A DNA stretch of 64,000 nt from Burkholderia sp. Nafp2/4-1b (lineage in GTDB: Bacteria; Pseudomonadota; Gammaproteobacteria; Burkholderiales; Burkholderiaceae), in NCBI RefSeq assembly GCF_003635165.1, contig NZ_ML058619.1, positions 1-64,000 on the forward strand, written 5' to 3'. This document shows positions 1 to 64,000 of the stretch, piece by piece. Below the pieces are notes generated by a model. It was not told the DNA's origin, did not search any database, and worked only from the letters and a program-made list of their open reading frames with translations. A program made the translations under genes and the position numbers. Numbering within the stretch: position 1 is the first letter of the stretch; the number at the start of each line of letters is the position of its first letter.

Positions 1-118
1 ACGCGTTCATTTCATTCAGCCGGCCGCCCGATTCCGGAGCCAGATAGAGCATGTTCGATTCGGTGCCGATACACACCAGGCGACGACCGCCATAGTCAAT
101 GAGGGGAGGTTGCGTCAT
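1..118 (-). CDS. Unidentified protein, N-terminal fragment cut by the window edge
   Basis: Only the first 39 codons are inside the window. The ATG is at 118-116 on the minus strand and the frame stays open to base 1, beginning MTQPPLIDYGGRRLVCIGTE. I do not recognise the family from so little. It is divergent from the porin operon and shares its control region, including two LacI-type operator candidates. It is therefore probably part of the same sugar-acid regulon. Reality of the gene rests on an open frame, a plausible start and the divergent layout only. Confidence 0.5.
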   Translation of the reverse strand, partial: MTQPPLIDYGGRRLVCIGTESNMLYLAPESGGRLNEMNA

Positions 119-186
119 CGATCGACGTCTCGAGTTGGCTGATAAGGCTGGGTGCAGCGTGCGTGCGCCATGTTCCGCAGGAAAAT

Positions 187-200
187 GGTAATCGATTACT
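187..200. promoter_or_regulatory. LacI-family operator candidate 1
   Basis: GGTAATCGATTACT contains the perfect 12-bp palindrome GTAATCGATTAC centred on CG, the hallmark of LacI/GalR-family operators. It matches two other sites at 341-354 and 1769-1782 (shared form GGTAANCGNTTANY). It sits about 70 bp before the divergent minus-strand gene. Confidence 0.6.
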
Positions 201-285
201 CATACAAAATCGGCAATTTATTGCTTGCATAGGATAGAAAAATTATTCCAATGCATTGTATTTAAAGGATGTTTGTGTGTCGACA

Positions 286-304
286 GGTTTCCTTAAGGGA
301 AACC
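286..304. promoter_or_regulatory. Perfect dyad GGTTTCC-N5-GGAAACC upstream of the porin
   Basis: Seven-base arms (286-292 and 298-304) flank TTAAG. The dyad differs from the LacI-type sites and lies between two of them, so it may bind a second regulator. It could also be a leader hairpin if transcription starts upstream. No T-run follows it. Confidence 0.35.
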
Positions 305-340
305 ACCACCTTCTCCAGGAACATGTCCGGCGCTAAAGTT

Positions 341-354
341 GGTAAACGCTTACC
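341..354. promoter_or_regulatory. LacI-family operator candidate 2
   Basis: GGTAAACGCTTACC lies within a longer dyad with 7-base arms TTGGTAA/TTACCAA (339-356) and a central CG. It is 82 bp before the porin start. Its reverse complement, GGTAAGCGTTTACC, differs at one base from the site at 1769-1782 before the binding-protein gene. Confidence 0.65.
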
Positions 355-435
355 AAGAATGGCCATCGGAGCGACCGTCGTCGTCGGGTGTCCGTACCTG
401 GCGAGCGTCGACAAAGGTTCCAGGAGATCATTGCA

Positions 436-1560
436 ATGAAAAGTAAATGTTTGACCGCGTTGATTGCGGGCACGATGGCGTTGGGCGCGCATGCGCAGTC
501 CAGTGTGCAACTCTGGGGGCGTGTTGGTGGTGGCGTCGAGTATCTGGGCAACATCAAGACGGGCGCCAACACGACCGGCTCGCGGTTCGCGGAAGGCAGC
601 CAGTGGGGCACGAGTATTTGGGGGATCCGGGGCACGGAGGATCTCGGCGCAGGCAACAAGGCGCTGTTCTCTCTCGAAGGCGCTTTCTCGTCTGCTAACG
701 GCAACCAGGGCGGCGGCAAGCTTTTCCAGCGCGCCGCTTGGGTGGCATTGCAGAACAATCAGTACGGCTTGCTGCGCCTCGGTCAAGGCAACTTCATCAA
801 CAACTACATCTGGCGTTTCGATCCGTTCCTCCTTGAGGACTACTCAGCGTCAACGTTCACGAACTATCGCAACGGCTCGAAACTCGCCAATGGCATCCGC
901 TATGAGTCGCCGTCGTTCGGCGGGTTCGAATTCGCCGCGCAGGTCAACCTCGGGAACAGCGCCAACGGTTTCCGGCTCGGACCGGCGGACACGGTCGTGC
1001 AAAACGGGCTGGCGTGGGGTTTGAGCGCTGCCTACGTTGCACCGACGTGGGAAGTCCGTGCCATTTACGACCAGGTCAACAACCAGAATGGCAAGATGGA
1101 CAACCTGTTCGTCGCGTCGGAAGAACTGTTCGTCGGCGGCAAGGCGGTATTTGGCCCGGCAACGGTGCAAGCCGGTTGGTCGCATTACTCGGCACCCAAC
1201 ACGGGTCCGGGTCTGTCCAGCAAAGCCAACCATTTCTGGACCGGCTTGACCTACGACGTAACGCCCCGCTTCCACGCAATGGGGGCCGCGTACCTGATGA
1301 AGGTCGGCAGCGGTACCTGGACGAAGGATCACGATGGCGAAGGCACCGGGCTGATGTTCAACCTCGGCGCGATGTACGACCTGTCGAAATCGACGTTCCT
1401 CTACGCGACGGTCGCACACGTCACCAACAGCGCCAACGCTAACTTCTCGATCAGGCCGGTTGCGCCTGGCTACGGCGATCCGGTGACGGGCAACGGCGTA
1501 TCTCCCGCGGCCGGCCATTCGCAGACCGGTGCGTTCGTCGGCGTGATGCACAACTTCTAA
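436..1560 (+). CDS. Outer-membrane porin (Burkholderiales general porin family)
   Basis: A 374-aa trimeric beta-barrel porin, likely the outer-membrane entry for the substrate of the downstream operon. The start at 436 is chosen because AGGAG lies at 422-426 and the protein then opens with a clean signal peptide (MKSKCLTALIAGTMALGAHA, cleaved before QSS). An in-frame ATG at 388 would add 16 charged residues in front of it. The mature N terminus (SVQLWGRVGGGVEY) is the usual first strand. The last residue is Phe (VMHNF), as needed for outer-membrane insertion. Repeated aromatic/Gly strand motifs continue throughout, and the length is normal. Operator candidates lie just upstream, so expression is probably tied to the sugar-acid regulon. 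The permeant cannot be read from sequence. Confidence 0.9.
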   Translation: MKSKCLTALIAGTMALGAHAQSSVQLWGRVGGGVEYLGNIKTGANTTGSRFAEGSQWGTSIWGIRGTEDLGAGNKALFSLEGAFSSANGNQGGGKLFQRAAWVALQNNQYGLLRLGQGNFINNYIWRFDPFLLEDYSASTFTNYRNGSKLANGIRYESPSFGGFEFAAQVNLGNSANGFRLGPADTVVQNGLAWGLSAAYVAPTWEVRAIYDQVNNQNGKMDNLFVASEELFVGGKAVFGPATVQAGWSHYSAPNTGPGLSSKANHFWTGLTYDVTPRFHAMGAAYLMKVGSGTWTKDHDGEGTGLMFNLGAMYDLSKSTFLYATVAHVTNSANANFSIRPVAPGYGDPVTGNGVSPAAGHSQTGAFVGVMHNF

Positions 1561-1768
1561 GCTCATTGTCCGTTCGAAGCGCGCGAGTGTTGTCGGTGCG
1601 CGAGAGCGTCTAGAGTAGGTGTCCGGGAAGTATTGATCCCGCTACCCAATCAGGTCGTATCGTGTCCGCCCGCTCGAAATGGCACCGCGGCGCGCAGTGT
1701 TGATTGGGGTAAATCCGGAGTATGTCGACGTTGCCGGAAGACCGGACGGGTGCGATACTTCTCGGGAA

Positions 1769-1782
1769 GGTAAGCGTTTAAC
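1769..1782. promoter_or_regulatory. LacI-family operator candidate 3
   Basis: GGTAAGCGTTTAAC is the same motif as the sites at 187-200 and 341-354. It lies 70 bp before the binding-protein start, where a repressor would block the main operon promoter. The 291-bp gap between porin and binding protein suggests a separate promoter here. Confidence 0.6.
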
Positions 1783-1851
1783 TTGACTGGCGCCCGGGTT
1801 GCCGCGACCAGTCGTAAATCACGATCTATCCTCGGGATAGTGGAGAGAGAC

Positions 1852-3093
1852 ATGAAGCGTCGTCTGACACATTTTCTCGCCGGCGGTTTGCTGACCGCCT
1901 TTGCGGCGGCCGCCCAGTCGGCGCCAGTGGTACTGAACGTCAGTGCATGGAAAGGCGGTGCGGCGGAACCTGCCGCCATGCCGGAACTGATCGCGAAGTT
2001 CGAGAAGGAAAACCCGGACATCAAGATCAAGTTTGATTTCGTCGCACGGAACGATACGACGACGATCATGTCGTCCCGGTTGCAGGGCGGGGCCGCCCCG
2101 GACGTCATGATGGTCGATCGTCCGCTGATCCGGCAATGGGCGCCCGCTGGGCAGCTCATGGACCTGAGCAACGATCCGGCCGTTGTCCAGCTGTCGCCGG
2201 ACGTCAAGCCGCTCGCACAAATCAACGGCAAGTACTACATGATGCCGATGGAAGTCGTCGGTATCGGCATGTTCGCCAACCAGGACCTGCTGAAGAAGGC
2301 CGGCGTTGACCGCGTGCCCACTACGGTAAGCGAGCTGAAGGCCAGTTGCGGGAAGCTGCGTGCCGCGGGCATTACGCCGCTGCTCCTGCCCGCAAAGGAT
2401 GGCTGGGCGCCGGCCATGTTCGCGCTGTCGATGGGCCTGGCGCCCAGCGTGAAAGCGGATGCGGGCTTCGTCGGCGAACTCGCTTCGGGCAAGAGGAAGT
2501 TCGAAAACAATCCGAATTTCAAGCGGGCAATCGGAGCCCTTAAGGAACTCGCCGACGCGAAGTGCTACGACCCGAAGCTGAGCGTGGGCATTGATCCGTG
2601 GGGCCTTGGCCTGACCGAATTCCAGGCTGGCCGGGTCGCGATGATGCCGCAGGGTGCCTGGAGCATCCAGAAGATCACGGCCAATGCCCCTGGGCTGAAT
2701 TTCGCTTTTGCACCGTTCCCCGGCCTGGATGGCGGTAAGGCGGCCGGTATCGACCTGCTTGGCACGGCATGGGCGATCAACGCTGCAACCAAGCAGCCGG
2801 CGGCCGCCAAGCGCTGGCTGCAGTTCTGGACCAAGCAGGAAAACCTCGGGCAATTCCTCAAGGCGGATGCTGCGTTCAGCCCGTTTGTGAACGACGTTTC
2901 GCAGACACCGAAATCCGAGCAGCTCTACGCAGACGCTCGCAAGGCGGGCAACACGGTGGCGCATCCGAAGGGCGATCTCTCCGCGGCGTTCATTCTTGAA
3001 ATGCAGAAGAGCATGGCCGCGTACATGCTGAACATCAACCAGGACGAGGATGCGGTACTGGCGCGTTGGGATGGCGCGCTGCAGAAGCAGTGA
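1852..3093 (+). CDS. Sugar ABC transporter, periplasmic substrate-binding protein (family 1)
   Basis: A 413-aa extracytoplasmic solute-binding protein of the MalE/UgpB type that captures a sugar or sugar acid for the two permeases that follow. The start is at 1852 (GAGAGAGA just upstream, then MKRRLTHFLAGGLLTAFAAA, a typical signal peptide cleaved near AQSA). The mature part has the family pattern: VLNVSAWKGG at the N terminus, FEKENPDIKIKF, and the GAWSIQKI and LLGTAWAIN segments of the hinge and C-lobe. An in-frame ATG 23 codons upstream gives a charged leader and is unlikely. Position suggests a galactose, galactonate or uronate ligand, but ligand specificity is inference from the catabolic genes. 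Confidence 0.88.
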   Translation: MKRRLTHFLAGGLLTAFAAAAQSAPVVLNVSAWKGGAAEPAAMPELIAKFEKENPDIKIKFDFVARNDTTTIMSSRLQGGAAPDVMMVDRPLIRQWAPAGQLMDLSNDPAVVQLSPDVKPLAQINGKYYMMPMEVVGIGMFANQDLLKKAGVDRVPTTVSELKASCGKLRAAGITPLLLPAKDGWAPAMFALSMGLAPSVKADAGFVGELASGKRKFENNPNFKRAIGALKELADAKCYDPKLSVGIDPWGLGLTEFQAGRVAMMPQGAWSIQKITANAPGLNFAFAPFPGLDGGKAAGIDLLGTAWAINAATKQPAAAKRWLQFWTKQENLGQFLKADAAFSPFVNDVSQTPKSEQLYADARKAGNTVAHPKGDLSAAFILEMQKSMAAYMLNINQDEDAVLARWDGALQKQ

Positions 3094-3120
3094 AGTCGGT
3101 GACCACTTTGGTATAGGGCA

Positions 3121-3141
3121 GGCGCCGCCAATGGCGGCGCC
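3121..3141 (+). other. Intercistronic hairpin between binding protein and permease
   Basis: GGCGCCGCC-AAT-GGCGGCGCC is a perfect 9-bp GC stem with a 3-base loop, 27 bases after the binding-protein stop and 15 before the permease start. There is no T-run, so it is unlikely to be a full terminator. Such hairpins commonly protect the upstream message or attenuate read-through, giving more binding protein than permease. Confidence 0.65.
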
Positions 3142-3156
3142 CACCGGAAGAGTGAA

Positions 3157-4026
3157 ATGAACAGACGAAATCAATTATTGTGGTTCGCGGTGCCGGCGCT
3201 GGCGTTGTACGCAGTGTTCGGGATCTACCCCCTGATCAGTGCGGTGAGGCTCAGTCTTACGAGTTTTACCGGAGTCGGCGACCAGACCTGGGTCGGGCTG
3301 CGAAACTACATCGAAATTATGAGGAATCCAGAATACTTTGGCGTTCTGAAGGTTACGCTGATGTATTCGGCCGTCGTGGTCATTGTGCAAAATGCGCTCG
3401 GCCTGGTAATCGCGGCACTTCTTTTTTCGCTACCCAAGATCCGCAATGCGTCGCGAGTCGCATTGCTTGTGCCGAGCATGTATTCGGCCGTGGTAGCCGC
3501 CTACGTCTGGCAGTTCATCTATTCGCCGCTCGGCGGTGGCTTGAACGAATTGCTGAAGGCGTTGAGCCTCGGTGATTTCCAAAAAGTGTGGCTCGGCGAT
3601 CCGGGGGTCGCATTGCTGTCCGTGGCAGCGGTACAGATCTGGATGTACGTTGGCTATTCGACGGCGATCTTCCTGGCCGGTTACATGAGCATTCCGGCAG
3701 AACTTCATGATGCTGCACGCATCGATGGTGCGAACGCGTGGCAGCGATTCCTGAAGATCGACGTTCCGCTGCTTGCACCGTCTTTTACGGTCAATATCAC
3801 GTTGAGCACGATCGGTACGTTGAAGAGCTTCGAATTGCCGCTCGTGTTGACGCAGGGTGGGCCTGATGGCGCGACGACGACGCTGGGCCTGCAAATCTTC
3901 AACAGCCTTTTCAGCGAATATCGTTTCGGTTTCTCCAGCGCACTGTCGATCGTGATGCTGTTGATGATCGCGGTAATTGCCTGCCTGCAAAATTGGTTTC
4001 TGAGGAGACGGGAGCAGTCCGTATGA
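3157..4026 (+). CDS. Sugar ABC transporter permease (MalF/UgpA type)
   Basis: A 289-aa inner-membrane permease with about six hydrophobic segments. The first is LLWFAVPALALYAVFGIYPL. The EAA loop that docks with the ATPase reads LHDAARIDGANAWQRFLKIDVPL, which is close to the family consensus. The last TM segment runs SIVMLLMIAVIACLQNW. Its stop codon overlaps the next permease start (ATGA), so the two are translationally coupled. The pair with the following gene is the standard heterodimer of CUT1-type importers. Confidence 0.88.
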   Translation: MNRRNQLLWFAVPALALYAVFGIYPLISAVRLSLTSFTGVGDQTWVGLRNYIEIMRNPEYFGVLKVTLMYSAVVVIVQNALGLVIAALLFSLPKIRNASRVALLVPSMYSAVVAAYVWQFIYSPLGGGLNELLKALSLGDFQKVWLGDPGVALLSVAAVQIWMYVGYSTAIFLAGYMSIPAELHDAARIDGANAWQRFLKIDVPLLAPSFTVNITLSTIGTLKSFELPLVLTQGGPDGATTTLGLQIFNSLFSEYRFGFSSALSIVMLLMIAVIACLQNWFLRRREQSV

Positions 4027-4904
4027 ATATCGCAACCATGCCTGGCGTAACAGGATATTCCGTGAGGCGCACGGTGTCGTTCCTTCGCAATGCCCCGGTG
4101 TTTCTGCGCTCCATTCTGGCAGTCGCGATAACGGGAGTTGTCCTGCTACCGATCCTCTACATGCTGGCCATGTCGGTGCGATCGGGGTCCGAGATCGCGT
4201 TGAATCCGCTCGGATTGCCGTCGACGATTCATTGGAGCAACTACACGCGTACGTTCGCGGAAATGAACTACTGGCGAAGCGTCGCCAACACGATCGGCAT
4301 CACCGTCGTGGTGACGCTGCTCGTGTCGGTCATCGGGTCCATGGCCGCGTATCCGCTGGCCCGCTTGCGTACCCGGATGTCGAGTGCACTGTACATTTTG
4401 CTGACGCTCGGTTTGACGATTCCGATGTTTGTCAGCCTTACGCCGATCTATCTGCTGCTTCGCGATTTTGGGCTGTTGAACACCTACGCCGGCATCATCC
4501 TTGCCTATACGGTACTGAACCTGCCGCTGGGGGTCTTCTTCTACTGCAGTTTCCTGAAATCGATTCCGCCTGAACTTGAAGAAGCGGCGGTCCTCGATGG
4601 TTGCTCCGCGTGGCAGGTTTACTGGTATGTGATCCTGCCGCTGTTGAGGCCGATCACCGGCACGCTCGCGATGTTCGTGACGCTGCACGTGTGGAACGAT
4701 CTGGTGTATCCGTTGCTGTTTTTGTCCGACGAGAGCAAGTTCCCGATCACCGTTTCCGTGTTCCGCTTCATCGGCACGCAGGACGTCGATCCGACGAAGC
4801 TGTTTCCGGCCGCGGTGCTCGGCACGCTGCCGCTACTGGTGATGTTTCTGGTGCTGCAACGTCAGATCGTTGCCGGTATTTCTGCCGGCGCGGTGAAGGG
4901 GTGA
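4023..4904 (+). CDS. Sugar ABC transporter permease (MalG/UgpE type)
   Basis: A 293-aa inner-membrane partner of the preceding permease. The start is at 4023 because the ATG overlaps the upstream stop as ATGA; an earlier in-frame start would lie inside the previous gene. Family features: a first TM near FLRSILAVAITGVVLLPILY, the periplasmic stretch typical of MalG, and an EAA loop PPELEEAAVLDGCSAWQVYW. The C terminus (QRQIVAGISAGAVKG) is the near-invariant end of MalG-type proteins (GLTAGAVKG). The next gene starts two bases after its stop. Confidence 0.88.
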   Translation: MNIATMPGVTGYSVRRTVSFLRNAPVFLRSILAVAITGVVLLPILYMLAMSVRSGSEIALNPLGLPSTIHWSNYTRTFAEMNYWRSVANTIGITVVVTLLVSVIGSMAAYPLARLRTRMSSALYILLTLGLTIPMFVSLTPIYLLLRDFGLLNTYAGIILAYTVLNLPLGVFFYCSFLKSIPPELEEAAVLDGCSAWQVYWYVILPLLRPITGTLAMFVTLHVWNDLVYPLLFLSDESKFPITVSVFRFIGTQDVDPTKLFPAAVLGTLPLLVMFLVLQRQIVAGISAGAVKG

Positions 4905-4906
4905 AC

Positions 4907-5695
4907 ATGAGGAGCCAAAATCAACACGACATTGGCGGACGTATCGCGGTCGTGACGGGCGGTGGCGCGGGCATCGGTCTCGGCATCGTCAGGGTGCTGG
5001 CGGAGCGTGGTGCGCGTGTCGTAATGGCAGAGCGCAATGCGAGCGGAGAGGGTGTAGCAGAGACGTTGCGTGCGGATCGCCTCGACGTCCGGTTCGTGCC
5101 GTGCGACGTCAGCGATGTGCAGAGCATCGAGAAACTGTTCGCGTACGTCGAGCAGCAGTACGGTGCAATCGATGGGCTCGTGAACAACGCGGGCATCACG
5201 ATACATGAAGACTTTCTCGAGGTGCCGCTCGAGCACTGGCAACGGCAGATCGATACGAACCTCAGGTCGACGTTCCTGTGCTCGCAACACGCGGCACGGA
5301 TGATGCGTCCGGTGCAGCGTGGCTCGATTATCAACATCTCGTCGAATCACGCGGGCGCCAGCATGGAGGGGTTCGAGTGCTATGCGGCGACGAAGGGCGG
5401 TATTACGTCGATGACCCGTGCAATGGCCTGGAGCCTTGGCCGTTACAACATTCGGGTGAACTCGATCAGCCCCGGTTTGACGTCTACGGACCATATCCGG
5501 CAACTGATTCGGGAGAACGCGGAACTCGGGCGTCTCTATCACTCGTTGCATGCCACACACCGTATCAACGCGTCAGAGGACATCGGAGAACTCGTGGCAT
5601 TTCTGATGTCGGATGCGTCGATCGCAATGACCGGTGCGGATTTGCTGGCAGACAACGGTTTGTCCGCACACCTGTTCAATCGCCACGGAAACTGA
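4907..5695 (+). CDS. SDR-family NAD(P)-dependent sugar dehydrogenase
   Basis: A 262-aa classical short-chain dehydrogenase. Motifs: cofactor loop TGGGAGIGLGI near residues 14-24, NNAGI, catalytic Ser in INISSNHAG, and catalytic YAATK (Tyr-xxx-Lys). The ATG at 4907 follows the permease stop by two bases, so translation is coupled. In this operon the likely role is oxidation of an aldose or sugar acid at C1, or of a polyol, supplying the lactone or acid used by the galactonate enzymes. The family is too broad to fix the substrate. A 2-keto-sugar-acid reductase role is also possible. Confidence 0.8.
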   Translation: MRSQNQHDIGGRIAVVTGGGAGIGLGIVRVLAERGARVVMAERNASGEGVAETLRADRLDVRFVPCDVSDVQSIEKLFAYVEQQYGAIDGLVNNAGITIHEDFLEVPLEHWQRQIDTNLRSTFLCSQHAARMMRPVQRGSIINISSNHAGASMEGFECYAATKGGITSMTRAMAWSLGRYNIRVNSISPGLTSTDHIRQLIRENAELGRLYHSLHATHRINASEDIGELVAFLMSDASIAMTGADLLADNGLSAHLFNRHGN

Positions 5696-5697
5696 AG

Positions 5698-6846
5698 ATG
5701 AAGATTACGAAACTCGAGCTGTTCCGCGTCGCGCCGCGATGGCAATTTCTGAAGATTGAGACGGACGCTGGCCTAGCTGGATGGGGCGAGCCCATCGTCG
5801 AAGGTCGGGCGGAGACGACCGCGACTGCCGTACGGGAACTTTCCGACTACCTGATTGGGCGTGATCCTCGACAGATCGAGGATCTGTTTCAGGTGATGTA
5901 TCGAGGCGGTTTCTATCGCGGTGGCCCCGTACTTTCGAGCGCAATCTCGGGCATCGAACAGGCGCTTTGGGATATCAAGGGCAAGGCATTGGGCGTGTCG
6001 GTGCACGAACTCATGGGTGGCTCCGTTCGCGACAAGGTTCGGCTTTACGCACATGTACGCGGCGATACGCCCGAAGCATGTGCAGCCGATGCACGTAAGG
6101 CGGTCGCCTCTGGCTACACGGTCCTGAAGATGAGCGTGACGACTGAGGCGGATTGGGTCGAACGGCCGTCATCGATCGACGCGGCAGTCGGCAAGTTCGC
6201 TGCTGTTCGTGAAGCGGTCGGCAGGGATGTCGGCGTCGGCATCGATTTTCACGGTCGCGTGCGCCGTCCGGTGGCGAAGGTTCTGGCGAAGGCGATCGAG
6301 CCTCTCGATCCGATGTTCTACGAAGAACTGTTGTTGCCGGGGAATACCGACGCGCTCAAGGAGGTCGCGAACAGTTGCGCCGTGCCGCTCGCGACCGGCG
6401 AACGCATGTTCACGCGCTGGGACTTCAAGGCGGTGCTGGAAGCCGGTGTTGTCGACATCATCCAGCCGGATGTCAGCCATGCCGGGGGGATCTGGGAACT
6501 GCGGAAGATAGCGGCAATGGCAGAAGCATACGATGTGGCGGTCGCGCCGCATTGCCCGCTTGGACCGATTACGCTCGCGGCGTCGCTGCAGATTGATTTC
6601 TGCACGCCGAATGCGTTCATTCAGGAGCAGTCGACCAACGTGGCCTATCACGGCGACGACAACGCGATGTTCCGGTATCTGAAGGGGAATCCTTTCGCAT
6701 TCGAGGCGGGCTTCGTCGCTCGCTCCGACGCCCCTGGCCTGGGCATCGAAATCGACGAGGAAGCGGTGCGTGAAGCTGCCGTGACCGGACATCGCTGGCG
6801 CAATCCAATCTTCCGGCTCGAGGATGGCTCGTTGGCCGAATGGTAA
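5698..6846 (+). CDS. dgoD: D-galactonate dehydratase (enolase superfamily)
   Basis: Converts D-galactonate to 2-dehydro-3-deoxy-D-galactonate. At 382 aa it is the same length as E. coli DgoD as I recall it, and begins MKITKLELFRVAPRWQFLKI. Characteristic motifs are the FYRGGPVLSSAISGIEQALWDIKGK block of the capping region, DFHGRV (metal Asp plus active-site His), GERMFTRWDFK (metal Glu), DVSHAGGI, and APHCPLGPI (catalytic His). The middle metal-ligand segment reads FYEELLLPG where DgoD usually has EEP, a mild deviation. The end DGSLAEW also matches the family. The start follows the SDR stop by two bases. Kinase and aldolase of the same pathway lie downstream, which supports the call. Confidence 0.85.
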   Translation: MKITKLELFRVAPRWQFLKIETDAGLAGWGEPIVEGRAETTATAVRELSDYLIGRDPRQIEDLFQVMYRGGFYRGGPVLSSAISGIEQALWDIKGKALGVSVHELMGGSVRDKVRLYAHVRGDTPEACAADARKAVASGYTVLKMSVTTEADWVERPSSIDAAVGKFAAVREAVGRDVGVGIDFHGRVRRPVAKVLAKAIEPLDPMFYEELLLPGNTDALKEVANSCAVPLATGERMFTRWDFKAVLEAGVVDIIQPDVSHAGGIWELRKIAAMAEAYDVAVAPHCPLGPITLAASLQIDFCTPNAFIQEQSTNVAYHGDDNAMFRYLKGNPFAFEAGFVARSDAPGLGIEIDEEAVREAAVTGHRWRNPIFRLEDGSLAEW

Positions 6847-6876
6847 GCACGGGCAAGAAACTCGCAGGGACTCAAA

Positions 6877-7977
6877 ATGGCAAACGTAAGACTGCAAGAA
6901 ATCGGCAAGCGCTATGACGACGGTACGGAAGTCATTCGCAATGTCAGCCTCGACATCGAAGACGGGGAATTCATGGTGTTCGTCGGACCGTCCGGATGCG
7001 GCAAGTCGACGATGCTTCGAATGCTGGCGGGACTCGAAGATATTTCGCGTGGCGATCTCGTGATCGGAGACCGGCGCGTCAACGATGTTTCGCCATCGAA
7101 GCGGGGCGTTTCGATGGTGTTCCAGAGTTACGCGCTCTATCCGCACATGTCCGTCTACGAGAACATGGCTTTCGGTCTCAAGCTGGCCGGCACGAGTCGG
7201 CAGGAGGCCGACAAGGCTGTTCGGCAGGCTGCCGACATCCTGAAGCTGACCCCGTTGCTCGACCGCCGACCGAAAGCACTGTCTGGCGGTCAGCGCCAGC
7301 GTGTTGCGATCGGACGTGCGATCGTACGCAAGCCGGGCGTGTTTCTTTTCGACGAACCGCTATCGAATCTCGATGCTGCGCTGCGGGTGCAGATGCGTAT
7401 CGAGCTTGCGCGCCTGCACAGTCAACTGAAGGCGACGATGGTCTATGTGACCCACGATCAGGTCGAAGCGATGACACTCGGGGACCGGATCGCGGTGTTC
7501 AACGGAGGGGTAATCGAGCAGGTAGGTGCGCCGCTCGAGTTGTACAACCGCCCTGCGAACAAGTTCGTCGCGACCTTCCTTGGCTCGCCGAGCATGAATA
7601 TCCTTCCTTGCGATTTCGTGTCGGACGCAGGCCGGCGATACAAGGCCGTTATCGGCGGCAAGACGTCGGTAGCAATTGCCGAAAATAGCCACGGCCTGCC
7701 GACGTCAGGCGGCGCTATCGGCATTCGACCCGAGCACGTAGTGGTCGATGGCAGTGCAAGCGAAGGCGCAGGCGGCGGCGTGTCGGCACGTATCAGATTG
7801 ATCGAACATCTCGGCGAAGTCGCTATTGCCTACGTCGAAATCTCCGGTCACGCCGATCCGATAGCCGTCAAGCTCAGCGCGGATTCGACGGCTTTTCAGA
7901 TCGGTCAGACTGTCAACCTTCGCTTTCCGGAGCAGCATGTGTTCGTGTTCGATGCGGGCGGAAAGGCGCTCTACTGA
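6877..7977 (+). CDS. Sugar ABC transporter ATP-binding protein (MalK/UgpC type)
   Basis: A 366-aa cytoplasmic ATPase that powers the two permeases. Walker A is GPSGCGKST (about residues 38-46), the Q-loop VFQSYALYPHM, the signature LSGGQRQR, Walker B VFLFDEPLSNLD, and the switch His is in YVTHDQ. The C-terminal third is the MalK-type TOBE regulatory domain (IGIRPEHV). It is separated from its permeases by the SDR and dehydratase genes, which is a common layout in Burkholderia sugar operons. Confidence 0.88.
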   Translation: MANVRLQEIGKRYDDGTEVIRNVSLDIEDGEFMVFVGPSGCGKSTMLRMLAGLEDISRGDLVIGDRRVNDVSPSKRGVSMVFQSYALYPHMSVYENMAFGLKLAGTSRQEADKAVRQAADILKLTPLLDRRPKALSGGQRQRVAIGRAIVRKPGVFLFDEPLSNLDAALRVQMRIELARLHSQLKATMVYVTHDQVEAMTLGDRIAVFNGGVIEQVGAPLELYNRPANKFVATFLGSPSMNILPCDFVSDAGRRYKAVIGGKTSVAIAENSHGLPTSGGAIGIRPEHVVVDGSASEGAGGGVSARIRLIEHLGEVAIAYVEISGHADPIAVKLSADSTAFQIGQTVNLRFPEQHVFVFDAGGKALY

Positions 7978-8034
7978 CGCAGCACAAAACACGTTAGTTG
8001 TTCTACGAGTTGTTCAAATTTTTTGGATTGAAGC

Positions 8035-8919
8035 ATGCAGGTTCGACTGGTACAAGCGGCGAACGCGATCCTGGGAGAAGGGCCACTGTGGTGTCCCGAT
8101 GAGTGGTCGCTTTATTGGGTGGACATCATCCGCCCATCCGTCTATCGGTTCACACCCGGACTCGGACAGACGGGTGCGTGGACGCTGCCGGAAAGTGTCG
8201 GTTGCGTCGCGTCGCTCGGTGGCGGCGAATTGCTGCTTGCCTTGCGCAGCGGCCTTTTTCAGTTGTCGACACAGGACGGCACGCTCACACGCATTACGCA
8301 TGCCGAGCATGATTCGCCGCATCACCGGTTCAATGACGGTGCAGCTGACCCGCGCGGGCGATTCTGGGTGGGCTCGATGAGCGAGCAAGCTGGCTTGCCG
8401 GGGCGGTTGTATCGATTCGACAGTACAACTGCGGCCGAGATGGTCGACGGCGAATGGATCTGCCCGAACGGAATCGGATGGAACCCGGACGGAACCGTGA
8501 TGTATGCAACGGATTCCGGCAAGAAGACCATTTGGCGCTACACCTATTCGCTCGCCACCGGAACCGTCGGTGAACGATCCGTGTTCGCCCGATTCGACGA
8601 TGGCGTACCCGACGGCCTCGCCGTCGACGCGGAAGGCTGCGTATGGTGCGCTCTGTGGGACGGGTGGAGCGTGGTTCGATTGAGCCCGGACGGCGAGCGT
8701 ATCGCAACGATCAGCATGCCAGTGCAGCGGCCGACGAGCGTCGCGTTCGGCGGCGATTCGCTGCAGACGCTGTACGTCACGTCGGCTACGGTCAATGTCG
8801 GGCAAGCTGGTTTGCGTGCAGGGCCGCTTGCCGGCGGGTTGTTCGCGATTGACATGCCGGTGCCCGGGTTGCCGGTTGCTCGCGCATGCTTGGATGGTTG
8901 CTCGGAGATGTCGGCATGA
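8035..8919 (+). CDS. SMP-30/gluconolactonase-family sugar lactonase (first copy)
   Basis: A 294-aa six-bladed propeller lactone hydrolase, probably opening the galactono- or related lactone made by a dehydrogenase in the operon. Metal ligands of the family are recognisable: Glu in ILGEGPLWCPDE, Asn in HRFNDGAADPRGRF and in ICPNGIGWNPDG, and Asp in VPDGLAVDAEG. The ribosome-binding site is weak (GATTGAAGC just before ATG). Its stop overlaps the kinase start (ATGA). A second family member lies at 12486, and the two are clearly divergent paralogues with the same motif order. Confidence 0.85.
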   Translation: MQVRLVQAANAILGEGPLWCPDEWSLYWVDIIRPSVYRFTPGLGQTGAWTLPESVGCVASLGGGELLLALRSGLFQLSTQDGTLTRITHAEHDSPHHRFNDGAADPRGRFWVGSMSEQAGLPGRLYRFDSTTAAEMVDGEWICPNGIGWNPDGTVMYATDSGKKTIWRYTYSLATGTVGERSVFARFDDGVPDGLAVDAEGCVWCALWDGWSVVRLSPDGERIATISMPVQRPTSVAFGGDSLQTLYVTSATVNVGQAGLRAGPLAGGLFAIDMPVPGLPVARACLDGCSEMSA

Positions 8920-9872
8920 ACGGTAAATATCAGCAAGCGTCGCGCGCGCTAGATCAGCGCGCGTGCATGATCGCGGTAGATTGGGGGACAACATCGTTTC
9001 GTGCGGCGAAGGTTTCCGCCGACGGCACCGTGCTGGACATCCTTGCTGCCGCACGAGGCATCTCGACGGTGCAGGCGGGAGCCTTCGAAGGCACGTTTCG
9101 CTTGGTGCTGTCCAACTGGGAACGCGAGCTCGATACGCTGCCGATCTATCTCTGCGGTATGGCAGGTAGTCGTCAGGGCTGGGTCGAGGCGCGTTACGTC
9201 GACTGTCCGGCAGAGTTCGGCGATATTGCGGACGCGGTGGTCCGTCTGACGGCCGGGGGAATGAACCTGAGGTTCATCCCCGGACTGCATCGCTTCGACG
9301 CCACGACGGGGCACGACGTGATGCGAGGGGAGGAAACGCAGGTGATCGGCGCGCAGGCGCTCGGGTGCGAGCGGATCGTGGTGACACCCGGCACGCACTC
9401 GAAATGGATTCTCGCACGCGATCGTTCGGTTGCCGATTTCCGCACGTTCATGACCGGTGACATGTTCGCGGCACTGAAGGGACATACGATTCTCAAGCAC
9501 TCGATGGACGCGAACGAATCGCGCTCGTCGTCCGATACGCCGAGTTTCGAAGAAGGTGTCCGGCGAGGCTTTCGTTCGACCGGCATCGCGGCCGACGCAT
9601 TCGCGGTTCGCGCGCGCAGTCTTTTCGACGACGGTGCATTTCACGCGGAGAGTTATTTGTCCGGCCTGCTGATCGGCAACGAATATGCGGCCGGTCGGGA
9701 GCGTTATCCGGATGCGTGGCGCCACGGTTTGACGCTGATCGGTTCGCATACGTTGACGGCATGTTACGAGCGTGCGGCCGAGTATCTTGGTGTCGACACG
9801 CAGGTGGCCGATTTGAACGCCAGCATCCGCGGATGCTTCGAGCTGGCGAAATTCAACGGAGAAATCCAGTGA
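8916..9872 (+). CDS. dgoK: 2-dehydro-3-deoxygalactonokinase
   Basis: Phosphorylates 2-keto-3-deoxygalactonate with ATP. 318 aa. Motifs: the N-terminal phosphate-1 loop AVDWGTTSFRAAKV, the IPGLHRF...HDVMRGEETQVIGA block, VTPGTHSKWI, FRTFMTGDMF, and SGLLIGNEYA, all in the family order. The start at 8916 overlaps the lactonase stop as ATGA. An internal Met at 8967 would give the 292-aa E. coli length and remains possible. It pairs with the aldolase that follows by another 4-base overlap. Confidence 0.87.
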   Translation: MNGKYQQASRALDQRACMIAVDWGTTSFRAAKVSADGTVLDILAAARGISTVQAGAFEGTFRLVLSNWERELDTLPIYLCGMAGSRQGWVEARYVDCPAEFGDIADAVVRLTAGGMNLRFIPGLHRFDATTGHDVMRGEETQVIGAQALGCERIVVTPGTHSKWILARDRSVADFRTFMTGDMFAALKGHTILKHSMDANESRSSSDTPSFEEGVRRGFRSTGIAADAFAVRARSLFDDGAFHAESYLSGLLIGNEYAAGRERYPDAWRHGLTLIGSHTLTACYERAAEYLGVDTQVADLNASIRGCFELAKFNGEIQ

Positions 9873-10510
9873 CCCATATGCCCAACGTTGCACGTTTTGA
9901 GGCGCTCGTGTCCCAATGCCCGCTCGTCGCCATTCTGCGCGGCGTCCGTCCCGATGAAGTCGTGGAAATCGCCGGCGCATTGATCGACAACGGCATCCGG
10001 ATGCTGGAGGTGCCGCTCAATTCTCCCGATCCGTTCACGAGCATTCGCCGTCTTGCCGATGCCTTTGGCGCCAGTGCGTTGATCGGCGCCGGAACCGTGA
10101 CTTCGATTCACGACGTCGAACGCGTGGCCGACGCAGGCGGTGCGTTGGTGGTCTCTCCGAATATCGCTCCCATGATCGTGCGCGTGTCCGTCGCCGCCGG
10201 CTTGGTGACGCTACCGGGTGTCGCTACGCCCAGCGAGGCGTTTTCCGCGCTGGATGCCGGGGCACATGGGGTGAAGGCGTTTCCGGCCGATCAGATTGGT
10301 TGCAAGGGGCTGCAGGCGTGGCTGACGGTGCTCCCGCCTTCGACACGGGTATTTGCGGTCGGCGGTATCGACGAGCACTCGATCCCGAAGTACCGCGCAG
10401 CGGGAATTGGTGCCTTCGGCGTCGGGGGGACGTTATACAAGCCGGGGTTCACTGCCGCCGATGTTGGTCTCCGTGCGAAAATGCTCAAGGGTGCTTGCAT
10501 GACAGCGTGA
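9869..10510 (+). CDS. dgoA: 2-dehydro-3-deoxy-6-phosphogalactonate aldolase
   Basis: Splits KDPGal into pyruvate and glyceraldehyde 3-phosphate. 213 aa with a GTG start at 9869, chosen because GGAG at 9858-9861 is 7 bases upstream and the codon overlaps the kinase stop (GTGA); ATG at 9878 is the alternative. Class I aldolase motifs: VAILRGVRPDE, the catalytic-region LEVPLNSP, LIGAGTVTS, VSPNI, the Schiff-base Lys in GAHGVKAFPA, and AVGGID near the C terminus. Length and order match the KDPG/KDPGal aldolase family. It completes a De Ley-Doudoroff pathway with dgoD and dgoK. Confidence 0.87.
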   Translation: MTHMPNVARFEALVSQCPLVAILRGVRPDEVVEIAGALIDNGIRMLEVPLNSPDPFTSIRRLADAFGASALIGAGTVTSIHDVERVADAGGALVVSPNIAPMIVRVSVAAGLVTLPGVATPSEAFSALDAGAHGVKAFPADQIGCKGLQAWLTVLPPSTRVFAVGGIDEHSIPKYRAAGIGAFGVGGTLYKPGFTAADVGLRAKMLKGACMTA

Positions 10511-10606
10511 TACTGCGAATGTCCGGAATGGGGCGCACGGTGTCGACGGATCAATGCCTGCATGAATGTATTTCCAAAAGAATTTTCAAGCTTGCGATCG
10601 AGTCCC

Positions 10607-11614
10607 ATGACAGAAAGAAAGAGTGCGCCAACCATCAAGGACGTGGCGGCCGCGGCGAATGTGTCGACCGCGACGGTGTCAAAATTCATCAATCGACTCC
10701 AGCGATTTTCGCCTGACGTGGAGTCGCGCCTGGCAGAAGCAATCAAGACGCTCGGCTATCACCAGAATCCGATGGCGAGATCCATGGCAACGGGGCGGTC
10801 CAGGACGCTTGGGCTATCGATTCCCGATATGCACAACCAGTACTTTGCCGCCTTGGTGCAAGGTGCTAATCGGGTCGCGATGAAACATGGCTATAGCCTG
10901 CTCCTTGTCGACAGCGAAGAGAATGCCAGCCGCGAACGGCAGCTTCTCGAAGACCTTTGCATGCGTGTCGACGGACTGATGATCCATTCAAAGCTTCGTG
11001 AGGACGAGATGGAATGGGCGGTTGAACTGTCGAAACCGCACATATTTTTCGATCGCCGAGAAGGGTGGGGAAAGAGCCAGATCGATTCGTACAACCGCGA
11101 TGCTGGTTACATGGTCACGAACTATCTCGTCAGATCCGGGCATCGTCGCATTGTCTATGTGGGCTTCAACAAGGCGCGGGCCGACGAAGAGCGATACGCC
11201 GGTGCGGTCGCATGTCTGAAGGAACACGGCATGTCGCTGCCACGTTTTGAAACCGATGCGTCTTCTCCGCAGGAAGGCGCCAGATTGTGTTCAAAGATAC
11301 TGCTTGGGAGCGAACCCGTAGACGCGGTGATTTGTTTCAACGACATGATCGCGATCGGTTTTCTGAAACATGCGTCGGAGCTTGGTTTTTCAGTGCCGGA
11401 CGACTGTTCGGTTGTCGGATTCGACAACATTCCATTCGGCGAATACGTAACGCCAGCCTTGACTTCCGTCGACATGGGTGGCGAAAGCATCGGGGCGATC
11501 GCCACACAACATCTCATCGACATCATCAACGGAAAGGAGTCGCGGGCCGTCCTGCCTGAGCCGGAGCTGGTTCTCCGGAAATCGACCGCAGGAAGAAGGT
11601 CGCGCGGCGATTGA
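10607..11614 (+). CDS. LacI/GalR-family transcriptional repressor
   Basis: A 335-aa regulator with an N-terminal helix-turn-helix (APTIKDVAAAANVSTATVSK) and hinge (YHQNPMARSMATGRSRTLGL). A periplasmic-binding-protein-like ligand domain follows (PDMHNQYFAALVQGANRVA; DAVICFNDMIAIGFLKHA; VVGFDNIPFGEYVTPALTSV). The start at 10607 places the HTH at the usual distance from the N terminus. An in-frame ATG at 10562 would add 15 residues, and neither start has a strong ribosome-binding site. It is encoded inside the operon it most likely controls. The GGTAANCGNTTANY palindromes before the porin and binding-protein genes are the expected operator type. Confidence 0.87.
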   Translation: MTERKSAPTIKDVAAAANVSTATVSKFINRLQRFSPDVESRLAEAIKTLGYHQNPMARSMATGRSRTLGLSIPDMHNQYFAALVQGANRVAMKHGYSLLLVDSEENASRERQLLEDLCMRVDGLMIHSKLREDEMEWAVELSKPHIFFDRREGWGKSQIDSYNRDAGYMVTNYLVRSGHRRIVYVGFNKARADEERYAGAVACLKEHGMSLPRFETDASSPQEGARLCSKILLGSEPVDAVICFNDMIAIGFLKHASELGFSVPDDCSVVGFDNIPFGEYVTPALTSVDMGGESIGAIATQHLIDIINGKESRAVLPEPELVLRKSTAGRRSRGD

Positions 11615-11620
11615 AAAGCC

Positions 11621-12481
11621 ATGGGTATTTCTCGGTATATGAACGATCAAACGAAATTCGACGATCCGCTCCGCGGTGTCGTCGCACATTGCCACAGGAT
11701 CTTGTTGACCGGCGCGGCCGGCAATCTCGGAACGGTCATGCGGGAAAGATTAACGCGCTATGCCGATATCGTTCGCGTTTCCGATATCGCGAATCTTGGA
11801 GCGGAGCGTGAGGGCGAGGAGATCGTTCAGTGCGATCTGGCCGATGGGCGAGCCGTCGACGCACTCGTCGACGGCGTCGACGTGATCGTGCATTTCGGTG
11901 GCGTCTCGGTGGAGCGCCCGTTCGAACAAATTCTGCCTGCGAACATCCTGGGTACGTTCAATATCTATGAAGCAGCGCGTCGGCGCGGCATCCGTCGCAT
12001 CGTATTCGCGAGTTCGAATCACGTGACCGGCTGTTACGAGCAGAGCGAAGGGATCGACGCGACCGTTCGCCCACGACCTGATGGCTATTACGGCGTAAGC
12101 AAGGCATTCGGTGAGAATCTTGCGCAGCTCTATTTCGATCGCTACGGGATCGAAACGGTGTCGCTTCGAATCGGCTCCTCGTTTCCGGAGGCAAAGGACC
12201 GGCGCATGTTGGTCACGTGGCTCGGGTATGACGACCTTGAACAACTGCTTTGCCGCGCGATGTTTGTAGCAGATGTGAACCATACGATTGTATATGGCGT
12301 ATCGAACAATCGCGATCGCTGGTGGGACAACCGCGCGGCACAGCATCTCGGTTATTCGCCAGTCGAGTCGTCGGAGCAGTTTCGCGCGCGGGTCGAATCG
12401 CTGCCGCCGTTGGCCGAAGGCGACCCGGCCGTAAGGTTCCAGGGAGGCTCGTTCCTCGCCGTCGGTCCTTTCGGAGATTGA
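11621..12481 (+). CDS. udh: Uronate dehydrogenase-like NAD-dependent sugar dehydrogenase
   Basis: A 286-aa extended SDR. It resembles bacterial uronate dehydrogenase, which oxidises D-galacturonate or D-glucuronate to the aldarolactone. Motifs seen: ILLTGAAGNLGTVMRERL (NAD loop), VQCDLAD, VIVHFGGVSVERPFEQIL, IVFASSNHVTG, RPDGYYGVSKAFGEN (Tyr-xxx-Lys), LRIGSSFPEA, RWWDN and VRFQGGSF at the end. This motif string is, from memory, very close to Agrobacterium Udh. A short N-terminal extension of about 24 residues precedes the Rossmann loop, so the true start may be internal. It begins six bases after the repressor stop and is followed by a lactonase, fitting dehydrogenase plus lactonase. Hexose dehydrogenase activity is an alternative. 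Confidence 0.75.
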   Translation: MGISRYMNDQTKFDDPLRGVVAHCHRILLTGAAGNLGTVMRERLTRYADIVRVSDIANLGAEREGEEIVQCDLADGRAVDALVDGVDVIVHFGGVSVERPFEQILPANILGTFNIYEAARRRGIRRIVFASSNHVTGCYEQSEGIDATVRPRPDGYYGVSKAFGENLAQLYFDRYGIETVSLRIGSSFPEAKDRRMLVTWLGYDDLEQLLCRAMFVADVNHTIVYGVSNNRDRWWDNRAAQHLGYSPVESSEQFRARVESLPPLAEGDPAVRFQGGSFLAVGPFGD

Positions 12482-12485
12482 GGCA

Positions 12486-13376
12486 ATGTGGAATCGCGTC
12501 GAACGCGTCGGGGACATGATCTGCACCGTTGGCGAGAGCCCAGTCTGGTGCCCTGCCGAGGGTGCACTTTACTGGACCGACATTATCGGAAGGACGCTGT
12601 GGCGATGGGATTCGATCACGGCGAAGCAGGCGAGCTGGACGCTGCCAGAGATGGCAGGCTGCATCGCGAGGACCCATGCTGGCGGCTGGCTTCTTGCCAT
12701 GGAGTCGGGCCTGTTCCGTATCGATCGCCTCGATCCGAACAAGCTGTTGCCCGAACTCGTGCGTGTCACGGGCGTCGATCACGCTCTTCCGGACATGCGT
12801 TTCAACGACGGCCGATGCGACCGGCAAGGGCGATTTCTTGCAGGCACGATGGTGCACGACATGGCCCAGGGCGCGGCGAGCGGCGTTCTCTATCGGTTCG
12901 GGGCACAGAACGAAGGCCTCGGCGTCGTGGCGGACGATCTCATCGTTCCGAACGGTCTGGCATTCAGTCCTGATGGAACGACGATGTACTTGTCCGATTC
13001 GCACCCGTCGCGACAGACAATCTGGGCGTTCGACTACGATGAAGACGAAGGGGTGGCGCATGACCGCCGCGTGTTCATCGACATGAATCCGTATCCGGGC
13101 AGGCCCGACGGTGCGGCGGTTGATGCCGACGGATGTTACTGGATTTGCGCGAACGACGGCGCACGGGTACTGCGCTTCACGCCCTCGGGCGATCTCGAGC
13201 AGACGATCGAACTACCGGTCAACAAGCCCGCAATGTGTGCTTTCGGAGGATCGCAACTCGATACCTTGTACGTGACCACAATACGTCCGCCGACCTCCCA
13301 AAACCCGCTCGACGGCGCAGTGTTTGCAGTGCAGGTCCGTACACGTGGGCTTCGGGAGCCCGTATTCGAGTATTGA
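12486..13376 (+). CDS. SMP-30/gluconolactonase-family sugar lactonase (second copy)
   Basis: A 296-aa lactone hydrolase, paralogous to the protein at 8035. Its start is four bases after the dehydrogenase stop. Metal-site motifs: Glu in TVGESPVWCPAEG, MRFNDGRCDRQGRF, VPNGLAFSPDG, and RPDGAAVDADGCYW. Coupling to the uronate dehydrogenase-like gene suggests it opens the aldarolactone product, while the first copy would serve the aldonolactone. This division of labour is inference. It ends the sugar-acid operon. Confidence 0.83.
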   Translation: MWNRVERVGDMICTVGESPVWCPAEGALYWTDIIGRTLWRWDSITAKQASWTLPEMAGCIARTHAGGWLLAMESGLFRIDRLDPNKLLPELVRVTGVDHALPDMRFNDGRCDRQGRFLAGTMVHDMAQGAASGVLYRFGAQNEGLGVVADDLIVPNGLAFSPDGTTMYLSDSHPSRQTIWAFDYDEDEGVAHDRRVFIDMNPYPGRPDGAAVDADGCYWICANDGARVLRFTPSGDLEQTIELPVNKPAMCAFGGSQLDTLYVTTIRPPTSQNPLDGAVFAVQVRTRGLREPVFEY

Positions 13377-13474
13377 CGGTATCGGCGCAATGCTCGTCCA
13401 GACGGGCGACGAGCCGAATTGAACCCGGGTAGGTCGGGCAAATCGCGAATGAATTTCATTCCATTTGAATAGGA

Positions 13475-13912
13475 ATGCAGAAAGAAATGAAGGTGACGGG
13501 AAATTTGCGAGCCGAACCGTGGACGGAGGTGTCGACATCGGTCGAATATCTCATCTCGGGGATTCGTCGAGCAGCGATTTTTTCGGCGCACTGTCTGACG
13601 ATTCTGATGTTCGCCGCTGCGCCGGTTCATGCTGACACCGTCGGGAGTTCAATCCTCATGACGGATCAGGCGTTGCATAGTCTCGGCATCGATCAGGTCG
13701 ATCGATGCGTATCGGACATGGATAGGGCGACGCAGCAGAATTCGGCGCTCGTCGAAGCGCTCGCGGAAATGTCTTCCATGCTGAACAAGCGGACACGCAA
13801 CCTTGCGAGCACGGCAAGGCTGTTCGAGCTTCCGCGCAGCCTCGAATACGCGCGCGAAACTGTCTTACAGCCAGAATCAACGTGTGGAAAGGCGGGTGTA
13901 CGACGATGTTGA
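13475..13912 (+). pseudogene. Chemoreceptor (MCP) C-terminal remnant
   Basis: A 145-codon open frame. Residues about 70-118 (GIDQVDRCVSDMDRATQQNS, then ALVEALAEMSSMLNKRT and an LF ending) resemble the last helix of methyl-accepting chemotaxis proteins, whose consensus there is IEQVNxAVxQMDxxTQQNAALVE. Nothing before it is receptor-like; instead there is a hydrophobic stretch (CLTILMFAAAPVHA) that looks like a signal peptide. The rest of the receptor is missing upstream. It may be a remnant joined to unrelated sequence or a small chimeric exported protein. It directly abuts a broken IS21 gene, in keeping with a rearranged zone. Confidence 0.5.
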
Positions 13913-14235
13913 CCCATGAGAAGGTGCTGGAAATTCGAGAACTCGCCAGCCAAGGGGTAGGTGTGCGGGATATCGAGCGGAAGACCGGTGTGTCGCGCAA
14001 CACGGTGCGACGCTATTTGCGAAACGAGCGGGCTTGCCGCTACGGGCCCCGCCCGGCACGTCCGACCAAGCTGCAGCCATATCACGCATTTTTGCTCGAG
14101 CGAATCGAAGCGGCACATCCAAAGCGGATTCCGGCGACCAGGTTGCTTATGGAGATCCGCGATCGAGGCTATGAAGGTGGGGTAAGCCAGCTCAGGGCGT
14201 TTCTCCTGCAACACAAGCGTGCGCGCCGCAGCTGA
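13906..14235 (+). pseudogene. Truncated IS21-family transposase IstA (N-terminal part)
   Basis: About 109 codons beginning MLTHEKVLEIRELASQGVGV. This is the IstA N-terminal helix-turn-helix (GVRDIERKTGVSRNTVRRYL), followed by YGPRPARPTKL and GGVSQLRAFL. IstA is normally about 500 aa; here the frame stops right after the DNA-binding part and no DDE domain or istB follows. It is therefore a dead fragment and marks past insertion near the operon end. Its start overlaps the tail of the preceding remnant. Confidence 0.75.
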
Positions 14236-14543
14236 TATTAGCCGGATAATGTAACGAAGAATCTATCTGCCCACGGAGCTGCCGCAGCCGAATTACCAAC
14301 GATGTTATGGGGTATTTTTAGTTCGGTCGGGTGGCGGGGGAGAGTGCATTGAAATGACGGAGCAAATTTAAATCGGCGATCTTACTTCGCCATGCAATGC
14401 AGGTGTTAGCCATATTGATTATTTCCGTTACTCAACTGATATACGATGATCTGCTGATAATTATCGAAGTGATTTGTCGATCCCCTGATGAAAGGTCTTG
14501 TGCCTGCAGACGAAGCGCGATTCATCAGGGGCACTTGCAATAT
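14236..14543. other. Gene-free gap with a long-armed inverted repeat
   Basis: Fairly AT-rich, with no convincing gene. It contains the 11-base inverted repeat at 14482-14531 described separately. No recognisable IS21 terminal repeat was found. Confidence 0.5.
14482..14531. repeat. Inverted repeat CCCCTGATGAA / TTCATCAGGGG
   Basis: Perfect 11-base arms at 14482-14492 and 14521-14531 enclose 28 bases. It lies 12 bases beyond the stop of the minus-strand lipoprotein gene, so it could act as a transcript-end hairpin. Without a T-run, and beside mobile-element debris, a transposon-end origin is equally possible. Confidence 0.55.
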
Positions 14544-15050
14544 TTACTCCTGTCCCTCGTCATAGAGAGGATCGCGGCCGAGCTGAGTTAACCGCACTAC
14601 GTTGTCGCGATCGAAGTAGACATTCATCAATGCCGGCCAGACACCGTCGCGCCGGAAGCGATAGGACCAGACGCGTCGGTCGACCGCGGGGAAATCGGCG
14701 ATTTGCTCTGGTTTGCCGAAGGTTTGCAGGATGTCGTGCTGCGTGGACTCGCCGATGCGAATTTGTGCGAAGTCGGTTGATGTCAGTATTTGTCGAAAGG
14801 AGATCAGACGTCCGCTATCGTCGAAGTCGGCGGCATAGGTGGATTGGCCCAACGGCCAAGTCGGATAAAGCCAGCGCACTCCGCCGTCAGCGCGCGGGTA
14901 CTGCTCCCGCGGTTGGCCCAAACGGGCCTCCACGGCAGGGGCCGGTTGACCGATAAGCGCTTGTCCCGTCGAAACGGGAGTGAGTGGGGAGCAGCCGCTT
15001 GTAAGCACGATCGCTGCAATTGCTACTTGAGGCGCGAAACGAATGTTCAT
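14544..15050 (-). CDS. BamE/SmpA-OmlA-like outer-membrane lipoprotein
   Basis: A 168-aa putative lipoprotein. The start at 15050 gives MNIRFAPQVAIAAIVLTSGC, a signal peptide whose Cys20 would be lipidated; Thr at -3 is unusual for a lipobox. The rest shows two short BamE-like repeats: GQPAPAVEARLGQPREQYPR and IGESTQHDILQTFGKPEQIA (compare the family G-x-T-xx-xV-xxxLGxP pattern), then VWSYRF. It is shorter and more divergent than BamE itself, and Burkholderia genomes carry several such accessory paralogues. A longer upstream frame exists but lacks a signal peptide. Function is unknown beyond envelope association. Confidence 0.7.
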   Translation of the reverse strand: MNIRFAPQVAIAAIVLTSGCSPLTPVSTGQALIGQPAPAVEARLGQPREQYPRADGGVRWLYPTWPLGQSTYAADFDDSGRLISFRQILTSTDFAQIRIGESTQHDILQTFGKPEQIADFPAVDRRVWSYRFRRDGVWPALMNVYFDRDNVVRLTQLGRDPLYDEGQE

Positions 15051-15271
15051 GGCAAGTCTCCATTCCAGGACGAAACGACGTGCGCAACCACGAGTCCGCA
15101 AGTCCATGCATCCGAAGTCAAATCGGCGTCGTTTCCGTCGATTCAAGCATAGGCAATTCTGAATCAATTGTCCGGATTGAAAGAAAGCGGCCATGGAATC
15201 ATATCCCGTTTGGCGATGAACGATCCGCGAGACACTAGCGGCCAGGCGCATTTACGTGCGATATAAACATA

Positions 15272-16087
15272 ATGGAATATAGCGATTCAAATTTCACCCG
15301 CGCATTTTCATCACTTGGATGTGGGCATGCCGACCTGACGACAGTAATGGACATTGCGCAGCGTCATGCCATTCCATGCCTGGAGCTGCGTACGCTCGGC
15401 GGTACGGTCGACCTTCCCGATTATCTCGCATCGCAATACGGCTGCCCGGAGATGTTTGCCGGCACATTGCTCGGCGCACCTGCTCGGATCGTGAGCCTTG
15501 GGACGTCTCTCCAACTGGTGGGGAACACGGCCGAAAGCCGCAACGCATTTCTCCGCTACGTGCCTTGGGCCGAGGCATGCGGCGCCTCGACGCTCCGTGC
15601 ATTCGACGGGGGGCGGAGCGGCAGCGATCAGGAAATCGAGCAGGCGTTGTCGACATGGATGTGGTGGAGGTCGTTGCGCGCGGATCGCGGCTGGAATGTT
15701 GACATCGCTGTGGAGACACACGACGCCTTCGCGATCGAAGACAACCTGCGCCACCTGAGCGAGGCCTTGCCCGATTGTCGACTGATCTGGGATACCCACC
15801 ACACCTGGCGAAAAGGCGGATGTGATCCGATACGAACGTGGCGGTTGATCGGTGATCGCGTACAGCACATTCACGTCAAGGATAGCCGTACCGACGCGAA
15901 CGCGCTGTCGGGCTATTCGTATGTGTTGCCCGGCGACGGCGAATTTCCGATGTCCGCACTGCTTGCCGCGCTGCGGGACGACGATTATCGCGGCGCGATC
16001 AGTCTGGAATGGGAGCGCCATTGGTATCCCGATTTGCCGCCTTTGGAGTACGCGCTAACGGCCGCAAGACAGAGGAATTGGTGGTAG
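15272..16087 (+). CDS. Sugar phosphate isomerase/epimerase-like TIM-barrel protein
   Basis: A 271-aa AP-endonuclease-2-superfamily protein, probably a metal-dependent sugar isomerase or epimerase. Likely metal ligands are Glu in DIAVETHD, Asp/His in LIWDTHHTW, His/Asp in HIHVKDSR, and Glu in ISLEWERHWYPDLPP. The last motif is typical of the IolI/UxaE-like branch. It stands apart from the main operon between mobile-element remnants, so it may have been the end of a once-longer sugar locus. Substrate unknown. Confidence 0.75.
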   Translation: MEYSDSNFTRAFSSLGCGHADLTTVMDIAQRHAIPCLELRTLGGTVDLPDYLASQYGCPEMFAGTLLGAPARIVSLGTSLQLVGNTAESRNAFLRYVPWAEACGASTLRAFDGGRSGSDQEIEQALSTWMWWRSLRADRGWNVDIAVETHDAFAIEDNLRHLSEALPDCRLIWDTHHTWRKGGCDPIRTWRLIGDRVQHIHVKDSRTDANALSGYSYVLPGDGEFPMSALLAALRDDDYRGAISLEWERHWYPDLPPLEYALTAARQRNWW

Positions 16088-16458
16088 GTGGAACGGATAA
16101 CACGGACGAGCAATGGCGGGCCGGGCGGGACGGATAACGCGAAGCTCACACTGATCAGCACCGGCGACGCCGCGGCGAACGCAGGTGAGATTCCGCCCAG
16201 CGCCAGCGGATCATCAGACAGCCAACATTCGGCATTCTAATGATTTGACATAAGGTGAATTAGCGATCTTTTAGGGTCGCAAGAAAATAAGGCTTCGAGC
16301 AGCTCCTTGTTGACGCACGCCATCTGATCTCAACGACGACAGCTCGCGCAGCTTGAGCGCCTCGGCTCGCTTTCGTTCCGACACCTTTCTTAGGCGATCG
16401 ACAGCTACAGCTGCCATCCGACTTTCCCCGTAGCACCTCATTTTTTGCCTCGCTACGC
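16088..16458. other. Gene-free gap before the Tn3 remnant
   Basis: No convincing coding sequence. A 9-base direct repeat ACGGATAAC occurs at 16092 and 16129. From about 16235 the sequence becomes AT-richer and is probably part of the decayed transposon. I could not identify a Tn3 38-bp terminal repeat or res site. Confidence 0.4.
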
Positions 16459-17936
16459 TTGGCCGCTCTCGTCATCGATGCGGAGTCGCTGATGGACCAC
16501 TGGCGATTGGCTTATCTCGGGATCCGGCAGGTGCCGCGCGAGTTGAGCGAGTTCGAGCTCGCTACATTCTTCACGTTCTCCAAGCGGGAGCGTGTTGCCA
16601 TTGATTCACGACGCACCGATCTCTTTCGACTCGCGGTCGCATTGCACATTGGTTTTCTTCGCATGACCGGCCGGCCACTCGGCTCGTACAAGCAGATTCC
16701 CACGGTTCTCTGGTGACATCTTGGACGACAGCTGAATGTGAAGCCGCCAGACCTTGGCACGTTACGTTCACTTTACGATGGCAACCTCAAGACCTTATCC
16801 GACCACCAGCGCTTTGCTCGGGATGCCATCAATTTTCGAGCCGTCGCGGAACATCAACGTCGGTATGTCATCCGTTGGCTCAAAGAACAACTCACCGGCC
16901 GCCCCGAACGCGGCCAGTTGACGAACGATGTCAAACGTTGGTTCTACGACCATCGCATCGTGATACCACCGGAGCGCATGCTCAGGCAGTTCGTCGTCCA
17001 GGCCGTACGCGACATTGAGGGGCAACTGCATGGCGCGCTCGAGCATGCCGTCGGTATGGAAAAACTCGAGAGTTGGGCGCGAGTACTGGCTCAGCCCCAT
17101 GGAGAACATTCAAGTCTCCAGCGATGGCTGTGGGCCGTCCCACTGCGCAACTCGACCCATCAGATAAGCGAGATCCTCGACAAAGTCAATTTGCTCACGA
17201 TGCACGAGGTGGCAACGCGTTGGCCGGTTGAATGCAACGATGCCATGGTGCGCCACTACGCCCGCCGTTGTGCAAGCCGCCCGCCATCGATCAGCAAGCG
17301 AATCGAACCCCAAAGCCGACGAATCGAAGCCGCCTGCTTCATGCGGTATTCCCTCTGTATTGCGACTGGTCAGGTACTCGAGATGCTCCGGCGATGGGTA
17401 CTGAAGGTTGTCAACGACACGTCTGGCCAATGCACGGCGGTCGAAGCGATTGCCAGATTCGGATCAGCTGCTCGAGGGCAGGCTGTGTACGATGGCGGCG
17501 TTCACATCGGCCGCTTATTCAGAAGTATTTTTCTGATCGACTACTTCACCAATGCCTCTTTCCGGTCGGAGTTGCAACATGCCCTGAATCGGGGAGAAGC
17601 GGTGCATACCGTGCAACGCGCAATTCACATCGGTCGCATTCCGGTGGAGCTAGCTCGGCGCCAGGAATCGCTCGCGGCAGTGTCATCGGCGTTGACCCTG
17701 CTCTCGAACATCTTGATGGCCTGGAACACCACCCACATGCAACGAGCCCTGGAGGACATCGAAGCTAGCCGGGGGCAGCCGATCACGACCGAGCAACTCC
17801 GGCGAATCGCCCAACTCATATCGAGGGCATCAACTTGCGCGGCACCTTCAATTTTCCCGTGTCGCTGTACGCAAAGCGGATCTTGCCGAGCATCGCGGCC
17901 GGCAACTCCATTCCGTCAACCAGTCGGAGCGCCTAA
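16459..17936 (+). pseudogene. tnpA: Tn3-family transposase, multiply inactivated
   Basis: The N-terminal DUF4158 part is clear (VPRELSEFELATFFTF; ALHIGFLRMTGRPLGSYKQI). The C-terminal end of the Tn3 DDE domain is also clear (GRLFRSIFLIDYFTN; NRGEAVHTVQRAIHIGRI; NILMAWNTTHMQ). Three lesions are visible. An in-frame TGA at 16714-16716 sits where CGA (Arg) is expected. A one-base deletion near 17806-17816 shifts the final IEGINLRGTFNFPVSLYA into another frame. Several hundred central residues, including the catalytic DDE core, are missing between about 17450 and 17490. Intact family members are close to 1000 aa; only about 490 codons remain. Confidence 0.85.
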
Positions 17937-18486
17937 CGACGGGGTGTACTGGTACCGCCGGTCGAGGGACCGCTCACCTTCAATGCAGTCACGTCTGGAC
18001 ATGCCCTCTGCTTCGTTAGCGAAGGGTAGACGCTAACCCATTGTTTTGTCGGAATAAATATTTAGGGCCGCAAGGCAAGGCCTTGCCAGGCCTAATGGCG
18101 CCTAACCGGAAAAACGCATGGAAATCAAAGGCGCCCCCTGCAGCCCCTGACTTTTTCCCACGCGACGTACCGTAGTCCCGAGCGCCGCGGTTCCGGCATC
18201 GCTGGAAGCACCGCGCGATCCGGCGCCTTTTCCCGCCGAAGGCGGCGCAGCGCGTTTCCGTTACCCCGATCTCGCAAACCCTAAGTTAAGAAAAACTTTA
18301 CGTTCGACTATTATTTTCCTGCGTTTACCGGGTGTGACCGCGTCGATATGATCAGTTCCGCTTACCGCCGAAACGCGACAAGAACGGCACGGAGCACACT
18401 GGTGGCCGAGCAGTCCGGCCAACCGATCTGACAGCCGGGGAGCCCCTCGCGCCTGTCGCGATGGATACGGAAACGCAGAGGATCCG
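17937..18486. promoter_or_regulatory. Junction between the Tn3 remnant and the onium-type operon
   Basis: No gene is visible. A 14-bp palindrome GGCAAGGCCTTGCC lies at 18074-18087. An AT-rich tract follows at about 18280-18315. The motif TTTTCCTGCGTTTAC at 18314-18328 recurs upstream of the M24 gene (near 29475). The region from about 18280 on is the likely promoter of the downstream block. Confidence 0.5.
18312..18333 (+). promoter_or_regulatory. Candidate operator, copy 1 (TTTTCC-TGCGTTTAC-CGGG)
   Basis: This stretch aligns with 29471-29495 (TTTTCC-T-TGCGTTTAC-G-CGGG) with only one-base gaps. The copies lie about 155 and 180 bases before the first gene (18487) and last gene (29676) of the same block, as expected for a shared activator or RNA polymerase site. 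The regulator is unknown; the GlxA/AraC and LysR genes in the block are the natural candidates. Confidence 0.45.
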
Positions 18487-19815
18487 ATGAGCAAGAAGCA
18501 GATGAAACTCGGCCTGTCGATCAGGTACATGGGATACCACCTCGGCGCGTGGCGCCACCCGGAGCTGCAGGCCGATGCGGCGTCGCAGTTCGGCTTGTAT
18601 CTGGACGTCGCGAGGCTCGCCGAGCGCAACAAGTTCGACCTGCTGTTCCTCGCGGATGGCATCGGCGTGCGCTACGACGACGTGCCGAAGGGTTCGCTGT
18701 GCCGCTCGAGCCACAACGTCGAACTCGAGCCGCTCACCCTGCTCTCCGCGCTCGCCAGCCAGACCCGGCAGATCGGCCTGGTCGCGACGGCGTCCACCAC
18801 CTACAACGAGCCGTACCACATCGCACGCAAGTACGGCTCCCTGGACCAGATCAGCGGCGGGCGCGCCGGCTGGAACGTGGTGACCTCCTGGTCCGAGCAG
18901 GAAGCGTGGAATTTCAACCGCGCCAAGCATCTCGACTACGACACCCGCTACGAGCGAGCGGCCGAGTTCGTCGACGTGGTGACGGGGCTGTGGGACAGCT
19001 GGGACGCCGACGCGTTCGTGCACGACAAGGAATCGAGCGTGTTCTACGACGAGGCGAAGCTGCACGTGCTCGGTCATGCGGGCAAGCACTTCTCGGTGCG
19101 CGGCCCGCTCAGCGTGCGGCGCTCGCCGCAGGGGCGGCCGATCCTGGTGCAGGCGGGAACCTCCGAGGTCGGCCAGCAGATCGCCGCGAAACATTGCGAC
19201 ATCGTGTTCGCAGCCCAGCAGAGCATGGCGGCAGCGCAGAAATACTACGCGTCGGTCAAGGATCGCCTGCCGGCCCTCGACCGCAGCGAGGACGAACTGC
19301 TGATGATGGTCGGCCTGACACCGATCGTCGGCCGCACGCGCGACGAGGCGCAGGAGAAATACGCGATGCTCCAGGAGCTGATCGATCCGCTGGTCGGGCT
19401 GTCGATCCTGAAACGCTCGTTCGGCGACCTGTCGCACATGGATCTGGACGGCCCTGTGCCGCCCCCGCCGCTCGAAGACGTCGGGCTGCGCAGCAGCGCG
19501 AGCATGTACTACGAGACGGCGCAGCGCGAAGGCCTGACGATCCGGCAACTGTACAAGCGGATCGCGATGTCGCAGGAGCATCTGACCGTGATCGGCACCG
19601 CGAACGACGTGGCCGACGCGATGGAAGCCTGGATCGACGGCAAGGCCGCCGACGGTTTCAATATCGCGCCGACCCACCTGCCGCACGCACTGCACGACTT
19701 CGCCGATCTGGTGCTGCCGGAACTGCGCCGACGCGGACGATTCCGTACCGAATACGAAGGAACCACGCTGCGCCAGAACCTCGGGCTGCCGGAACCGCGG
19801 AGCCTCTACGCCTGA
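18487..19815 (+). CDS. NtaA/SnaA/DszA-family FMN-dependent monooxygenase
   Basis: A 442-aa luciferase-fold oxygenase that uses reduced FMN supplied by a separate reductase, here the next gene. Family blocks: MGYHLGAWRHPELQ, FDLLFLADGIGV, LEPLTLLSALA, GLVATASTTYNEPYHIAR, LDQISGGRAGWNVVTS, GRPILVQAGTS, and a C-terminal LPELRRRGRFRTEYEGTTLR. Characterised members attack nitrilotriacetate, dibenzothiophene sulfone, pristinamycin or dimethyl sulfide (DmoA), so the family alone does not give the substrate. In this operon, with a betaine-type importer and a DddP-like lyase, dimethyl sulfide is a reasonable guess. Three further luciferase-fold oxygenases occur at 47-56 kb. Confidence 0.85.
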   Translation: MSKKQMKLGLSIRYMGYHLGAWRHPELQADAASQFGLYLDVARLAERNKFDLLFLADGIGVRYDDVPKGSLCRSSHNVELEPLTLLSALASQTRQIGLVATASTTYNEPYHIARKYGSLDQISGGRAGWNVVTSWSEQEAWNFNRAKHLDYDTRYERAAEFVDVVTGLWDSWDADAFVHDKESSVFYDEAKLHVLGHAGKHFSVRGPLSVRRSPQGRPILVQAGTSEVGQQIAAKHCDIVFAAQQSMAAAQKYYASVKDRLPALDRSEDELLMMVGLTPIVGRTRDEAQEKYAMLQELIDPLVGLSILKRSFGDLSHMDLDGPVPPPPLEDVGLRSSASMYYETAQREGLTIRQLYKRIAMSQEHLTVIGTANDVADAMEAWIDGKAADGFNIAPTHLPHALHDFADLVLPELRRRGRFRTEYEGTTLRQNLGLPEPRSLYA

Positions 19816-19868
19816 CGCGCAGGGAACGCCTGTTTTCGTGAAACTCTCTTGAGACTGTCAAACCGATC

Positions 19869-20885
19869 ATGCGCATCTCCGAATCTTCCATGCAGCGCGC
19901 GTTCGTGCCGATCGAACAGGGCAACCCCGCCGACGATCCGCGCATGTTCCGCCGCGGCCTGAGCCAGTACGGCACCGGCATCGCCATCGTCACGACCGCG
20001 GACGGCGAGCGCCGTTCGGCGGTCACCGTCAACTCGTTTTCCTCGCTGTCGCTGGATCCGCCTCTGCTGCTGTGGTCGATCGACCGGAAATCGCGCAGCT
20101 TCCCGGCCTTCTCGAGCTGCGAGCATTTCGCGGTGAACATTCTGTCGTCCGAGCAGATCGAGCTGTCGCGCCACTTCTCCAGCAAGATCGAGGACAAGTT
20201 CGCGGACGTGGCCTGGCAACCGGACCCGTTCGGCTCGCCGCTGCTGGATGGCTGCCTCGCGCATTTCGAATGCGACGTGCACGCCCGCCACGACGGCGGC
20301 GACCACCTGCTGCTGATCGGCCGGGTCACGCGGCTCACGCGCTTCGAAGGCGTGCCGCTCATCTTCAGCCAGGGCCAGTACTGCATTGCCAGCGAGCCGC
20401 CCGAAGTGCCGGGCGATTCGGCCGAGATCGCCAACGCGGGCACCGGGCCAGCCGGCAACAACCTGCTGCAACTGATCTTCGACACGCACCATGCGCTGTC
20501 CGAAGCCTTCGATGAACATCGCCGCGCCGAAGGCGTGAGCATCGCGGTGGCACGCGTGCTGGCCAGTGTCCACGCGAGCCCCGGCATCAAGGTGGGCGAC
20601 GTCGCCTGCCAGACCTATCTCGGTCAGCGCGATGTCGAGGACGCCGTCACCTGGCTGGCCCAGAAGGCGCTGTTGGTCCGCACCGCGGACGGCGGCGTAC
20701 GGCTGACCGATGCGGGGCTGGCCTTGCGCCAGTCGATCCGCGCGCGCTGGATCGCCTTCGAGGATGCGCAGCTCGACGGCGTGTCGTCCGCCGATATCGC
20801 CGTGCTGATGCGCACGCTGACGCGGCTGGTGGAACGCACGCGCGGCCAGCCGGCCGCCCCGCCCGCCGCCGCGCGCCAGGCGTGA
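19869..20885 (+). CDS. Flavin reductase fused to a C-terminal winged-helix domain
   Basis: 338 aa in two parts. Residues about 25-175 are a HpaC/DmoB-like flavin reductase (RRGLSQYGTGIAIVTT, RRSAVTVNSFSSLSLDPPLL, FAVNILSSEQIELSRHFSS, LLIGRVTRL, GVPLIFSQGQYC). It should provide FMNH2 for the monooxygenase 53 bases upstream. Residues about 195-330 look like a MarR-type winged helix (ISIAVARVLASVHASPGIKV, VEDAVTWLAQKALLVRTADG, VRLTDAGLALRQSI). Stand-alone reductases are about 170 aa, so the extra half is real and the frame is continuous. It may be a redox- or flavin-sensing regulator, or the helix domain may serve dimerisation. Confidence 0.82.
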   Translation: MRISESSMQRAFVPIEQGNPADDPRMFRRGLSQYGTGIAIVTTADGERRSAVTVNSFSSLSLDPPLLLWSIDRKSRSFPAFSSCEHFAVNILSSEQIELSRHFSSKIEDKFADVAWQPDPFGSPLLDGCLAHFECDVHARHDGGDHLLLIGRVTRLTRFEGVPLIFSQGQYCIASEPPEVPGDSAEIANAGTGPAGNNLLQLIFDTHHALSEAFDEHRRAEGVSIAVARVLASVHASPGIKVGDVACQTYLGQRDVEDAVTWLAQKALLVRTADGGVRLTDAGLALRQSIRARWIAFEDAQLDGVSSADIAVLMRTLTRLVERTRGQPAAPPAAARQA

Positions 20886-21002
20886 CGCGCCCCGCGCGGA
20901 CGGATCTCCCACGCCCGCGCACGTAGCCAGGCACGAGTTTTCGGTTTTCGGTCCGCCGCGCGATTGCCAGGCACCCGTACAGGTTCGAAAGGGCACGAAA
21001 CA

Positions 21003-22625
21003 ATGAGCTGGGATTTCATCATCATCGGTGCAGGGTCGGCGGGGTGCGTGCTGGCGAATCGCCTCAGCGCCGATCCGCGCCACAGGGTGCTGCTGCTGGA
21101 GGCTGGCGGCAGCGACAACCGCTTTGCCATCAAGATTCCGGCCCTGGCGATGAAGGCCATGAACGATCCGGAGACCGACTGGATGTTTCCGACCGAGCCG
21201 GACCCGACGCGCAACGGTCGCACCGAGATCGTGCCGCGCGGCAAGGTGCTCGGCGGGTCGAGCTCGATCAATGCCACGTGGTACGTGCGCGGCAATCGTG
21301 GCGACTACGATCATTGGGCCGCGCTCGGCAATGCCGGCTGGTCGTACGACGAACTGCTGCCGTACTTCCGCAAGGTGGAATGCAACCGGGACGGCATCAG
21401 CGCGACCTACGGAAAGGCCGGCGCGATCGTGATCAGCGAGATCCGCGGCGTGCCGCCGCTCACGCGGGTATTCCTCGACGCGATGGAGGAACTCGGCTAT
21501 CCGAAGAACGTCGACTTCAATGCCGAGCCGACCGAGGGCGTGGCCATCCTGCACTCGACCCAGCATCGCGGCCTGCGCTGGAGCGCGGCGCGAGGCTATC
21601 TCGATCCGGCCAGGAGCCGCCCCAACCTGTGCGTGCTGACCGGCGCGCTGGTGCGCCGTGTCCTGATCGAGAACCGCGCGGCGGTCGGCGTCGAATTCGA
21701 TCTCGACGGACAGCGCCGCGTGGAGCGCTGCCACGGCGAGGTGATCGTCAGCGCGAGCGCCATCAATTCGCCGAAGATCCTGATGCATTCGGGCATCGGC
21801 CCGGCCGACCAGTTGAACCTCGCCGGCATTCCGGTGATCGTCGAGAACCGCGCGGTGGGCCGCAATCTGCAGGAGCACCCGGCCTGCCAGGTCAAGGCCT
21901 ATGTGAACGTGCGCACGGCCAACCAGGAATTCAACGCGCTCGGCATGCTCAAGTACGGCACGCGCTTCCTGCTGTCGCGCTCCGGCCAGGCCACCTTCTC
22001 ATACAGCGGCGTCGGTCTGATACGCACGCGGCCCGAGCTGGCCTATCCCGACATCCAGTATCACTTCGGCGCGTTTTCCTCGAGCTACACCGACCAGGGC
22101 ATCCGCATGGAGCCCGAGGCCGCGATCAACCTGCAGCCCAACGTGAACAATTCGCGCAGCCGCGGCGAGGTGAAACTGAAATCGTCGGACCCGTTCGCAC
22201 CGCCGAGCATCCAGTTCAACATGCTGGCCGACGCCTACGATCGCGAGACGCTGATCGCCGGCGCTCGCATCGCACGCGCGGCGCTGCGCTCGCACGCCTT
22301 CGCGCCCTATGTGACCGGCGAGTGCAAGCCAGGCGACGACGTGCAGACGGACGACGAATGGCTCGCCTACCTGCGCGAGAACGCCGGCGGCAGCTTCCAC
22401 CCATGCGGCACCTGCAAGATGGGCGTCGATGCCGATGCGGTGGTCACGCCCGATCTGAAAGTGATCGGCGTGGAGCGCCTGCGCGTGGTGGATTCCTCGA
22501 TCATCCCGCAGATTCCGAGCGGCAATCTCAATGCCATCAGCCTCGTGATCGGCGAGAAAGGCGCCGACATGATCCTCGCCGCACGTCGAGCCGCAACGGC
22601 CGGCGAGGCCGCGCAGCATACGTAA
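21003..22625 (+). CDS. GMC-family FAD-dependent alcohol/choline dehydrogenase-like oxidoreductase
   Basis: A 540-aa flavoprotein. The start at 21003 gives the FAD-binding IIIGAGSAGCVLANRLS directly after six residues; a start at 20964 adds 13 poorly conserved residues. GMC signatures: PRGKVLGGSSSINATWYVRG and the second motif INSPKILMHSGIG. Active-site pair: His in GGSFHPCGTCKMG and Asn in SGNLNAISLVIGEKGAD. BetA-type choline dehydrogenase and DddA (3-hydroxypropionate oxidation in DMSP pathways) both belong here. The operon partners (aldehyde dehydrogenase, betaine-type importer) fit either. A GAGGC-TCGA-GCCTC palindrome follows the stop at 22627-22640. Confidence 0.83.
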   Translation: MSWDFIIIGAGSAGCVLANRLSADPRHRVLLLEAGGSDNRFAIKIPALAMKAMNDPETDWMFPTEPDPTRNGRTEIVPRGKVLGGSSSINATWYVRGNRGDYDHWAALGNAGWSYDELLPYFRKVECNRDGISATYGKAGAIVISEIRGVPPLTRVFLDAMEELGYPKNVDFNAEPTEGVAILHSTQHRGLRWSAARGYLDPARSRPNLCVLTGALVRRVLIENRAAVGVEFDLDGQRRVERCHGEVIVSASAINSPKILMHSGIGPADQLNLAGIPVIVENRAVGRNLQEHPACQVKAYVNVRTANQEFNALGMLKYGTRFLLSRSGQATFSYSGVGLIRTRPELAYPDIQYHFGAFSSSYTDQGIRMEPEAAINLQPNVNNSRSRGEVKLKSSDPFAPPSIQFNMLADAYDRETLIAGARIARAALRSHAFAPYVTGECKPGDDVQTDDEWLAYLRENAGGSFHPCGTCKMGVDADAVVTPDLKVIGVERLRVVDSSIIPQIPSGNLNAISLVIGEKGADMILAARRAATAGEAAQHT

Positions 22626-22695
22626 GGAGGCTCGAGCCTCGTCGTTTAACCGTTCCTGTCCACTCAGCCTTTGTTGGAGTTTCTCGGAGCAACTG

Positions 22696-23667
22696 ATGAA
22701 ATCACGACTCGCAATTCTCGCTGCCGCCCTCCTGATCGGCCCGCTCTCCGCCCCCGCCATGGCGGCGGAGTGCGGCTCGGTGACCATCACGGAGATGAAC
22801 TGGTCATCCGCCGCAATCGTCACGGCGGTGTCGAGCTTCCTGATGGAACAGGGCTACGGCTGCAAGGTGCAGAAGGTGCCGACCTCGACGGTGCCCGCGC
22901 TGACCTCGCTGTCCGAAACCGGCAAGCCCGACATCCTCACCGAAGTCTGGCCGGCGGTGGCCGACGTGTACTACACGCTGGAAAAGCAGGGAAAGATCGT
23001 GCAGCTCGCCAACGTGATCGCCGACGGCGGTCAGGACGGCTGGTGGGTGCCCAAGTATCTGGTGGACCAGCATCCTGAACTGAAGACCCTCGACGGCATC
23101 CTCGCGCATCCGGAGCTGGTCGGCGGCCAGTTCGACAACGGCCCGCCCGGCTGGGGCTCGACGGTATCGAACAACAACCTGATCAAGGCCTTCGAGCTGG
23201 AGAAACACGGCATCAAGGTGGTCAGCTTCGGCTCCGGCGAAACGCTCGCGGCCTCGCTCGCGGCGGCGTACAAGGACAAGAAGCCGTGGTTCGGCTACTA
23301 CTGGGCGCCGACCGCGCTGCTCGGCAAGTATCCGATGGTCAGCGTGGACATGGGCCCCGTGGTACCGGCCATCGCCAAGTGCAACGCGCGCCTGGATTGC
23401 GCCACACCGGGCAAGACGGGCTGGCCTCGTGCACCCGTGCTGACCACCATGGCGAAGCCGTTCCGCGATGCGCATCCGGACATCGCGGCCCTGATGAGCC
23501 GCGTGTCGTTCTCGAACTCGCTGATGAGCCAGCTGCTGTCCTGGCAGGAGACGAACAAGGCCACGGCCGATGAAACCGCCGCCTATTTTTTGACGCACTA
23601 TAAGGACCAGTGGAAGAGCTGGGTGTCGCCCGCCGCGCTGGCCAAGGTCAGCTCCGTCATCAAGTGA
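22696..23667 (+). CDS. Glycine betaine-type ABC transporter substrate-binding protein (ProX/OpuAC family)
   Basis: A 323-aa periplasmic protein with signal peptide MKSRLAILAAALLIGPLSAP ending AMA-AECG. OpuAC-domain motifs: ITEMNWSSAAIVTAV, LTEVWPAVADVYYTL, NGPPGWGSTVSNN, and PWFGYYWAPTALLGKY. Trp and Tyr residues in these segments form the aromatic cage that binds quaternary ammonium or sulfonium headgroups in this family. Ligand candidates are glycine betaine, choline, carnitine and DMSP. It heads the importer operon and is followed by a strong intercistronic hairpin. Confidence 0.85.
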   Translation: MKSRLAILAAALLIGPLSAPAMAAECGSVTITEMNWSSAAIVTAVSSFLMEQGYGCKVQKVPTSTVPALTSLSETGKPDILTEVWPAVADVYYTLEKQGKIVQLANVIADGGQDGWWVPKYLVDQHPELKTLDGILAHPELVGGQFDNGPPGWGSTVSNNNLIKAFELEKHGIKVVSFGSGETLAASLAAAYKDKKPWFGYYWAPTALLGKYPMVSVDMGPVVPAIAKCNARLDCATPGKTGWPRAPVLTTMAKPFRDAHPDIAALMSRVSFSNSLMSQLLSWQETNKATADETAAYFLTHYKDQWKSWVSPAALAKVSSVIK

Positions 23668-23677
23668 GGCATCCGCA

Positions 23678-23711
23678 CGGTCTCCGGGCAGGCAGGCGCA
23701 CCCGGAGACCG
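23678..23711 (+). other. Intercistronic hairpin after the betaine-type binding protein
   Basis: CGGTCTCCGGG (23678-23688) pairs perfectly with CCCGGAGACCG (23701-23711) across a 12-base loop, 10 bases after the stop. No T-run follows. As at 3121-3141, it sits exactly between a binding-protein gene and its permease gene, where message protection or partial termination keeps the binding protein in excess. Confidence 0.65.
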
Positions 23712-23787
23712 ATGCGTCGCTTCCGCGCCCTGCCATGGCGCAATGCATCCATGAATCGAGCGGCCCCGGACGCGAGGATTGATATCC

Positions 23788-24831
23788 ATGAACATCGATA
23801 ACGCATTTTTTGATTCGGTCGGCCTGCGGCCATGGTGCGATGCCCATGCCCAGTCGGGGCCGGTCTCCCTCGCGCAGTTGCTGTCGAAGGCCGCCGCTGC
23901 GTCATCGGACCAGGGCGGCGGATGGAACTTCCCGTTTCCGTCGCTCGATGCGCTGAACGCGGACTGCGCGGCCATCCCGCGTACCCGCGACCTGACCACC
24001 GGCATCGAGCAGGGCTTCCTGCACATCCGCCACGGACTGAAGCTGGTACTGGACCCGATCACCCAGCCGCTGTCGTGGATGCTGCAACTCTCGCTGCACA
24101 TGGTGGAGATCGTGCCGTGGTGGCTGGCCACGCTGGCGCTGCTGGCCATCACCTACGGCCTGTCGCGTTCGAAGAAGGTGACCGCGATGACGGCCGCCCT
24201 GCTCTTCTGCCTCGGGCTGGTCGACTATCTGCACTACGCGCTGCAAACCACGGCGATCGTGCTGACCTGCACGCTGATCTGCATCGTGCTGGGCATCCCG
24301 GCCGGTATCGCCATGTCGAAGAGCGACCGCCTCAAGAGCAGCATGCTGCCGGTGCTCGACATGCTGCAGACGCTGCCTTCGTTCGTCTACCTGATCCCGC
24401 TGATCTTCCTGTTCAGCGTGACCGACCCGAAGCTTTACGGAATCGCCATCATCCTCTACGCGATCGTGCCGATGATCCGGCTCACCGATCTCGGCATCCG
24501 TCAGGTGGACGGCACTGTCGGCGAGGCGGCCTCCGCGTTCGGCATGAGCTGGTTTCAGAAGCTGGTGGGCGTGGAGCTGCCGCTGGCGCTGCCCAGCATC
24601 ATGGCCGGCGTGAACCAGACCATCATGATGTCGCTGTCGATGGTCGTGATCGCGTCGCTGGTGTCGGCGCCCGGGCTCGGCGTGCTGGTGCTGCGCGGCA
24701 TCAACAATCTCGAGCTCGGCGTGGGGCTGCTGGCCGGGCTGTCGATCGTGTTTCTTGCGATCCTGTTCGATCGCGTCACCAAGGTATCGATGTCGCGTCT
24801 CGCCGTCCACAAACAAGGAGGCCAGCAGTGA
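23788..24831 (+). CDS. Glycine betaine-type ABC transporter permease (ProW/OpuAB family)
   Basis: A 347-aa inner-membrane protein. The start at 23788 has AGGA about 9 bases upstream; a TTG nine bases earlier is less likely. A long cytoplasmic/periplasmic N-terminal part of about 110 residues is typical of ProW. TM segments follow (MVEIVPWWLATLALLAITYG; TAIVLTCTLICIVLGIPAGI; FVYLIPLIFLFSV). The EAA-type loop reads GEAASAFGMSWFQKLVGVELPLALPSIMAGVNQTIM, as in ProW. Its stop overlaps the ATPase GTG start. Confidence 0.85.
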   Translation: MNIDNAFFDSVGLRPWCDAHAQSGPVSLAQLLSKAAAASSDQGGGWNFPFPSLDALNADCAAIPRTRDLTTGIEQGFLHIRHGLKLVLDPITQPLSWMLQLSLHMVEIVPWWLATLALLAITYGLSRSKKVTAMTAALLFCLGLVDYLHYALQTTAIVLTCTLICIVLGIPAGIAMSKSDRLKSSMLPVLDMLQTLPSFVYLIPLIFLFSVTDPKLYGIAIILYAIVPMIRLTDLGIRQVDGTVGEAASAFGMSWFQKLVGVELPLALPSIMAGVNQTIMMSLSMVVIASLVSAPGLGVLVLRGINNLELGVGLLAGLSIVFLAILFDRVTKVSMSRLAVHKQGGQQ

Positions 24832-25916
24832 GCCAGGACATCAAGATCGCCGTGCGCCAGTGCTACAAGGTGTTCGGCCCGGAGGCCAAGTCGATGATGC
24901 CGCTCGTGATGAGCGGGATCAGCAAGGCCGAACTGCTCGCCAAGCATGGCCACGTGATCGGGCTTCACGACATCAACGTCGACATGCGCGCCGGTGCGAT
25001 CACGGTCGTGATGGGCCTGTCGGGCTCGGGCAAGTCGACGCTGATCCGCCATCTCAACGGCCTGATCGTGCCGACCGCCGGCGAGATCCTGGTGGACGGG
25101 CGCGACATCACCCGGCTGTCGGGGCGCGCGTTGCTGGAGTTCCGCCGCTCGAACGTGTCGATGGTGTTCCAGAACTTCGCGCTGATGCCGCATCTGACCG
25201 TGCTCGACAACGTCGGCCTGGCGAAAAAGGTGTGCGGTCAGGACAAGCCGACCGTGCAGCAGGAGGCACGGCGCTGGATCGCTCGCCTCGGCCTGTCGGG
25301 CTTCGAGGGCCGCTACCCGCACCAACTGTCGGGCGGCATGCAGCAGCGGGTCGGGATCGCGCGGGCGCTGACCTCGGACGCCGAGGTGCTGCTGATGGAC
25401 GAGGCGTTCTCGGCGCTCGATCCGCTGACCCGTGCCGACATGCAGGACCTGCTGATCGAGTTGCAGCGGGAACTGAACAAGACCATCGTGTTCATCACGC
25501 ACGATCTCGAGGAGGCGCTCAAGATAGCCGATCACATCGTGATCCTGAAGGACGGCAAGGTCGTGCAGCAAGGCAGCCCGGAAAGCATCGTGCTGCAGCC
25601 GAAGGACGACTACATCCAGCGGTTCGTCAACGACATCAACCGCGCACGCGTGCTGAAGGTGGGCTCGGTGATGAGCCCGTCCGCATCCGCGTCGTACGTG
25701 CCCGGCGACACGCTCGACGAAGGCGACACGCTCGAGGCCGCCCTGGCGAAGTCGCAAGGCGATCTCGACCGGAGTTTCGCGGTGACCCGCGGCGGCGCGG
25801 TAGTCGGTGAGTGCGCGATGCGCGACGTGGTGCGTGCAATCGTGCCGCGGCAGGTTCGCGGACAGCAGCAACCGAGCCTGCCCGATACCGCCGGCCTTCC
25901 GACCACGGCGGCCTGA
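24828..25916 (+). CDS. Glycine betaine-type ABC transporter ATPase (ProV/OpuAA family)
   Basis: A 362-aa ATPase with a GTG start at 24828 that overlaps the permease stop (GTGA) and is preceded by a near-perfect AAGGAGG site. The ProV-specific N terminus (CYKVFGP...LLAKHGHVIGLHDINV) is followed by Walker A GLSGSGKST, Q-loop MVFQNFALMPHL, signature LSGGMQQR, Walker B VLLMDEAFSALD and His-switch ITHDLEEAL. The C-terminal tail after about residue 275 (VGSVMSPSASAS...VTRGGAVVGECAMRDVVRA) is a single, incomplete CBS-like segment rather than the usual pair. Osmotic gating through tandem CBS domains may therefore be absent, which fits a catabolic importer. Confidence 0.85.
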   Translation: MSQDIKIAVRQCYKVFGPEAKSMMPLVMSGISKAELLAKHGHVIGLHDINVDMRAGAITVVMGLSGSGKSTLIRHLNGLIVPTAGEILVDGRDITRLSGRALLEFRRSNVSMVFQNFALMPHLTVLDNVGLAKKVCGQDKPTVQQEARRWIARLGLSGFEGRYPHQLSGGMQQRVGIARALTSDAEVLLMDEAFSALDPLTRADMQDLLIELQRELNKTIVFITHDLEEALKIADHIVILKDGKVVQQGSPESIVLQPKDDYIQRFVNDINRARVLKVGSVMSPSASASYVPGDTLDEGDTLEAALAKSQGDLDRSFAVTRGGAVVGECAMRDVVRAIVPRQVRGQQQPSLPDTAGLPTTAA

Positions 25917-25963
25917 ATCCGCCAGTGCCCCGCTTCCAGTTGCCACTCAATTCAAGGACTATC

Positions 25964-27382
25964 GTGCGATATCTCGACCATTTCTACATCGACGGCCAAT
26001 TCGTTCCCGCCACCCACCGGGCGCGCCGCGCCGTGATCAATCCGGCGAGCCTGGCGCCGGTCGGCGAGATCGCAATGGGCACGCGCGAGGACGTGAACGC
26101 CGCCGTCGCCGCGGCCAGACGCCGGTTCCCGTCGTTCTCCACCTCGTCGGTCAGTGCGCGGCTTGCCATGCTGCGCCGTATCGAGACGCTGTTCATCGAG
26201 CGCAGCGAGGAATTCGCGCGGCGCATGACGCTCGAAATGGGCACGCCGATCAGCTTTTCGCGGCAGGCGCAGGTGGCGGGCTCGCTGGCGCATATCCGGA
26301 ACGGCATCGAGATCCTCGAGCGTTTCGAGTTCGAAAAGACGCGCGGCAAGACCACCCTCGTGATGGAACCGGTGGGCGTGTGCGGCCTGATCACGCCGTG
26401 GAATTTCCCGGTGTTGCAGATCATCACGAAGCTGATCCCGGCACTCGCGGTAGGCTGCACCGTCGTGCTCAAGCCCAGCGAATATTCGCCGCTGAGCGCG
26501 CTCTACCTGGCCGAGCTGCTGCACGACGCCGACCTGCCGGCCGGCGCGTTCAACCTCGTCAACGGCGACGGCGCCACCGTCGGCGCCGCGATCGCCGAGC
26601 ATCCGGACCTGGAGATGGTGTCCTTCACTGGCTCGACCCGTGCCGGCGTCCAGGTGGCCAAGGCAGCGGCCGACACCGTGAAGCGCGTCCACCAGGAGCT
26701 GGGCGGGAACTCGGCCAACCTGATCCTGCCCGGTGCCGACATCGACACGGCAGTGGCCGCCGGCGTGCATGCCGCCTATCGCAACGCGGGGCAGTCGTGT
26801 ACCGCGCCGGGGCGCATGCTGGTACACCGGCCGCAGTACGAACAAGCGGTGGCACGAGCCAAGGCCACCGCCGAAACGGTGCGTTGCGGCGACGTGTTCG
26901 ACGAGCACACCACGCTCGGACCGGTGGTCAACCAGATCCAGTTCGAGCGAGCACGCGCGCTGCTCGCGTCGGCCGAGCAGGAAGGCGCCACCGTCGTGAC
27001 GGGCGGCCTCGGCCAGCCGGCCGGCGTCGAGACGGGCTATTTCATCGCGCCGACGGTCGTGGCGCAGGTCACGCCGGACATGCGCATCGCCAGAGAGGAA
27101 ATCTTCGCGCCGATCGTATCGCTGATCGCCTACGACACCGTCGACGAGGCGATCGAGATCGCCAACGATACCCCCTACGGGCTGGCCGCGTATGTGCAGG
27201 GTGACGCGGCGGCCGCCTCGCAGGCGGCCGCGCGGCTGCGCGTGGGCCAGGTGGAGATCAACACCCCGGACTGGGATTCGTACGCCCCGTTCGGCGGCTT
27301 CAAGCAGTCCGGTAACGGCCGGGAATGCGGTGAAGCCGGCTTCGAGGCCTATCTTGAAGTGAAGGCCGTGATCCGCCCGTAG
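25964..27382 (+). CDS. NAD(P)-dependent aldehyde dehydrogenase
   Basis: 472 aa with GTG start at 25964; AAGGA lies about 7 bases upstream and the protein opens VRYLDHFYIDGQFV, the normal ALDH N terminus. Upstream in-frame ATGs lie inside the ATPase gene. Motifs: cofactor site ITPWNFPVLQI, KPSEYSPLSA, FTGSTRAGVQV, general base in ELGGNSANLIL, catalytic Cys in NAGQSCTAPGR, EEIFAPIVSL, and FGGFKQSGNGRE. The operon suggests it oxidises the aldehyde from the GMC enzyme (betaine aldehyde or malonate semialdehyde are candidates). No CoA-acylating signature is obvious. Confidence 0.86.
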   Translation: MRYLDHFYIDGQFVPATHRARRAVINPASLAPVGEIAMGTREDVNAAVAAARRRFPSFSTSSVSARLAMLRRIETLFIERSEEFARRMTLEMGTPISFSRQAQVAGSLAHIRNGIEILERFEFEKTRGKTTLVMEPVGVCGLITPWNFPVLQIITKLIPALAVGCTVVLKPSEYSPLSALYLAELLHDADLPAGAFNLVNGDGATVGAAIAEHPDLEMVSFTGSTRAGVQVAKAAADTVKRVHQELGGNSANLILPGADIDTAVAAGVHAAYRNAGQSCTAPGRMLVHRPQYEQAVARAKATAETVRCGDVFDEHTTLGPVVNQIQFERARALLASAEQEGATVVTGGLGQPAGVETGYFIAPTVVAQVTPDMRIAREEIFAPIVSLIAYDTVDEAIEIANDTPYGLAAYVQGDAAAASQAAARLRVGQVEINTPDWDSYAPFGGFKQSGNGRECGEAGFEAYLEVKAVIRP

Positions 27383-27417
27383 TCACGCGCCCCGTTCCCA
27401 CCGGCTGCCGCACGATC

Positions 27418-28491
27418 ATGCCGCCCCTGCTCCCGCTCGCACCGCAAGCGCCGGTGCCGGCCGACAGAACGCTGGCGAAGTTCGCCAGCGCTTCGCATTT
27501 CGTATTCCTGCTGGTGCCGAACTTCAGCATGATCGCGTTCGTCAACGCGCTCGAAGTATTACGGATCGCGAACCAGTTGAGCGGCAAGCCGCTGTACCGC
27601 TGGTCCGTGATCAGCGTGGACGGACAGCCCGTGGAGGCCAGCAACGGCCTGAAGCTGTCGGTCGACGTGCCGGAAACGCCGGGCCCGGCCGATATCGTGT
27701 TCGTCTGCGCCGGCAACGAGGTGCAGCGCGCCACCACGCCGGCACATCTGCAGCGGGCCCGCCAGTTCGCGCATGCCGGTACGCTGCTCGGCAGCATCTG
27801 CACCGGCGCCTACGTGCTGGCCAAGGCCGGCCTGCTGGCCGGCCACACCTGCGTGATCCACTGGGAATACCTGCACGCGCAAGCGGAAAGCTTCATCGAC
27901 GTCACGTTCGAGCGCAGTATCTTCCGCATCGACCGCGAGCGCATCACCTGCGCGGGCGGCGTGGCACCGCTCGAGATGATGCTGTACCTCGTCGGGCTGT
28001 CGATGGGCGATGCGTTCGTGCAACGCATCTCGAGCTATCTGGCGGTGGACCGGGTCCGGCATCCCGGCGCGCTGCAACCGCCCGCCGGCTACGGCTCCGC
28101 CAGCCGGTTGCTGGCCGACGTGCTGCAATTGATGGAAGCGCATATCGAGACACCGCTGTCGCTGGTGGCGTTGGCGCAGCGCGCCGGCGTGCGCGAGCGC
28201 AGGCTGCTGCGCCTGTTCAGGTCGGCGGTGGGGCAGCCGGTGATGCAGCACTATCGATTGTTGCGCCTGCGCCGGGCTCGCCAGCTCCTGCAGCAAAGCA
28301 GCATGCTGCTGACCGATATCGCGGTAGCCTGTGGCTTCCAGTCGCTGTCGGTGTTCACTTCCGCCTACCGCAAAACCTTCGGCCTGACACCCGGCCAGGA
28401 GCGCCGACAGGCGCAAAGCCGCACCTTCGGCAGCGACGCGCGCGAGCACGCTGCCGAGCGGCACGATACAGTCGTGGCAATGCGTCGCTGA
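27418..28491 (+). CDS. GlxA-family transcriptional regulator (DJ-1/PfpI domain plus AraC HTH)
   Basis: A 357-aa activator. Residues about 20-190 form the class I glutamine-amidotransferase-like domain (FVFLLVPNFSMIAFVNALEV; GSICTGAYVLAKAGLLAGHT; CVIHWEYLHA). Residues about 220-335 carry the double AraC HTH (LSLVALAQRAGVRERRLLRL; LTDIAVACGFQSLSVFTSAY RKTFGLTPGQER). Characterised relatives (GbdR, CdhR, SouR) sense betaine, carnitine or sarcosine, so its place beside a betaine-type importer points to an onium inducer. It starts 35 bases after the dehydrogenase stop. Confidence 0.87.
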   Translation: MPPLLPLAPQAPVPADRTLAKFASASHFVFLLVPNFSMIAFVNALEVLRIANQLSGKPLYRWSVISVDGQPVEASNGLKLSVDVPETPGPADIVFVCAGNEVQRATTPAHLQRARQFAHAGTLLGSICTGAYVLAKAGLLAGHTCVIHWEYLHAQAESFIDVTFERSIFRIDRERITCAGGVAPLEMMLYLVGLSMGDAFVQRISSYLAVDRVRHPGALQPPAGYGSASRLLADVLQLMEAHIETPLSLVALAQRAGVRERRLLRLFRSAVGQPVMQHYRLLRLRRARQLLQQSSMLLTDIAVACGFQSLSVFTSAYRKTFGLTPGQERRQAQSRTFGSDAREHAAERHDTVVAMRR

Positions 28492-28518
28492 CGCGCGCGC
28501 GGACAGGAGACCGGATAC

Positions 28519-29430
28519 ATGAGTTCATTGAAAGCGACGCTGCCGCCACCGAACACGTTGATCGTGTTCGAGGCAGCCGGCCGTCATCTGAGTTTCTCGC
28601 GGGCGGCCGTCGAACTGAACGTGTCGCGCGTGGCCGTCAGCCAGCAGATCCAGGCGCTCGAGACTTTCCTCGGCGTGCAGTTGTTCGACCGCGCCGACCG
28701 CACCATCCGGCTGACCGACAGCGGCGTGCGGTATCACACGGCCGTCTCGTCCGCGCTGCGGCAGGTCGGGCAGGCCACCATCGAGATCAGTTCGCGGCCG
28801 GCGAACAACATCGTTACCATCAGCGCGACCGCCGGCTTCGTGACCTACTGGCTGCTGCCGAATTTCGGCAGTTTCCGCGCGCAGCACCCCGACATCGAGC
28901 TGCGCTTCATCGTGTCGGACCTGCCGTATCTGGGCGAGAAGGATGTGGATCTCGCGGTGACCTACAGTTCCGCGCCCCCCGCCGAGGATTCGATCCTGCT
29001 GACGTCGCAGACCATCGCGCCCACCTGCTCTGCCACCTATCTGGTCGACCACGACACGCCCCTTGATCCCGCCGACCTGCTCGGACATCCGCTGATCCAC
29101 CTCGAAGGGCCCTACGATCGCCTCACACGCTGGTCGACCTGGTTTACCAACCATGGCGTCAGCATGGACGGAACCAAGCCGAACATCACGGTCAACACTT
29201 ACACCAACCTGGCCCAGGCCGCGCTGGACGGGCAAGGCTTCGCGCTGATCGGCCCGCCGCTGATGAGCCGCTTTCTCGCCAGCCGGCTGCTCGTGCAGCC
29301 CATCCGGACCGATCCGGTGCGTTGCCACGGCTTCCATCTGACGGTTGCGCGCAACTCGTCCGGCACACCGGCCACCGAGGCCGTGGTGGCCTGGGTCAAG
29401 GGCTCCTTCGTTCAGCAGATGGCCGCCTGA
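28519..29430 (+). CDS. LysR-type transcriptional regulator (GcvA-like)
   Basis: 303 aa. N-terminal winged HTH at about residues 9-68 (PNTLIVFEAAGRHLSFSRAA; LNVSRVAVSQQIQALETFLG; LFDRADRTIRLTDSG), then the substrate-binding domain with VTISATAGFVTYWLLPNFGSF. The PPPNTLIVFEAAGRHLSF opening is typical of the GcvA subgroup. It starts 27 bases after the GlxA-type gene, so one transcript probably encodes two regulators. It lies 245 bases before the M24 gene, whose promoter region repeats the motif found at the head of the block. Confidence 0.87.
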   Translation: MSSLKATLPPPNTLIVFEAAGRHLSFSRAAVELNVSRVAVSQQIQALETFLGVQLFDRADRTIRLTDSGVRYHTAVSSALRQVGQATIEISSRPANNIVTISATAGFVTYWLLPNFGSFRAQHPDIELRFIVSDLPYLGEKDVDLAVTYSSAPPAEDSILLTSQTIAPTCSATYLVDHDTPLDPADLLGHPLIHLEGPYDRLTRWSTWFTNHGVSMDGTKPNITVNTYTNLAQAALDGQGFALIGPPLMSRFLASRLLVQPIRTDPVRCHGFHLTVARNSSGTPATEAVVAWVKGSFVQQMAA

Positions 29431-29470
29431 GGCGCCGGCCGGATACGTTCACTTTTCATTAACAGGCGGA

Positions 29471-29495
29471 TATTTTTTCCTTGCGTTTACGCGGG
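29471..29495 (+). promoter_or_regulatory. Candidate operator, copy 2 (TTTTCC-T-TGCGTTTAC-G-CGGG)
   Basis: Second copy of the motif at 18312-18333. It lies in the 245-bp gap before the M24 gene, indicating that this gene has its own promoter but shares control with the upstream operon. Confidence 0.45.
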
Positions 29496-29675
29496 GACGG
29501 GCCGCGCACGATACTGATGGCACGGGGCCGGACGTCGTCGGCCCCTCCCCGGCGCAGGGTGTAACTGCACCGCGCGCTCGTTTATCTGCATCACTAATCA
29601 ATCTGGATCGATGTGACGCCGCCGATTCCCGGCTACGCATCGTCGGTCCACCTCCCCTTACTGACAGGTAATCGC

Positions 29676-30974
29676 ATGAACCGCCGCTTCACTGATGACA
29701 CGGATGCATCGATGGCCGCCACGGCCGAGCGCCGCCAGTTCCGGCAGGACCCGCTCTCGCAAGGACATCGGGCAAGTTCCGTCGACGCCGCGCTGATCGA
29801 GGCATTCGAGGTGCTCGACCGCCCGGCGCTGCGTGCGTATCGACTCGAGCGATTGCGTGCGCAACTGAAACAGCACGACTACGCCGGGATGCTGTTGGCC
29901 GACCCGATCAACATCCGTTACGCGACCGACACCAACAGCCTCGGCGTATGGGTGATGCACTCGCCGAGTCGTTACGTGTTCGTGGCCACGGATGGCCCCG
30001 TGATCCTGTTCGACTTCGCCACCAGCCGGCACAACAGTGAAGGCATCGAGACGATCGACGAGATCCGGCCGACCATTCCGTGGAACTTCTTTCTGGCCGG
30101 CCCGCGTGTGGGCGAGAAGGCACGCGAATGGGCACGCAGCATCGCGGACGTGGTGCGGCAGCACGGCGGCGGCAACCGCCGGCTCGCACTCGACAAGTGC
30201 GATCCCTGGGGTGCGGAATGGCTGCGCACGGAGGGCCTGTCCTTGCACGATGCGCAACCGCTGACTGAAATGGCACGCATGATCAAGGGCCCTCAGGAAA
30301 TCGAGCAACATCGCATCTCGATGGGCGTGTGTGACCTCGGCGTATCGAGGATGCGCGAAGCATTGCGCCCCGGCATCACCGAGAACCAGTTGTGGAGCGT
30401 GCTGCAGGACACCAATACGGCCCACGGCGGCGAATGGAGCGAAGCGCGCCTGCTCAGCTCCGGGCCGCGCACCAACCCGTGGTTCCGTGATGCCACCAAT
30501 CGCGAGATCCTCGCCGGCGATATCGTCGGCTTCGACACCGACATGGTCGGGCCCGGCGGTTACCTCTCCGATATTTCACGCAGCTTCGTGTGCCCCGGCA
30601 AGGCCCCTTCCGCCGCGCAACGTACGCTGTTCGGCCGTGCCCGCGATCAGATCGCACACAATTGCGCGCTGCTACGTCCCGGCGTGACCTTCCGCGAGTT
30701 CGCCGAGAAAAGCTGGGCGGTGCCGGTGCAGTACGTCCACAACCGCTACATGATGATGGTTCACGGTTGCGGGTTGGTGGACGAGTTCCCGAGCGTGGCC
30801 TATGCGGTCGACTTCGACGAATGGGGTTACGACGGGGTGTTCGAGGAGAACATGGTGGTGTCGGTCGAGAGTTTCATCGGCGAAAAGGACGGGATCGAGG
30901 GCGTCAAGCTCGAGGAGCAGGTGCTGATCACGGCCGATGGCGCGGTGCCCTTGTCGTCGGTGCCGCTTGTGTGA
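29676..30974 (+). CDS. M24-fold protein, DddP (DMSP lyase)-like
   Basis: A 432-aa creatinase/aminopeptidase-P-fold protein with start at 29676 (ACAGG upstream). The family N-terminal domain reads LLADPINIRYATDT. Metal-site residues: Asp287 and Asp289 (GFDTDMVG), Asp299 (LSDISRSF), His363 (MMVHGCGLVDEFP), Glu398 (VVSVESF), Glu413 (KLEEQVLI). As I recall, structurally studied DddP uses Asp295, Asp297, Asp307, His371, Glu406 and Glu421, with Asp377 as catalytic base and Tyr366 nearby. Here every one is present, each shifted by exactly eight (Asp369, Tyr358). Creatinase, ectoine hydrolase and Xaa-Pro peptidases share the fold but not, to my knowledge, this full pattern. The likely reaction is DMSP to dimethyl sulfide plus acrylate, unproven. 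Last gene of the block. Confidence 0.68.
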   Translation: MNRRFTDDTDASMAATAERRQFRQDPLSQGHRASSVDAALIEAFEVLDRPALRAYRLERLRAQLKQHDYAGMLLADPINIRYATDTNSLGVWVMHSPSRYVFVATDGPVILFDFATSRHNSEGIETIDEIRPTIPWNFFLAGPRVGEKAREWARSIADVVRQHGGGNRRLALDKCDPWGAEWLRTEGLSLHDAQPLTEMARMIKGPQEIEQHRISMGVCDLGVSRMREALRPGITENQLWSVLQDTNTAHGGEWSEARLLSSGPRTNPWFRDATNREILAGDIVGFDTDMVGPGGYLSDISRSFVCPGKAPSAAQRTLFGRARDQIAHNCALLRPGVTFREFAEKSWAVPVQYVHNRYMMMVHGCGLVDEFPSVAYAVDFDEWGYDGVFEENMVVSVESFIGEKDGIEGVKLEEQVLITADGAVPLSSVPLV

Positions 30975-31522
30975 TCTGCGGGATATTTGAGCGGGGACGC
31001 CGGCGGGTCGCATACTCGCGGGCGCGACGCGCGAAGTCGTCCGCAATGTCGCGTCATTCGCAAGATATTCAATGCGGATTGAATGCCATTCCATCGCAAA
31101 ACGAAAATATCTGAAGAATTATCTATCGATATTAGTGTATTCCGAATGACAACAGTCGAGTGCAATATTCAATAAATCGGATCTCGATCATTTAATTGCC
31201 CCCGCTTCACATCGACTTCTCTCCTCCGCACACTCGACCGGCGCCACGCGCAACCTCGTCCCGCACACCACGAGCCCCTGCCCAACACAGTCAATGCGCG
31301 GTTGCCGATACACCAAATGCATCCGACAAGACCATTTCACATTGCTAACCAAATAATGACTTGATTGACGTCGCCGCCATTAAAAAACAAGAAACTCTAA
31401 AATATCTTGTAATTATAAAAGCGGCCTTCTAGCATGCCTTTGCTGTTCGCAATACGGACTTATCCAAAAGTCATTACTTGATGCATTCCTCGAACAAACC
31501 CACTCATAACCTGGGGAATTAC
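30975..31522. promoter_or_regulatory. AT-rich gap before the metalloprotease gene
   Basis: No gene seen. A 7-base inverted repeat ATTCAAT-GCGG-ATTGAAT lies at 31067-31084, about 90 bases after the M24 stop; it could be a transcript-end hairpin or a LysR-type site. The stretch 31340-31440 is strongly AT-rich and is the probable promoter zone of zmpA, but no convincing -35/-10 pair stands out. I looked for a CepR-type quorum-sensing box and did not find one. Confidence 0.4.
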
Positions 31523-33220
31523 ATGAAGAAATTGTCTCGTCTGCTGCCCATCACCGCGATTACCGTCGCGAGTCTCAGCGCTTTTGCCCAGGCCGGCGAC
31601 CAGCCGGCCGCGGTCGACAAGGCGCTGCAACTGATTCAGCAGAACCCGTCCGCCTTCAGTCTCGCTGCCGGCGGCACGGCACGCGCGTTGAAGTTCGCGG
31701 GACCGCAAGCAAGCACGACGACGGACGGCGATCAGTTCCAGGTGCGCGACGTGATCGTCGACCCCGACGGCACCGAACACGTGCGCTTCGACCGCTTCTA
31801 CGCGGGCCTGCCCGTGATAGGCGGTGACGTCGTCGTCCATTCGAGCAAGGGGCAATTGAAACAGGCGAGCCTGACCCAGCTCGCGCCGATCAATCTCGCC
31901 GGCATGATCGGCAAGGTCGGCGCCCGCTCGGTGGTCCGCAACGCACCCGATGTAGGCGCGACCAAGGCCCGGCACGTCGCGGCCGCGCGTTTCAATTCGG
32001 ACGTGCGCCGCGTGGATGACGCTGAACTCGTCGTGTTCGCACGCGACGTCACGCCGACGCTGGCCTACGCAGTGCGCGTATACGGCAAGGCGACCGACGT
32101 ACACGGCGACGCCGTGCTGTACTACGTCGACGCGCGCACGGGCGCCGTGCTCGACGCCCAGGACCTGATCAAGACCGCCTCGGCAACCGGCACCGGCCGG
32201 TCGCTGTACTACGGCAACCTGACGCTCACCACGGACCAGACGGGCACGAACGCGTACCGGATGCTCGACCCGAGCCGCGGCGGCGGGTCGGTCTACGATG
32301 GCCGCGGCCTGAGCTCGGACGACGTCGAGCAGGCAACCGATCTGCCGATCTTCACGAGCAGCACGAACGTGTGGGGCAACAACACGACGACCGACCGACA
32401 GACCGTCGCCGCGGACATCGACTACGGGCTCGCATTGACTTGGGACTACTACAAGACGGCACACAACCGCAGCGGCATCTTCAACGACGGTCGCGGCGTG
32501 AAGAGTTACGCTCACGTCGTATTCAACACCGGCAGCGGCACGACCGGCGCGAACGCGGCATGGCTGGCGTCGCACGTGATGGCATACGGCGACGGCGAGC
32601 CGGGCACCAGCCTGCCCAAACCCGTCGTGTCGGTCGACGTCGCCGGACACGAGATGAGCCACGGCGTGACCGAGGCCACGTCCAACCTGAACTATTCGGG
32701 CGACGCGGGCGGGCTGAACGAGTCGACGTCCGACATTTTCGGCACGCTCGTGAAGTACTACGCGAATAACCCGAACGATCCCGGCAACTACGTGATCGGT
32801 GCGCGCGTGGTGAGCGGCGGCCTGCGCAAGATGTACAAGCAGGATCTCGACGGCCGGTCGTTCAGCTGTTACCCGTCCGGCGGCTTCTCGTGGTCGAATC
32901 CGCGTCACGATCCGCATTTCACGTCGGGTGTCGGCAACCGCTTCTTCTACCTGCTCGCGGAAGGTCCTGCGGTGCCGTCGACCGATACCGGCCTGTCGCG
33001 GACGCAACTGGTCTGCAACGGCGACACGACCTTCAGCGGCCTCGGCCGCGAGAAGGCCGGCAAGATCTGGTACCGCACGCTCACGGTGTATCTGAACGCA
33101 AACTCGAGCTATCCGAACGCACGGCGCGCGTCGATCCAGGCTGCAACCGACCTGTATGGCGCGAACTCTGCCGAGAGCGCCACGGTTGCGCGCGCGTGGA
33201 GTGCAGTCGGCGTGAATTGA
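31523..33220 (+). CDS. zmpA: Secreted zinc metalloprotease, thermolysin (M4) family, ZmpA-like
   Basis: A 565-aa preproenzyme, the length I recall for B. cenocepacia ZmpA. The start at 31523 follows GGGGA by about 8 bases; an upstream ATG at 31478 lacks a ribosome-binding site. Signal peptide MKKLSRLLPITAITVASLSA, FTP/PepSY-type propeptide to roughly residue 210 (VRFDRFYAGLPVIGGDVVVH), then the protease. The zinc site is His376-Glu-xx-His380 (HEMSH) with Glu400 twenty residues later (GGLNESTSD), as in thermolysin. DVAGHEMSHGVTE and FFYLLAEGP fit the M4 family. Secreted virulence protease that cleaves host proteins in the Bcc; autoprocessing of the propeptide is expected. Confidence 0.85.
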   Translation: MKKLSRLLPITAITVASLSAFAQAGDQPAAVDKALQLIQQNPSAFSLAAGGTARALKFAGPQASTTTDGDQFQVRDVIVDPDGTEHVRFDRFYAGLPVIGGDVVVHSSKGQLKQASLTQLAPINLAGMIGKVGARSVVRNAPDVGATKARHVAAARFNSDVRRVDDAELVVFARDVTPTLAYAVRVYGKATDVHGDAVLYYVDARTGAVLDAQDLIKTASATGTGRSLYYGNLTLTTDQTGTNAYRMLDPSRGGGSVYDGRGLSSDDVEQATDLPIFTSSTNVWGNNTTTDRQTVAADIDYGLALTWDYYKTAHNRSGIFNDGRGVKSYAHVVFNTGSGTTGANAAWLASHVMAYGDGEPGTSLPKPVVSVDVAGHEMSHGVTEATSNLNYSGDAGGLNESTSDIFGTLVKYYANNPNDPGNYVIGARVVSGGLRKMYKQDLDGRSFSCYPSGGFSWSNPRHDPHFTSGVGNRFFYLLAEGPAVPSTDTGLSRTQLVCNGDTTFSGLGREKAGKIWYRTLTVYLNANSSYPNARRASIQAATDLYGANSAESATVARAWSAVGVN

Positions 33221-33480
33221 CGGTTGACGGCGCACCGGCGTGCGCGTTGATCGCCTGGCGGTCGCGTGGCCCGACGTCGCTTCGGAGGGAAGCGAATCGA
33301 TCAAGGTCGCACGGGTGACAGGCAGGTGCCGATCAATCGCCTGCGATGGCTGGCGGTTGATCGGCCGACAGTGCGGCCCTGCCGCCTCGAAGAACTTCGA
33401 TAGTCACGCCGGCGCCACTACCCGATCAAAAGCCACGTGCGGCCCGGCCCGCGCGTGTTTGGACGCAACATGACACGCGC

Positions 33481-34419
33481 TCACGTCTTCGGCAATCCCG
33501 GCGGATTGGTCTGCGATCGGTCGATCGCTTCCGCATCGAGACTCCAGCGGTTGAGCACCTTCCGGTAGCTGCCGTTCGCGATCAACGCATTGATCGAGAG
33601 CGTCAGCGGATCGGCGAGGCCGCTACCCTTGCGCGTCGTGATCGCGATGTCCGCGGTGCGCGGCCAGCCGCCGCTCACGGTGCCGATCAGCTTCGCATCG
33701 CCGCGCAGCGATGCCTGGTACGCGAGCATCGAGTTCACGCTGAAGATCGTATCGACGCGGCCGGACTGCAACGCGACCCAGCGCTCTGCCGCATCGGCGT
33801 AATACTGGATCGCGACGGGCGCAAGCCCGCGTTCGACATTCTGCCGGTTCCATTCGAGCAGGATCTTCTCCTGGTTGGTGCCCGAGTCGGTCACGACGCG
33901 CAGCCCGGCGACGTCCTTCGGTTCGCGGATCGCCGCGATCCGGCTGTTGGTCTTCACGTAGAAGCCGAGCTGATCCTTGCGGTACGTCGAGAAGTCGAAC
34001 TTCTCCTTGCGCTGCTCGGTCACCGTCACGTTCGAGATCACCGCGTCGACCTTGCCCGACTGCAGTGCGAGCGGCCAGTCGGCCCATGAGAGCGGTACGA
34101 GCTTCAGCTTGCGACCGATGCTGTCCGCGACGAGTTGCGCGAGATCGGGATCGAAGCCGACCACCGTGCGCGCGTCGGTCGCATACGTGCTGAGCGGCGC
34201 CAGGTTCGGCGCGATGCCGATCGTCAGCGTGTTCGCTTCGGCAAACCTGAAGCTGCCCGGCACGGCCTGCTCGACCGCCGGGTTCACGGTGCCGCGCTGC
34301 CGGCCCGGCTGCTCGGGGCTCAGGTCGAACGTCGCGGCCTGGGCGGCCATGCCGGCGCCGATCAGTGCAACGGCCAGTACGCGAACGATGCGCGCGACGG
34401 GAAAATCGAGTTTTCTCAT
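33481..34419 (-). CDS. Polar amino-acid ABC transporter substrate-binding protein (family 3)
   Basis: 312 aa with signal peptide (RIVRVLAVALIGAGMAAQA). Family 3 motifs: LTIGIAPNLAPLSTY, VVGFDPDLAQLVADSIGRKL, LVPLSWADWPLALQSGKVDA VI, ISNVTVTEQRKEKFDFSTYR, and GLRVVTDSGTNQEKILLEW. No permease or ATPase is adjacent, so it is an orphan receptor or borrows another system. It lies 110 bases downstream of the Fe/2-oxoglutarate oxygenase on the same strand, so it may import the amino acid used by that enzyme. Confidence 0.83.
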   Translation of the reverse strand: MRKLDFPVARIVRVLAVALIGAGMAAQAATFDLSPEQPGRQRGTVNPAVEQAVPGSFRFAEANTLTIGIAPNLAPLSTYATDARTVVGFDPDLAQLVADSIGRKLKLVPLSWADWPLALQSGKVDAVISNVTVTEQRKEKFDFSTYRKDQLGFYVKTNSRIAAIREPKDVAGLRVVTDSGTNQEKILLEWNRQNVERGLAPVAIQYYADAAERWVALQSGRVDTIFSVNSMLAYQASLRGDAKLIGTVSGGWPRTADIAITTRKGSGLADPLTLSINALIANGSYRKVLNRWSLDAEAIDRSQTNPPGLPKT

Positions 34420-34529
34420 GTCTTCCGGAATCCTTGCTGTTTTTCTGATGAATGAAGGAAGCGAACGCGCACGGGAGCCGCACGACTTTCAAAGGACGTC
34501 GCGCCCCCCGCGCCGCGCTCGGGTCAAGC

Positions 34530-35648
34530 TCACGCCGGCGTCGCCTCGAGTTCGGTCGCGGTCTCGCGATGGACCGCCGGTTGCGCGACCGGTGCCGGGC
34601 GCTGTACCGGCGAGTCGCCCGCATACAGCGCCTTCGGATCGAATACGCGCGCCTGCAACGGCGTAAATGCGCGGAAATTCCACAGGCTGCGTGCGACGAA
34701 CACGCGCTGCACCCAGCGAAACGCGCGGTCGTTCTCGTCGTATTGCGGATCGAAGCGATCGCGCGAATGCAGCGTGAAGTGGTTATTGATCAGCACCAGC
34801 TTGCCGGGTGACACCTGGACGCCGAACGAGACCTCGCGTACCGCGCGATACAGGTTCGCGAGCGCTTCCTGTGCGCGCGTGTTGACCGGCAGCACCATGT
34901 CTGGATAGAACGCGACCGTCACGCGCGGCGCGTCGAGCGGCCCCGACAGCACGGCGCTCAGGTCGGTGTTGTCGCGCGGCGTCGGCGTCGCGCCGCGCCA
35001 GCGGTACGGCACGCGGATGATGTAGTGCTCGCCGTACAGCTGCGCGATATCGTCCGGTGACAACAGCTGCAGCGCGCGTCGCGCGTCGGCGAGCCGCGTG
35101 TACGGCCCGCCGCCGGCCTCGCTGCGGATGCCGAGCAGCAGCAATGCGAACGGCGACGTGTCGCCCTCGGGCATGTGGGCCTGCGCGGCGTTCTCGATAT
35201 GGAAATCGAGTTCGACCTCGGAGCCGAGACCGGTATATTCGCGCGCGGTGGTCTTGTGCGGCGTCAGGTTGTTCACCAGCTCGCGGCCTTCGTGCGCGAT
35301 CGAATACGGTTCGCCGGCCAGCGTGCTCAACGCGACGAGCACGTTTTCGCTCAGCACGCCGGCCTTGAACGAGCGGCCGGTTTCCTCGAAGCGCGGGCTG
35401 CCGCTCACGGCGTCGTCGATCGGCAGGTTGTCGATCTCGATCGAACCGTGCGCATCGGCGGTCGGCGCCTTCGCGCGATCGAACGCGTCGACGATGCGGT
35501 CGGGAAATGCGTTGTAGGCAAGCTTGCGGACAGCGCTGATGTAGCCGGCGCCGCCGGCCGGGTCGTAATCCAGCGCGCCGAGCGTGCTTCGGATGTGGCC
35601 GGACTCCGCTGCGGTCAACACGATACGTTCATCTGCGAAATAGGTCAT
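34530..35648 (-). CDS. Clavaminate synthase-like Fe(II)/2-oxoglutarate oxygenase
   Basis: A 372-aa oxygenase of the CAS/VioC/AsnO type, which hydroxylates free or tethered amino acids. Iron ligands: His150 and Glu152 (ELDFHIENAA, the HxE variant that marks this branch instead of HxD) and His294 (NNHFTLHSRDRF). The 2-oxoglutarate Arg is Arg308, 14 residues after the distal His, the same spacing I recall for VioC (316/330) and clavaminate synthase (279/293). The C-terminal tail of about 25 residues is Pro/Ala-rich. It is divergent from an MFS exporter and sits in a cluster with two ATP-grasp ligases, so modification of an amino-acid building block is likely. Substrate unknown. Confidence 0.8.
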   Translation of the reverse strand: MTYFADERIVLTAAESGHIRSTLGALDYDPAGGAGYISAVRKLAYNAFPDRIVDAFDRAKAPTADAHGSIEIDNLPIDDAVSGSPRFEETGRSFKAGVLSENVLVALSTLAGEPYSIAHEGRELVNNLTPHKTTAREYTGLGSEVELDFHIENAAQAHMPEGDTSPFALLLLGIRSEAGGGPYTRLADARRALQLLSPDDIAQLYGEHYIIRVPYRWRGATPTPRDNTDLSAVLSGPLDAPRVTVAFYPDMVLPVNTRAQEALANLYRAVREVSFGVQVSPGKLVLINNHFTLHSRDRFDPQYDENDRAFRWVQRVFVARSLWNFRAFTPLQARVFDPKALYAGDSPVQRPAPVAQPAVHRETATELEATPA

Positions 35649-36047
35649 AGGTCTCTCATATAAAGATCCTGGTTCGAAGAGCGGTATGCCGCCACCGCCG
35701 CGCGTTGCCGTCCTCGGGGCGCAGCGCTCGACAAGACTAGGAGACCGTCATTCCATTGCGAAATGATATAAATTCGATTGCTAACAAAAAATATCGATAT
35801 ATGTTCAGCAACGCGGGCGGCGTCAGGCCGCGCGTGCCAATTCGCCACTTAACACAAATGGTTGTTAAAAAATCGCTGGTTATTATTTGTATTCGTTAGT
35901 GGGTCGATGCTAGTTTTCCGTCGGACGCCATGACGCGGCCGACCTTCGATCGACGGTCGGCGCCCTTCATCCGCCACCGGAGAACCCGCAGATGAACCGA
36001 TACCGCCTGTCGTACGGCATCACCCGCCTTGCCGCCCGGGAGCCGCG
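35649..36047. promoter_or_regulatory. Divergent control region between the oxygenase and MFS exporter
   Basis: AT-rich compared with its flanks. It contains AAATGATATAAA (35761-35772), a 12-mer found again in inverse orientation before the LysR gene (39748-39759). It also has a dyad TTAACA-N8-TGTTAA at 35849-35868. Both are plausible regulator sites for the divergent transcripts. No gene is visible. Confidence 0.5.
35761..35772 (+). promoter_or_regulatory. Candidate cluster operator, copy 1 (AAATGATATAAA)
   Basis: Identical 12-mer to the reverse complement of 39748-39759. Limited similarity continues to the right (TTCGATTG here, CTGAATCGG there). The two copies lie in the two divergent promoter regions of the same cluster, pointing to control by the LysR regulator encoded at 38846. 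Confidence 0.45.
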
Positions 36048-37481
36048 ATGAGCGAGCGTGTTCCCGCGCTCGACCGCACGCTGGCGGCCGCCGCGCCGCA
36101 GCCGCGCACGTCGCTGCGTGCGATCTTCCCGACCGTCGCGGCCGCGAGCCTCGGCTTCGCGATCGTCCAGCTCGACGTGACCGTGGTCAACGTCGCGATT
36201 CCGAGCCTCGGCCATTCGTTCGGATCGAGCGTTCACGGGCTGCAATGGATCGTCGACGCGTATACGCTGTCGTTCGCCGCGCTGCTACTGACGTCCGGCA
36301 CGCTGGCCGATCGTTTCGGCAGCCGGAAGTTGTTCGCGCACGGCCTCGTGCTGTTCCTGCTCGCGTCGCTCGGTTGCGCGCTCGCGCCGTCGCTGCTCAC
36401 GCTGATCGCGGCGCGGGTCGCACAGGGCGTCGGCGCCGCAATGATCCTGCCGACGTCGCTCGCGCTCATCACGCATGCGTGCGCGAACGACGCCGCCGCG
36501 CGCGTGAAGGCGGTCGCGTGGTGGAGCGCGACGGGTGGCGCGATCAGCGCGGCCGGACCGACGCTCGGCGGCTTGTTGATCGATTCGTTCGGCTGGCGGG
36601 CGATCTTCTTCATCAACCTGCCGATCTGCGCGATCGGACTGTGGCTCACGCTGCGCCACGTGCGGGATTCGGCCGCCGCGCGCACGCGGCTGTTCGATCC
36701 GGCCGGGCAGATCGTCGCGGTGCTCGTGCTCGGGCTATTGACCGGCGGGATCATCCGCGCCGGCGCGCACGGGCTCGGCGATCCGTATGCGGCCGGCGCG
36801 CTGGCAGCGTCGGTCGTGCTCGGCGTGCTGTTCGTCGCGATCGAGCGGCGCGTGGCTGCGCCGATGCTGCAACCGGCGTTCTTCCGGATCGCGCGCGTGC
36901 CGGGCGTGCTCGCGATCGGCGCGGTCACGAACGCCGCGTTCTACGGGCTGATCTTTTCGTTGAGCCTGTACTTCCAGAATGCGCGCGGCTTCACCGCGAC
37001 CGAATCAGGGCTTGCGCTCGCGCCGCTCACGATCATCATGCTCGCCAACATCGCGAGCGCGCGCCTCGCCGTCCGGTACGGATTCCGCGCGACCGTCGTG
37101 ATCGGCCTCGCCGTATCGCTCGCGGGCTATCTGTGGCTGTGGCGGACGCTTGCCGCCGATACGCCGTACCTGCTGCTCGCGCCCGGGCTCGCGGCGATGG
37201 CGGTCGGCGGCGGCATCGCGATTCCGGCGCTGACGTCGACGCTGCTCGGCAGTGTCGAAGCCAGCCGCTCGGCGACGGCTTCCGCGATCCTCAATACCGC
37301 GCGCCAGGTGGGTGCCGCAATCGGTGTCGCGGCGCTCGGCGCACTGGTGGCTGGCCAGGGCGCGGCGCTCGTGGCCGGCGCGGCGCACGCATTCGCGATC
37401 GCCGCCGCGCTCGTGGCCATCTGCCTGCTGGTGGCCGCGCGCTGGCGCAGCGATGCCGCGCCTGGCGGCACGCGCCGCTGA
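36048..37481 (+). CDS. MFS drug/metabolite efflux transporter (DHA2, 14-TM EmrB-like)
   Basis: A 477-aa inner-membrane exporter. Motif A-like region LADRFGSRKLFAHG, motif C-like ATGGAISAAGPTLGGLLID, and the DHA2 N terminus (LDVTVVNVAIPSLGHSFGSS, LQWIVDAYTLSFAALLLTSG). About 14 hydrophobic segments fit the 14-TM class. GGGAGCC precedes the ATG. Being divergent from the oxygenase and directly upstream of an ATP-grasp ligase, it is the likely export or self-protection pump for the cluster product. Confidence 0.85.
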   Translation: MSERVPALDRTLAAAAPQPRTSLRAIFPTVAAASLGFAIVQLDVTVVNVAIPSLGHSFGSSVHGLQWIVDAYTLSFAALLLTSGTLADRFGSRKLFAHGLVLFLLASLGCALAPSLLTLIAARVAQGVGAAMILPTSLALITHACANDAAARVKAVAWWSATGGAISAAGPTLGGLLIDSFGWRAIFFINLPICAIGLWLTLRHVRDSAAARTRLFDPAGQIVAVLVLGLLTGGIIRAGAHGLGDPYAAGALAASVVLGVLFVAIERRVAAPMLQPAFFRIARVPGVLAIGAVTNAAFYGLIFSLSLYFQNARGFTATESGLALAPLTIIMLANIASARLAVRYGFRATVVIGLAVSLAGYLWLWRTLAADTPYLLLAPGLAAMAVGGGIAIPALTSTLLGSVEASRSATASAILNTARQVGAAIGVAALGALVAGQGAALVAGAAHAFAIAAALVAICLLVAARWRSDAAPGGTRR

Positions 37482-37545
37482 CTGCGTAGCACCCGTCATC
37501 CTTCAACCCATCCTTCAACCGCTTCCCCTGCCGAGCGAGGACTCC

Positions 37546-38814
37546 ATGCAGCATCGCTTCATCGATACCGTCCTGATCGTCGACGGCGCGTCGACGGCCG
37601 CCTATCTGGCGCCCGCGTTTCGCGCCTACGGCATCCGTTGCGTGCACGTGATCAGCGACCCCGATCTGCCGGCCGTCTACCGGAACCAGTTCAACCCGTC
37701 CGACTACGTCCGCCAGGTCCAGCATCGCGGCGACATCGACGCAACGCTCGCGCAGCTGAGCGACCTGCGGATCGGCGCGGTGCTGCACGGGCTCGACGCG
37801 GCGCTGGAGCTTGCCGACACGCTGGCCGAGCGGCTCGACGTGCCCTATCGCAACCCGCTCGCGACATCGGCCGCGCGGCGCGACAAGTTCGCGATGAACG
37901 AACGCATTCGCCAGGCTGGCCTGCGCGCACCGGCGCACTTCCACAGCACGTCGGTCGATGAAGCGCTCGAATGGGCGCGCGCGCAGGTCACGCTGCCGCT
38001 CGTGGTGAAGCCGGCGCGCAGCGCGGGCGTGGCGGGCGTGAAGATCTGCCGGACGCTCGCGCAGGTCGAGGCGGCCGCGGGTGACGTGCTGGCCACGCGT
38101 TCGCTGTACAACCAGCCGAACGACGACATCGTGATCCAGAGCTATTCGGAGGGGCAGGAATACATCGTCGATTCGGTGTCGTTCGAAGGCCGCCATCGCG
38201 TGGTCAGCCTGTGGGAAGTGCACCGCGACCGCACACATGCGCCGCGGCTCGACAAGATGCTGGTGCTGAACCATGCCGATCCGCGCTACGCACCGCTGCT
38301 CGATTACGCGGCCGACGTGCTCGACGCGCTCGACGTGCGCTTCGGGCCGACCCATCTCGAACTGTTCGATACCGCCGACGGCCCGACGATCGTCGAACTG
38401 AACGCACGGCTGCACGGCAGCCTCGACCCGCGGCTGACGAGCGCGGTGAGCGGCGAGAATCACGTGTCGGCCGCCGTGGAAGCCGTGTTGCATCCGGAGC
38501 GGCTGTTCGGCGACGTCACCGCACCGGCGGAGTTCCGCGGCTACTGCGGCCACGTACTGCTGCTGTCGTCGCGCAACGGCGTGCTGCAGCAGGATTTCAC
38601 TTGGCAGGCGATCCAGGCGCTGCCGTCGTTCGTCGGGCTCAAGCAATGGATCAAGATCGGCGACACGCTGCGCGTGACTACCGACCTGCAGACGGCGCTC
38701 GGGACGGTCGGCCTCTACAGCCCGACGTTCGAGCGGCTGCTCGAGGATTGCCGCCGCATCCGCGAAATCGAGGCCGATTTCTTCGCGGACGAACGCGCGG
38801 TCGCGCCGGCCTGA
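37546..38814 (+). CDS. ATP-grasp ligase (L-amino-acid ligase-like), first copy
   Basis: A 422-aa ATP-grasp enzyme that should activate a carboxylate as acyl phosphate and join it to an amine. Pre-ATP-grasp region VLIVDGASTAAYLAPAFRAY; ATP-site Lys in LPLVVKPARSAGVAGVKIC; lid segment IVIQSYSEGQEYIVDSVSFE; Mg ligands in FGPTHLELFDTADGPTIVEL and the conserved NAR that follows. The layout matches the BacD/PylC/carbamoyl-phosphate-synthase-like group that forms dipeptides. It follows the exporter by 64 bases. Partner amino acids cannot be told from sequence. Confidence 0.8.
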   Translation: MQHRFIDTVLIVDGASTAAYLAPAFRAYGIRCVHVISDPDLPAVYRNQFNPSDYVRQVQHRGDIDATLAQLSDLRIGAVLHGLDAALELADTLAERLDVPYRNPLATSAARRDKFAMNERIRQAGLRAPAHFHSTSVDEALEWARAQVTLPLVVKPARSAGVAGVKICRTLAQVEAAAGDVLATRSLYNQPNDDIVIQSYSEGQEYIVDSVSFEGRHRVVSLWEVHRDRTHAPRLDKMLVLNHADPRYAPLLDYAADVLDALDVRFGPTHLELFDTADGPTIVELNARLHGSLDPRLTSAVSGENHVSAAVEAVLHPERLFGDVTAPAEFRGYCGHVLLLSSRNGVLQQDFTWQAIQALPSFVGLKQWIKIGDTLRVTTDLQTALGTVGLYSPTFERLLEDCRRIREIEADFFADERAVAPA

Positions 38815-38845
38815 CGCTGAGGCAGTCGCGCGTTTCGGCGCCCGG

Positions 38846-39721
38846 TCAGCGTGAGAGCAACGCGCCGGCCTGGCGGCCCAGCACCGCGCGCAACACGTCG
38901 AGTTCGGGCAGCGCGGGCGCTTCGTCGGGCGTGACGAGATAGGTCGTCACGCTGTCGAGATCGTCGAACGCGTGCGCACGCAGTTCCTTGCGCGCGACAT
39001 GCTCGGTCGTGATCCGCTTCGGCAGGATCGCGACGCCCATGCCGGCCGCCACGCAGCCGAGGATCGCGCCGAACGTGCCGAACGACGACACCGACTCGAT
39101 CGCGAAGCCGCGCGCCTTCAGCCAGTGCTCGGCGATCGCGCGATACGGGCAGCCTTCATGAAATGCGAGCAGCCGCACCGTGTTGTCGGCCAGCAATTGC
39201 CGGCGCGTCAGCGTGGCGGCGCTCACCAGCACCATGTCCTCCGCGAACGCGGGCTCGTAGCGCAGCCCGGGCCGCACGAGCGCGCGCGCGGTCAGTGCGG
39301 CGTCGATCCGGCCGCGCAACAGTGCGTCGGCGAGTTCCGGCTCGCTGCCGATCTGCACCACGAGGCCGAGCGCCGGATCGCGCTCTTTCAACGCGGCGGC
39401 GAGCGCCGGCAAGCGCGTGGCCGCCGTGCTTTCCATCGAACCGAGCCGGAAGCTGCGCGCGACCGGTGTTTCGCGCACGACCTGCGTCGCTTCGTCGACG
39501 AGACGCAGGATGCGGTCGCAATACGGAATCAGCCGGCGGCCGGCGTCATTGAGCACCAGCCGCTTGCCATGCCGATCGAACAGCGGCGCGTCGAGCGATT
39601 CCTCGAGCTGGCGAAGCCGTGCGGTCACGTTCGACTGCGTGCAGCCCAGCCGCTCGGCCGCGCGCAGCGCGCTGCCTTCCTGAACGACGGCCCGGAAGGT
39701 TTCGAGCAAAGGGATGTTCAT
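38846..39721 (-). CDS. LysR-type transcriptional regulator
   Basis: 291 aa. N-terminal HTH (IPLLETFRAVVQEGSALRAA; RLGCTQSNVTARLRQLEESL; LFDRHGKRLVLNDAGRRL) and LysR substrate domain (FRLGSMESTAATRLPALAAA). It is divergent from the BASS-type transporter and centrally placed, so it probably controls the cluster. The 12-mer TTTATATCATTT lies 27 bases before its start and has a matching copy in the oxygenase/exporter promoter region. Confidence 0.87.
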   Translation of the reverse strand: MNIPLLETFRAVVQEGSALRAAERLGCTQSNVTARLRQLEESLDAPLFDRHGKRLVLNDAGRRLIPYCDRILRLVDEATQVVRETPVARSFRLGSMESTAATRLPALAAALKERDPALGLVVQIGSEPELADALLRGRIDAALTARALVRPGLRYEPAFAEDMVLVSAATLTRRQLLADNTVRLLAFHEGCPYRAIAEHWLKARGFAIESVSSFGTFGAILGCVAAGMGVAILPKRITTEHVARKELRAHAFDDLDSVTTYLVTPDEAPALPELDVLRAVLGRQAGALLSR

Positions 39722-39747
39722 ATCGCTATCTCTTGTTACCGATTCAG

Positions 39748-39759
39748 TTTATATCATTT
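39748..39759 (-). promoter_or_regulatory. Candidate cluster operator, copy 2 (TTTATATCATTT)
   Basis: Reverse complement of the 12-mer at 35761-35772. It lies in the 165-bp divergent region between the LysR gene and the BASS-type transporter, where a LysR regulator would both autoregulate and activate. Confidence 0.45.
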
Positions 39760-39886
39760 TACTTCGCCAAAAATCGGGAATAGCCTAGCTGACATTCGGT
39801 ACCGGCCGGCCCTTCCGAGGATTTAGCATGCCATCCGCTGTCTGCTCCGGTTTCACGTTGGTTCGCCGCGGGCCCGCGGTTCGCCG

Positions 39887-40831
39887 ATGCGCGCGCTGAT
39901 CGCCGCGCTGGTGCGGCGGGGGCCGACCGTGCTCGCGTGCGGCGTCGGCCTCGGGCTGCTGGTGCCGCCGCTCGCCGATCTCGCGCGGCCGCTGATGCCC
40001 GTCACGGTGTTCCTGTTCGTGCTCGGCACGCTGCTGCGGGTCGAGCCCAGCGCCGTGCGCGCGGTCGCGCGACGTCCGGCGGTGTCGCTGCTGCTGCCGG
40101 CTGCGACGATGATCGCGTGCCCGGTCGCGCTCGGCATCGCCGCCCGGCTCGCCGGCCTGCCGTACGACTGGGTCGTCGCACTCGTGATCGCCTACTGCGC
40201 GCCACCGTCGAGCGGCACGTCGACGATCGCGCGGATGCTATCGCTCGATGCGAGCGTCGCGCTGGTCGCGACCCTCGCGTCGATGGCGTTCGTCCCGCTC
40301 ACCGCACCGCTGCTGACGGCCTGGTTCAGTCATGACGCGGCCGTGTCGATCTCGCCCGTCAGTCTCGCGTTGCGGCTCGTGCTGCTGATCGGTAGCGCCG
40401 AAGGCGTCGCGCTGCTCGTGCGGCGCTTCGCGGACGCACGGCTCGACCGTTATGCGACGCCCATCGACGCGATCATCGTGATCGCACTGCTGGTGTTCGC
40501 GCTCGGCACGATGGCCGGCATGCAGCAATCGATCGTCGACGCGCCGCACCGCGCGTTGACGGCGATCGCACTGGCGTTCGCCGTCAACGTCGGCTTCCAG
40601 ATCGTCGCGTACGGGATCACGCCCGGCGACGTCCGCACGCGCATGAACGTCGCGCTGATCGTCGCCAACCGCAACGTCGGGCTGATGTGGGCATCGCTCG
40701 GGCTCGCCGCCACCCCGACCATGGCGCTCGTGTTCACGTGCGCGCAGTTGCCGATCTACACGTTGCCGCGCGTGGTGCAGCACCTGCTGCCGCGCCTCGA
40801 AGCGCAGCGCCTGCGCAGGCGCACGCGCTAG
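39887..40831 (+). CDS. BASS-family (bile acid:sodium symporter-like) transporter
   Basis: A 314-aa integral membrane protein with 9-10 hydrophobic segments. The BASS-like signature region reads VVALVIAYCAPPSSGTSTIA followed by RMLSLDASVALVATLASMAF. A later VALIVANRNVGLMWASLGLA resembles the second crossover helix. It opens a two-gene unit with the second ATP-grasp ligase (31-base gap). It may take up a precursor or release product. Confidence 0.75.
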   Translation: MRALIAALVRRGPTVLACGVGLGLLVPPLADLARPLMPVTVFLFVLGTLLRVEPSAVRAVARRPAVSLLLPAATMIACPVALGIAARLAGLPYDWVVALVIAYCAPPSSGTSTIARMLSLDASVALVATLASMAFVPLTAPLLTAWFSHDAAVSISPVSLALRLVLLIGSAEGVALLVRRFADARLDRYATPIDAIIVIALLVFALGTMAGMQQSIVDAPHRALTAIALAFAVNVGFQIVAYGITPGDVRTRMNVALIVANRNVGLMWASLGLAATPTMALVFTCAQLPIYTLPRVVQHLLPRLEAQRLRRRTR

Positions 40832-40862
40832 CCCCCTCTTCCGTCCTCGACAAGGATCCAGC

Positions 40863-42122
40863 ATGAAGCGACTCATCGTGATCGGCGCACGCGCCACCGG
40901 CAGCAGCATCGCACTCGTGCGCGCTGCGCTCGCGCGCCAGGTGGCCGTGACCGTCATCACCGCGCCCGGCCATCGTCTCGACGGCGCGTTTCCCGACGGC
41001 GTCGAAACGGTCAATCTCCCCCCCGACGCCGCGCAGCTCGCCGCGTGGCTGCGCGCCCGCTTTCCGGACGACCTCGACACGCTGCGCGTGACCACCGCGC
41101 ACGACACCTATGCGCGCACCGCCGCGTGGGTCGCCGACGCGCTGGGCCTGCCAGGCCCCGATGCACGGCACGTTGCGCACGCGGTATCGAAGTCGAACCA
41201 GAAGGCGTTGCTCGCCGAGCACGGGATTCCGGCCGCGCAGTTCGTCGCGGGCACGCTGGCCGCGCCCGCGGCGCTCGCCGTCGCGGCGGAACCGCTGCGC
41301 TTTCCGGTCGTGGTCAAGCCGTCGGAGGGATCGGCAAGCGACGGCGTGCGGCGCTGCGAGGACATCGCCGAAGTGCGCGCGCAGCTCGCCGCGCTTGCCG
41401 ACGCGCACGCCGATGCGCAACCGGATGCAGTCGCGCACGCGACGGAGCGCGTCGTCATCGAGGAATTCCTGAGCGGCAGCGAATACTGCGTCGAGTATTT
41501 CGACGGCCGCTATGTCGGCGCGCTGCGCAAGCTGAAGCGGCACGGCGCGGGTTTTCTCGAACGCGGCTATACGTCCGAGCTCGACCTCGACGCCGACACG
41601 CTGCGCGCGCTGATCGATGTCGGCGCACGCGCGACCGCGGCGGCCGGCCTCACCTGGGGCCCGGTGCATCTCGACTGCATCGTGCACGACGGCGTCCCGC
41701 ACGTGATCGAACTGAACCCGCGCATCGCGGGCAGCTTCATCTGCGACATCGTGCGCGACGGCTACGGGTTCAACGTGGTCGAAGCGTTGCTCGACAAGCT
41801 CGATGGACGCCCGGTCGCGATCCCCGAGCTGTTCGAGCCGCACGCCTACGCGCGCGCCGAATTCCTGCTCGACAGCGATCCCCGTGCGTGGCGGTTCGCG
41901 CAGGCCGGTGAATTGCACGACGGCGCCGTCACGATCAGCTACGGGCCGCAGGTGCTGCCCGATCGCGAACGGCGCGCGTTTCTCTATGTGCGTGTCGCGC
42001 TGCCCGTCGCCGATCCCGCGCATGCGGCGGCCGGGCCTGCCGCCGCGTCGGTCGCGGGCGGGCCTGGTCCAGGTCTCGGTCCCGCTCTCGGTCCCGTCAC
42101 GCAGCCCACGGTTTCGGGCTAA
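40863..42122 (+). CDS. ATP-grasp ligase, second copy
   Basis: 419 aa; AAGGA lies about 8 bases before the ATG. ATP-grasp motifs: VSKSNQKALLAEHGIPAAQF, PVVVKPSEGSASDGVRRC, VIEEFLSGSEYCVEYFDGRY, GPVHLDCIVHDGVPHVIELN followed by PRIAGS (Mg ligands Asp, Glu and Asn). Distinct from the ligase at 37546 by overall sequence, so not a recent duplication. The last 40 residues are a low-complexity Ala/Gly/Pro tail (GGPGPGLGPALGPVTQPTVS), probably disordered. Two ligases could build a tripeptide, or one could act on a non-amino-acid carboxylate. Confidence 0.8.
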   Translation: MKRLIVIGARATGSSIALVRAALARQVAVTVITAPGHRLDGAFPDGVETVNLPPDAAQLAAWLRARFPDDLDTLRVTTAHDTYARTAAWVADALGLPGPDARHVAHAVSKSNQKALLAEHGIPAAQFVAGTLAAPAALAVAAEPLRFPVVVKPSEGSASDGVRRCEDIAEVRAQLAALADAHADAQPDAVAHATERVVIEEFLSGSEYCVEYFDGRYVGALRKLKRHGAGFLERGYTSELDLDADTLRALIDVGARATAAAGLTWGPVHLDCIVHDGVPHVIELNPRIAGSFICDIVRDGYGFNVVEALLDKLDGRPVAIPELFEPHAYARAEFLLDSDPRAWRFAQAGELHDGAVTISYGPQVLPDRERRAFLYVRVALPVADPAHAAAGPAAASVAGGPGPGLGPALGPVTQPTVSG

Positions 42123-42258
42123 CGCGGCGCGGCATCGCAGCCGACAGACGACACGACACACCCTGCGCGCACGCTTCAGGGCATCTGCCTGTCAGACGGT
42201 CGTGCTGCGACGTAGCCCGGCCGTTGCGCTCCCGCGCGCATCGTCCCGCCGACCGGCG

Positions 42259-43257
42259 CTACGCCGACGTCACCAGCGCATTGAACGACGTATCCCAGAA
42301 CGGCGCGACGTTGGCCGGGCCATCCAGCACGCCGATGCGCGCGAACACGTCCGCGACCTGTTGATGCTGCGCGACCACGTCGGGCGTGACGGGCAGCAGC
42401 GCGTAATCGTCGCTACGCTGCGCGAACATCGCCGCGAGGTCGGCGACCGGCACGCGCGTCTCGCCGTTCTGCACACGCGCATACGCGTCGAAATGACCGT
42501 TCGCCCACGCGTACGCGCGCTGGAATCGCAGCAGCAGATCACCGGTCGCGGCGCGCCGGCGCGGGTCGTCGAGCGTGCGCGGGTTCGCATAGATCGGGAA
42601 GTTGCCGGACAGATAGCCCTTGCCCGTCTTCAGCACGCGCGCGCCGTAGCGGTTGCGCGCGAGCTGGCCGTTGTAGCCGTAGATCGCCCACGCGTCGAGG
42701 TCGCCGCGGTCGTACGCGGACAGCCCGTCGGACGGCGACAGGTTGATCGCCTGAATGTCGTCGAAGCCGAGGCCGGCCTGCGCGAGCTGCCGGTACAGGA
42801 AATAGTGCGACGTCGTCGCGCGCACATACCCGACCCGCTTGCCCTTGAGGTCCGCGATGCTCCGGATCGGCGTGTCCTTGCGCGCGAGCGTCACCTGGTT
42901 GTTCAGGTCTTCCCGTGTACGCGAGATGAACCGCACGCTCGCCTTCTGGCGTGCGGCGAACACGGCCGGAATCTCGCTTCCCGAGCCGATGTCGAGCGCA
43001 TCCGCGTTCAGCGCCTCGATATGCAGCACGCCGTTGTTGAGCTCGCGCCACTCGATCCGGTACGGCGTGTCGTTGAGGCCGGCCGCTTGCAGCAACGCGC
43101 GCCAGCCGCCCTTGTAGGTTGCGACGCGCAGCGTGGTGCCGGCAAGATCGGTGGTGACGGTCGGGGCGGCGAGCGCGACCCGAGCGACCACCGGGGTCGC
43201 CGCGAGCGCGGCGCCGGCGAGCAGCAGGCGGCGGCGTACCGCCGAAGTTGACGCCAT
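42259..43257 (-). CDS. SsuA-like ABC transporter substrate-binding protein (sulfonate/aliphatic type)
   Basis: 332 aa. The start at 43257 has AGGAG about 8 bases upstream and gives a Tat-like signal peptide (SAVRRRLLLAGAALAATPVV). NMT1/SsuA motifs: LRVATYKGGWRALLQAAGL, EIPAVFAARQ, LARKDTPIRSIADLKGKRVG, and ATTSHYFLYRQLAQAGL. A further in-frame ATG upstream would add NPFNPFNPFN, a translation of the 9-bp tandem repeat, and is unlikely to be used. No permease or ATPase is adjacent; the Ssu-like pair at 57.9-59.7 kb could be shared. Confidence 0.82.
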   Translation of the reverse strand: MASTSAVRRRLLLAGAALAATPVVARVALAAPTVTTDLAGTTLRVATYKGGWRALLQAAGLNDTPYRIEWRELNNGVLHIEALNADALDIGSGSEIPAVFAARQKASVRFISRTREDLNNQVTLARKDTPIRSIADLKGKRVGYVRATTSHYFLYRQLAQAGLGFDDIQAINLSPSDGLSAYDRGDLDAWAIYGYNGQLARNRYGARVLKTGKGYLSGNFPIYANPRTLDDPRRRAATGDLLLRFQRAYAWANGHFDAYARVQNGETRVPVADLAAMFAQRSDDYALLPVTPDVVAQHQQVADVFARIGVLDGPANVAPFWDTSFNALVTSA

Positions 43258-43271
43258 CGGATGCTCCTGTC

Positions 43272-43307
43272 GATTGAAGGGATTGAAGGGATTGAATGGA
43301 TTGAGCG
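43272..43307. repeat. 9-bp tandem repeat (GATTGAAGG-type, four units)
   Basis: Two exact GATTGAAGG units are followed by GATTGAATG and GATTGAGCG. It lies in the leader of the SsuA-like gene, 15 bases beyond its start codon. Unit-number change would alter leader length without changing the protein. Confidence 0.65.
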
Positions 43308-43350
43308 AAGCGGAAAACCGCAAGCCGCCGCGCGCGGCGGTCGACGTGCG

Positions 43351-43695
43351 TCAATGCAGCGTCGGGAAGCCGTGGCGCTCGGCCAGTAGCGCCAGGATCC
43401 GGCGCGGGTCGGTAACGAAGCGCACCGCGCCGAGCGTTTGCGCATCGTCCGGCGCCGGTTGCGCGCTCCCGAGCACGAGCACGGGCAGACCTTGATGCGC
43501 GTCATCGAGCGCGTCGATCACCGCGGGACGCGGCCGTTCGAAGCCGACGCGGCGCACGTCGAGGCGATCGGCCCGATCGGGCGCGCTCGCGAGCAGCTCT
43601 TCGATCGCGAGCCCGTGCGGACAGACGAAGTGCTGGCCCGGATGCTTCGGATCGGTAAAGCCCGGTTCCAGCAGAAACAGCACATCACGACTCAT
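43351..43695 (-). CDS. DUF3088-type small protein
   Basis: 114 aa. The start at 43695 (MSRDVLFLLEPGFTDPKHPG) is preferred to a longer upstream frame rich in Arg/Pro. CPHGLAIEELLA and PVLVLGSAQPAPDD fit the DUF3088 family, whose function is unknown; a thioredoxin-like fold is plausible. It precedes the SsuA-like gene on the same strand with the tandem repeat in between, so the two may be co-transcribed. Confidence 0.68.
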   Translation of the reverse strand: MSRDVLFLLEPGFTDPKHPGQHFVCPHGLAIEELLASAPDRADRLDVRRVGFERPRPAVIDALDDAHQGLPVLVLGSAQPAPDDAQTLGAVRFVTDPRRILALLAERHGFPTLH

Positions 43696-44177
43696 TTCAC
43701 TCGGCTCCCTGTTGATGGTTGCACCGGGACGCATGCACGCTGCATGCACCGCGCCCGGCGGCGGCCGGCATCGCGCCGGATGCCCGACTCTACCGCCTGG
43801 CATCGCGCGGCCCTACCAACGTTTTGCGAAATCGTTATGCCCGCGTGCCTACCGCACCCATCATGCATCTCCCAGGGCGGTGTTGCAAAAACGCATCGTC
43901 GGTCGAATGCGGTTCGTTGCGATATCTAACGATTTGATCGATCGATATGTCCCCGATCGCACATTGCCTGAGCGCGCCGTTTGCCATCGATGTCAATCCG
44001 TTCGCCGCAGCATGCGTGCCGGACGCGATCGCAGCGCATACGCCGGGCGCGCATCGTCACGCATTGCAAATCGGTCGCGCGGCGAATTGCAAACCACGGA
44101 TCGTGTGTTCGCCGCCCAAACCGAAGTCAATAGCATCGTGATCCTCGCAGACGTTCCCATAAAAACAGAGGTTATTC
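43696..44177. promoter_or_regulatory. Divergent gap between the DUF3088 gene and a porin
   Basis: No gene seen. It contains AT-richer stretches around 43840-43940 and short repeats of GATCGATCGAT character. The porin ribosome-binding site AGAGG lies at 44168-44172. No confident promoter elements were identified. Confidence 0.4.
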
Positions 44178-45362
44178 ATGATCAAGAAATCGGTAGTCCT
44201 GGGTTTGGTTTCGATCGGTTCCATCGGCGCGCATGCGCAGAGTTCCGTCACGTTGTATGGCGTCGTCGACGCCGGCTTCGCGTATACGAACAACCAGGGC
44301 GGCAAGAGCAACATCCAGCAGACGAGCGGCAAGCTGAGCGGCAGCCGCTGGGGCCTGAAAGGCGCCGAGGATCTCGGCGGCGGGCTGCAGGCGGTGTTCA
44401 CGCTCGAAAGCGGGTTCCGGCCGAGCGACGGCGGGCTCGGCCAGGGCGGCCGCCTGTTCGGCCGCTCCGCGTACGTCGGCCTGAGCAAGACCGACCTGGG
44501 CACGCTGACGTTCGGCCGCCAGTACGAGCCGATCACCGACCTCGTCGCGCAGTACTCCGGGTCGGGCTTCTGGTCGCCGGCGACCCATGTCGGCGATAAC
44601 GACAACCTGAACCAGAGCTTCCGGATCAACAACGCGGTGAAGTTCCGCAGCGCGACGATCGCCGGCTTCACGGCCGACGCGCTGTACGCGTTCAGCAACC
44701 AGGCGAACGGCAGCGCCGGCACGGGCTTCTCGAACAACAACGCATGGGGCGTGTCGGCCAACTACGTGAACGGCCCGCTGTCTGCCGGCGCCGGCTACGT
44801 GCGGCTCAACAATCCGAGCACGGCGTCGAACACGAGCGGCGCGGTGGGCGGCGCGACCTCGACGACCGGCAACGACTACAGCGGCGGGTTCTTCTACGGC
44901 CTGAACGGCGGCGTGCGCAAGCAGCAGATCGGCGTCGCGGGCGCGAACTATGCGCTCGGCCGCACGACGCTCGGCTTCGCATGGAGCCACACGCAGCTCG
45001 ACTACGTCGACGGCTCGTCGCGCAAGTTCAACAACTACGACGTGAACGGACGCTTCCAGATCACGCCGGCGGCGACGCTGATCGGCGTCTATACGTTCAC
45101 CGACGGACGCGCGAGCGGCCTGCCGGGCACCGGCGGCCAGACGCTGAAGCCGCGCTGGCACCAGTTCACGCTCGGATTCGACTATGCGTTGTCGAAGCGC
45201 ACCGATCTCTATCTGTCCGGCATCTACCAGCTCGCGGCCGGCGATGCGAGCACCGCGACGTCGGGCGGCTATCGCAAGATCGCGGCGATCTCGAACATCG
45301 GCACCGCGTCGTCGACCAATCGCCAGGTTGCGTTCGTCAGTGGGCTGCGCGTGAAGTTCTAA
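44178..45362 (+). CDS. Outer-membrane porin (Burkholderiales general porin family)
   Basis: A 394-aa trimeric porin. Signal peptide MIKKSVVLGLVSIGSIGAHA cleaved before QSSVTLYGVVDAGFAY. The family loop-3 region FGRQYEPITDLVAQY is present and the protein ends KF, giving the terminal Phe. It differs from the porin at 436 in many positions. Its position just before the sulfite dehydrogenase genes suggests a role in organosulfur uptake, but this is only context. Confidence 0.9.
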   Translation: MIKKSVVLGLVSIGSIGAHAQSSVTLYGVVDAGFAYTNNQGGKSNIQQTSGKLSGSRWGLKGAEDLGGGLQAVFTLESGFRPSDGGLGQGGRLFGRSAYVGLSKTDLGTLTFGRQYEPITDLVAQYSGSGFWSPATHVGDNDNLNQSFRINNAVKFRSATIAGFTADALYAFSNQANGSAGTGFSNNNAWGVSANYVNGPLSAGAGYVRLNNPSTASNTSGAVGGATSTTGNDYSGGFFYGLNGGVRKQQIGVAGANYALGRTTLGFAWSHTQLDYVDGSSRKFNNYDVNGRFQITPAATLIGVYTFTDGRASGLPGTGGQTLKPRWHQFTLGFDYALSKRTDLYLSGIYQLAAGDASTATSGGYRKIAAISNIGTASSTNRQVAFVSGLRVKF

Positions 45363-45490
45363 GCGCACGCGCAACCGTTTCGCGGCGCGATAAGCAAAGC
45401 GGGAATCGTTGTTTGTCGCGTCGCGCGCGGTTGCCGAGAATGTTCGTTTTTCCGGATGCTGCCGCGCCCGTGCGCGGCACGGCCTCGATC

Positions 45491-46759
45491 ATGACCGATC
45501 CCCCTTCCCGTCGACCCCGCACCGGCCGGCGTACGGCGCTGCGCCAGCTCGCCGGCGGCTGGGCCGCGGCGCTGCTGCCGGCCGGCAGCGCACTCGCGAG
45601 TCAGCCGCTTGCCCCACTCTCCCCGTTGGACGTTCCACCGTGGACGCGCACGCCGGGCGCGCCGCTGCTGTCGCCGCCGTATGGCCTGCCCGGTGAGCAC
45701 GAACGCGACGTGATTCGCCGCAGCGCGCGTACGCCGGCATTGCCCGGCGCCGGCTCGTCGATGACGCCGCTCGCCGACCTGTTCGGCGACATCACGCCGA
45801 ACGGCCTCGTCTACGAGCGTCATCATGCGGGCGTGCCCGACATCGACGCGCAACGCCATCGCGTCGTCGTGCACGGCCTCGTGCGCGAACCGCGCAGCTT
45901 CACGCTCGACGACCTGCTGCGTTTTCCGTCCGAATCGCGCATCCACTTCCTCGAATGCTCGGGCAATACCGGCAGCGAGTGGAGCGGCCCGAGCGGGCTG
46001 CCGGTCCAGTTCACGCACGGGCTGCTGTCGTGCTGCGAATGGACGGGCGTGCGGCTGTCGACGCTGCTCGATGAAACGGGCATCGATCCGGCCGCGCAAT
46101 GGGTGCTCGCCGAAGGCGCGGACGGCGCGGCGATGACGCGCAGCCTGCCGCTCGAGCGCATTCTCGAGCGCGCGCTCGTCGTCTATGCGCAGAACGGCGA
46201 GCGGCTGCGGCCGGAGAACGGCTACCCGGTGCGGCTCATCGTGCCGGGTTTCGAAGGCAACACGAACATCAAGTGGCTGCGGCGGCTGAAGCTGGTGCGC
46301 GCGCCGGAGATGACGCGCGAGGAAACGTCGAAATACACGAGCCTGCTGCCGAACGGCTGCGCGCGCCAGTTCGTGTTCGAGATGGACGCGAAATCGGTGA
46401 TCACGCGCCCGTCGGCCGGCCACCGGCTCGCATCGCACGGCTATTACCCGATCGGCGGCTATGCATGGTCGGGGCGCGGCCGGATTCGCTCGGTCGACGT
46501 GTCGACCGACGGCGGACGCACGTGGCGCGCCGCACGGCTCGCCGGCGACGTGCGCGATCGCGCGCTGACGCGTTTCGAAGCCGACTGGGTGTGGCGCGGC
46601 GAACCGGCCGACCTGCAAAGCCGCGCGACCGACGAAACCGGCTACGTGCAGCCGACCCGCGACGCGCTCGTCGCCGCGCGCGGCGTCAACTCGCAGTACC
46701 ACTACAACGGCATCCAGAACTGGCGCGTCGGCGCGGACGGCGAGGTGCGCAATGCATAA
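45491..46759 (+). CDS. Sulfite dehydrogenase-like molybdopterin enzyme (SoxC/SorA type)
   Basis: A 422-aa periplasmic molybdoenzyme. The start at 45491 gives a twin-arginine leader (TGRRTALRQLAGGWAAALLP). Sulfite oxidase motifs: the Mo-binding Cys in IHFLECSGNTGSEWSGPSGL, LIVPGFEGNTNIKWLRRLKL, and the dimerisation-domain segment VSTDGGRTWRAARL. SoxC proteins share the GLVYERHHAGVP opening. It oxidises sulfite to sulfate, or acts with SoxD in thiosulfate systems. Its stop overlaps the following cytochrome gene by 8 bases, so it and its electron acceptor are coupled. Sulfite is the expected product of nearby sulfonate enzymes. Confidence 0.83.
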   Translation: MTDPPSRRPRTGRRTALRQLAGGWAAALLPAGSALASQPLAPLSPLDVPPWTRTPGAPLLSPPYGLPGEHERDVIRRSARTPALPGAGSSMTPLADLFGDITPNGLVYERHHAGVPDIDAQRHRVVVHGLVREPRSFTLDDLLRFPSESRIHFLECSGNTGSEWSGPSGLPVQFTHGLLSCCEWTGVRLSTLLDETGIDPAAQWVLAEGADGAAMTRSLPLERILERALVVYAQNGERLRPENGYPVRLIVPGFEGNTNIKWLRRLKLVRAPEMTREETSKYTSLLPNGCARQFVFEMDAKSVITRPSAGHRLASHGYYPIGGYAWSGRGRIRSVDVSTDGGRTWRAARLAGDVRDRALTRFEADWVWRGEPADLQSRATDETGYVQPTRDALVAARGVNSQYHYNGIQNWRVGADGEVRNA

Positions 46760-47291
46760 GACGATTGCGCGGTCGCTTGCATCGTTGATCGCCGTGTCAG
46801 CTGCGATCGCGTTGCCCGCATACGGTGCGGGCTTCGGTCTCGGCCAGCCGGTCGACCGCGCGGCGCTTGCCGCCTGGGACATCGACGTCGCGCCCGACGG
46901 CAGCGGCCTGCCGCGCGGCGCAGGCACGGTCGCGCGCGGCGCGCACGTGTTCGCGGGCAAATGCGCGATGTGTCACGGCGCGGCCGGCCAGGGCGGCATC
47001 GGCGATCCGCTCGTCGGCGGCATCGGCTCGCTCGCCGGCGCGAAACCGAAGAAGACGGTCGGCAGCTACTGGCCGTATGCCACGACGCTGTTCGACTACA
47101 TCCGCCGCGCGATGCCGTACAACGCGCCGCAATCGCTGAGCGCGGACGAAGTCTATGCGGTCACCGCGTACGTGCTCCATCTGAACGGCATCGTGCCGGA
47201 GAACGCGACGCTCGACGCACGCTCGCTGCCGCGCGTGAAGATGCCGAACCGCGACGGCTTCGTGGCCGACCCGCGGCCGGGACAGCTGTGA
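46752..47291 (+). CDS. Cytochrome c subunit (SoxD/SorB-like)
   Basis: A 179-aa monoheme cytochrome c with signal peptide (SLASLIAVSAAIALPAYGAG). The heme motif is Cys71-Ala-Met-Cys74-His75 in FAGKCAMCHGAAGQGG; a likely axial Met lies in RRAMPYNAPQSL. The order and spacing resemble the cytochrome domain of SoxD. It should accept electrons from the molybdoenzyme upstream. Confidence 0.85.
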   Translation: MHKTIARSLASLIAVSAAIALPAYGAGFGLGQPVDRAALAAWDIDVAPDGSGLPRGAGTVARGAHVFAGKCAMCHGAAGQGGIGDPLVGGIGSLAGAKPKKTVGSYWPYATTLFDYIRRAMPYNAPQSLSADEVYAVTAYVLHLNGIVPENATLDARSLPRVKMPNRDGFVADPRPGQL

Positions 47292-47403
47292 CGCATCGCG
47301 ATCCGCCGGCCGTCGAATCGGCAATCGCCGTCGCGCGAACGCCGGCGTCATCGCATGCCGGATTCTTTCGTTCGGCGCCCGCGCGCCGTGTAGGGAGCCC
47401 ATC

Positions 47404-48603
47404 TTGACCGAAACCGCAGCAGCAGCCCGGGCCGACACGTTGCCCTCTCCCACGCCGTTCGTCGACGTCCGTTCGCCGGCCGAATTCCCGGACAGCCCCG
47501 TGTCGCGCGTATTCGCGCAGCCGCTGATGCTCGGGCTGTTCCTGCCGATCCAGGCCGGCGGCTGGAGCGCATCGACGCTGCCGCGTTCGACCGACTGGAG
47601 CTTCGACTACAACGCGGACCTCGTCGCCCGCGCGGAGGCGCTCGGATTCGATCTCGTGTTCGCGCTGTCGCAGTGGCTGCCGAAAGGCGGCTACGGCGGC
47701 GTGTTCGACGGCCAGGCGCTCGACTCGTTCATGACGCTGGCGGCGCTCACCGCGCGCACCGAGCGGATCATCCTCGTCGCGACGAGCCATGTGCTGTACG
47801 GACCGTGGCACCCGCTGCATTTCGCGAAGTTCACGGCGACGCTCGATCACATCTCGCGCGGACGCTGGGGCGTCAACGTCGTGACCGGCCACCGCGCGAT
47901 CGAGCACGAGATGTTCGGCTGGAACCGGATCGAACACGACCGGCGTTACGAGATGGCCGCGGAATTCGTCGACGCGGTCAGTCAGTTGTGGGCGCAACCG
48001 GACAACTTCAGCTATGCGCCCGCGCTGTCGAGCTGGCGGCTCTCCGGCGCGTTCGTCACGCCGAAGCCGCGCTACGGGCGCCCGCTGCTGATCAACGCGA
48101 CGGGCTCCGACGCGGGCATCGAGTTCGCGGCCCGCCATTCTGACATCGTGTTCGTCACGAGCCCGGCCGGCCCGGACGTCGATCTCGCGCTGGACGCGCT
48201 GCCCGCCCACACGGCGCGCGTGAAGGCGGCGGCCGCCGCGCACGGTCGAACGATCCGCACGCTGCTCAATCCGCTCGTGATCTGCCGCGAGACCGCGGCC
48301 GAAGCGCGCGCGTACCGCGACGCGATCGTCGCGCATGCGGACGAAGGCAGCTTCCATCGCTTCGACAGCGACGCGCACGCGTGGCGCGGCGGGTTCGAGC
48401 AGCGCTCGCAGGCGGCCGCGCGCGCGATCGGCGGCAACATCTCGATCACGGGTTCGCCCGACGAAGTCGCGGACTACATCGTGCGGCTGCATCGGGCCGG
48501 GATCGACGGCATCCAGTTGAGCTTCTACGATTTCAAGCCGGATCTCGACTTCTTCGGGGAGCGCGTGCTGCCGCTGCTGCGCGACGCCGGCCTGCGGCGC
48601 TGA
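47404..48603 (+). CDS. sfnG: SfnG-like FMN-dependent dimethylsulfone monooxygenase
   Basis: A 399-aa luciferase-fold monooxygenase. SfnG cleaves dimethylsulfone to methanesulfinate and formaldehyde with FMNH2. Features: LMLGLFLPIQAGGWSASTLP, LGFDLVFALSQWLPKGGYGG, ILVATSHVLYGPWHPLHFAK, ISRGRWGVNVVTGHR, and EMFGWNRIEHDRRYEMAAEF. The start is TTG at 47404, preceded by GGGAG; no ATG or GTG gives a sensible N terminus. A related family member is RutA, but the operon favours sulfur. It lies 112 bases after the cytochrome gene. Confidence 0.75.
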   Translation: MTETAAAARADTLPSPTPFVDVRSPAEFPDSPVSRVFAQPLMLGLFLPIQAGGWSASTLPRSTDWSFDYNADLVARAEALGFDLVFALSQWLPKGGYGGVFDGQALDSFMTLAALTARTERIILVATSHVLYGPWHPLHFAKFTATLDHISRGRWGVNVVTGHRAIEHEMFGWNRIEHDRRYEMAAEFVDAVSQLWAQPDNFSYAPALSSWRLSGAFVTPKPRYGRPLLINATGSDAGIEFAARHSDIVFVTSPAGPDVDLALDALPAHTARVKAAAAAHGRTIRTLLNPLVICRETAAEARAYRDAIVAHADEGSFHRFDSDAHAWRGGFEQRSQAAARAIGGNISITGSPDEVADYIVRLHRAGIDGIQLSFYDFKPDLDFFGERVLPLLRDAGLRR

Positions 48604-48605
48604 GT

Positions 48606-49985
48606 TCAGGCAGCGGACGCGGCCGGGGCGGCAGACTCGCCGCGCGCGGCAAACGCGCGCCACGCCGGCCGCTGCAACCCGAGATGATCGCGCAGCGTGC
48701 GGCCGGCGTACTCGCTGCGAAACAGCCCGCGCCGGCGCAGTTCTGGCAGCACGAGCTCGATGAAATCGTCGAGGCCGCCGGGCAAGGTCGGCGCCATCAC
48801 GTTGTAGCCGTCCGCACCGTACTTCACGAACCGCTCCTCGAGCGCATCGACGATCTGCGCCGGCGTGCCGACGAGCTGCCAGTGGCCGCGCGCGCCCGCA
48901 ATGCGCAGATACAGCTCGCGTATCGTCAGGTTCTCGCGGCGCGCGAGATCGAGCGTCAGGGTCTGGCGGCTCTTGCTCGCATTGGTTTCCGGCAGCGGCG
49001 GGATCGGCCCGTCGAGCGGATACGCGGACAGATCGACACCGCCGGTCAACCCCGATACCAGCGCGAGCCCGACCTTCGGGTCGATCAGCGCCTGCAACGC
49101 GTCGAATTTCTCCCGCGCTTCGCTTTCCGTGCGACCGACGACCGGGAACACACCCGGCATGATCTTCAGCGTGTCGGGGTCGCGGCCGAACGCGGCGAGC
49201 TGGCCCTTCACGTCCGCGTAGAACGCGATCGCGTCGTCGAGCGTCTGCTGCGCGGTGAAGATCACCTCGGCCGTGCGCGCGGCGAGCCGCGTGCCGGCCG
49301 GCGACGATCCGGCTTGCACGACCACCGGATGCCCCTGCGGCGCGCGCGCGACGTTCAGCGGCCCGCGCACCTGGAAGAAGCGGCCGTGATGATCAAGCAC
49401 CTGGCGCTTGTCCGGGTCGAAGAAGCGGCCGCCCGCGCGATCGCGCACGAACGCATCGTCGTCCCAGCTATCCCACAGCCCGCGCACGACGTCGGCGAAT
49501 TCCTCCGCGCGCGCATAGCGTTCGCCGTGATCGAAATGCGCATCGCGGTTGAAGTTGCGCGCCTCGTGCGCGCTCGACGACGTGACGAGATTCCATCCCG
49601 CGCGCCCGCCGCTGATGTGATCGAGCGACGCGAACTTGCGTGCGATATGGAACGGCTCGTTGAAGCTGGTCGACGCGGTGCCGACGAGCCCGATCCGTTC
49701 GGTGACGGCCGCGAGCGCGGACAGCAGCGTCAGCGGTTCGAACTGCGCGACGTAGCTGTGCGCGGTGCGGCTCAGGAATTCGACGTCGTCGCCGCGCGTG
49801 CCGACGCCGTCCGCGAGGAACACGAGATCGAACTTCGCGGCCTCGGCCGCCTGCGCGAGCCGCACGTAGTGACGAAAGTCGACGCCGGCGTCCGGCTGCG
49901 AAGCGGGATGGCGCCATGCGGCGATGTGATGGCCGGTCGGGTACAGGAACGCGCCGAGGTGCAGGTGGCCGGTGCGGGTCGTCAT
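48606..49985 (-). CDS. NtaA/SnaA/DszA-family FMN-dependent monooxygenase
   Basis: A 459-aa luciferase-fold oxygenase. Motifs: GHHIAAWRHPASQPDAGVDF, FDLVFLADGVGTR, LVGTASTSFNEPFHIARKFA, LDHISGGRAGWNLVTSSSAH, HPVVVQAGSSPAG, and VLPELRRRGLFRSEYAGRTL. It lies 40 bases downstream of the DszC/SfnC-like gene on the same strand, reproducing the DszA-DszC pairing. It is a closer paralogue of the protein at 54986 than of the one at 18487. It needs a flavin reductase; none is encoded adjacent. Confidence 0.82.
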   Translation of the reverse strand: MTTRTGHLHLGAFLYPTGHHIAAWRHPASQPDAGVDFRHYVRLAQAAEAAKFDLVFLADGVGTRGDDVEFLSRTAHSYVAQFEPLTLLSALAAVTERIGLVGTASTSFNEPFHIARKFASLDHISGGRAGWNLVTSSSAHEARNFNRDAHFDHGERYARAEEFADVVRGLWDSWDDDAFVRDRAGGRFFDPDKRQVLDHHGRFFQVRGPLNVARAPQGHPVVVQAGSSPAGTRLAARTAEVIFTAQQTLDDAIAFYADVKGQLAAFGRDPDTLKIMPGVFPVVGRTESEAREKFDALQALIDPKVGLALVSGLTGGVDLSAYPLDGPIPPLPETNASKSRQTLTLDLARRENLTIRELYLRIAGARGHWQLVGTPAQIVDALEERFVKYGADGYNVMAPTLPGGLDDFIELVLPELRRRGLFRSEYAGRTLRDHLGLQRPAWRAFAARGESAAPAASAA

Positions 49986-50025
49986 CAGGAGAATTCCCGG
50001 GAAGTGGGCTGCGCTCGCAGCGGGA

Positions 50026-51243
50026 TCAGAACACGCGGCCTTCGGTCAGGTGCGTGGTCACGCCGTTCAGGTCGTAGTCGCCGATCACCCGCGCCTTGTG
50101 CAGCAGCGGGTTGTGGCTGAAGATCGTGCGCAGGTTGCGCCAGTGCCGATCGAGGTTGTGCACGCGCGCGGTTGCCGATGCGCCGCCCACTTCGAACAGG
50201 CGTTCGGCCGCATACAGCGCGAGCTTGCCGACGATCAGCTGCGTGCGCGCGGTCGCGAGCGCGCTGTCGAGCACCCGTTCGTGTGCGTCCGCGGCGCCGG
50301 CCTCGATCGCGTCCGCGGAACGATCGAGCGCGGCCGCGTTGTCGCGCACGAGCGCATCGATCGCGTGGCTATGTGCCGAGAGCTCGCCGACGATCTGCTG
50401 GATGAAATGATCGTCGCGTGCGCTCGCCGCCGGGCTGTGCAGCACCGGCCGGCCGTGCGCGAGCACGTAGCGGCGCGCGTCGGCCGCCACGTTGCGCACG
50501 ATGCCCGCGCCCGTCGCGACGAGATGAAGCTGCCGCAGCGCGCCGCAATGGCGGCCGACGAGCGTCGAGCCGTCGCGGGCCGCGACCTCGTCCGCGAACA
50601 CCTGTACGTCGTGCAGCAGCAGGCTGCCGCTCGCGGTCATGCGCTGGCCCATCCCGTCCCAGTCGTCGAGCACCTGCACGCCGTCGCGCGCGACCGGGAT
50701 GATCGCGGCGAGCGCATCGCCCTGCTCGTTCTCAACGTTGATGCGCGCGAAATCGGCGAACGCGGTGCCCGTCGAATAGTATTTGCGGCCCGTCACGCGA
50801 TGATGTTCGCCGTCGCGACGCAGCACGGTCGTGTTCTCTCCGGGCCGCGACGTGCCGCGCTCGGTCGACGCGCCACCGAAGATCGCGCCGGCCAGCGCGC
50901 GCTCGAGCTGCACGTCGTTGAACGGCGTGCGCGGCGACAGTCGCAGCGTCTCGGTCAGGTCGTAGTGGATGCGCAGCGCGTGCGCAAGGTTCGAATCGGC
51001 GGCGGCCAACGTCGCGATCGTATCGAACAGGTCGACCAGCGTGCCGCCGAGGCCGCCGCGTTCGACCGGAATCCGCAGCACGCCGAGCGCGGAGCGGCGA
51101 AAGAGCGCGAAGCCCTCGAACGGCAGTTCGCGACGCGCTTCACGTTGCGCGGCATCGCGCCCGATCTCCGTCGCAAGTTCAGGCAGTGCGGCGAGCGCGG
51201 CGCGCAGCGCGTCGTGCGGTTCGGCGCCATGACGGGCATTCAT
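50026..51243 (-). CDS. Acyl-CoA dehydrogenase-fold flavin monooxygenase (DszC/SfnC-like)
   Basis: 405 aa. Acyl-CoA dehydrogenase fold with the monooxygenase-type sequence: LALFRR-like N terminus, GVLRIPVERGGLGGTLVDLF, IFGGASTERGTSRPGENTTV, YYSTGTAFADFARINVENEQ, LDDWDGMGQRMTASGSLLLH, and a C-terminal FSHNPLLHKARVIGDYDLNG. No catalytic Glu of true acyl-CoA dehydrogenases is evident. Relatives oxidise dibenzothiophene (DszC) or assist methanesulfonate/sulfone use (SfnC). It is first in a two-gene minus-strand unit. Confidence 0.8.
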   Translation of the reverse strand: MNARHGAEPHDALRAALAALPELATEIGRDAAQREARRELPFEGFALFRRSALGVLRIPVERGGLGGTLVDLFDTIATLAAADSNLAHALRIHYDLTETLRLSPRTPFNDVQLERALAGAIFGGASTERGTSRPGENTTVLRRDGEHHRVTGRKYYSTGTAFADFARINVENEQGDALAAIIPVARDGVQVLDDWDGMGQRMTASGSLLLHDVQVFADEVAARDGSTLVGRHCGALRQLHLVATGAGIVRNVAADARRYVLAHGRPVLHSPAASARDDHFIQQIVGELSAHSHAIDALVRDNAAALDRSADAIEAGAADAHERVLDSALATARTQLIVGKLALYAAERLFEVGGASATARVHNLDRHWRNLRTIFSHNPLLHKARVIGDYDLNGVTTHLTEGRVF

Positions 51244-51809
51244 TCAGCAGTCCCTCTTCCAGGAAAAACGACGGCCGCCGCACGATTGCGCGAGCCGTCG
51301 CCGCAGCCCGCGGGCGGCACCGAAAAGTATAGGGACGCATCCGGCGCGCGTGAAAAACCGATTTCAGCTTTGGTTATGCGCGCGCCGGGAATGCGCTCGC
51401 GTGTTCGCCCGGCTTGATGCGTGTCAGTGCTGGATGCGTCAGCGGCGCATCGTGACCGGTCCCGAGCAGATCGTGCGGCTGCCGAACGTCCGCTACGGTC
51501 ATCCAGGCGACGTGATCGAAAGCCCGAGCGGCGAACCGCCTTTCTCATTGCGCCGCGCCGACGCGGGCACGCACCGGTTCAACGGTGGAACCGGTACAGC
51601 ACCACAGGCATCGTGACGGCGGAATCCTCCGCCACATCGCCAGTCCGTCCGCACGAGCGCCGTGTTCCTCTGCGCAAATCTGCGGACCAGATAACGGTAT
51701 GAGAATTTCTTGGTTCTTGGATGCGTTCCGCATCCCGAAAATACACGCTCCCGACAACCGGGCGCGCGATGCGCCGCCCCGCTTCGCCCAAACAACGTCC
51801 CTCTTTCCC
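51244..51809. promoter_or_regulatory. Divergent gap between the DszC-like gene and an ABC importer
   Basis: No convincing gene in any frame. A perfect hairpin GGATGCG-TTC-CGCATCC lies at 51719-51735, about 75 bases before the importer's first gene. It may be an operator or a leader structure. The rest shows nothing I can name. Confidence 0.45.
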
Positions 51810-52652
51810 ATGTTCAGCAGATCGTTTCGCACTACGTCGGGCCACGCGCTGTGCCTCGCCGCCCTCCTTTCCGCTTTTTCCGGTTTCGCTCGCGCGGACA
51901 GCACGCTCGATCGCATCCACGAACGTCACAAGGTCACGATCGGCGTGATCCTGTCGGGCCCGCCGTTCGGCTCGCTCGATCCCGCGACGCAAAAACCGGT
52001 CGGCTTCAACGTCGATCTGGCGAACGACGTCGCGAAACGGCTCGGTGTCGACGTCGAGCTGACACCTGTGCAGCCGTCGAACCGCGTGCAGTTCCTGCAG
52101 CAGGGCAAGGTCGACGCGCTGATCGCCAACATGGAGCTGACGACGGAGCGCGCGGAGATACTGTCGTATGCGCCGACGCCGTTCGAATCCATCGGCGGCG
52201 CGCTGATCGCGCGCAAGGACAGCGGCATCAAGTCGTGGGCCGACTTGCGCGGCAAGCCGGTCTGCGTGTCGCAAGGCAGCAACTACACGAAGCCGCTCGC
52301 GACGGAATACGGCGCGCAGGTGAAGGCGTTCCGCGGCCAGCCCGAATCGCTGCTCGCGCTTCGCGGCAACAACTGCGTGGCCGCCGTGCACGTCGCGCCG
52401 ACGCTGCGCATGCTCGTCGCGCGCAATCCGGACTGGAAGGACTATGCGACGCCGCTGCCGACCGACCTGATTCCGTCGCCGGCGGTAATCTGGGTCCGCA
52501 AGGGCGAGACCGATACGCAGAGCGCGCTCGACCGGATCGTCCAGGACTGGCATCGCAGCGGCTGGCTGCTCGACGTCGAGCGCAAGAACGGGATGACGCC
52601 GTCGCAAGCCGTGCTTGACCTGCACGCAAAGCTCAAGGCACAGCGCACATGA
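51810..52652 (+). CDS. Polar amino-acid-type ABC transporter substrate-binding protein
   Basis: 280 aa. The start at 51810 gives signal peptide RTTSGHALCLAALLSAFSGF ending ARA-DS. Family 3 motifs: VTIGVILSGPPFGSLDPATQ, PVGFNVDLANDVAKRLGVDV, VDALIANMELTTERAEILSY, ADLRGKPVCVSQGSNYTKPL. In-frame upstream ATGs would add long Arg/Pro-rich leaders and are rejected. Flanked by monooxygenases, it may bind a sulfur-containing amino acid or similar. It overlaps the next gene by 4 bases. Confidence 0.85.
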   Translation: MFSRSFRTTSGHALCLAALLSAFSGFARADSTLDRIHERHKVTIGVILSGPPFGSLDPATQKPVGFNVDLANDVAKRLGVDVELTPVQPSNRVQFLQQGKVDALIANMELTTERAEILSYAPTPFESIGGALIARKDSGIKSWADLRGKPVCVSQGSNYTKPLATEYGAQVKAFRGQPESLLALRGNNCVAAVHVAPTLRMLVARNPDWKDYATPLPTDLIPSPAVIWVRKGETDTQSALDRIVQDWHRSGWLLDVERKNGMTPSQAVLDLHAKLKAQRT

Positions 52653-53383
52653 CGGTGGCCGCCGCCGTCGACGCGCTCCGCAAGCTCGGCCTCGACTACG
52701 GCTTCGTGCTCGCCCCCGACGAGCGCGCATCGTTCGTGCACGGGATGGGCGTGACGCTCGAGCTGTCGATTGCGACCGCGCTCGGCAGCCTCGCCTGCGG
52801 CGTCGTGCTCGCAGCATTGCTGGTGTCGCCGCGCGCCGCGCTCGCGCGCCCCGCGCGCGCATTCGTCGAGGTCACCCGCAACACGCCGACGCTCGTGCAG
52901 CTGTTCTGCGCGTTTCTCGTCGTCAACATGTTGATCAGCGCCGCACTGCGCGATTTGGGCGGCAATCCGCTGACGCCGTTCATCTGGAGCGTGATCGTAA
53001 TCTCGCTGCACAAGGGCGCGTTCCATGCGGAAGCGCTGCGCGCCGGCCTCGAAGCGGTGCCGCGCGCAACGCTCGAAGCCGCGCAGTCGCTCGGCTACAG
53101 CCGGCGCCAGCGGCTGTGGTACGTGCAGTTGCCGCTCGCGATGCGCTTCGCGCTGCCCGCGCTCGTCAACAACCTGGTCGACCTCGTGAAGATGACGACG
53201 GTCGCGTCGGCGATCGCCGTCGGCGACGTCACCTATGCGTCGATCATGATCTGGACGCAGCGCGACAATGTGCTCGAGCTGATGATCCTGATCCTGCTCT
53301 TCTTCGGCGCGCTCACGTTCACGGTCAACCTCGCGGGGCGCTGGCTCGAAAACCGTCTGAGGATACCTGGCTATGGCCATTGA
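52649..53383 (+). CDS. Polar amino-acid-type ABC transporter permease 1
   Basis: A 244-aa HisM/GlnP-type permease that starts within the binding-protein stop (ATGA). TM segments include LSIATALGSLACGVVLAALL. VEVTRNTPTLVQLFCAFLVV is the classic family motif (RGTP region). The EAA loop reads PRATLEAAQSLGYSRRQRLW. It overlaps the second permease by 11 bases. Confidence 0.87.
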   Translation: MTVAAAVDALRKLGLDYGFVLAPDERASFVHGMGVTLELSIATALGSLACGVVLAALLVSPRAALARPARAFVEVTRNTPTLVQLFCAFLVVNMLISAALRDLGGNPLTPFIWSVIVISLHKGAFHAEALRAGLEAVPRATLEAAQSLGYSRRQRLWYVQLPLAMRFALPALVNNLVDLVKMTTVASAIAVGDVTYASIMIWTQRDNVLELMILILLFFGALTFTVNLAGRWLENRLRIPGYGH

Positions 53384-54158
53384 CTCGCTGGCGCCGCCCG
53401 CGCGCGTCGTGCGCTGGCCCGCCGTCGCGGCAATACTGGCCGCGCTGGCCGTCGTCGCGCTGGCCGTTGCCGGTCGCCGTCATCCGACACTTGTCGCGCT
53501 CGCTACGTGGCTGCCCGCGCTCGGCAAGGCGATGCTCGTCAACATCGGCATCAGCGCGCTCGCGATCGCGCTCGGCACGCTCGCCGGCCTCGTGCTCGGT
53601 CCGTTGACGCTGTCGCGGCTCGGCATCTCGCGCGTTGCGGCGCGCGCGTACGTGCAGTTGTTCCGCAACGCGCCGCTTCTCGTGCTGATCTATTTCTCGA
53701 CCTACGTATTCCCGTTCGAAATCAGGCTCGGCCACGCGTCGCTGCCGTTTCCGGACTGGTTCAAGGTGACGCTCGGCCTCGCGCTGCCGGCGAGCGCGAA
53801 CTTCGCGGAAATCTTCCGCGGCGCGATCCAGTCGATTCCGCACGCGCAGTGGGATGCCGCGCGCTCGCTCGCGTTCAACCGCGTGCAGGTGTTCCGCTGG
53901 ATCATCCTGCCGCAATGCGTGCGCCGCATGCTGCCGCCATGGATGAACCTGTACGCGAGCATCACGATGGCCACCGCGCTCGCGTCGCTCGTCGGGGTGC
54001 ACGACCTGCTGGACACCGCGCAGGTCGCGAGCAACACCGTCTCGCGCGCCGACTTCACCGTCGTCGTCTATTTCACGGTACTCGGCCTGTTTTTCGCGTA
54101 CTGCTACCCGATCGCCCGTTTCACCCGCCTTCTCGAACGACGTCATGCATTCCACTGA
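53373..54158 (+). CDS. Polar amino-acid-type ABC transporter permease 2
   Basis: A 261-aa partner of permease 1. Motifs: AMLVNIGISALAIALGTLAG, VQLFRNAPLLVLIYFSTYVF, FAEIFRGAIQSIPHAQWDAA followed by RSLAFNRVQVFRWIILPQ (EAA loop). It overlaps the ATPase gene by 14 bases; the dense overlaps indicate a single tightly coupled operon. Confidence 0.87.
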   Translation: MAIDSLAPPARVVRWPAVAAILAALAVVALAVAGRRHPTLVALATWLPALGKAMLVNIGISALAIALGTLAGLVLGPLTLSRLGISRVAARAYVQLFRNAPLLVLIYFSTYVFPFEIRLGHASLPFPDWFKVTLGLALPASANFAEIFRGAIQSIPHAQWDAARSLAFNRVQVFRWIILPQCVRRMLPPWMNLYASITMATALASLVGVHDLLDTAQVASNTVSRADFTVVVYFTVLGLFFAYCYPIARFTRLLERRHAFH

Positions 54159-54984
54159 AACTGCGCGCGGCGCGGACGAGCCGCTCGTCCGGCTGCGCGA
54201 CGTGCATCTGTCCTACGGCACGACGCCCGTGCTGCGCGGTATCGATCTCGACGTGCACCGCGGCCAGGCCGTGTCGATCATCGGGCCGTCCGGCTCCGGC
54301 AAATCGACGATCCTGCGCTGCATCACGGGGCTGTTGCGGCCGCAGCGCGGCCTGATCGACGTCGACGGCACGCGCGTCGACCGGCTCGCATCGGAGCGCG
54401 ACGAAATCGCGCTGCGCAAGCGCGTCGGCTTCGTGTTCCAGCAATACAACCTGTTTCCGCACCTGAGCGTACTCGACAACCTCGTCGTCGCTCCGGTCAG
54501 GATTCTCGGCCGCGATCGCACCGAAGCGGTGCGCACCGCGCACGCGCTGCTCGAACGCGTGCGCCTCGGCGACAAGGCGCACGCGTACCCCGGCGAGCTG
54601 TCGGGCGGCCAGCAGCAGCGCGTCGCGATCGCCCGCGCGCTCGCGATGCAGCCCGACCTGATCCTGTTCGACGAGGTGACGTCCGCGCTCGATCCGGAAA
54701 CCGTCGGCGACGTGCTGGCGGTGATCCGCGACCTCGTGCGCGACGGCATGACCTGCGTGCTCGTCACGCACGAGATGCGGTTCGCCGAGGAAATCAGCGA
54801 CGTCGTCTACTTCACCGAGGCGGGCGTGATCGTCGAGCACGGGCCGGCCGCGCAACTGTTCCGCGCGCCGCAAAGCCCGCGCACGCGGGCGTTCCTCGCG
54901 CATGCGCTCGGCCCGGCCGGCAGCCCGCACGCAAGCCGCGACAGCGCGCCGATCGCACTCGACCTGACGCGCTTCGCGGTCTGA
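54145..54984 (+). CDS. Polar amino-acid-type ABC transporter ATPase
   Basis: 279 aa. Walker A GPSGSGKST, Q-loop FVFQQYNLFPHLSVLDN, signature LSGGQQQR, Walker B LILFDEVTSALDPE, His-switch LVTHEM. The GlnQ-type C terminus is short. Its stop (54982-54984) lies one base from the stop of the convergent monooxygenase gene, leaving no room for a terminator between them. Confidence 0.88.
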   Translation: MHSTETARGADEPLVRLRDVHLSYGTTPVLRGIDLDVHRGQAVSIIGPSGSGKSTILRCITGLLRPQRGLIDVDGTRVDRLASERDEIALRKRVGFVFQQYNLFPHLSVLDNLVVAPVRILGRDRTEAVRTAHALLERVRLGDKAHAYPGELSGGQQQRVAIARALAMQPDLILFDEVTSALDPETVGDVLAVIRDLVRDGMTCVLVTHEMRFAEEISDVVYFTEAGVIVEHGPAAQLFRAPQSPRTRAFLAHALGPAGSPHASRDSAPIALDLTRFAV

Positions 54985-54985
54985 C

Positions 54986-56317
54986 TCAACGCGCTGCGTA
55001 GCGGCTCGGCGGGCGCACGAGCCCGAGATGGTCGCGCAGCGTCGTGCCCTCGTATTCGGTGCGGAACAGGCCGCGCCGTTGCAGTTCCGGCACGACATGC
55101 TCGACGAAATCGTCGAGTCCGCCCGGGAAATAAGGCGGCATGATGTTGAAGCCGTCCGCGGCGCCACCGTCGAACCATTCCTGCAGCGCGTCGGCGACCT
55201 GCGTCGGCGTGCCCCACACGATCCGGTGCCCGCGCGCGCCGGCGACGAGATAGTAGAGTTCGCGCAGCGTGAGATTCTCGCGGCGCGCGAGATCGGTCAG
55301 CAGCTTCGCGCGGCTCTTCAACTGATCGGATTCGGGCAGGTCGGGCAGCGGGCCGTCGAGCGGATACTGCGACACGTCGTGGCCGAGACGGTCGGACAGC
55401 AGCGTCAGCGCGCCCGACGTATCGGTCCATTGCTGGAGCTGCGCATACTTGTCCTTGGCCTCCTGCTCGGTGCGCCCGATCACCGGAAATACGCCCGGCA
55501 TCACGGCAAGCGCGTCCCCGGCGCGGTCGTACGCCGCGAGCCGCCCCTTCAGGTCGCGATAGAAGGCCTGTGCTTCTTCGAGCGTCTGCTGCGCGGTGAA
55601 CACGACTTCCGCGGTGCGCGCGGCAAGATCCTGGCCGGGGCCCGACGAGCCAGCCTGAATCACGACCGGATGGCCCTGTGGCGGGCGCGACGCATTGAGC
55701 GGCCCCCTCACGTTGAAGAAGCGTCCTGTGTGATCGAGCGCGTGCACCTTCGCCGGGTCGAAATACACGCCGCGCGCCTTGTCCCTGACGACCGCGTCGT
55801 CGTCCCAGCTGTCCCACAGCCCCTTCACGACGTCGACGAATTCGCCGGCCATCTCGTAGCGCTGCGCGTGATCGGGATGGTTGCCGCGCGTGAAGTTCGC
55901 GGCGGTGCGGTCGTACGAGGTCGTCACGACATTCCATGCGGCGCGCCCGCCGCTCAGGTGGTCGAGCGACGCGAACACGCGTGCGATGTGGTAAGGCTCG
56001 CTGTACGTCGTCGACGCGGTCGCCGCGAGGCCGATGTGCCGCGTATGCATCGCGAGCGCGGACAACAGGCTCAGCGGCTCGAAGCGCATCGCCATCGACG
56101 GGTGCGCGTCGGGGCCGCTCGTCAGGCCATCGGCGAGGAAGACCATGTCGAACTTCGCGCGCTCGGCGGTCTGCACGACGCGGCGCAGCAGGTCGAAGTT
56201 CTCGCTGCCGGATTCGGCATCGGGGTGGCGCCAGCCGGCGACGTGGTGCCCGGCGCCCTGGAGGAACAGCCCGAGGCGCATCTGGCGGCGGGAAGGTGTG
56301 CTGCGATCGGTGCTCAT
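54986..56317 (-). CDS. NtaA/SnaA/DszA-family FMN-dependent monooxygenase
   Basis: A 443-aa luciferase-fold oxygenase. Motifs: LGLFLQGAGHHVAGWRHPDA, FDMVFLADGLTSGP, LAATASTTYSEPYHIARVFA, LDHLSGGRAAWNVVTTSYDR, HPVVIQAGSSGPG, VVPELQRRGLFRTEYEGTTL. It starts within the last 4 bases of the MmgE/PrpD gene, so the two are coupled. The C-terminal 100 residues are strikingly like those of the protein at 48606. Substrate unknown; the adjoining ABC importers suggest a small organosulfur compound. Confidence 0.83.
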   Translation of the reverse strand: MSTDRSTPSRRQMRLGLFLQGAGHHVAGWRHPDAESGSENFDLLRRVVQTAERAKFDMVFLADGLTSGPDAHPSMAMRFEPLSLLSALAMHTRHIGLAATASTTYSEPYHIARVFASLDHLSGGRAAWNVVTTSYDRTAANFTRGNHPDHAQRYEMAGEFVDVVKGLWDSWDDDAVVRDKARGVYFDPAKVHALDHTGRFFNVRGPLNASRPPQGHPVVIQAGSSGPGQDLAARTAEVVFTAQQTLEEAQAFYRDLKGRLAAYDRAGDALAVMPGVFPVIGRTEQEAKDKYAQLQQWTDTSGALTLLSDRLGHDVSQYPLDGPLPDLPESDQLKSRAKLLTDLARRENLTLRELYYLVAGARGHRIVWGTPTQVADALQEWFDGGAADGFNIMPPYFPGGLDDFVEHVVPELQRRGLFRTEYEGTTLRDHLGLVRPPSRYAAR

Positions 56318-57681
56318 GATTGAAGCGACGTAAAGGTGTGGAAAAGGCGTGCGAGGTCGGCCGCGCTGCGCATCGTATCGATCAGTTCCGGCACGAACGC
56401 GAGCGCGGGATCGTGGGCGGTCGCGTCCGCGAACTTCGCGGCAAGGTCGTCGGCACCGACGAGGCGTTCGGTGCGCTGCCGCAGCGTGACGCCGTCGCGC
56501 AGCACGATCTCGACGACCGAGAAGCGCGTCGCGGGATCGGTCGACGCGCGCGGCGCCGCGGCATCGTGGCGCCGCGTCACGCGTGCGGCGAGCGCGATCA
56601 GGTCATCGCGCACGGGCACGTCGGCGAACGTCGCGACGCCGGGCGGCCCGTCCGTCAGTGCGGCGGCCACCGCGTATTCCACGCTGAAGCGCGCTTCGAG
56701 GCCGGTTGCCGGCAGTCGGTTCGACAGCGGCGTGTCGCCGCAAGGCGGGAAGGTGACCGCGATGCCAACGATGTCGGCCGGCGCGATGCGGTGGCGAGCA
56801 CGCAGATCGAGCGCGGCCTGCACCGCGTAATGGGTTGCCGTGCAGCACGGCCATGGCTTGAAGTACAGGCCGGGCGACACGATCTGCCACGGCGCGCCCC
56901 AGTCGGCCAGCACGCGCGCCGGCTGCGCCGCGTCGCCGCCGAATACGGCGAAGAATCCTTCCGGGCCGTCGAGTGCGCCCGGCGCGCCGGCCAGTCCGGC
57001 CTCGGCGAGTTCGACGGCGAACAGCCCCGCGCGCGCCGCAAGCCCCGCGTGCAACGGCTTGACCTCGCTGCCGAACTGCAGCCGCAGCCCGGCCGATTGC
57101 GTCGCGGCAATGCCGAGCGCGTTTTCGGTGGCCGTCGCATCGAGCCCGAGCAGACGTGCCGCGGCGGCGGCCGCGCCGAGCGTGCCGAGCGTCGCGGTGT
57201 TGTGGAAGCCAAGTTCGTAGTGGCGGCTGCCGAGCGCAAGACCGAGCCGCGCCATCGTCTCGACGCCGACGACGTATGCGTCGAGCAGTTCGAGCGCGCT
57301 GCGTGCGCGCACCTGCGCGAGCGCGAGCAGCGCCGGCAGCAGCACGGTGCCTGGATGGCCGCGCACGCTGCTGTGCACGTCGTCGTAGTCGAGCGCGTGG
57401 CCTGCATAGCCGTTGAGCAGCGCGGCATGTTGCGGCGACGCCGGTATCGCACTGCCGATCACCGCTGCCGTGCCTGCCGAATCGCGAGCGCACACCGTCA
57501 GCAGCTTGCGGTAACCGTTGTCGCGAGCGCCGGCGAACGCGGCGGCAAGGAAATCGAGCAGGCCGCGCCGTGCGGCAGCGATGGCGAACGGATCACGCGC
57601 GGGCTCGGCGCACGCGATCGCAGCGGCCAGCCGGCGCGTGACGCCGTCGGCCGCGCCGTCGGGAATCAAGTGGGAAGACAT
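56314..57681 (-). CDS. MmgE/PrpD-family protein
   Basis: 455 aa, 2-methylcitrate dehydratase/immune-responsive-gene-1 fold. The start at 57681 gives MSSHLIPDGAADGVTRRLAA; longer frames add an Arg/Pro-rich stretch. Motifs: GHALDYDDVHSSVRGHPGTV (active-site Asp/His region), YVVGVETMARLGLALGSRHY, LGFHNTATLGTLGAAAAAAR LLGL, FGSEVKPLHAGLAARAGLFA, YFKPWPCCTATHYAVQAAL (family KPYP-CC region). It probably catalyses a lyase or isomerase step on a carboxylate. Its gene overlaps the downstream monooxygenase by 4 bases, an unusual pairing that implies consecutive reactions. True substrate unknown. Confidence 0.82.
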   Translation of the reverse strand: MSSHLIPDGAADGVTRRLAAAIACAEPARDPFAIAAARRGLLDFLAAAFAGARDNGYRKLLTVCARDSAGTAAVIGSAIPASPQHAALLNGYAGHALDYDDVHSSVRGHPGTVLLPALLALAQVRARSALELLDAYVVGVETMARLGLALGSRHYELGFHNTATLGTLGAAAAAARLLGLDATATENALGIAATQSAGLRLQFGSEVKPLHAGLAARAGLFAVELAEAGLAGAPGALDGPEGFFAVFGGDAAQPARVLADWGAPWQIVSPGLYFKPWPCCTATHYAVQAALDLRARHRIAPADIVGIAVTFPPCGDTPLSNRLPATGLEARFSVEYAVAAALTDGPPGVATFADVPVRDDLIALAARVTRRHDAAAPRASTDPATRFSVVEIVLRDGVTLRQRTERLVGADDLAAKFADATAHDPALAFVPELIDTMRSAADLARLFHTFTSLQS

Positions 57682-57883
57682 GTGGGCAGTTGGAAAGTCG
57701 CGAAATGCCGCAACGGGCGGTGCAACCGGCAACCTTCCGGTTCCCGCTCGGATTAGCGCGTTGGATACTAGCGAAGCATCCATGCGTGCCCAACCAACTA
57801 TTCGAGCTTTCGATATCGCGTATTTGGCGTTGCCTGAACGGAGCCGAGAGACTTCGCTCCGATGTCCGCCGGATCGACGCGCG
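57682..57883. promoter_or_regulatory. Promoter gap before the PrpD-monooxygenase unit
   Basis: The minus-strand PrpD transcript should start here. It carries CCCAACCAACTATT (57789-57802), which recurs with one difference at 59755-59768 before the Ssu-like ATPase gene. No gene visible. Confidence 0.4.
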
Positions 57884-58771
57884 TCAGTGCGGGATGCCCC
57901 AGCGCCGCACCGTCACGCGCTCGAGCGTATCGAACACGAGGTGCTCGACCAGCAGCCCGATCACGATGACGGCCGCGAGGCCCGCGAACACGCGGTCGGT
58001 ATACAGCTCGTTGCGGTTCTGGAAGATGTACCAGCCGAGCCCGCCCTGCCCGGCGCTCGCGCCGAACACGAGCTCCGCGGCGATCAGCGTGCGCCACGCG
58101 AAGGCCCAGCCGACGCGCAGCCCCGACAGGATCGACGGCAGCGCGGCCGGCACGAGGATCAGCGTGATCTGGCGCAGACCGGTGAGGCCGTAGTTGCGCC
58201 CGGCCATCTTCAGCGTGGTCGGCACGCCGGCGAAACCCGTATACATGCTGAGCGCGAGCGGCCACAGCACCGCGTGCACGAGCACGAACAGCAGGCTGCC
58301 GGTGCCGAGCCCGAACCACAGCAGCGCGATCGGCAGCAATGCGATCGACGGCAGCGGGTTGAACATCGACGTGAGCATCGACAGGACGTCGCGGCCGATG
58401 CGCGTCGACACCGCGAGCGAGGTCAGCACGAATGCGAACAGCACGCCGAGCGCATAGCCGCGCAGCAGCACCGACATCGAGATGCCGGTCTTCACGAGCA
58501 GTTCACCCGATGCGATGCCCTGCACGAATGCGGCCAATGTTGCGCCGAAGGTTGGCACGAGCAGGTCGTTCGCGACGATGCGCGCGATGATTTCCCATGC
58601 GGCGATCAGCACGAGTGCGATGACGGCGCGGCGAAACCCGCTCGCGCCGACGATGCGGCGCAACAGCGGCGCCGGTGCCGCGCGCTCGACGTCGGGCGGC
58701 GTGTCGAGCGCGTGCACGTATTCCGCGCGAACAGGCGGCAGCGGCGGCAGAGCCGGATCGATCGTGCTCAT
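57884..58771 (-). CDS. Ssu/Tau-type ABC transporter permease
   Basis: A 295-aa permease. The start at 58771 overlaps the ATPase stop by 4 bases. TM segments: AVIALVLIAAWEIIARIV, LLRGYALGVLFAFVLTSLAV. Motifs: MFNPLPSIALLPIALLWFGL, then the EAA loop in MAGRNYGLTGLRQITLILVP and WRTLIAAELVFGASAGQGGL GW. This matches SsuC/TauC/nitrate-type permeases. It forms a complete importer with the ATPase and the binding protein upstream on the same strand. Confidence 0.86.
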   Translation of the reverse strand: MSTIDPALPPLPPVRAEYVHALDTPPDVERAAPAPLLRRIVGASGFRRAVIALVLIAAWEIIARIVANDLLVPTFGATLAAFVQGIASGELLVKTGISMSVLLRGYALGVLFAFVLTSLAVSTRIGRDVLSMLTSMFNPLPSIALLPIALLWFGLGTGSLLFVLVHAVLWPLALSMYTGFAGVPTTLKMAGRNYGLTGLRQITLILVPAALPSILSGLRVGWAFAWRTLIAAELVFGASAGQGGLGWYIFQNRNELYTDRVFAGLAAVIVIGLLVEHLVFDTLERVTVRRWGIPH

Positions 58772-59703
58772 GATGCGGTTGCCTCCGTGGCCGGTGCTGC
58801 GTGGATTGCGCTCGCGTCGTCGGTATCGAACAGCAGATGATGAATGCGCGCGACGCTGTCGCGGAAGTCGCCGCTGCCGACGCTGTCGAGTGAATAGTCG
58901 TGGCTGTTGAGCTCCGCGCGCACGCGGCCCGGATGCGGCGACAGCAGCAGGATCCGGTTGCCGACCACGAGCGCCTCCTCGATCGAATGCGTGACGAACA
59001 GCAGCGTGAAGCGGAACTCGTCCCACAGGCGCAGCAGTTCTTCCTGCATCTTGCGGCGCGTGAGCGCGTCGAGCGCGGCGAACGGTTCGTCCATCAGCAG
59101 CACGCGCGGCTGCATCGCCAGCGCACGCGCGATCGCGACGCGCTGTTTCATCCCGCCGGACAGCGTATGCGGATACGCATCGGCGAACGCGGCGAGCCCG
59201 ACCTTGTCGAGATAGTGCAGCGCGCGCTCGCGTGCGTCGGCACGTGATAGCTTCGCGGCCGCACGCAACGGAAACGCGACGTTCTCGACCACCGTCTTCC
59301 ACGGCGGCAACTGGTCGAACTCCTGGAACACGACGATGCGGTCGGGGCCCGGACCGTGCACGGGGCGGCCATCGAGTGCGATCGACCCCGACACGGGCTC
59401 GATGAAGCCCGCGATCGCCTTCAGCAACGTGGACTTGCCGCACCCGGACGGCCCGAGCAGCACGAAGCGGTCGCTGCCGTACACGTCGAAGCTGACTTGA
59501 TGCGTTGCGCGGACGATCCGCGCGCCGCTCCGGTATTCGAGGCTCACGCGATCGATTGCCAGCAGGCGCTCGCTGGGCGCGCCGGCCGCGGTGGCCTGCG
59601 GCGCCGACGCGGTGCGTGCGTCGGTGGCGGGAGGGGCGGCCGGCGCAGCGGCACCGCGCGCCGCATACGGCGGCAATGCGATTCGGGGAGAAGTGGCGTT
59701 CAC
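58768..59703 (-). CDS. Ssu/Tau-type ABC transporter ATPase
   Basis: 311 aa with a GTG start at 59703, preceded by AAGAG; an ATG at 59808 in the same frame would give 346 aa and cannot be excluded. The first 45 residues are an Ala/Pro-rich linker. Walker A GPSGCGKST, Q-loop VFQEFDQLPPWKTV, signature LSGGMKQR, Walker B VLLMDEPFAALD, His-switch FVTHSIEEAL. The FDQLPPWKTVVENVAF segment is typical of SsuB/TauB. Confidence 0.84.
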   Translation of the reverse strand: MNATSPRIALPPYAARGAAAPAAPPATDARTASAPQATAAGAPSERLLAIDRVSLEYRSGARIVRATHQVSFDVYGSDRFVLLGPSGCGKSTLLKAIAGFIEPVSGSIALDGRPVHGPGPDRIVVFQEFDQLPPWKTVVENVAFPLRAAAKLSRADARERALHYLDKVGLAAFADAYPHTLSGGMKQRVAIARALAMQPRVLLMDEPFAALDALTRRKMQEELLRLWDEFRFTLLFVTHSIEEALVVGNRILLLSPHPGRVRAELNSHDYSLDSVGSGDFRDSVARIHHLLFDTDDASAIHAAPATEATAS

Positions 59704-59754
59704 GATCGAAACTCTTGCAGGTAAAGCATCAACATACGGCGACGCGGCGCACGA

Positions 59755-59768
59755 CCCAACCAACGATT
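59755..59768. repeat. CCCAACCAACGATT element, copy near the Ssu-like promoter
   Basis: 13 of 14 bases match 57789-57802 (CCCAACCAACTATT). Both lie 50-110 bases before a minus-strand start codon in the organosulfur island. Possibly a shared regulator site. Confidence 0.35.
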
Positions 59769-59847
59769 GCGCATATCGAAACCGCGCCGACGCATAAGCG
59801 TCGATCACGACGCGGGAACGCCGGCGCTGCCGTGATTCAACTGCCGC

Positions 59848-60915
59848 TCAACTACCGCCGGCCGTCGCCGGATCGTCGAAGAAATAGTCGCGCCACGACT
59901 TCGGCTCGTTGCGGATCGAACCGGTGCGATACATGAACTGCGCGAGCTTCAGCGTGTTCTCCGGCGCCGTCTTGAACTGCACCTGCGGATTGCGCAGGAT
60001 CTTCAACAGCAACGCGCGATCGATCTTCGATCCGTTCACGCGAAGGTACGTGTCGGCCGCCCGCTCGGGATCGGCCGCGATCTGGCGCGCGGCCTCGGCG
60101 AGCGCGGCGACGAACGCGCGATACGTCTTCGGGTTGTCCTCGCGGAATTTCTCGGTCGCGTACAGCACGGTCGCGGAGCTCGGGCCGCCGAGCACGTCGT
60201 AGGAATTCAGCACGATGTGCGCGTTCGGATTGCCCGCGAGTTCCTGATCCTGGAACGGCGGATTGCCGAAGTGACCGGTAATCACGTTGCTGTTCGCGAG
60301 GATCGCGGCCGTTGCGTCAGGATGCGGAATCGCCTGCGTGAGCGAATCGAGCTTGTCGAACTGCTTGTCGCCCCACTGCTTGGCAGCCGCGTACTGCAGC
60401 ACGCGAGACTGCACGGACACGCCGACGGCCGGCACCGCGATGCGGTCCTTCGCGCTCAGGTCGGCGATCGTCTTCACGTTCGGGTTGCTGCTCACGAGGT
60501 AGTACGGAAAATTGCCGAGCGACGCGACACCCTTCACGTTCTGCCGGCCGCGCGTGCGGTCCCACACGGTCAGCAACGGCCCGACGCCCGCGCCGGCGAT
60601 ATCGACCGCGCCCGACAGCAGCGCGTCGTTCACGGCCGCACCGCCCGACAGCCGCACCCAGTCGACCTTGATGTCGACGCCGGCCTTGCGCCCTTCCTTC
60701 TCGATCAGTTGCTGGTCGCGCGCGACGTTCAGCATCAGGTAGACGACGCCGAACTGCTCGGCGATGCGGATGCGGCCTTCCGCGTGCGCGGCTTGCGGCG
60801 TGCCGGCGGCGGTGAACGCCAGCGCGACGGTGAGCGTGGCGGCCAGTGCGCGGCGCGCGGACAGGGTCGTGCGGCGCAGGGCCGGCGACAGCGAAAACGA
60901 CAGCGGAAACGACAT
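59848..60915 (-). CDS. Ssu/Tau-type ABC transporter substrate-binding protein
   Basis: 355 aa with a long signal peptide (SARRALAATLTVALAFTAAG, cleaved near AHA-EG). NMT1/SsuA-like motifs: IRIAEQFGVVYLMLNVARDQ, GGAAVNDALLSGAVDIAGAG, LGNFPYYLVSSNPNVKTIAD, RIAVPAVGVSVQSRVLQYAA. FGVVYLMLNVARD is seen in binding proteins for alkanesulfonates and taurine-like ligands. It follows the TauD-type gene by 42 bases, giving the order dioxygenase, binding protein, ATPase, permease. Confidence 0.85.
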   Translation of the reverse strand: MSFPLSFSLSPALRRTTLSARRALAATLTVALAFTAAGTPQAAHAEGRIRIAEQFGVVYLMLNVARDQQLIEKEGRKAGVDIKVDWVRLSGGAAVNDALLSGAVDIAGAGVGPLLTVWDRTRGRQNVKGVASLGNFPYYLVSSNPNVKTIADLSAKDRIAVPAVGVSVQSRVLQYAAAKQWGDKQFDKLDSLTQAIPHPDATAAILANSNVITGHFGNPPFQDQELAGNPNAHIVLNSYDVLGGPSSATVLYATEKFREDNPKTYRAFVAALAEAARQIAADPERAADTYLRVNGSKIDRALLLKILRNPQVQFKTAPENTLKLAQFMYRTGSIRNEPKSWRDYFFDDPATAGGS

Positions 60916-60957
60916 CGGAACTCCAGTGAGGATGAGGCGGCGGAAAGGACGTGACGC

Positions 60958-61887
60958 TCAGAACGGCGCGTCGCCTTCGATCGTCGTGCGGTACAGCTTG
61001 CGGCGCAGATGGTCGGGTGTGCCGGCGGCGAGATGCATCAGCGAGCGGTTGTCCCAGAACACGAGATCGTGGTCGCGCCAGTGATGGCGATACAGATGTT
61101 CGACACGCACGCTGTGCGCGAACAGTTCGTCGAGCAGCGCACGGCTTTCGTCGTCGGGCAAGTCGACGATGCGTGTCGTGAAATGCTCGCTGACGAACAG
61201 CGCCTTGCGGCCCGTTTCCGGGTGCGTGCGCACGACCGGATGCACGACCGCCTCGACCTGCGCGATCTGCTCGGCCGACAGGTTCGGCCGCCACGGGCTG
61301 CGGGCCTGCAGCTCCGCATAGCGCGCGAGATAGGTGTGCTCGGCGCGCCGTCCCTCGACCGCGCGGCGCAGGTGCGCGGGCAGCGTGTCCCACGCAAGAT
61401 GCATGTTCGCGAACAGCGTGTCGCCGCCTTCGGCAGGCAGTTCCTGCGCGTGCAGCAGCGAGCCGAGGCTCGGCTTTTCCTTGTACGACAGGTCGGAATG
61501 CCAGAAGTGGCCGGCGTCGCCGAGGCCGATCGGCTTGCCGTCCTCGACGATGTTCGACACGATCAGCACTTCCGGATGCGCGGGCAGCGCGAACTGGTGC
61601 AGCACGTGGATCTGCAGCGGGCCGAAGCGGCGGCTGAACGCGATGTGCTCGTCCGGCGTGATGCGCTGGTCGCGAAACACCAGCACGTGATGATCGAGAT
61701 GCGCACGATGAATGCGCGCGAAATCGCCGGCATCGAGCGGCCGCGACAGGTCGAGCCCGACGACTTCGGCGCCGAGCGGCGCATCGAACGGGACGATGTC
61801 GAAGCGCTGCGCGCCGGCTTCGGACAGCGACGCGGGTCGATGGCCGGCGGATGTCGACGCGGTGGCGTGAATGGCGGGAGTCGTCAC
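60958..61887 (-). CDS. TauD/TfdA-family Fe(II)/2-oxoglutarate dioxygenase
   Basis: A 309-aa dioxygenase, probably releasing sulfite from a sulfonate (as TauD does for taurine) or sulfate from an alkyl sulfate. Iron site His130-x-Asp132 (FWHSDLSYKEKPSLGSLL) and His285 (DNRSLMHLAAGTPD), with a 2-oxoglutarate Arg near 296-300. HAQELPAEGGDTLFANMHLA and the ending RKLYRTTIEGD are typical of the family. First gene of the minus-strand Ssu/Tau-like unit, so transport and cleavage are co-expressed. The preceding SoxC-like enzyme could detoxify the sulfite. Confidence 0.85.
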   Translation of the reverse strand: MTTPAIHATASTSAGHRPASLSEAGAQRFDIVPFDAPLGAEVVGLDLSRPLDAGDFARIHRAHLDHHVLVFRDQRITPDEHIAFSRRFGPLQIHVLHQFALPAHPEVLIVSNIVEDGKPIGLGDAGHFWHSDLSYKEKPSLGSLLHAQELPAEGGDTLFANMHLAWDTLPAHLRRAVEGRRAEHTYLARYAELQARSPWRPNLSAEQIAQVEAVVHPVVRTHPETGRKALFVSEHFTTRIVDLPDDESRALLDELFAHSVRVEHLYRHHWRDHDLVFWDNRSLMHLAAGTPDHLRRKLYRTTIEGDAPF

Positions 61888-62072
61888 GGTACAGCCCTTG
61901 ATTCGGTAAAAATGCGAATCTACGAGTGCGTGCCGGACGGCGTCAACGAAGCGATTCCGATACGTTTATCTGCTGCAGCGATAAAGATCGCTGCTCGGGC
62001 GGCGGGCGGGCCGGACAGGCCGTTCGCCACCCCGCGCTCGTCATGCCCGTCGCCCCGCCGCGTCGCGTCGCG
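61888..62072. promoter_or_regulatory. Control region before the TauD-type operon, with a palindrome
   Basis: TTTATC (61965-61970) and GATAAA (61980-61985) form a dyad around CTGCAG, about 80 bases before the dioxygenase start. Its size and place suit an activator or repressor site of a sulfur-starvation regulator, but I cannot assign it. Confidence 0.4.
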
Positions 62073-63077
62073 CTAAGGCTGCCCGCCGCCGCCGGACGCG
62101 CCGTAGATCTGTCCCGTCACGTAACTGGCCCGCGACGACGCGAGCTCGACATAGATCCACGCGAGTTCGGCCGGCTGTCCGGGGCGTCCCATCGGCACCT
62201 GCTGGCCGAACGTCTCGACGTTCTTCTCCGTTTGGCCGCCGCTTACCTGCAACGGGGTCCAGAACGGCCCGGGCGCGACGCCGTTCACGCGGATCCCGCG
62301 CTGGATCATCTGCTTCGCGAGCCCCTTCGTGAAATTCGCGATCGCGGCCTTCGTCATCGCGTAGTCGAGCAGGTTCACCGACGGCTCGTACGCATTCACC
62401 GACGTCGTGTTGACGATCGCCGAGCCGGGCGGCATGTGCGGAATCGCGGCGCGCGTGATCCAGAACAGTGCATACAGGTTGGTGCGCAGCGTCCAGTCGA
62501 AGTCCTCGGTGCTGATGTCGAGAATCGAATCGTGGCTGTGCTGGCGGGCCGCGTTGTTCACGAGGATGTCGAGGCCGCCGAGGCCGGCGACCGCCTTCTC
62601 GACGAGCCCGTTGCACGCGCCTTCGGTGCGGATGTCCACCGGCAGCGGCACGGCCTTGCGGCCCGCGCTGCGGATGTATTGGACGACTTCGCGCGCGTCG
62701 GGCTCCTCGTCCGGCAGATAGGCGATCGCGACGTCCGCGCCCTCTCTCGCGAACGCGATCGCGGCCGCGCGGCCGATGCCGGAATCGCCACCGGTCACGA
62801 GCGCCTTGCGGCCCTCGAGCCGGCCGCTGCCCTGGTAGCTGCGCTCGCCGTGGTCGGGGCGCGGCGTCATGCGGCCGGCGAGGCCCGGCCACGGCTGGTG
62901 CTGCTCGGGAAACGGCGCGTGCGGATACAGCGGACGCGGATCGTGCGGGGCCGTATCGCCCGCATCCTGCGTACCGGCGGCCTGCGCGACGGCGGGAATC
63001 GCGACGCCGGCGACGAGGCTCGCCGTCGTGCCCTGCATCCATTTGCGGCGCGACTCGGATACTTCATCTGATGACAT
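62073..63077 (-). CDS. SDR-family oxidoreductase with a Tat-like signal
   Basis: 334 aa. Cofactor loop VTGGDSGIGRAAAIAFAREG, DIRTEGACNGLVEKA, LVNNAARQHSHDSI, catalytic YAMTKAAIANFTKG, and GPFWTPLQVSG. The C terminus YVTGQIYGASGGGGQP is typical of the YhdF/YghA-like group. The first 35 residues (SESRRKWMQGTTASLVAGVA IPAVAQAAG) read as a twin-arginine leader, so the enzyme may fold with its nucleotide in the cytoplasm and be exported. Family members of this group with Tat leaders occur in several proteobacteria. Substrate unknown. Confidence 0.83.
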   Translation of the reverse strand: MSSDEVSESRRKWMQGTTASLVAGVAIPAVAQAAGTQDAGDTAPHDPRPLYPHAPFPEQHQPWPGLAGRMTPRPDHGERSYQGSGRLEGRKALVTGGDSGIGRAAAIAFAREGADVAIAYLPDEEPDAREVVQYIRSAGRKAVPLPVDIRTEGACNGLVEKAVAGLGGLDILVNNAARQHSHDSILDISTEDFDWTLRTNLYALFWITRAAIPHMPPGSAIVNTTSVNAYEPSVNLLDYAMTKAAIANFTKGLAKQMIQRGIRVNGVAPGPFWTPLQVSGGQTEKNVETFGQQVPMGRPGQPAELAWIYVELASSRASYVTGQIYGASGGGGQP

Positions 63078-63152
63078 GGCGGGACTCCGGTGCAGGTTCG
63101 TATGCGGTTGCGTGCATCACGCAACGGGAAATGGCGACAGACGGCGTCGCGG

Positions 63153-63431
63153 CTAAAGCGGCCGCGGGCGGTCTCCCGAGTCGTCGGGCTTGTCGTGCGT
63201 GTCCGGCCACCGCTTGCCGGCCGGATCGCGCGCTTCGGTCTGGCGCGGGTCGTCGGGCACGACCTTGCGTGCCTGATCGTCCGGGATCGAGTCGAGTTCT
63301 CCACCGCCCGGCGCGTGTCCGGGGCGCCCGGGCGGCTCGTCGGGTACCGGGCCGCGCCGCTCCGGCGCAGCGGCCGATTCGCGCGGCTCGACGTGCGCGG
63401 CTGTGTCCTTCGGCTGACGGATTTCGGTCAT
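63153..63431 (-). CDS. Small Pro/Asp/Arg-rich hypothetical protein
   Basis: 92 aa with a good ribosome-binding site (AGGGAG) before the ATG at 63431. The sequence is almost all charged or Pro residues (MTEIRQPKDTAAHVEPRESA, then repeated PDDQ/PDDP/DDSGDRP motifs) with no hydrophobic core, so it is predicted to be disordered. It lies 75 bases downstream of the SDR start on the opposite side, in the same orientation. No family recognised. Confidence 0.6.
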   Translation of the reverse strand: MTEIRQPKDTAAHVEPRESAAAPERRGPVPDEPPGRPGHAPGGGELDSIPDDQARKVVPDDPRQTEARDPAGKRWPDTHDKPDDSGDRPRPL

Positions 63432-63755
63432 GGTGCACTCCCTGTCGTGCGGTTGGGCTGCGGGGCTGAAGGCCGCCGCGACGCGCGTCGAAACAGCCCC
63501 GGCGAACCCCGCTTCCAGCAAGCGACATGCCGTCGGTCGCGCGCGGCGAACATGCATCGATCCACCAATTCGCTGCAGAATTTACAAGTTCGACACATTT
63601 CGGCATGGCGCCCGCCCGTCGGGGCCCGCGCCACAAGCCGCCACGCCGGTCGCTGCGCTGGGACCGGGTCGCGGCACGGGACTTGCTGCTGCCCGCCGGA
63701 TATGGCGGTGGCCTCCGATCGACGGCCGCCGGCGGCACCGTATGGTCGTGAGCCT
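63432..63755. other. Gene-free divergent gap
   Basis: Between the small disordered protein and the MEDS-type gene. No coding sequence or strong dyad recognised. It probably carries two divergent promoters. Confidence 0.4.
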
Positions 63756-64000
63756 ATGAAACCTGCCTCTCCCCTGCTGGAATCGGTGCCGCTTCGGGCC
63801 GATCACTTCGTCCAGTTCTACGAATCCGGCGAGCAACTCGTGTCGGAAGTCGCGTCGTTCGCGGGCGATGCGCTGCGCGACGGCGGCAGCGCGATCGTGA
63901 TCGCGCGGCCCGACCGGCTTGCGGCGGTGCACGAGCAGCTGGGAACGTCGATCGACGAGGCGGCGCGCGGCCGCATCTTCATGTCGAGCGCGCAGACGCT
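63756..64000 (+). CDS. MEDS-domain sensor protein, N-terminal part (cut by window edge)
   Basis: 81 codons are visible and the frame is open at the edge. MKPASPLLESVPLRADHFVQ, then FYESGEQLVSEVASFAGDAL RDGGSAIVIARPDRLAAV matches the start of MEDS (DcmR-type sensory) domains, whose hallmark is H-xx-FYE followed by an amphipathic helix and GD/GGxAIVIA. Such proteins usually continue into a histidine kinase or remain as stand-alone sensors. Which applies cannot be seen. Confidence 0.6.
   Translation, partial: MKPASPLLESVPLRADHFVQFYESGEQLVSEVASFAGDALRDGGSAIVIARPDRLAAVHEQLGTSIDEAARGRIFMSSAQT

Follow-up and report, generated by a model that had tools for sequence, protein, structure and literature searches.

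A possible horizontally transferred catabolic cluster for onium compounds in Burkholderia, with a DmpX-like importer, a flavin monooxygenase and a DddP-like M24 enzyme

Introduction

The stretch of Burkholderia sp. Nafp2/4-1b DNA analysed here (64,000 nucleotides, hereafter the window) harbors at 18487-30974 a run of genes that an earlier note interpreted as a DMSP locus, in which a protein of the M24 fold would act as the DMSP lyase DddP. Do these genes serve DMSP cleavage, or the use of another compound of the same kind? Our analysis suggests that they form a ten-gene mobile set, whose probable role is the uptake and oxidation of a small molecule resembling betaines or DMSP. To the reading of the locus as a catabolic cluster that was acquired by horizontal transfer and that degrades a small zwitterionic onium compound through an importer and flavin monooxygenase route, we give about an even chance, and the DddP-like M24 enzyme is best read as accessory to this cluster.

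Gene content of the cluster

The gene content described in the earlier note was borne out, with ten genes all encoded on the + strand (Table 1).

Table 1. Genes of the cluster and the block common to a B. latens record (positions in the window).
Feature	Coordinates	Strand	Evidence and remarks
LLM monooxygenase, FMNH2-dependent, NtaA/DmoA subfamily	18487..19815	+	TIGR03860 539 bits, cut-off 280
Flavin reductase with C-terminal extension, monooxygenase partner	19869..20885	+	Flavin_Reduct 147 bits
GMC oxidoreductase, choline-dehydrogenase-like	21003..22625	+	PF00732/PF05199
Periplasmic substrate-binding protein (SBP), DmpX-like	22696..23667	+	OpuAC
ABC permease, ChoW/ProW type	23788..24831	+	BPD_transp_1
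ABC ATPase, ProV type	24828..25916	+	ABC_tran; 4-base overlap with permease end
Aldehyde dehydrogenase (ALDH)	25964..27382	+	Aldedh 507 bits; start codon uncertain
AraC regulator, GbdR/GlxA-like	27418..28491	+	NF052371
LysR regulator, GcvA-like	28519..29430	+	PRK11139 215 bits, below cut-off 288
DddP-like M24 enzyme	29676..30974	+	Peptidase_M24 + Creatinase_N; 432 aa
Block common to B. latens record (L039)	18149..30993		blastn, 93.9% DNA identity

The GMC protein, the ALDH and the transporter parts all score below the equivalog cut-offs, and the LLM protein is assigned to its subfamily only. The GMC protein reaches 542 bits on PRK02106 (cut-off 605), and its closest solved structures are a chloramphenicol-inactivating oxidoreductase (8B7S) and a choline dehydrogenase (9LQ0); it also stays below the threshold of the choline dehydrogenase BetA model (TIGR01810, 486 bits, cut-off 732). 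Similarly, the permease obtains 221 bits on TIGR03416 (cut-off 363), and the ATPase and the ALDH, both scored within longer ORFs, obtain 316 bits on the proV subfamily (cut-off 327) and 390 bits on the BADH model (cut-off 669), respectively. The flavin reductase scores 200 bits on the model of the p-hydroxyphenylacetate hydroxylase reductase (cut-off 340), and the AraC regulator was not accepted as GbdR (NF052371, 292 bits, cut-off 480). An alternative GTG start of the M24 gene is possible at 29613. Scans of the locus returned four promoter-like signals (2.0 expected) and six terminator-like signals (6.7 expected), with nothing usable in either set.

Conservation and mobility

Core clusters were chosen by the presence of both LLM and GMC genes, which retained 10 of the 60 loci examined and, with the window cluster, gives 11. 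The genes for the reductase, SBP, permease, ATPase, ALDH and LysR regulator are also present in every one of them, and the claim of an operon-like catabolic cluster thus held, with eight genes common to all 11. The AraC regulator is encoded in nine, including that of the window. These clusters span Burkholderia, Paraburkholderia, Pseudomonas and rhizobia, hence alpha-, beta- and gamma-proteobacteria, and the LLM protein is 73-98% identical across the ten others. The M24 gene is carried by four of the 11, from Burkholderia, Paraburkholderia and Pseudomonas, and is missing from the other seven in the stretches examined; no close M24 orthologue was found in the six rhizobial hosts searched.

The ends of the block shared with B. 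latens nearly coincide with those of the cluster. A Tn3 transposase fragment is located directly upstream of the cluster, and the repeats around this fragment include no inverted pair. We infer that 18487-30974 is a horizontally moved cluster.

The importer

The SBP is 51% identical to RnDmpX (7YLE; 380 bits, E 9.5e-113), and its pocket reads WTWDWGYW where RnDmpX has WTWEWAYW (Trp35, Thr64, Trp84, Glu113, Trp152, Ala153, Tyr200, Trp202). Six of the eight residues are identical, Tyr200 and the Trp cage are kept, and the changes are E113D and A153G. In a quick tree with long outgroup branches, the SBP shares a 59-row clade with RnDmpX (SH-aLRT 97), within which it falls in a separate 12-row sub-clade (97) with other core clusters, while RnDmpX belongs to a 44-row one (81). 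On the choline-binding model the SBP obtains 44.5 bits against a cut-off of 379. The proposal of an importer for zwitterionic onium compounds was supported, the best match being a DMSP-binding protein. DmpX is a binder of DMSP that shows low affinity for betaine, choline and carnitine. The known dmpXWV genes do not adjoin known DMSP catabolic genes (PMC10030565). The SBP could be DMSP-specific like RnDmpX, which would favour a DMSP locus, and DMSP is a possible imported substrate. One pocket Trp is replaced by Thr in four of the seven rhizobial core clusters, so the substrate may differ among hosts.

The monooxygenase

The LLM protein is closest, among solved structures, to YtnJ/MoxC (332 bits). 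NTA monooxygenase, too, resembles it more than does DmoA (6AK1), which comes eighth of 12 solved relatives with 234 bits. The nearest solved proteins have other C-N or C-S compounds as substrates. The suggestion that it is a DMS monooxygenase was therefore not upheld. Two further TIGR03860 members above the cut-off (279.7) are encoded in the same window, and since three proteins pass it in total, membership was discarded as proof of DMS oxidation. The LLM monooxygenase is likely to catalyse the first oxidative step.

The M24 protein is related to, and distinct from, DddP

The M24 protein matches DddP far beyond chance (4B28, E 1.3e-75). The eight catalytic residues reported for RdDddP (Asp295, Asp297, Asp307, His371, Glu406, Glu421, Tyr366 and Asp377; PMC4108388) all survive alignment, as D287, D289, D299, H363, E398, E413, Y358 and D369. 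The constant offset of eight that had been noticed is kept along the catalytic domain, where query 430 equals chain residue 438 of 4RZY, and breaks down over the whole protein (query 47 equals chain residue 52). All eight residues are nevertheless found in 63 of the 72 aligned M24 proteins, including some beside proline-betaine-type genes, and are thus no proof of DddP; they are kept in 47 of the 56 aligned proteins outside the DddP-group rows, the window protein being counted among the 56. This active-site comparison was made on sequences only.

On the NCBIfam model of DddP (NF043017), the M24 protein obtains 333 bits for a cut-off of 600, 267 bits short, and its orthologues of P. vlassakiae and Paraburkholderia 346 and 340, whereas the 18 matches above cut-off range from 635 to 903. 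In a 79-row tree, which covers no fungal DddP, 16 of these 18 (L120, cut short, and one without locus were omitted) form one clade (100/100) that excludes the window protein. The latter joins 14 orthologues that have another gene setting (100/100), i.e., the intact loci among orthologues at least 67% identical in 17 other genomes (G298, G297 and G179 were left out). A joint clade with DddP was rejected by an AU test (p-AU 7e-8) that was run after the tree had been seen, on a question already posed by the earlier note, and whose constraint also forbids ten intermediate rows (L126-L135) between the window protein and DddP. Split or cut genes (L039, L054, L055) and duplicates (L056, L057, L058, L101, L105, L106, L136) were omitted from the residue alignment and trees, in which the tblastn form of L001 was replaced by its full version.

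The identification as DddP therefore fails on its score, its clade, the AU test and the lack of specificity of the residues. The earlier note had itself proposed a tree as a check and a place inside a non-DddP M24 clade as a refutation, and this is where the protein falls. Judged by its sequence, it belongs to a sister group of the true DMSP lyases, separate from them. The ectoine hydrolase DoeA was also discarded (NF038259, 27.5 bits, cut-off 575).

Neighbourhoods of M24 relatives

DddP-like M24 genes adjoin betaine-type genes in several clades. Of 16 loci resembling stc (stc and hpb denote proline-betaine and hydroxyproline-betaine catabolic cluster types), nine encode a Rieske oxygenase and 12 its reductase, some of these loci being near-duplicates. 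Both are GbcA/GbcB-like and below cut-off (390 of 670 and 351 of 500 bits), and some loci also encode DHDPS, an FAD oxidase, an ALDH and a 4-hydroxyproline epimerase. ProXWV-type genes occur in four of eight third-clade loci, again with near-duplicates. Half of the third-clade loci, two loci of true DddPs and two of the DddP sister clade lack any betaine-type marker. Next to the 14 M24 orthologues is an OYE protein closest to mycofactocin OYE_2, and since this match is below cut-off (469 of 793 bits), a link to N-demethylation is only a guess.

Discussion

We infer the substrate, the reactions and their order as follows. The compound, probably plant-derived, would be an acid of the betaine (quaternary ammonium) or DMSP (sulfonium) type and would enter through the DmpX-like ABC importer; the FMNH2-dependent monooxygenase, paired with the flavin reductase, would then hydroxylate the carbon beside the onium centre, whereupon the onium group would be cleaved off, this being the main opening step. 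The alcohol or aldehyde set free in this way would be converted to an acid by the GMC enzyme and the ALDH, and the AraC and LysR proteins may sense the compound. In Burkholderia, Paraburkholderia and Pseudomonas, the extra DddP-like M24 di-metal enzyme may handle a related zwitterion, either through C-N hydrolysis or through removal of the alpha-proton of a carboxylate bound to the metals, leading to elimination or epimerisation.

The locus of the earlier note, with DmpXWV-like import, an M24 lyase converting DMSP to DMS and acrylate, and oxidation of both branches, appears unlikely. The kinship of the SBP with RnDmpX, pocket included, and the eight residues of the M24 protein speak for it, and distance alone does not exclude lyase activity, since the active fungal FgDddP is only 32% identical to RdDddP (PMC4108388). 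It has to contend, however, with the missed DddP cut-off and rejected joint clade, with the seven core clusters devoid of M24 in the stretches examined, and with the low rank of DmoA; moreover, 0 of 19 AcuI/YhdH matches in the genome exceed the cut-off, though control genomes pass in just 2 of 14. It is distinctly unlikely that the locus serves proline-betaine or hydroxyproline-betaine, the M24 enzyme acting in N-methylproline chemistry, as its relatives may, and the LLM protein replacing Rieske-type demethylases. The stc-like M24 relatives do neighbour a Rieske oxygenase and its reductase, and the C19 paralogue of genome G000 sits in such a cluster, but the core cluster has no proline-specific gene, and the SBP of a Rieske/M24 cluster (G011) is only 40% identical and reads WTAYWGVW in place of the pocket pattern.

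The M24 gene might also be an unrelated passenger, a peptidase gene placed by chance next to the LLM cluster, which we hold very unlikely. In favour of a passenger, a gap of 245 bases separates it from the LysR gene, against -4 to 120 for other neighbouring pairs, the B. latens copy is broken across two reading frames, and seven of the 11 core clusters do without it. Against it, the gene accompanies core clusters of three genera, lies directly behind the ALDH gene in Pseudomonas vlassakiae and is included in the B. latens block, which stops 19 bases past it; it also retains Asp289, a position occupied by A, G or T in five of the genome's six generic M24 proteins, the remaining one being unaligned there. 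A trigonelline or homarine pathway was dropped, as no gene of the cluster points there and the literature search gave no usable support.

The importer and monooxygenase route could be extended to a new aerobic onium pathway of soil or plant-associated bacteria, a proposal that is unlikely to be right as a whole. The importer would take DMSP or a close analogue, and the two-component FMNH2 monooxygenase, without any lyase, would cleave it oxidatively (DMSP to dimethyl sulfide and malonate semialdehyde, then ALDH); DddP would be one specialised offshoot of a broader M24 group, frequently encoded next to betaine-type genes, whose six-ligand metal site and Tyr/Asp pair would predate DMSP lysis.

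DddP is thus not identifiable by residue matching, even with all eight published catalytic residues, and as proteins with the same residues occur in betaine-type clusters of Burkholderiaceae and rhizobia, loosely scored terrestrial dddP counts could be inflated. The locus would represent a compact pathway, present in three classes of Proteobacteria, in which a flavin monooxygenase is combined with an importer of DMSP type, and if this importer binds DMSP, the question is raised of how land bacteria use it.

Comparison with known systems

The GMC, ALDH and AraC proteins resemble BetA, BetB and GbdR of the choline/glycine betaine pathway, but all three are below equivalog cut-offs. With the two-component FMN monooxygenases of the NtaA/DmoA type (YtnJ, MoxC, NTA monooxygenase, DszA, DmoA), the window cluster shares the TIGR03860 assignment and an adjoining flavin reductase, DmoA itself being far from its LLM protein. 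The stc/hpb clusters likewise contain a DddP-like M24 protein, some with a ProXWV importer, a GlxA/GbdR regulator and an ALDH, whereas the window cluster is devoid of Rieske oxygenase, DHDPS and epimerase. DddP (4B28, 4RZY) and the M24 protein are homologous over both domains and share the six metal ligands and the catalytic Tyr and Asp. Among 144 positions invariant in the 16 DddPs, the consensus of the window clade is identical at 90 and departs at 54; among the latter are RKIDP, close to the N-terminus, and Trp312 (L109 numbering), which is Phe304 in the window protein. Finally, the importer shares with DmpXWV the X-W-V gene order and six of the eight pocket residues of the SBP; two pocket residues differ, and the SBP belongs to its own sub-clade with other core clusters.

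Layout of the cluster

The window belongs to contig C23 of the 7.8 Mb genome of Burkholderia sp. Nafp2/4-1b, and its ten-gene cluster is tightly packed, with intergenic gaps of -4 to 120 bases except for the 245 bases preceding the M24 gene. The earlier note had read the cluster as a dimethylsulfoniopropionate (DMSP) locus built on the lyase DddP and a possible dimethyl sulfide (DMS) monooxygenase. That reading is partly supported: the genes do form an actual unit for onium catabolism, probably a mobile one, and its importer is of the DMSP type, but the M24 protein is not a DddP and the evidence does not support a DMS oxidation locus. No description of the cluster was found in the search listings and passages of open PMC text that were covered, including passages of PMC5395565, PMC10686828, PMC10130141, PMC9259527, PMC13352529, and PMC8163506.

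Features of the window and their coordinates
Feature	Position	Strand	Remarks
Partial Tn3-family transposase	16738-18036		Immediately precedes the cluster; 307 bits with the Tn3 model, under the cut-off of 500
Ten-gene cluster	18487-30974	+	LLM (FMNH2-dependent) monooxygenase, flavin reductase, GMC oxidoreductase, OpuAC-type binding protein (SBP), permease, ATPase, aldehyde dehydrogenase (ALDH), AraC, LysR, M24
Thermolysin-type M4 metallopeptidase	within 31481-35648		Downstream of the M24 gene
Family-3 solute-binding protein and TauD-like protein	within 31481-35648	other strand	After the M4 metallopeptidase
Sulfur-scavenging region	45761-61887		
SoxC sulfite dehydrogenase	within 45761-61887		557 bits, over cut-off
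SfnG-like and SfnB-like proteins	within 45761-61887		Both under cut-off
Two more NtaA/DmoA-type monooxygenases	48606-49985, 54986-56281		Over cut-off
Taurine-dioxygenase-like protein	within 45761-61887		

The M24 protein and DddP

All eight catalytic residues claimed for the M24 protein are there, and throughout the catalytic domain their positions are offset by eight from those of DddP (PMC4108388); the observation, gene layout and residues alike, is sound and confirmed. The full set also occurs in 63 of the 72 aligned M24 proteins, 47 of which are non-DddP rows (window protein counted), so the six-ligand site with its Tyr/Asp pair is broader than DddP. The nine proteins without it are L026, L102, L008, and the window genome's own six generic M24 proteins. 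The wider group is set apart from these six at the Asp289 position (five of the six carry A, G, or T and one is unaligned).

The window protein scores 333 bits with the NCBIfam DddP model, for a cut-off of 600. In 398 phylum-wide genomes, M24 matches at E <= 1e-60 form two groups, 18 at 635-903 bits and the remainder at 278-483, and the window protein is in the low-scoring one, where its paralogue on contig C19 scores higher. A tree of 79 M24 rows, a check named by the earlier note, places it outside the DddP clade: the 16 DddP rows form a single clade (support 100/100), the window protein joins 14 orthologues from Burkholderiaceae (100/100), and another ten rows (L126-L135) are nearer to DddP than it is (nine at 97/87; 90/87 with L135). 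A constraint joining it to DddP was rejected (p-AU 7e-8). Model score, separate clade, rejected constraint, and unspecific residues thus argue against a DddP. Even at such a distance the protein might act on DMSP, since a fungal DddP just 32% identical to RdDddP cleaves it (PMC4108388).

Gene settings of M24 relatives

An M24 match at E <= 1e-30 is present in 74 of 398 Burkholderiaceae genomes. Around the 14 orthologues (69-75% identity), an OYE/Fe-S flavoprotein and an OCD/mu-crystallin gene each occur at 13 loci, a HisP-type ATPase at all 14, and an EtfB gene at six. Both have their best match under cut-off: mycofactocin OYE_2 for the OYE protein (469 bits, cut-off 793) and a pyrroline-2-carboxylate reductase for the OCD protein (241 bits, cut-off 322). 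Given the existence of OYE-type demethylases, one might guess at a role in N-demethylation.

Among the 16 loci of the stc-like clade, which include near-duplicates, a Rieske oxygenase occurs at nine and the corresponding reductase at 12 (GbcA/GbcB-like, both under cut-off), and some loci also carry ProXWV, DHDPS, FAD oxidase, ALDH, and 4-hydroxyproline epimerase. These loci look like ones for proline-betaine and hydroxyproline-betaine catabolism. The window genome has two further DddP-like M24 paralogues: L105 (C19, 417 bits), in such a Rieske/hydroxyproline-type cluster, and L106 (contig C5, 328 bits), whose neighbors are a ProX-like gene and an ABC system for polar amino acids. A uniform betaine-type setting is counted against by the third M24 clade, with a ProXWV-type gene at 4/8 loci, and by two loci of the DddP-sister clade and two true DddP loci at which no marker gene was found.

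On an Alisedimentitalea scapharcae plasmid (L097), a 42% relative has genes for a guanidino-oxopentanoate decarboxylase, an agmatinase, and a member of the arginase family in its vicinity, so that the chemistry within this M24 group may vary. In the roseobacter Loktanella sp. D2R18 (L200, 8639-13200), a 41% relative stands directly upstream of a DmpX-like SBP-permease-ATPase set, an OCD gene being close by; here the M24 and DmpX families have come together independently.

Distribution and probable mobility

Only the window genome and G298, a genome of the same genus, have an LLM match above 63% among 398 Burkholderiaceae genomes; 20 loci whose LLM protein is a 54-63% relative, including two truncated at contig edges, gave no SBP or M24 match (E 1e-10). 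A pattern-based SBP scan of 84,980 species genomes gave 57 loci, and three plasmid loci brought the set to 60, of which some span just a few kilobases. Ten of these 60 are core clusters (LLM at least 70%, GMC at least 65%), and the window makes 11. The hosts of the ten are Burkholderia latens, Paraburkholderia sp. Tr-20389, and Pseudomonas vlassakiae, and, among rhizobia, Rhizobium rhizogenes, Shinella daejeonensis, three Mesorhizobium, R. mesoamericanum, and Rhizobium NZLR1. Every one of the 11 contains the reductase, SBP, permease, ATPase, LysR, and ALDH genes, the last of them split in two in L161 and L167; AraC is in nine and M24 in four. Five of the six rhizobial hosts searched (all but NZLR1) have only 41-51% M24 relatives; in R. 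mesoamericanum none was found at E <= 1e-40. The three Mesorhizobium clusters (L163, L165, L167) have an extra 174-aa protein between the ALDH and AraC genes, which by eye looks like an NADPH-FMN reductase.

The cluster is rare, given the few SBP carriers: P. vlassakiae only among 249 Pseudomonas (E <= 1e-120), and the window genome, G011 (43%), and G532 (36%) among 300 Burkholderiales (E <= 1e-50). It is probably mobile. Because the 93.9% block common to the window and B. latens (18149-30993) ends near the cluster limits and a Tn3 fragment lies upstream, it may be read as a transferred unit including the M24 gene. In the B. latens record (L159/L039, 13094-14390) that gene is in two frames, either a pseudogene or a sequencing error, and the nine others align unbroken.

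Proposed pathway and importer

The core pathway should run without the M24 enzyme, since its gene is missing, within the stretches covered, from 7/11 core clusters. As, in addition, no known DMSP lyase is named among the 29 features in the incomplete table for the 31 kb NZLR1 stretch, the flavin monooxygenase is the likeliest opening enzyme. The dehydrogenases would complete the oxidation of its product, and the M24 enzyme might broaden the range or substitute for one step. The LLM enzyme ranks with YtnJ/MoxC (332 bits), 3SDO (326), and DszA (297), ahead of DmoA (234), which speaks against the proposed DMS monooxygenase. The GMC protein is choline-dehydrogenase-like, with scores under the cut-offs, and the ALDH is nearest to BADH, also under cut-off. 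For YhdH/AcuI, none of 19 matches in the window genome was over the cut-off, which just 2/14 control genomes passed.

The betaine/onium importer expected from the earlier note is supported, and the kinship of its SBP with RnDmpX, a known DMSP-binding protein, is evidence beyond that claim and the best support for DMSP. This support is limited: the core-cluster SBPs are a sub-clade of their own, other DmpX-like SBPs adjoin mandelate-racemase-type enzymes or Rieske oxygenases (L169, L178, L186), and Trp152 is Thr in 4/7 rhizobial core-cluster SBPs as well as in L164, an additional copy that one of the genomes carries. DmpX-like SBPs with the window pocket pattern adjoin mandelate-racemase/muconate-lactonizing enzymes on plasmids of Sulfitobacter SK012 (L217) and Mesorhizobium amorphae (L218), and such a pocket may thus serve other betaines. 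The solved structure nearest to the window SBP is RnDmpX with DMSP (7YLE, 380 bits; runner-up 4XZ6, 53), at 51% identity, the pocket reading WTWDWGYW in the window and WTWEWAYW in RnDmpX. RnDmpX no longer binds DMSP when its Tyr200 is replaced by Ala or Phe (PMC10030565), and this Tyr is also present in the window SBP.
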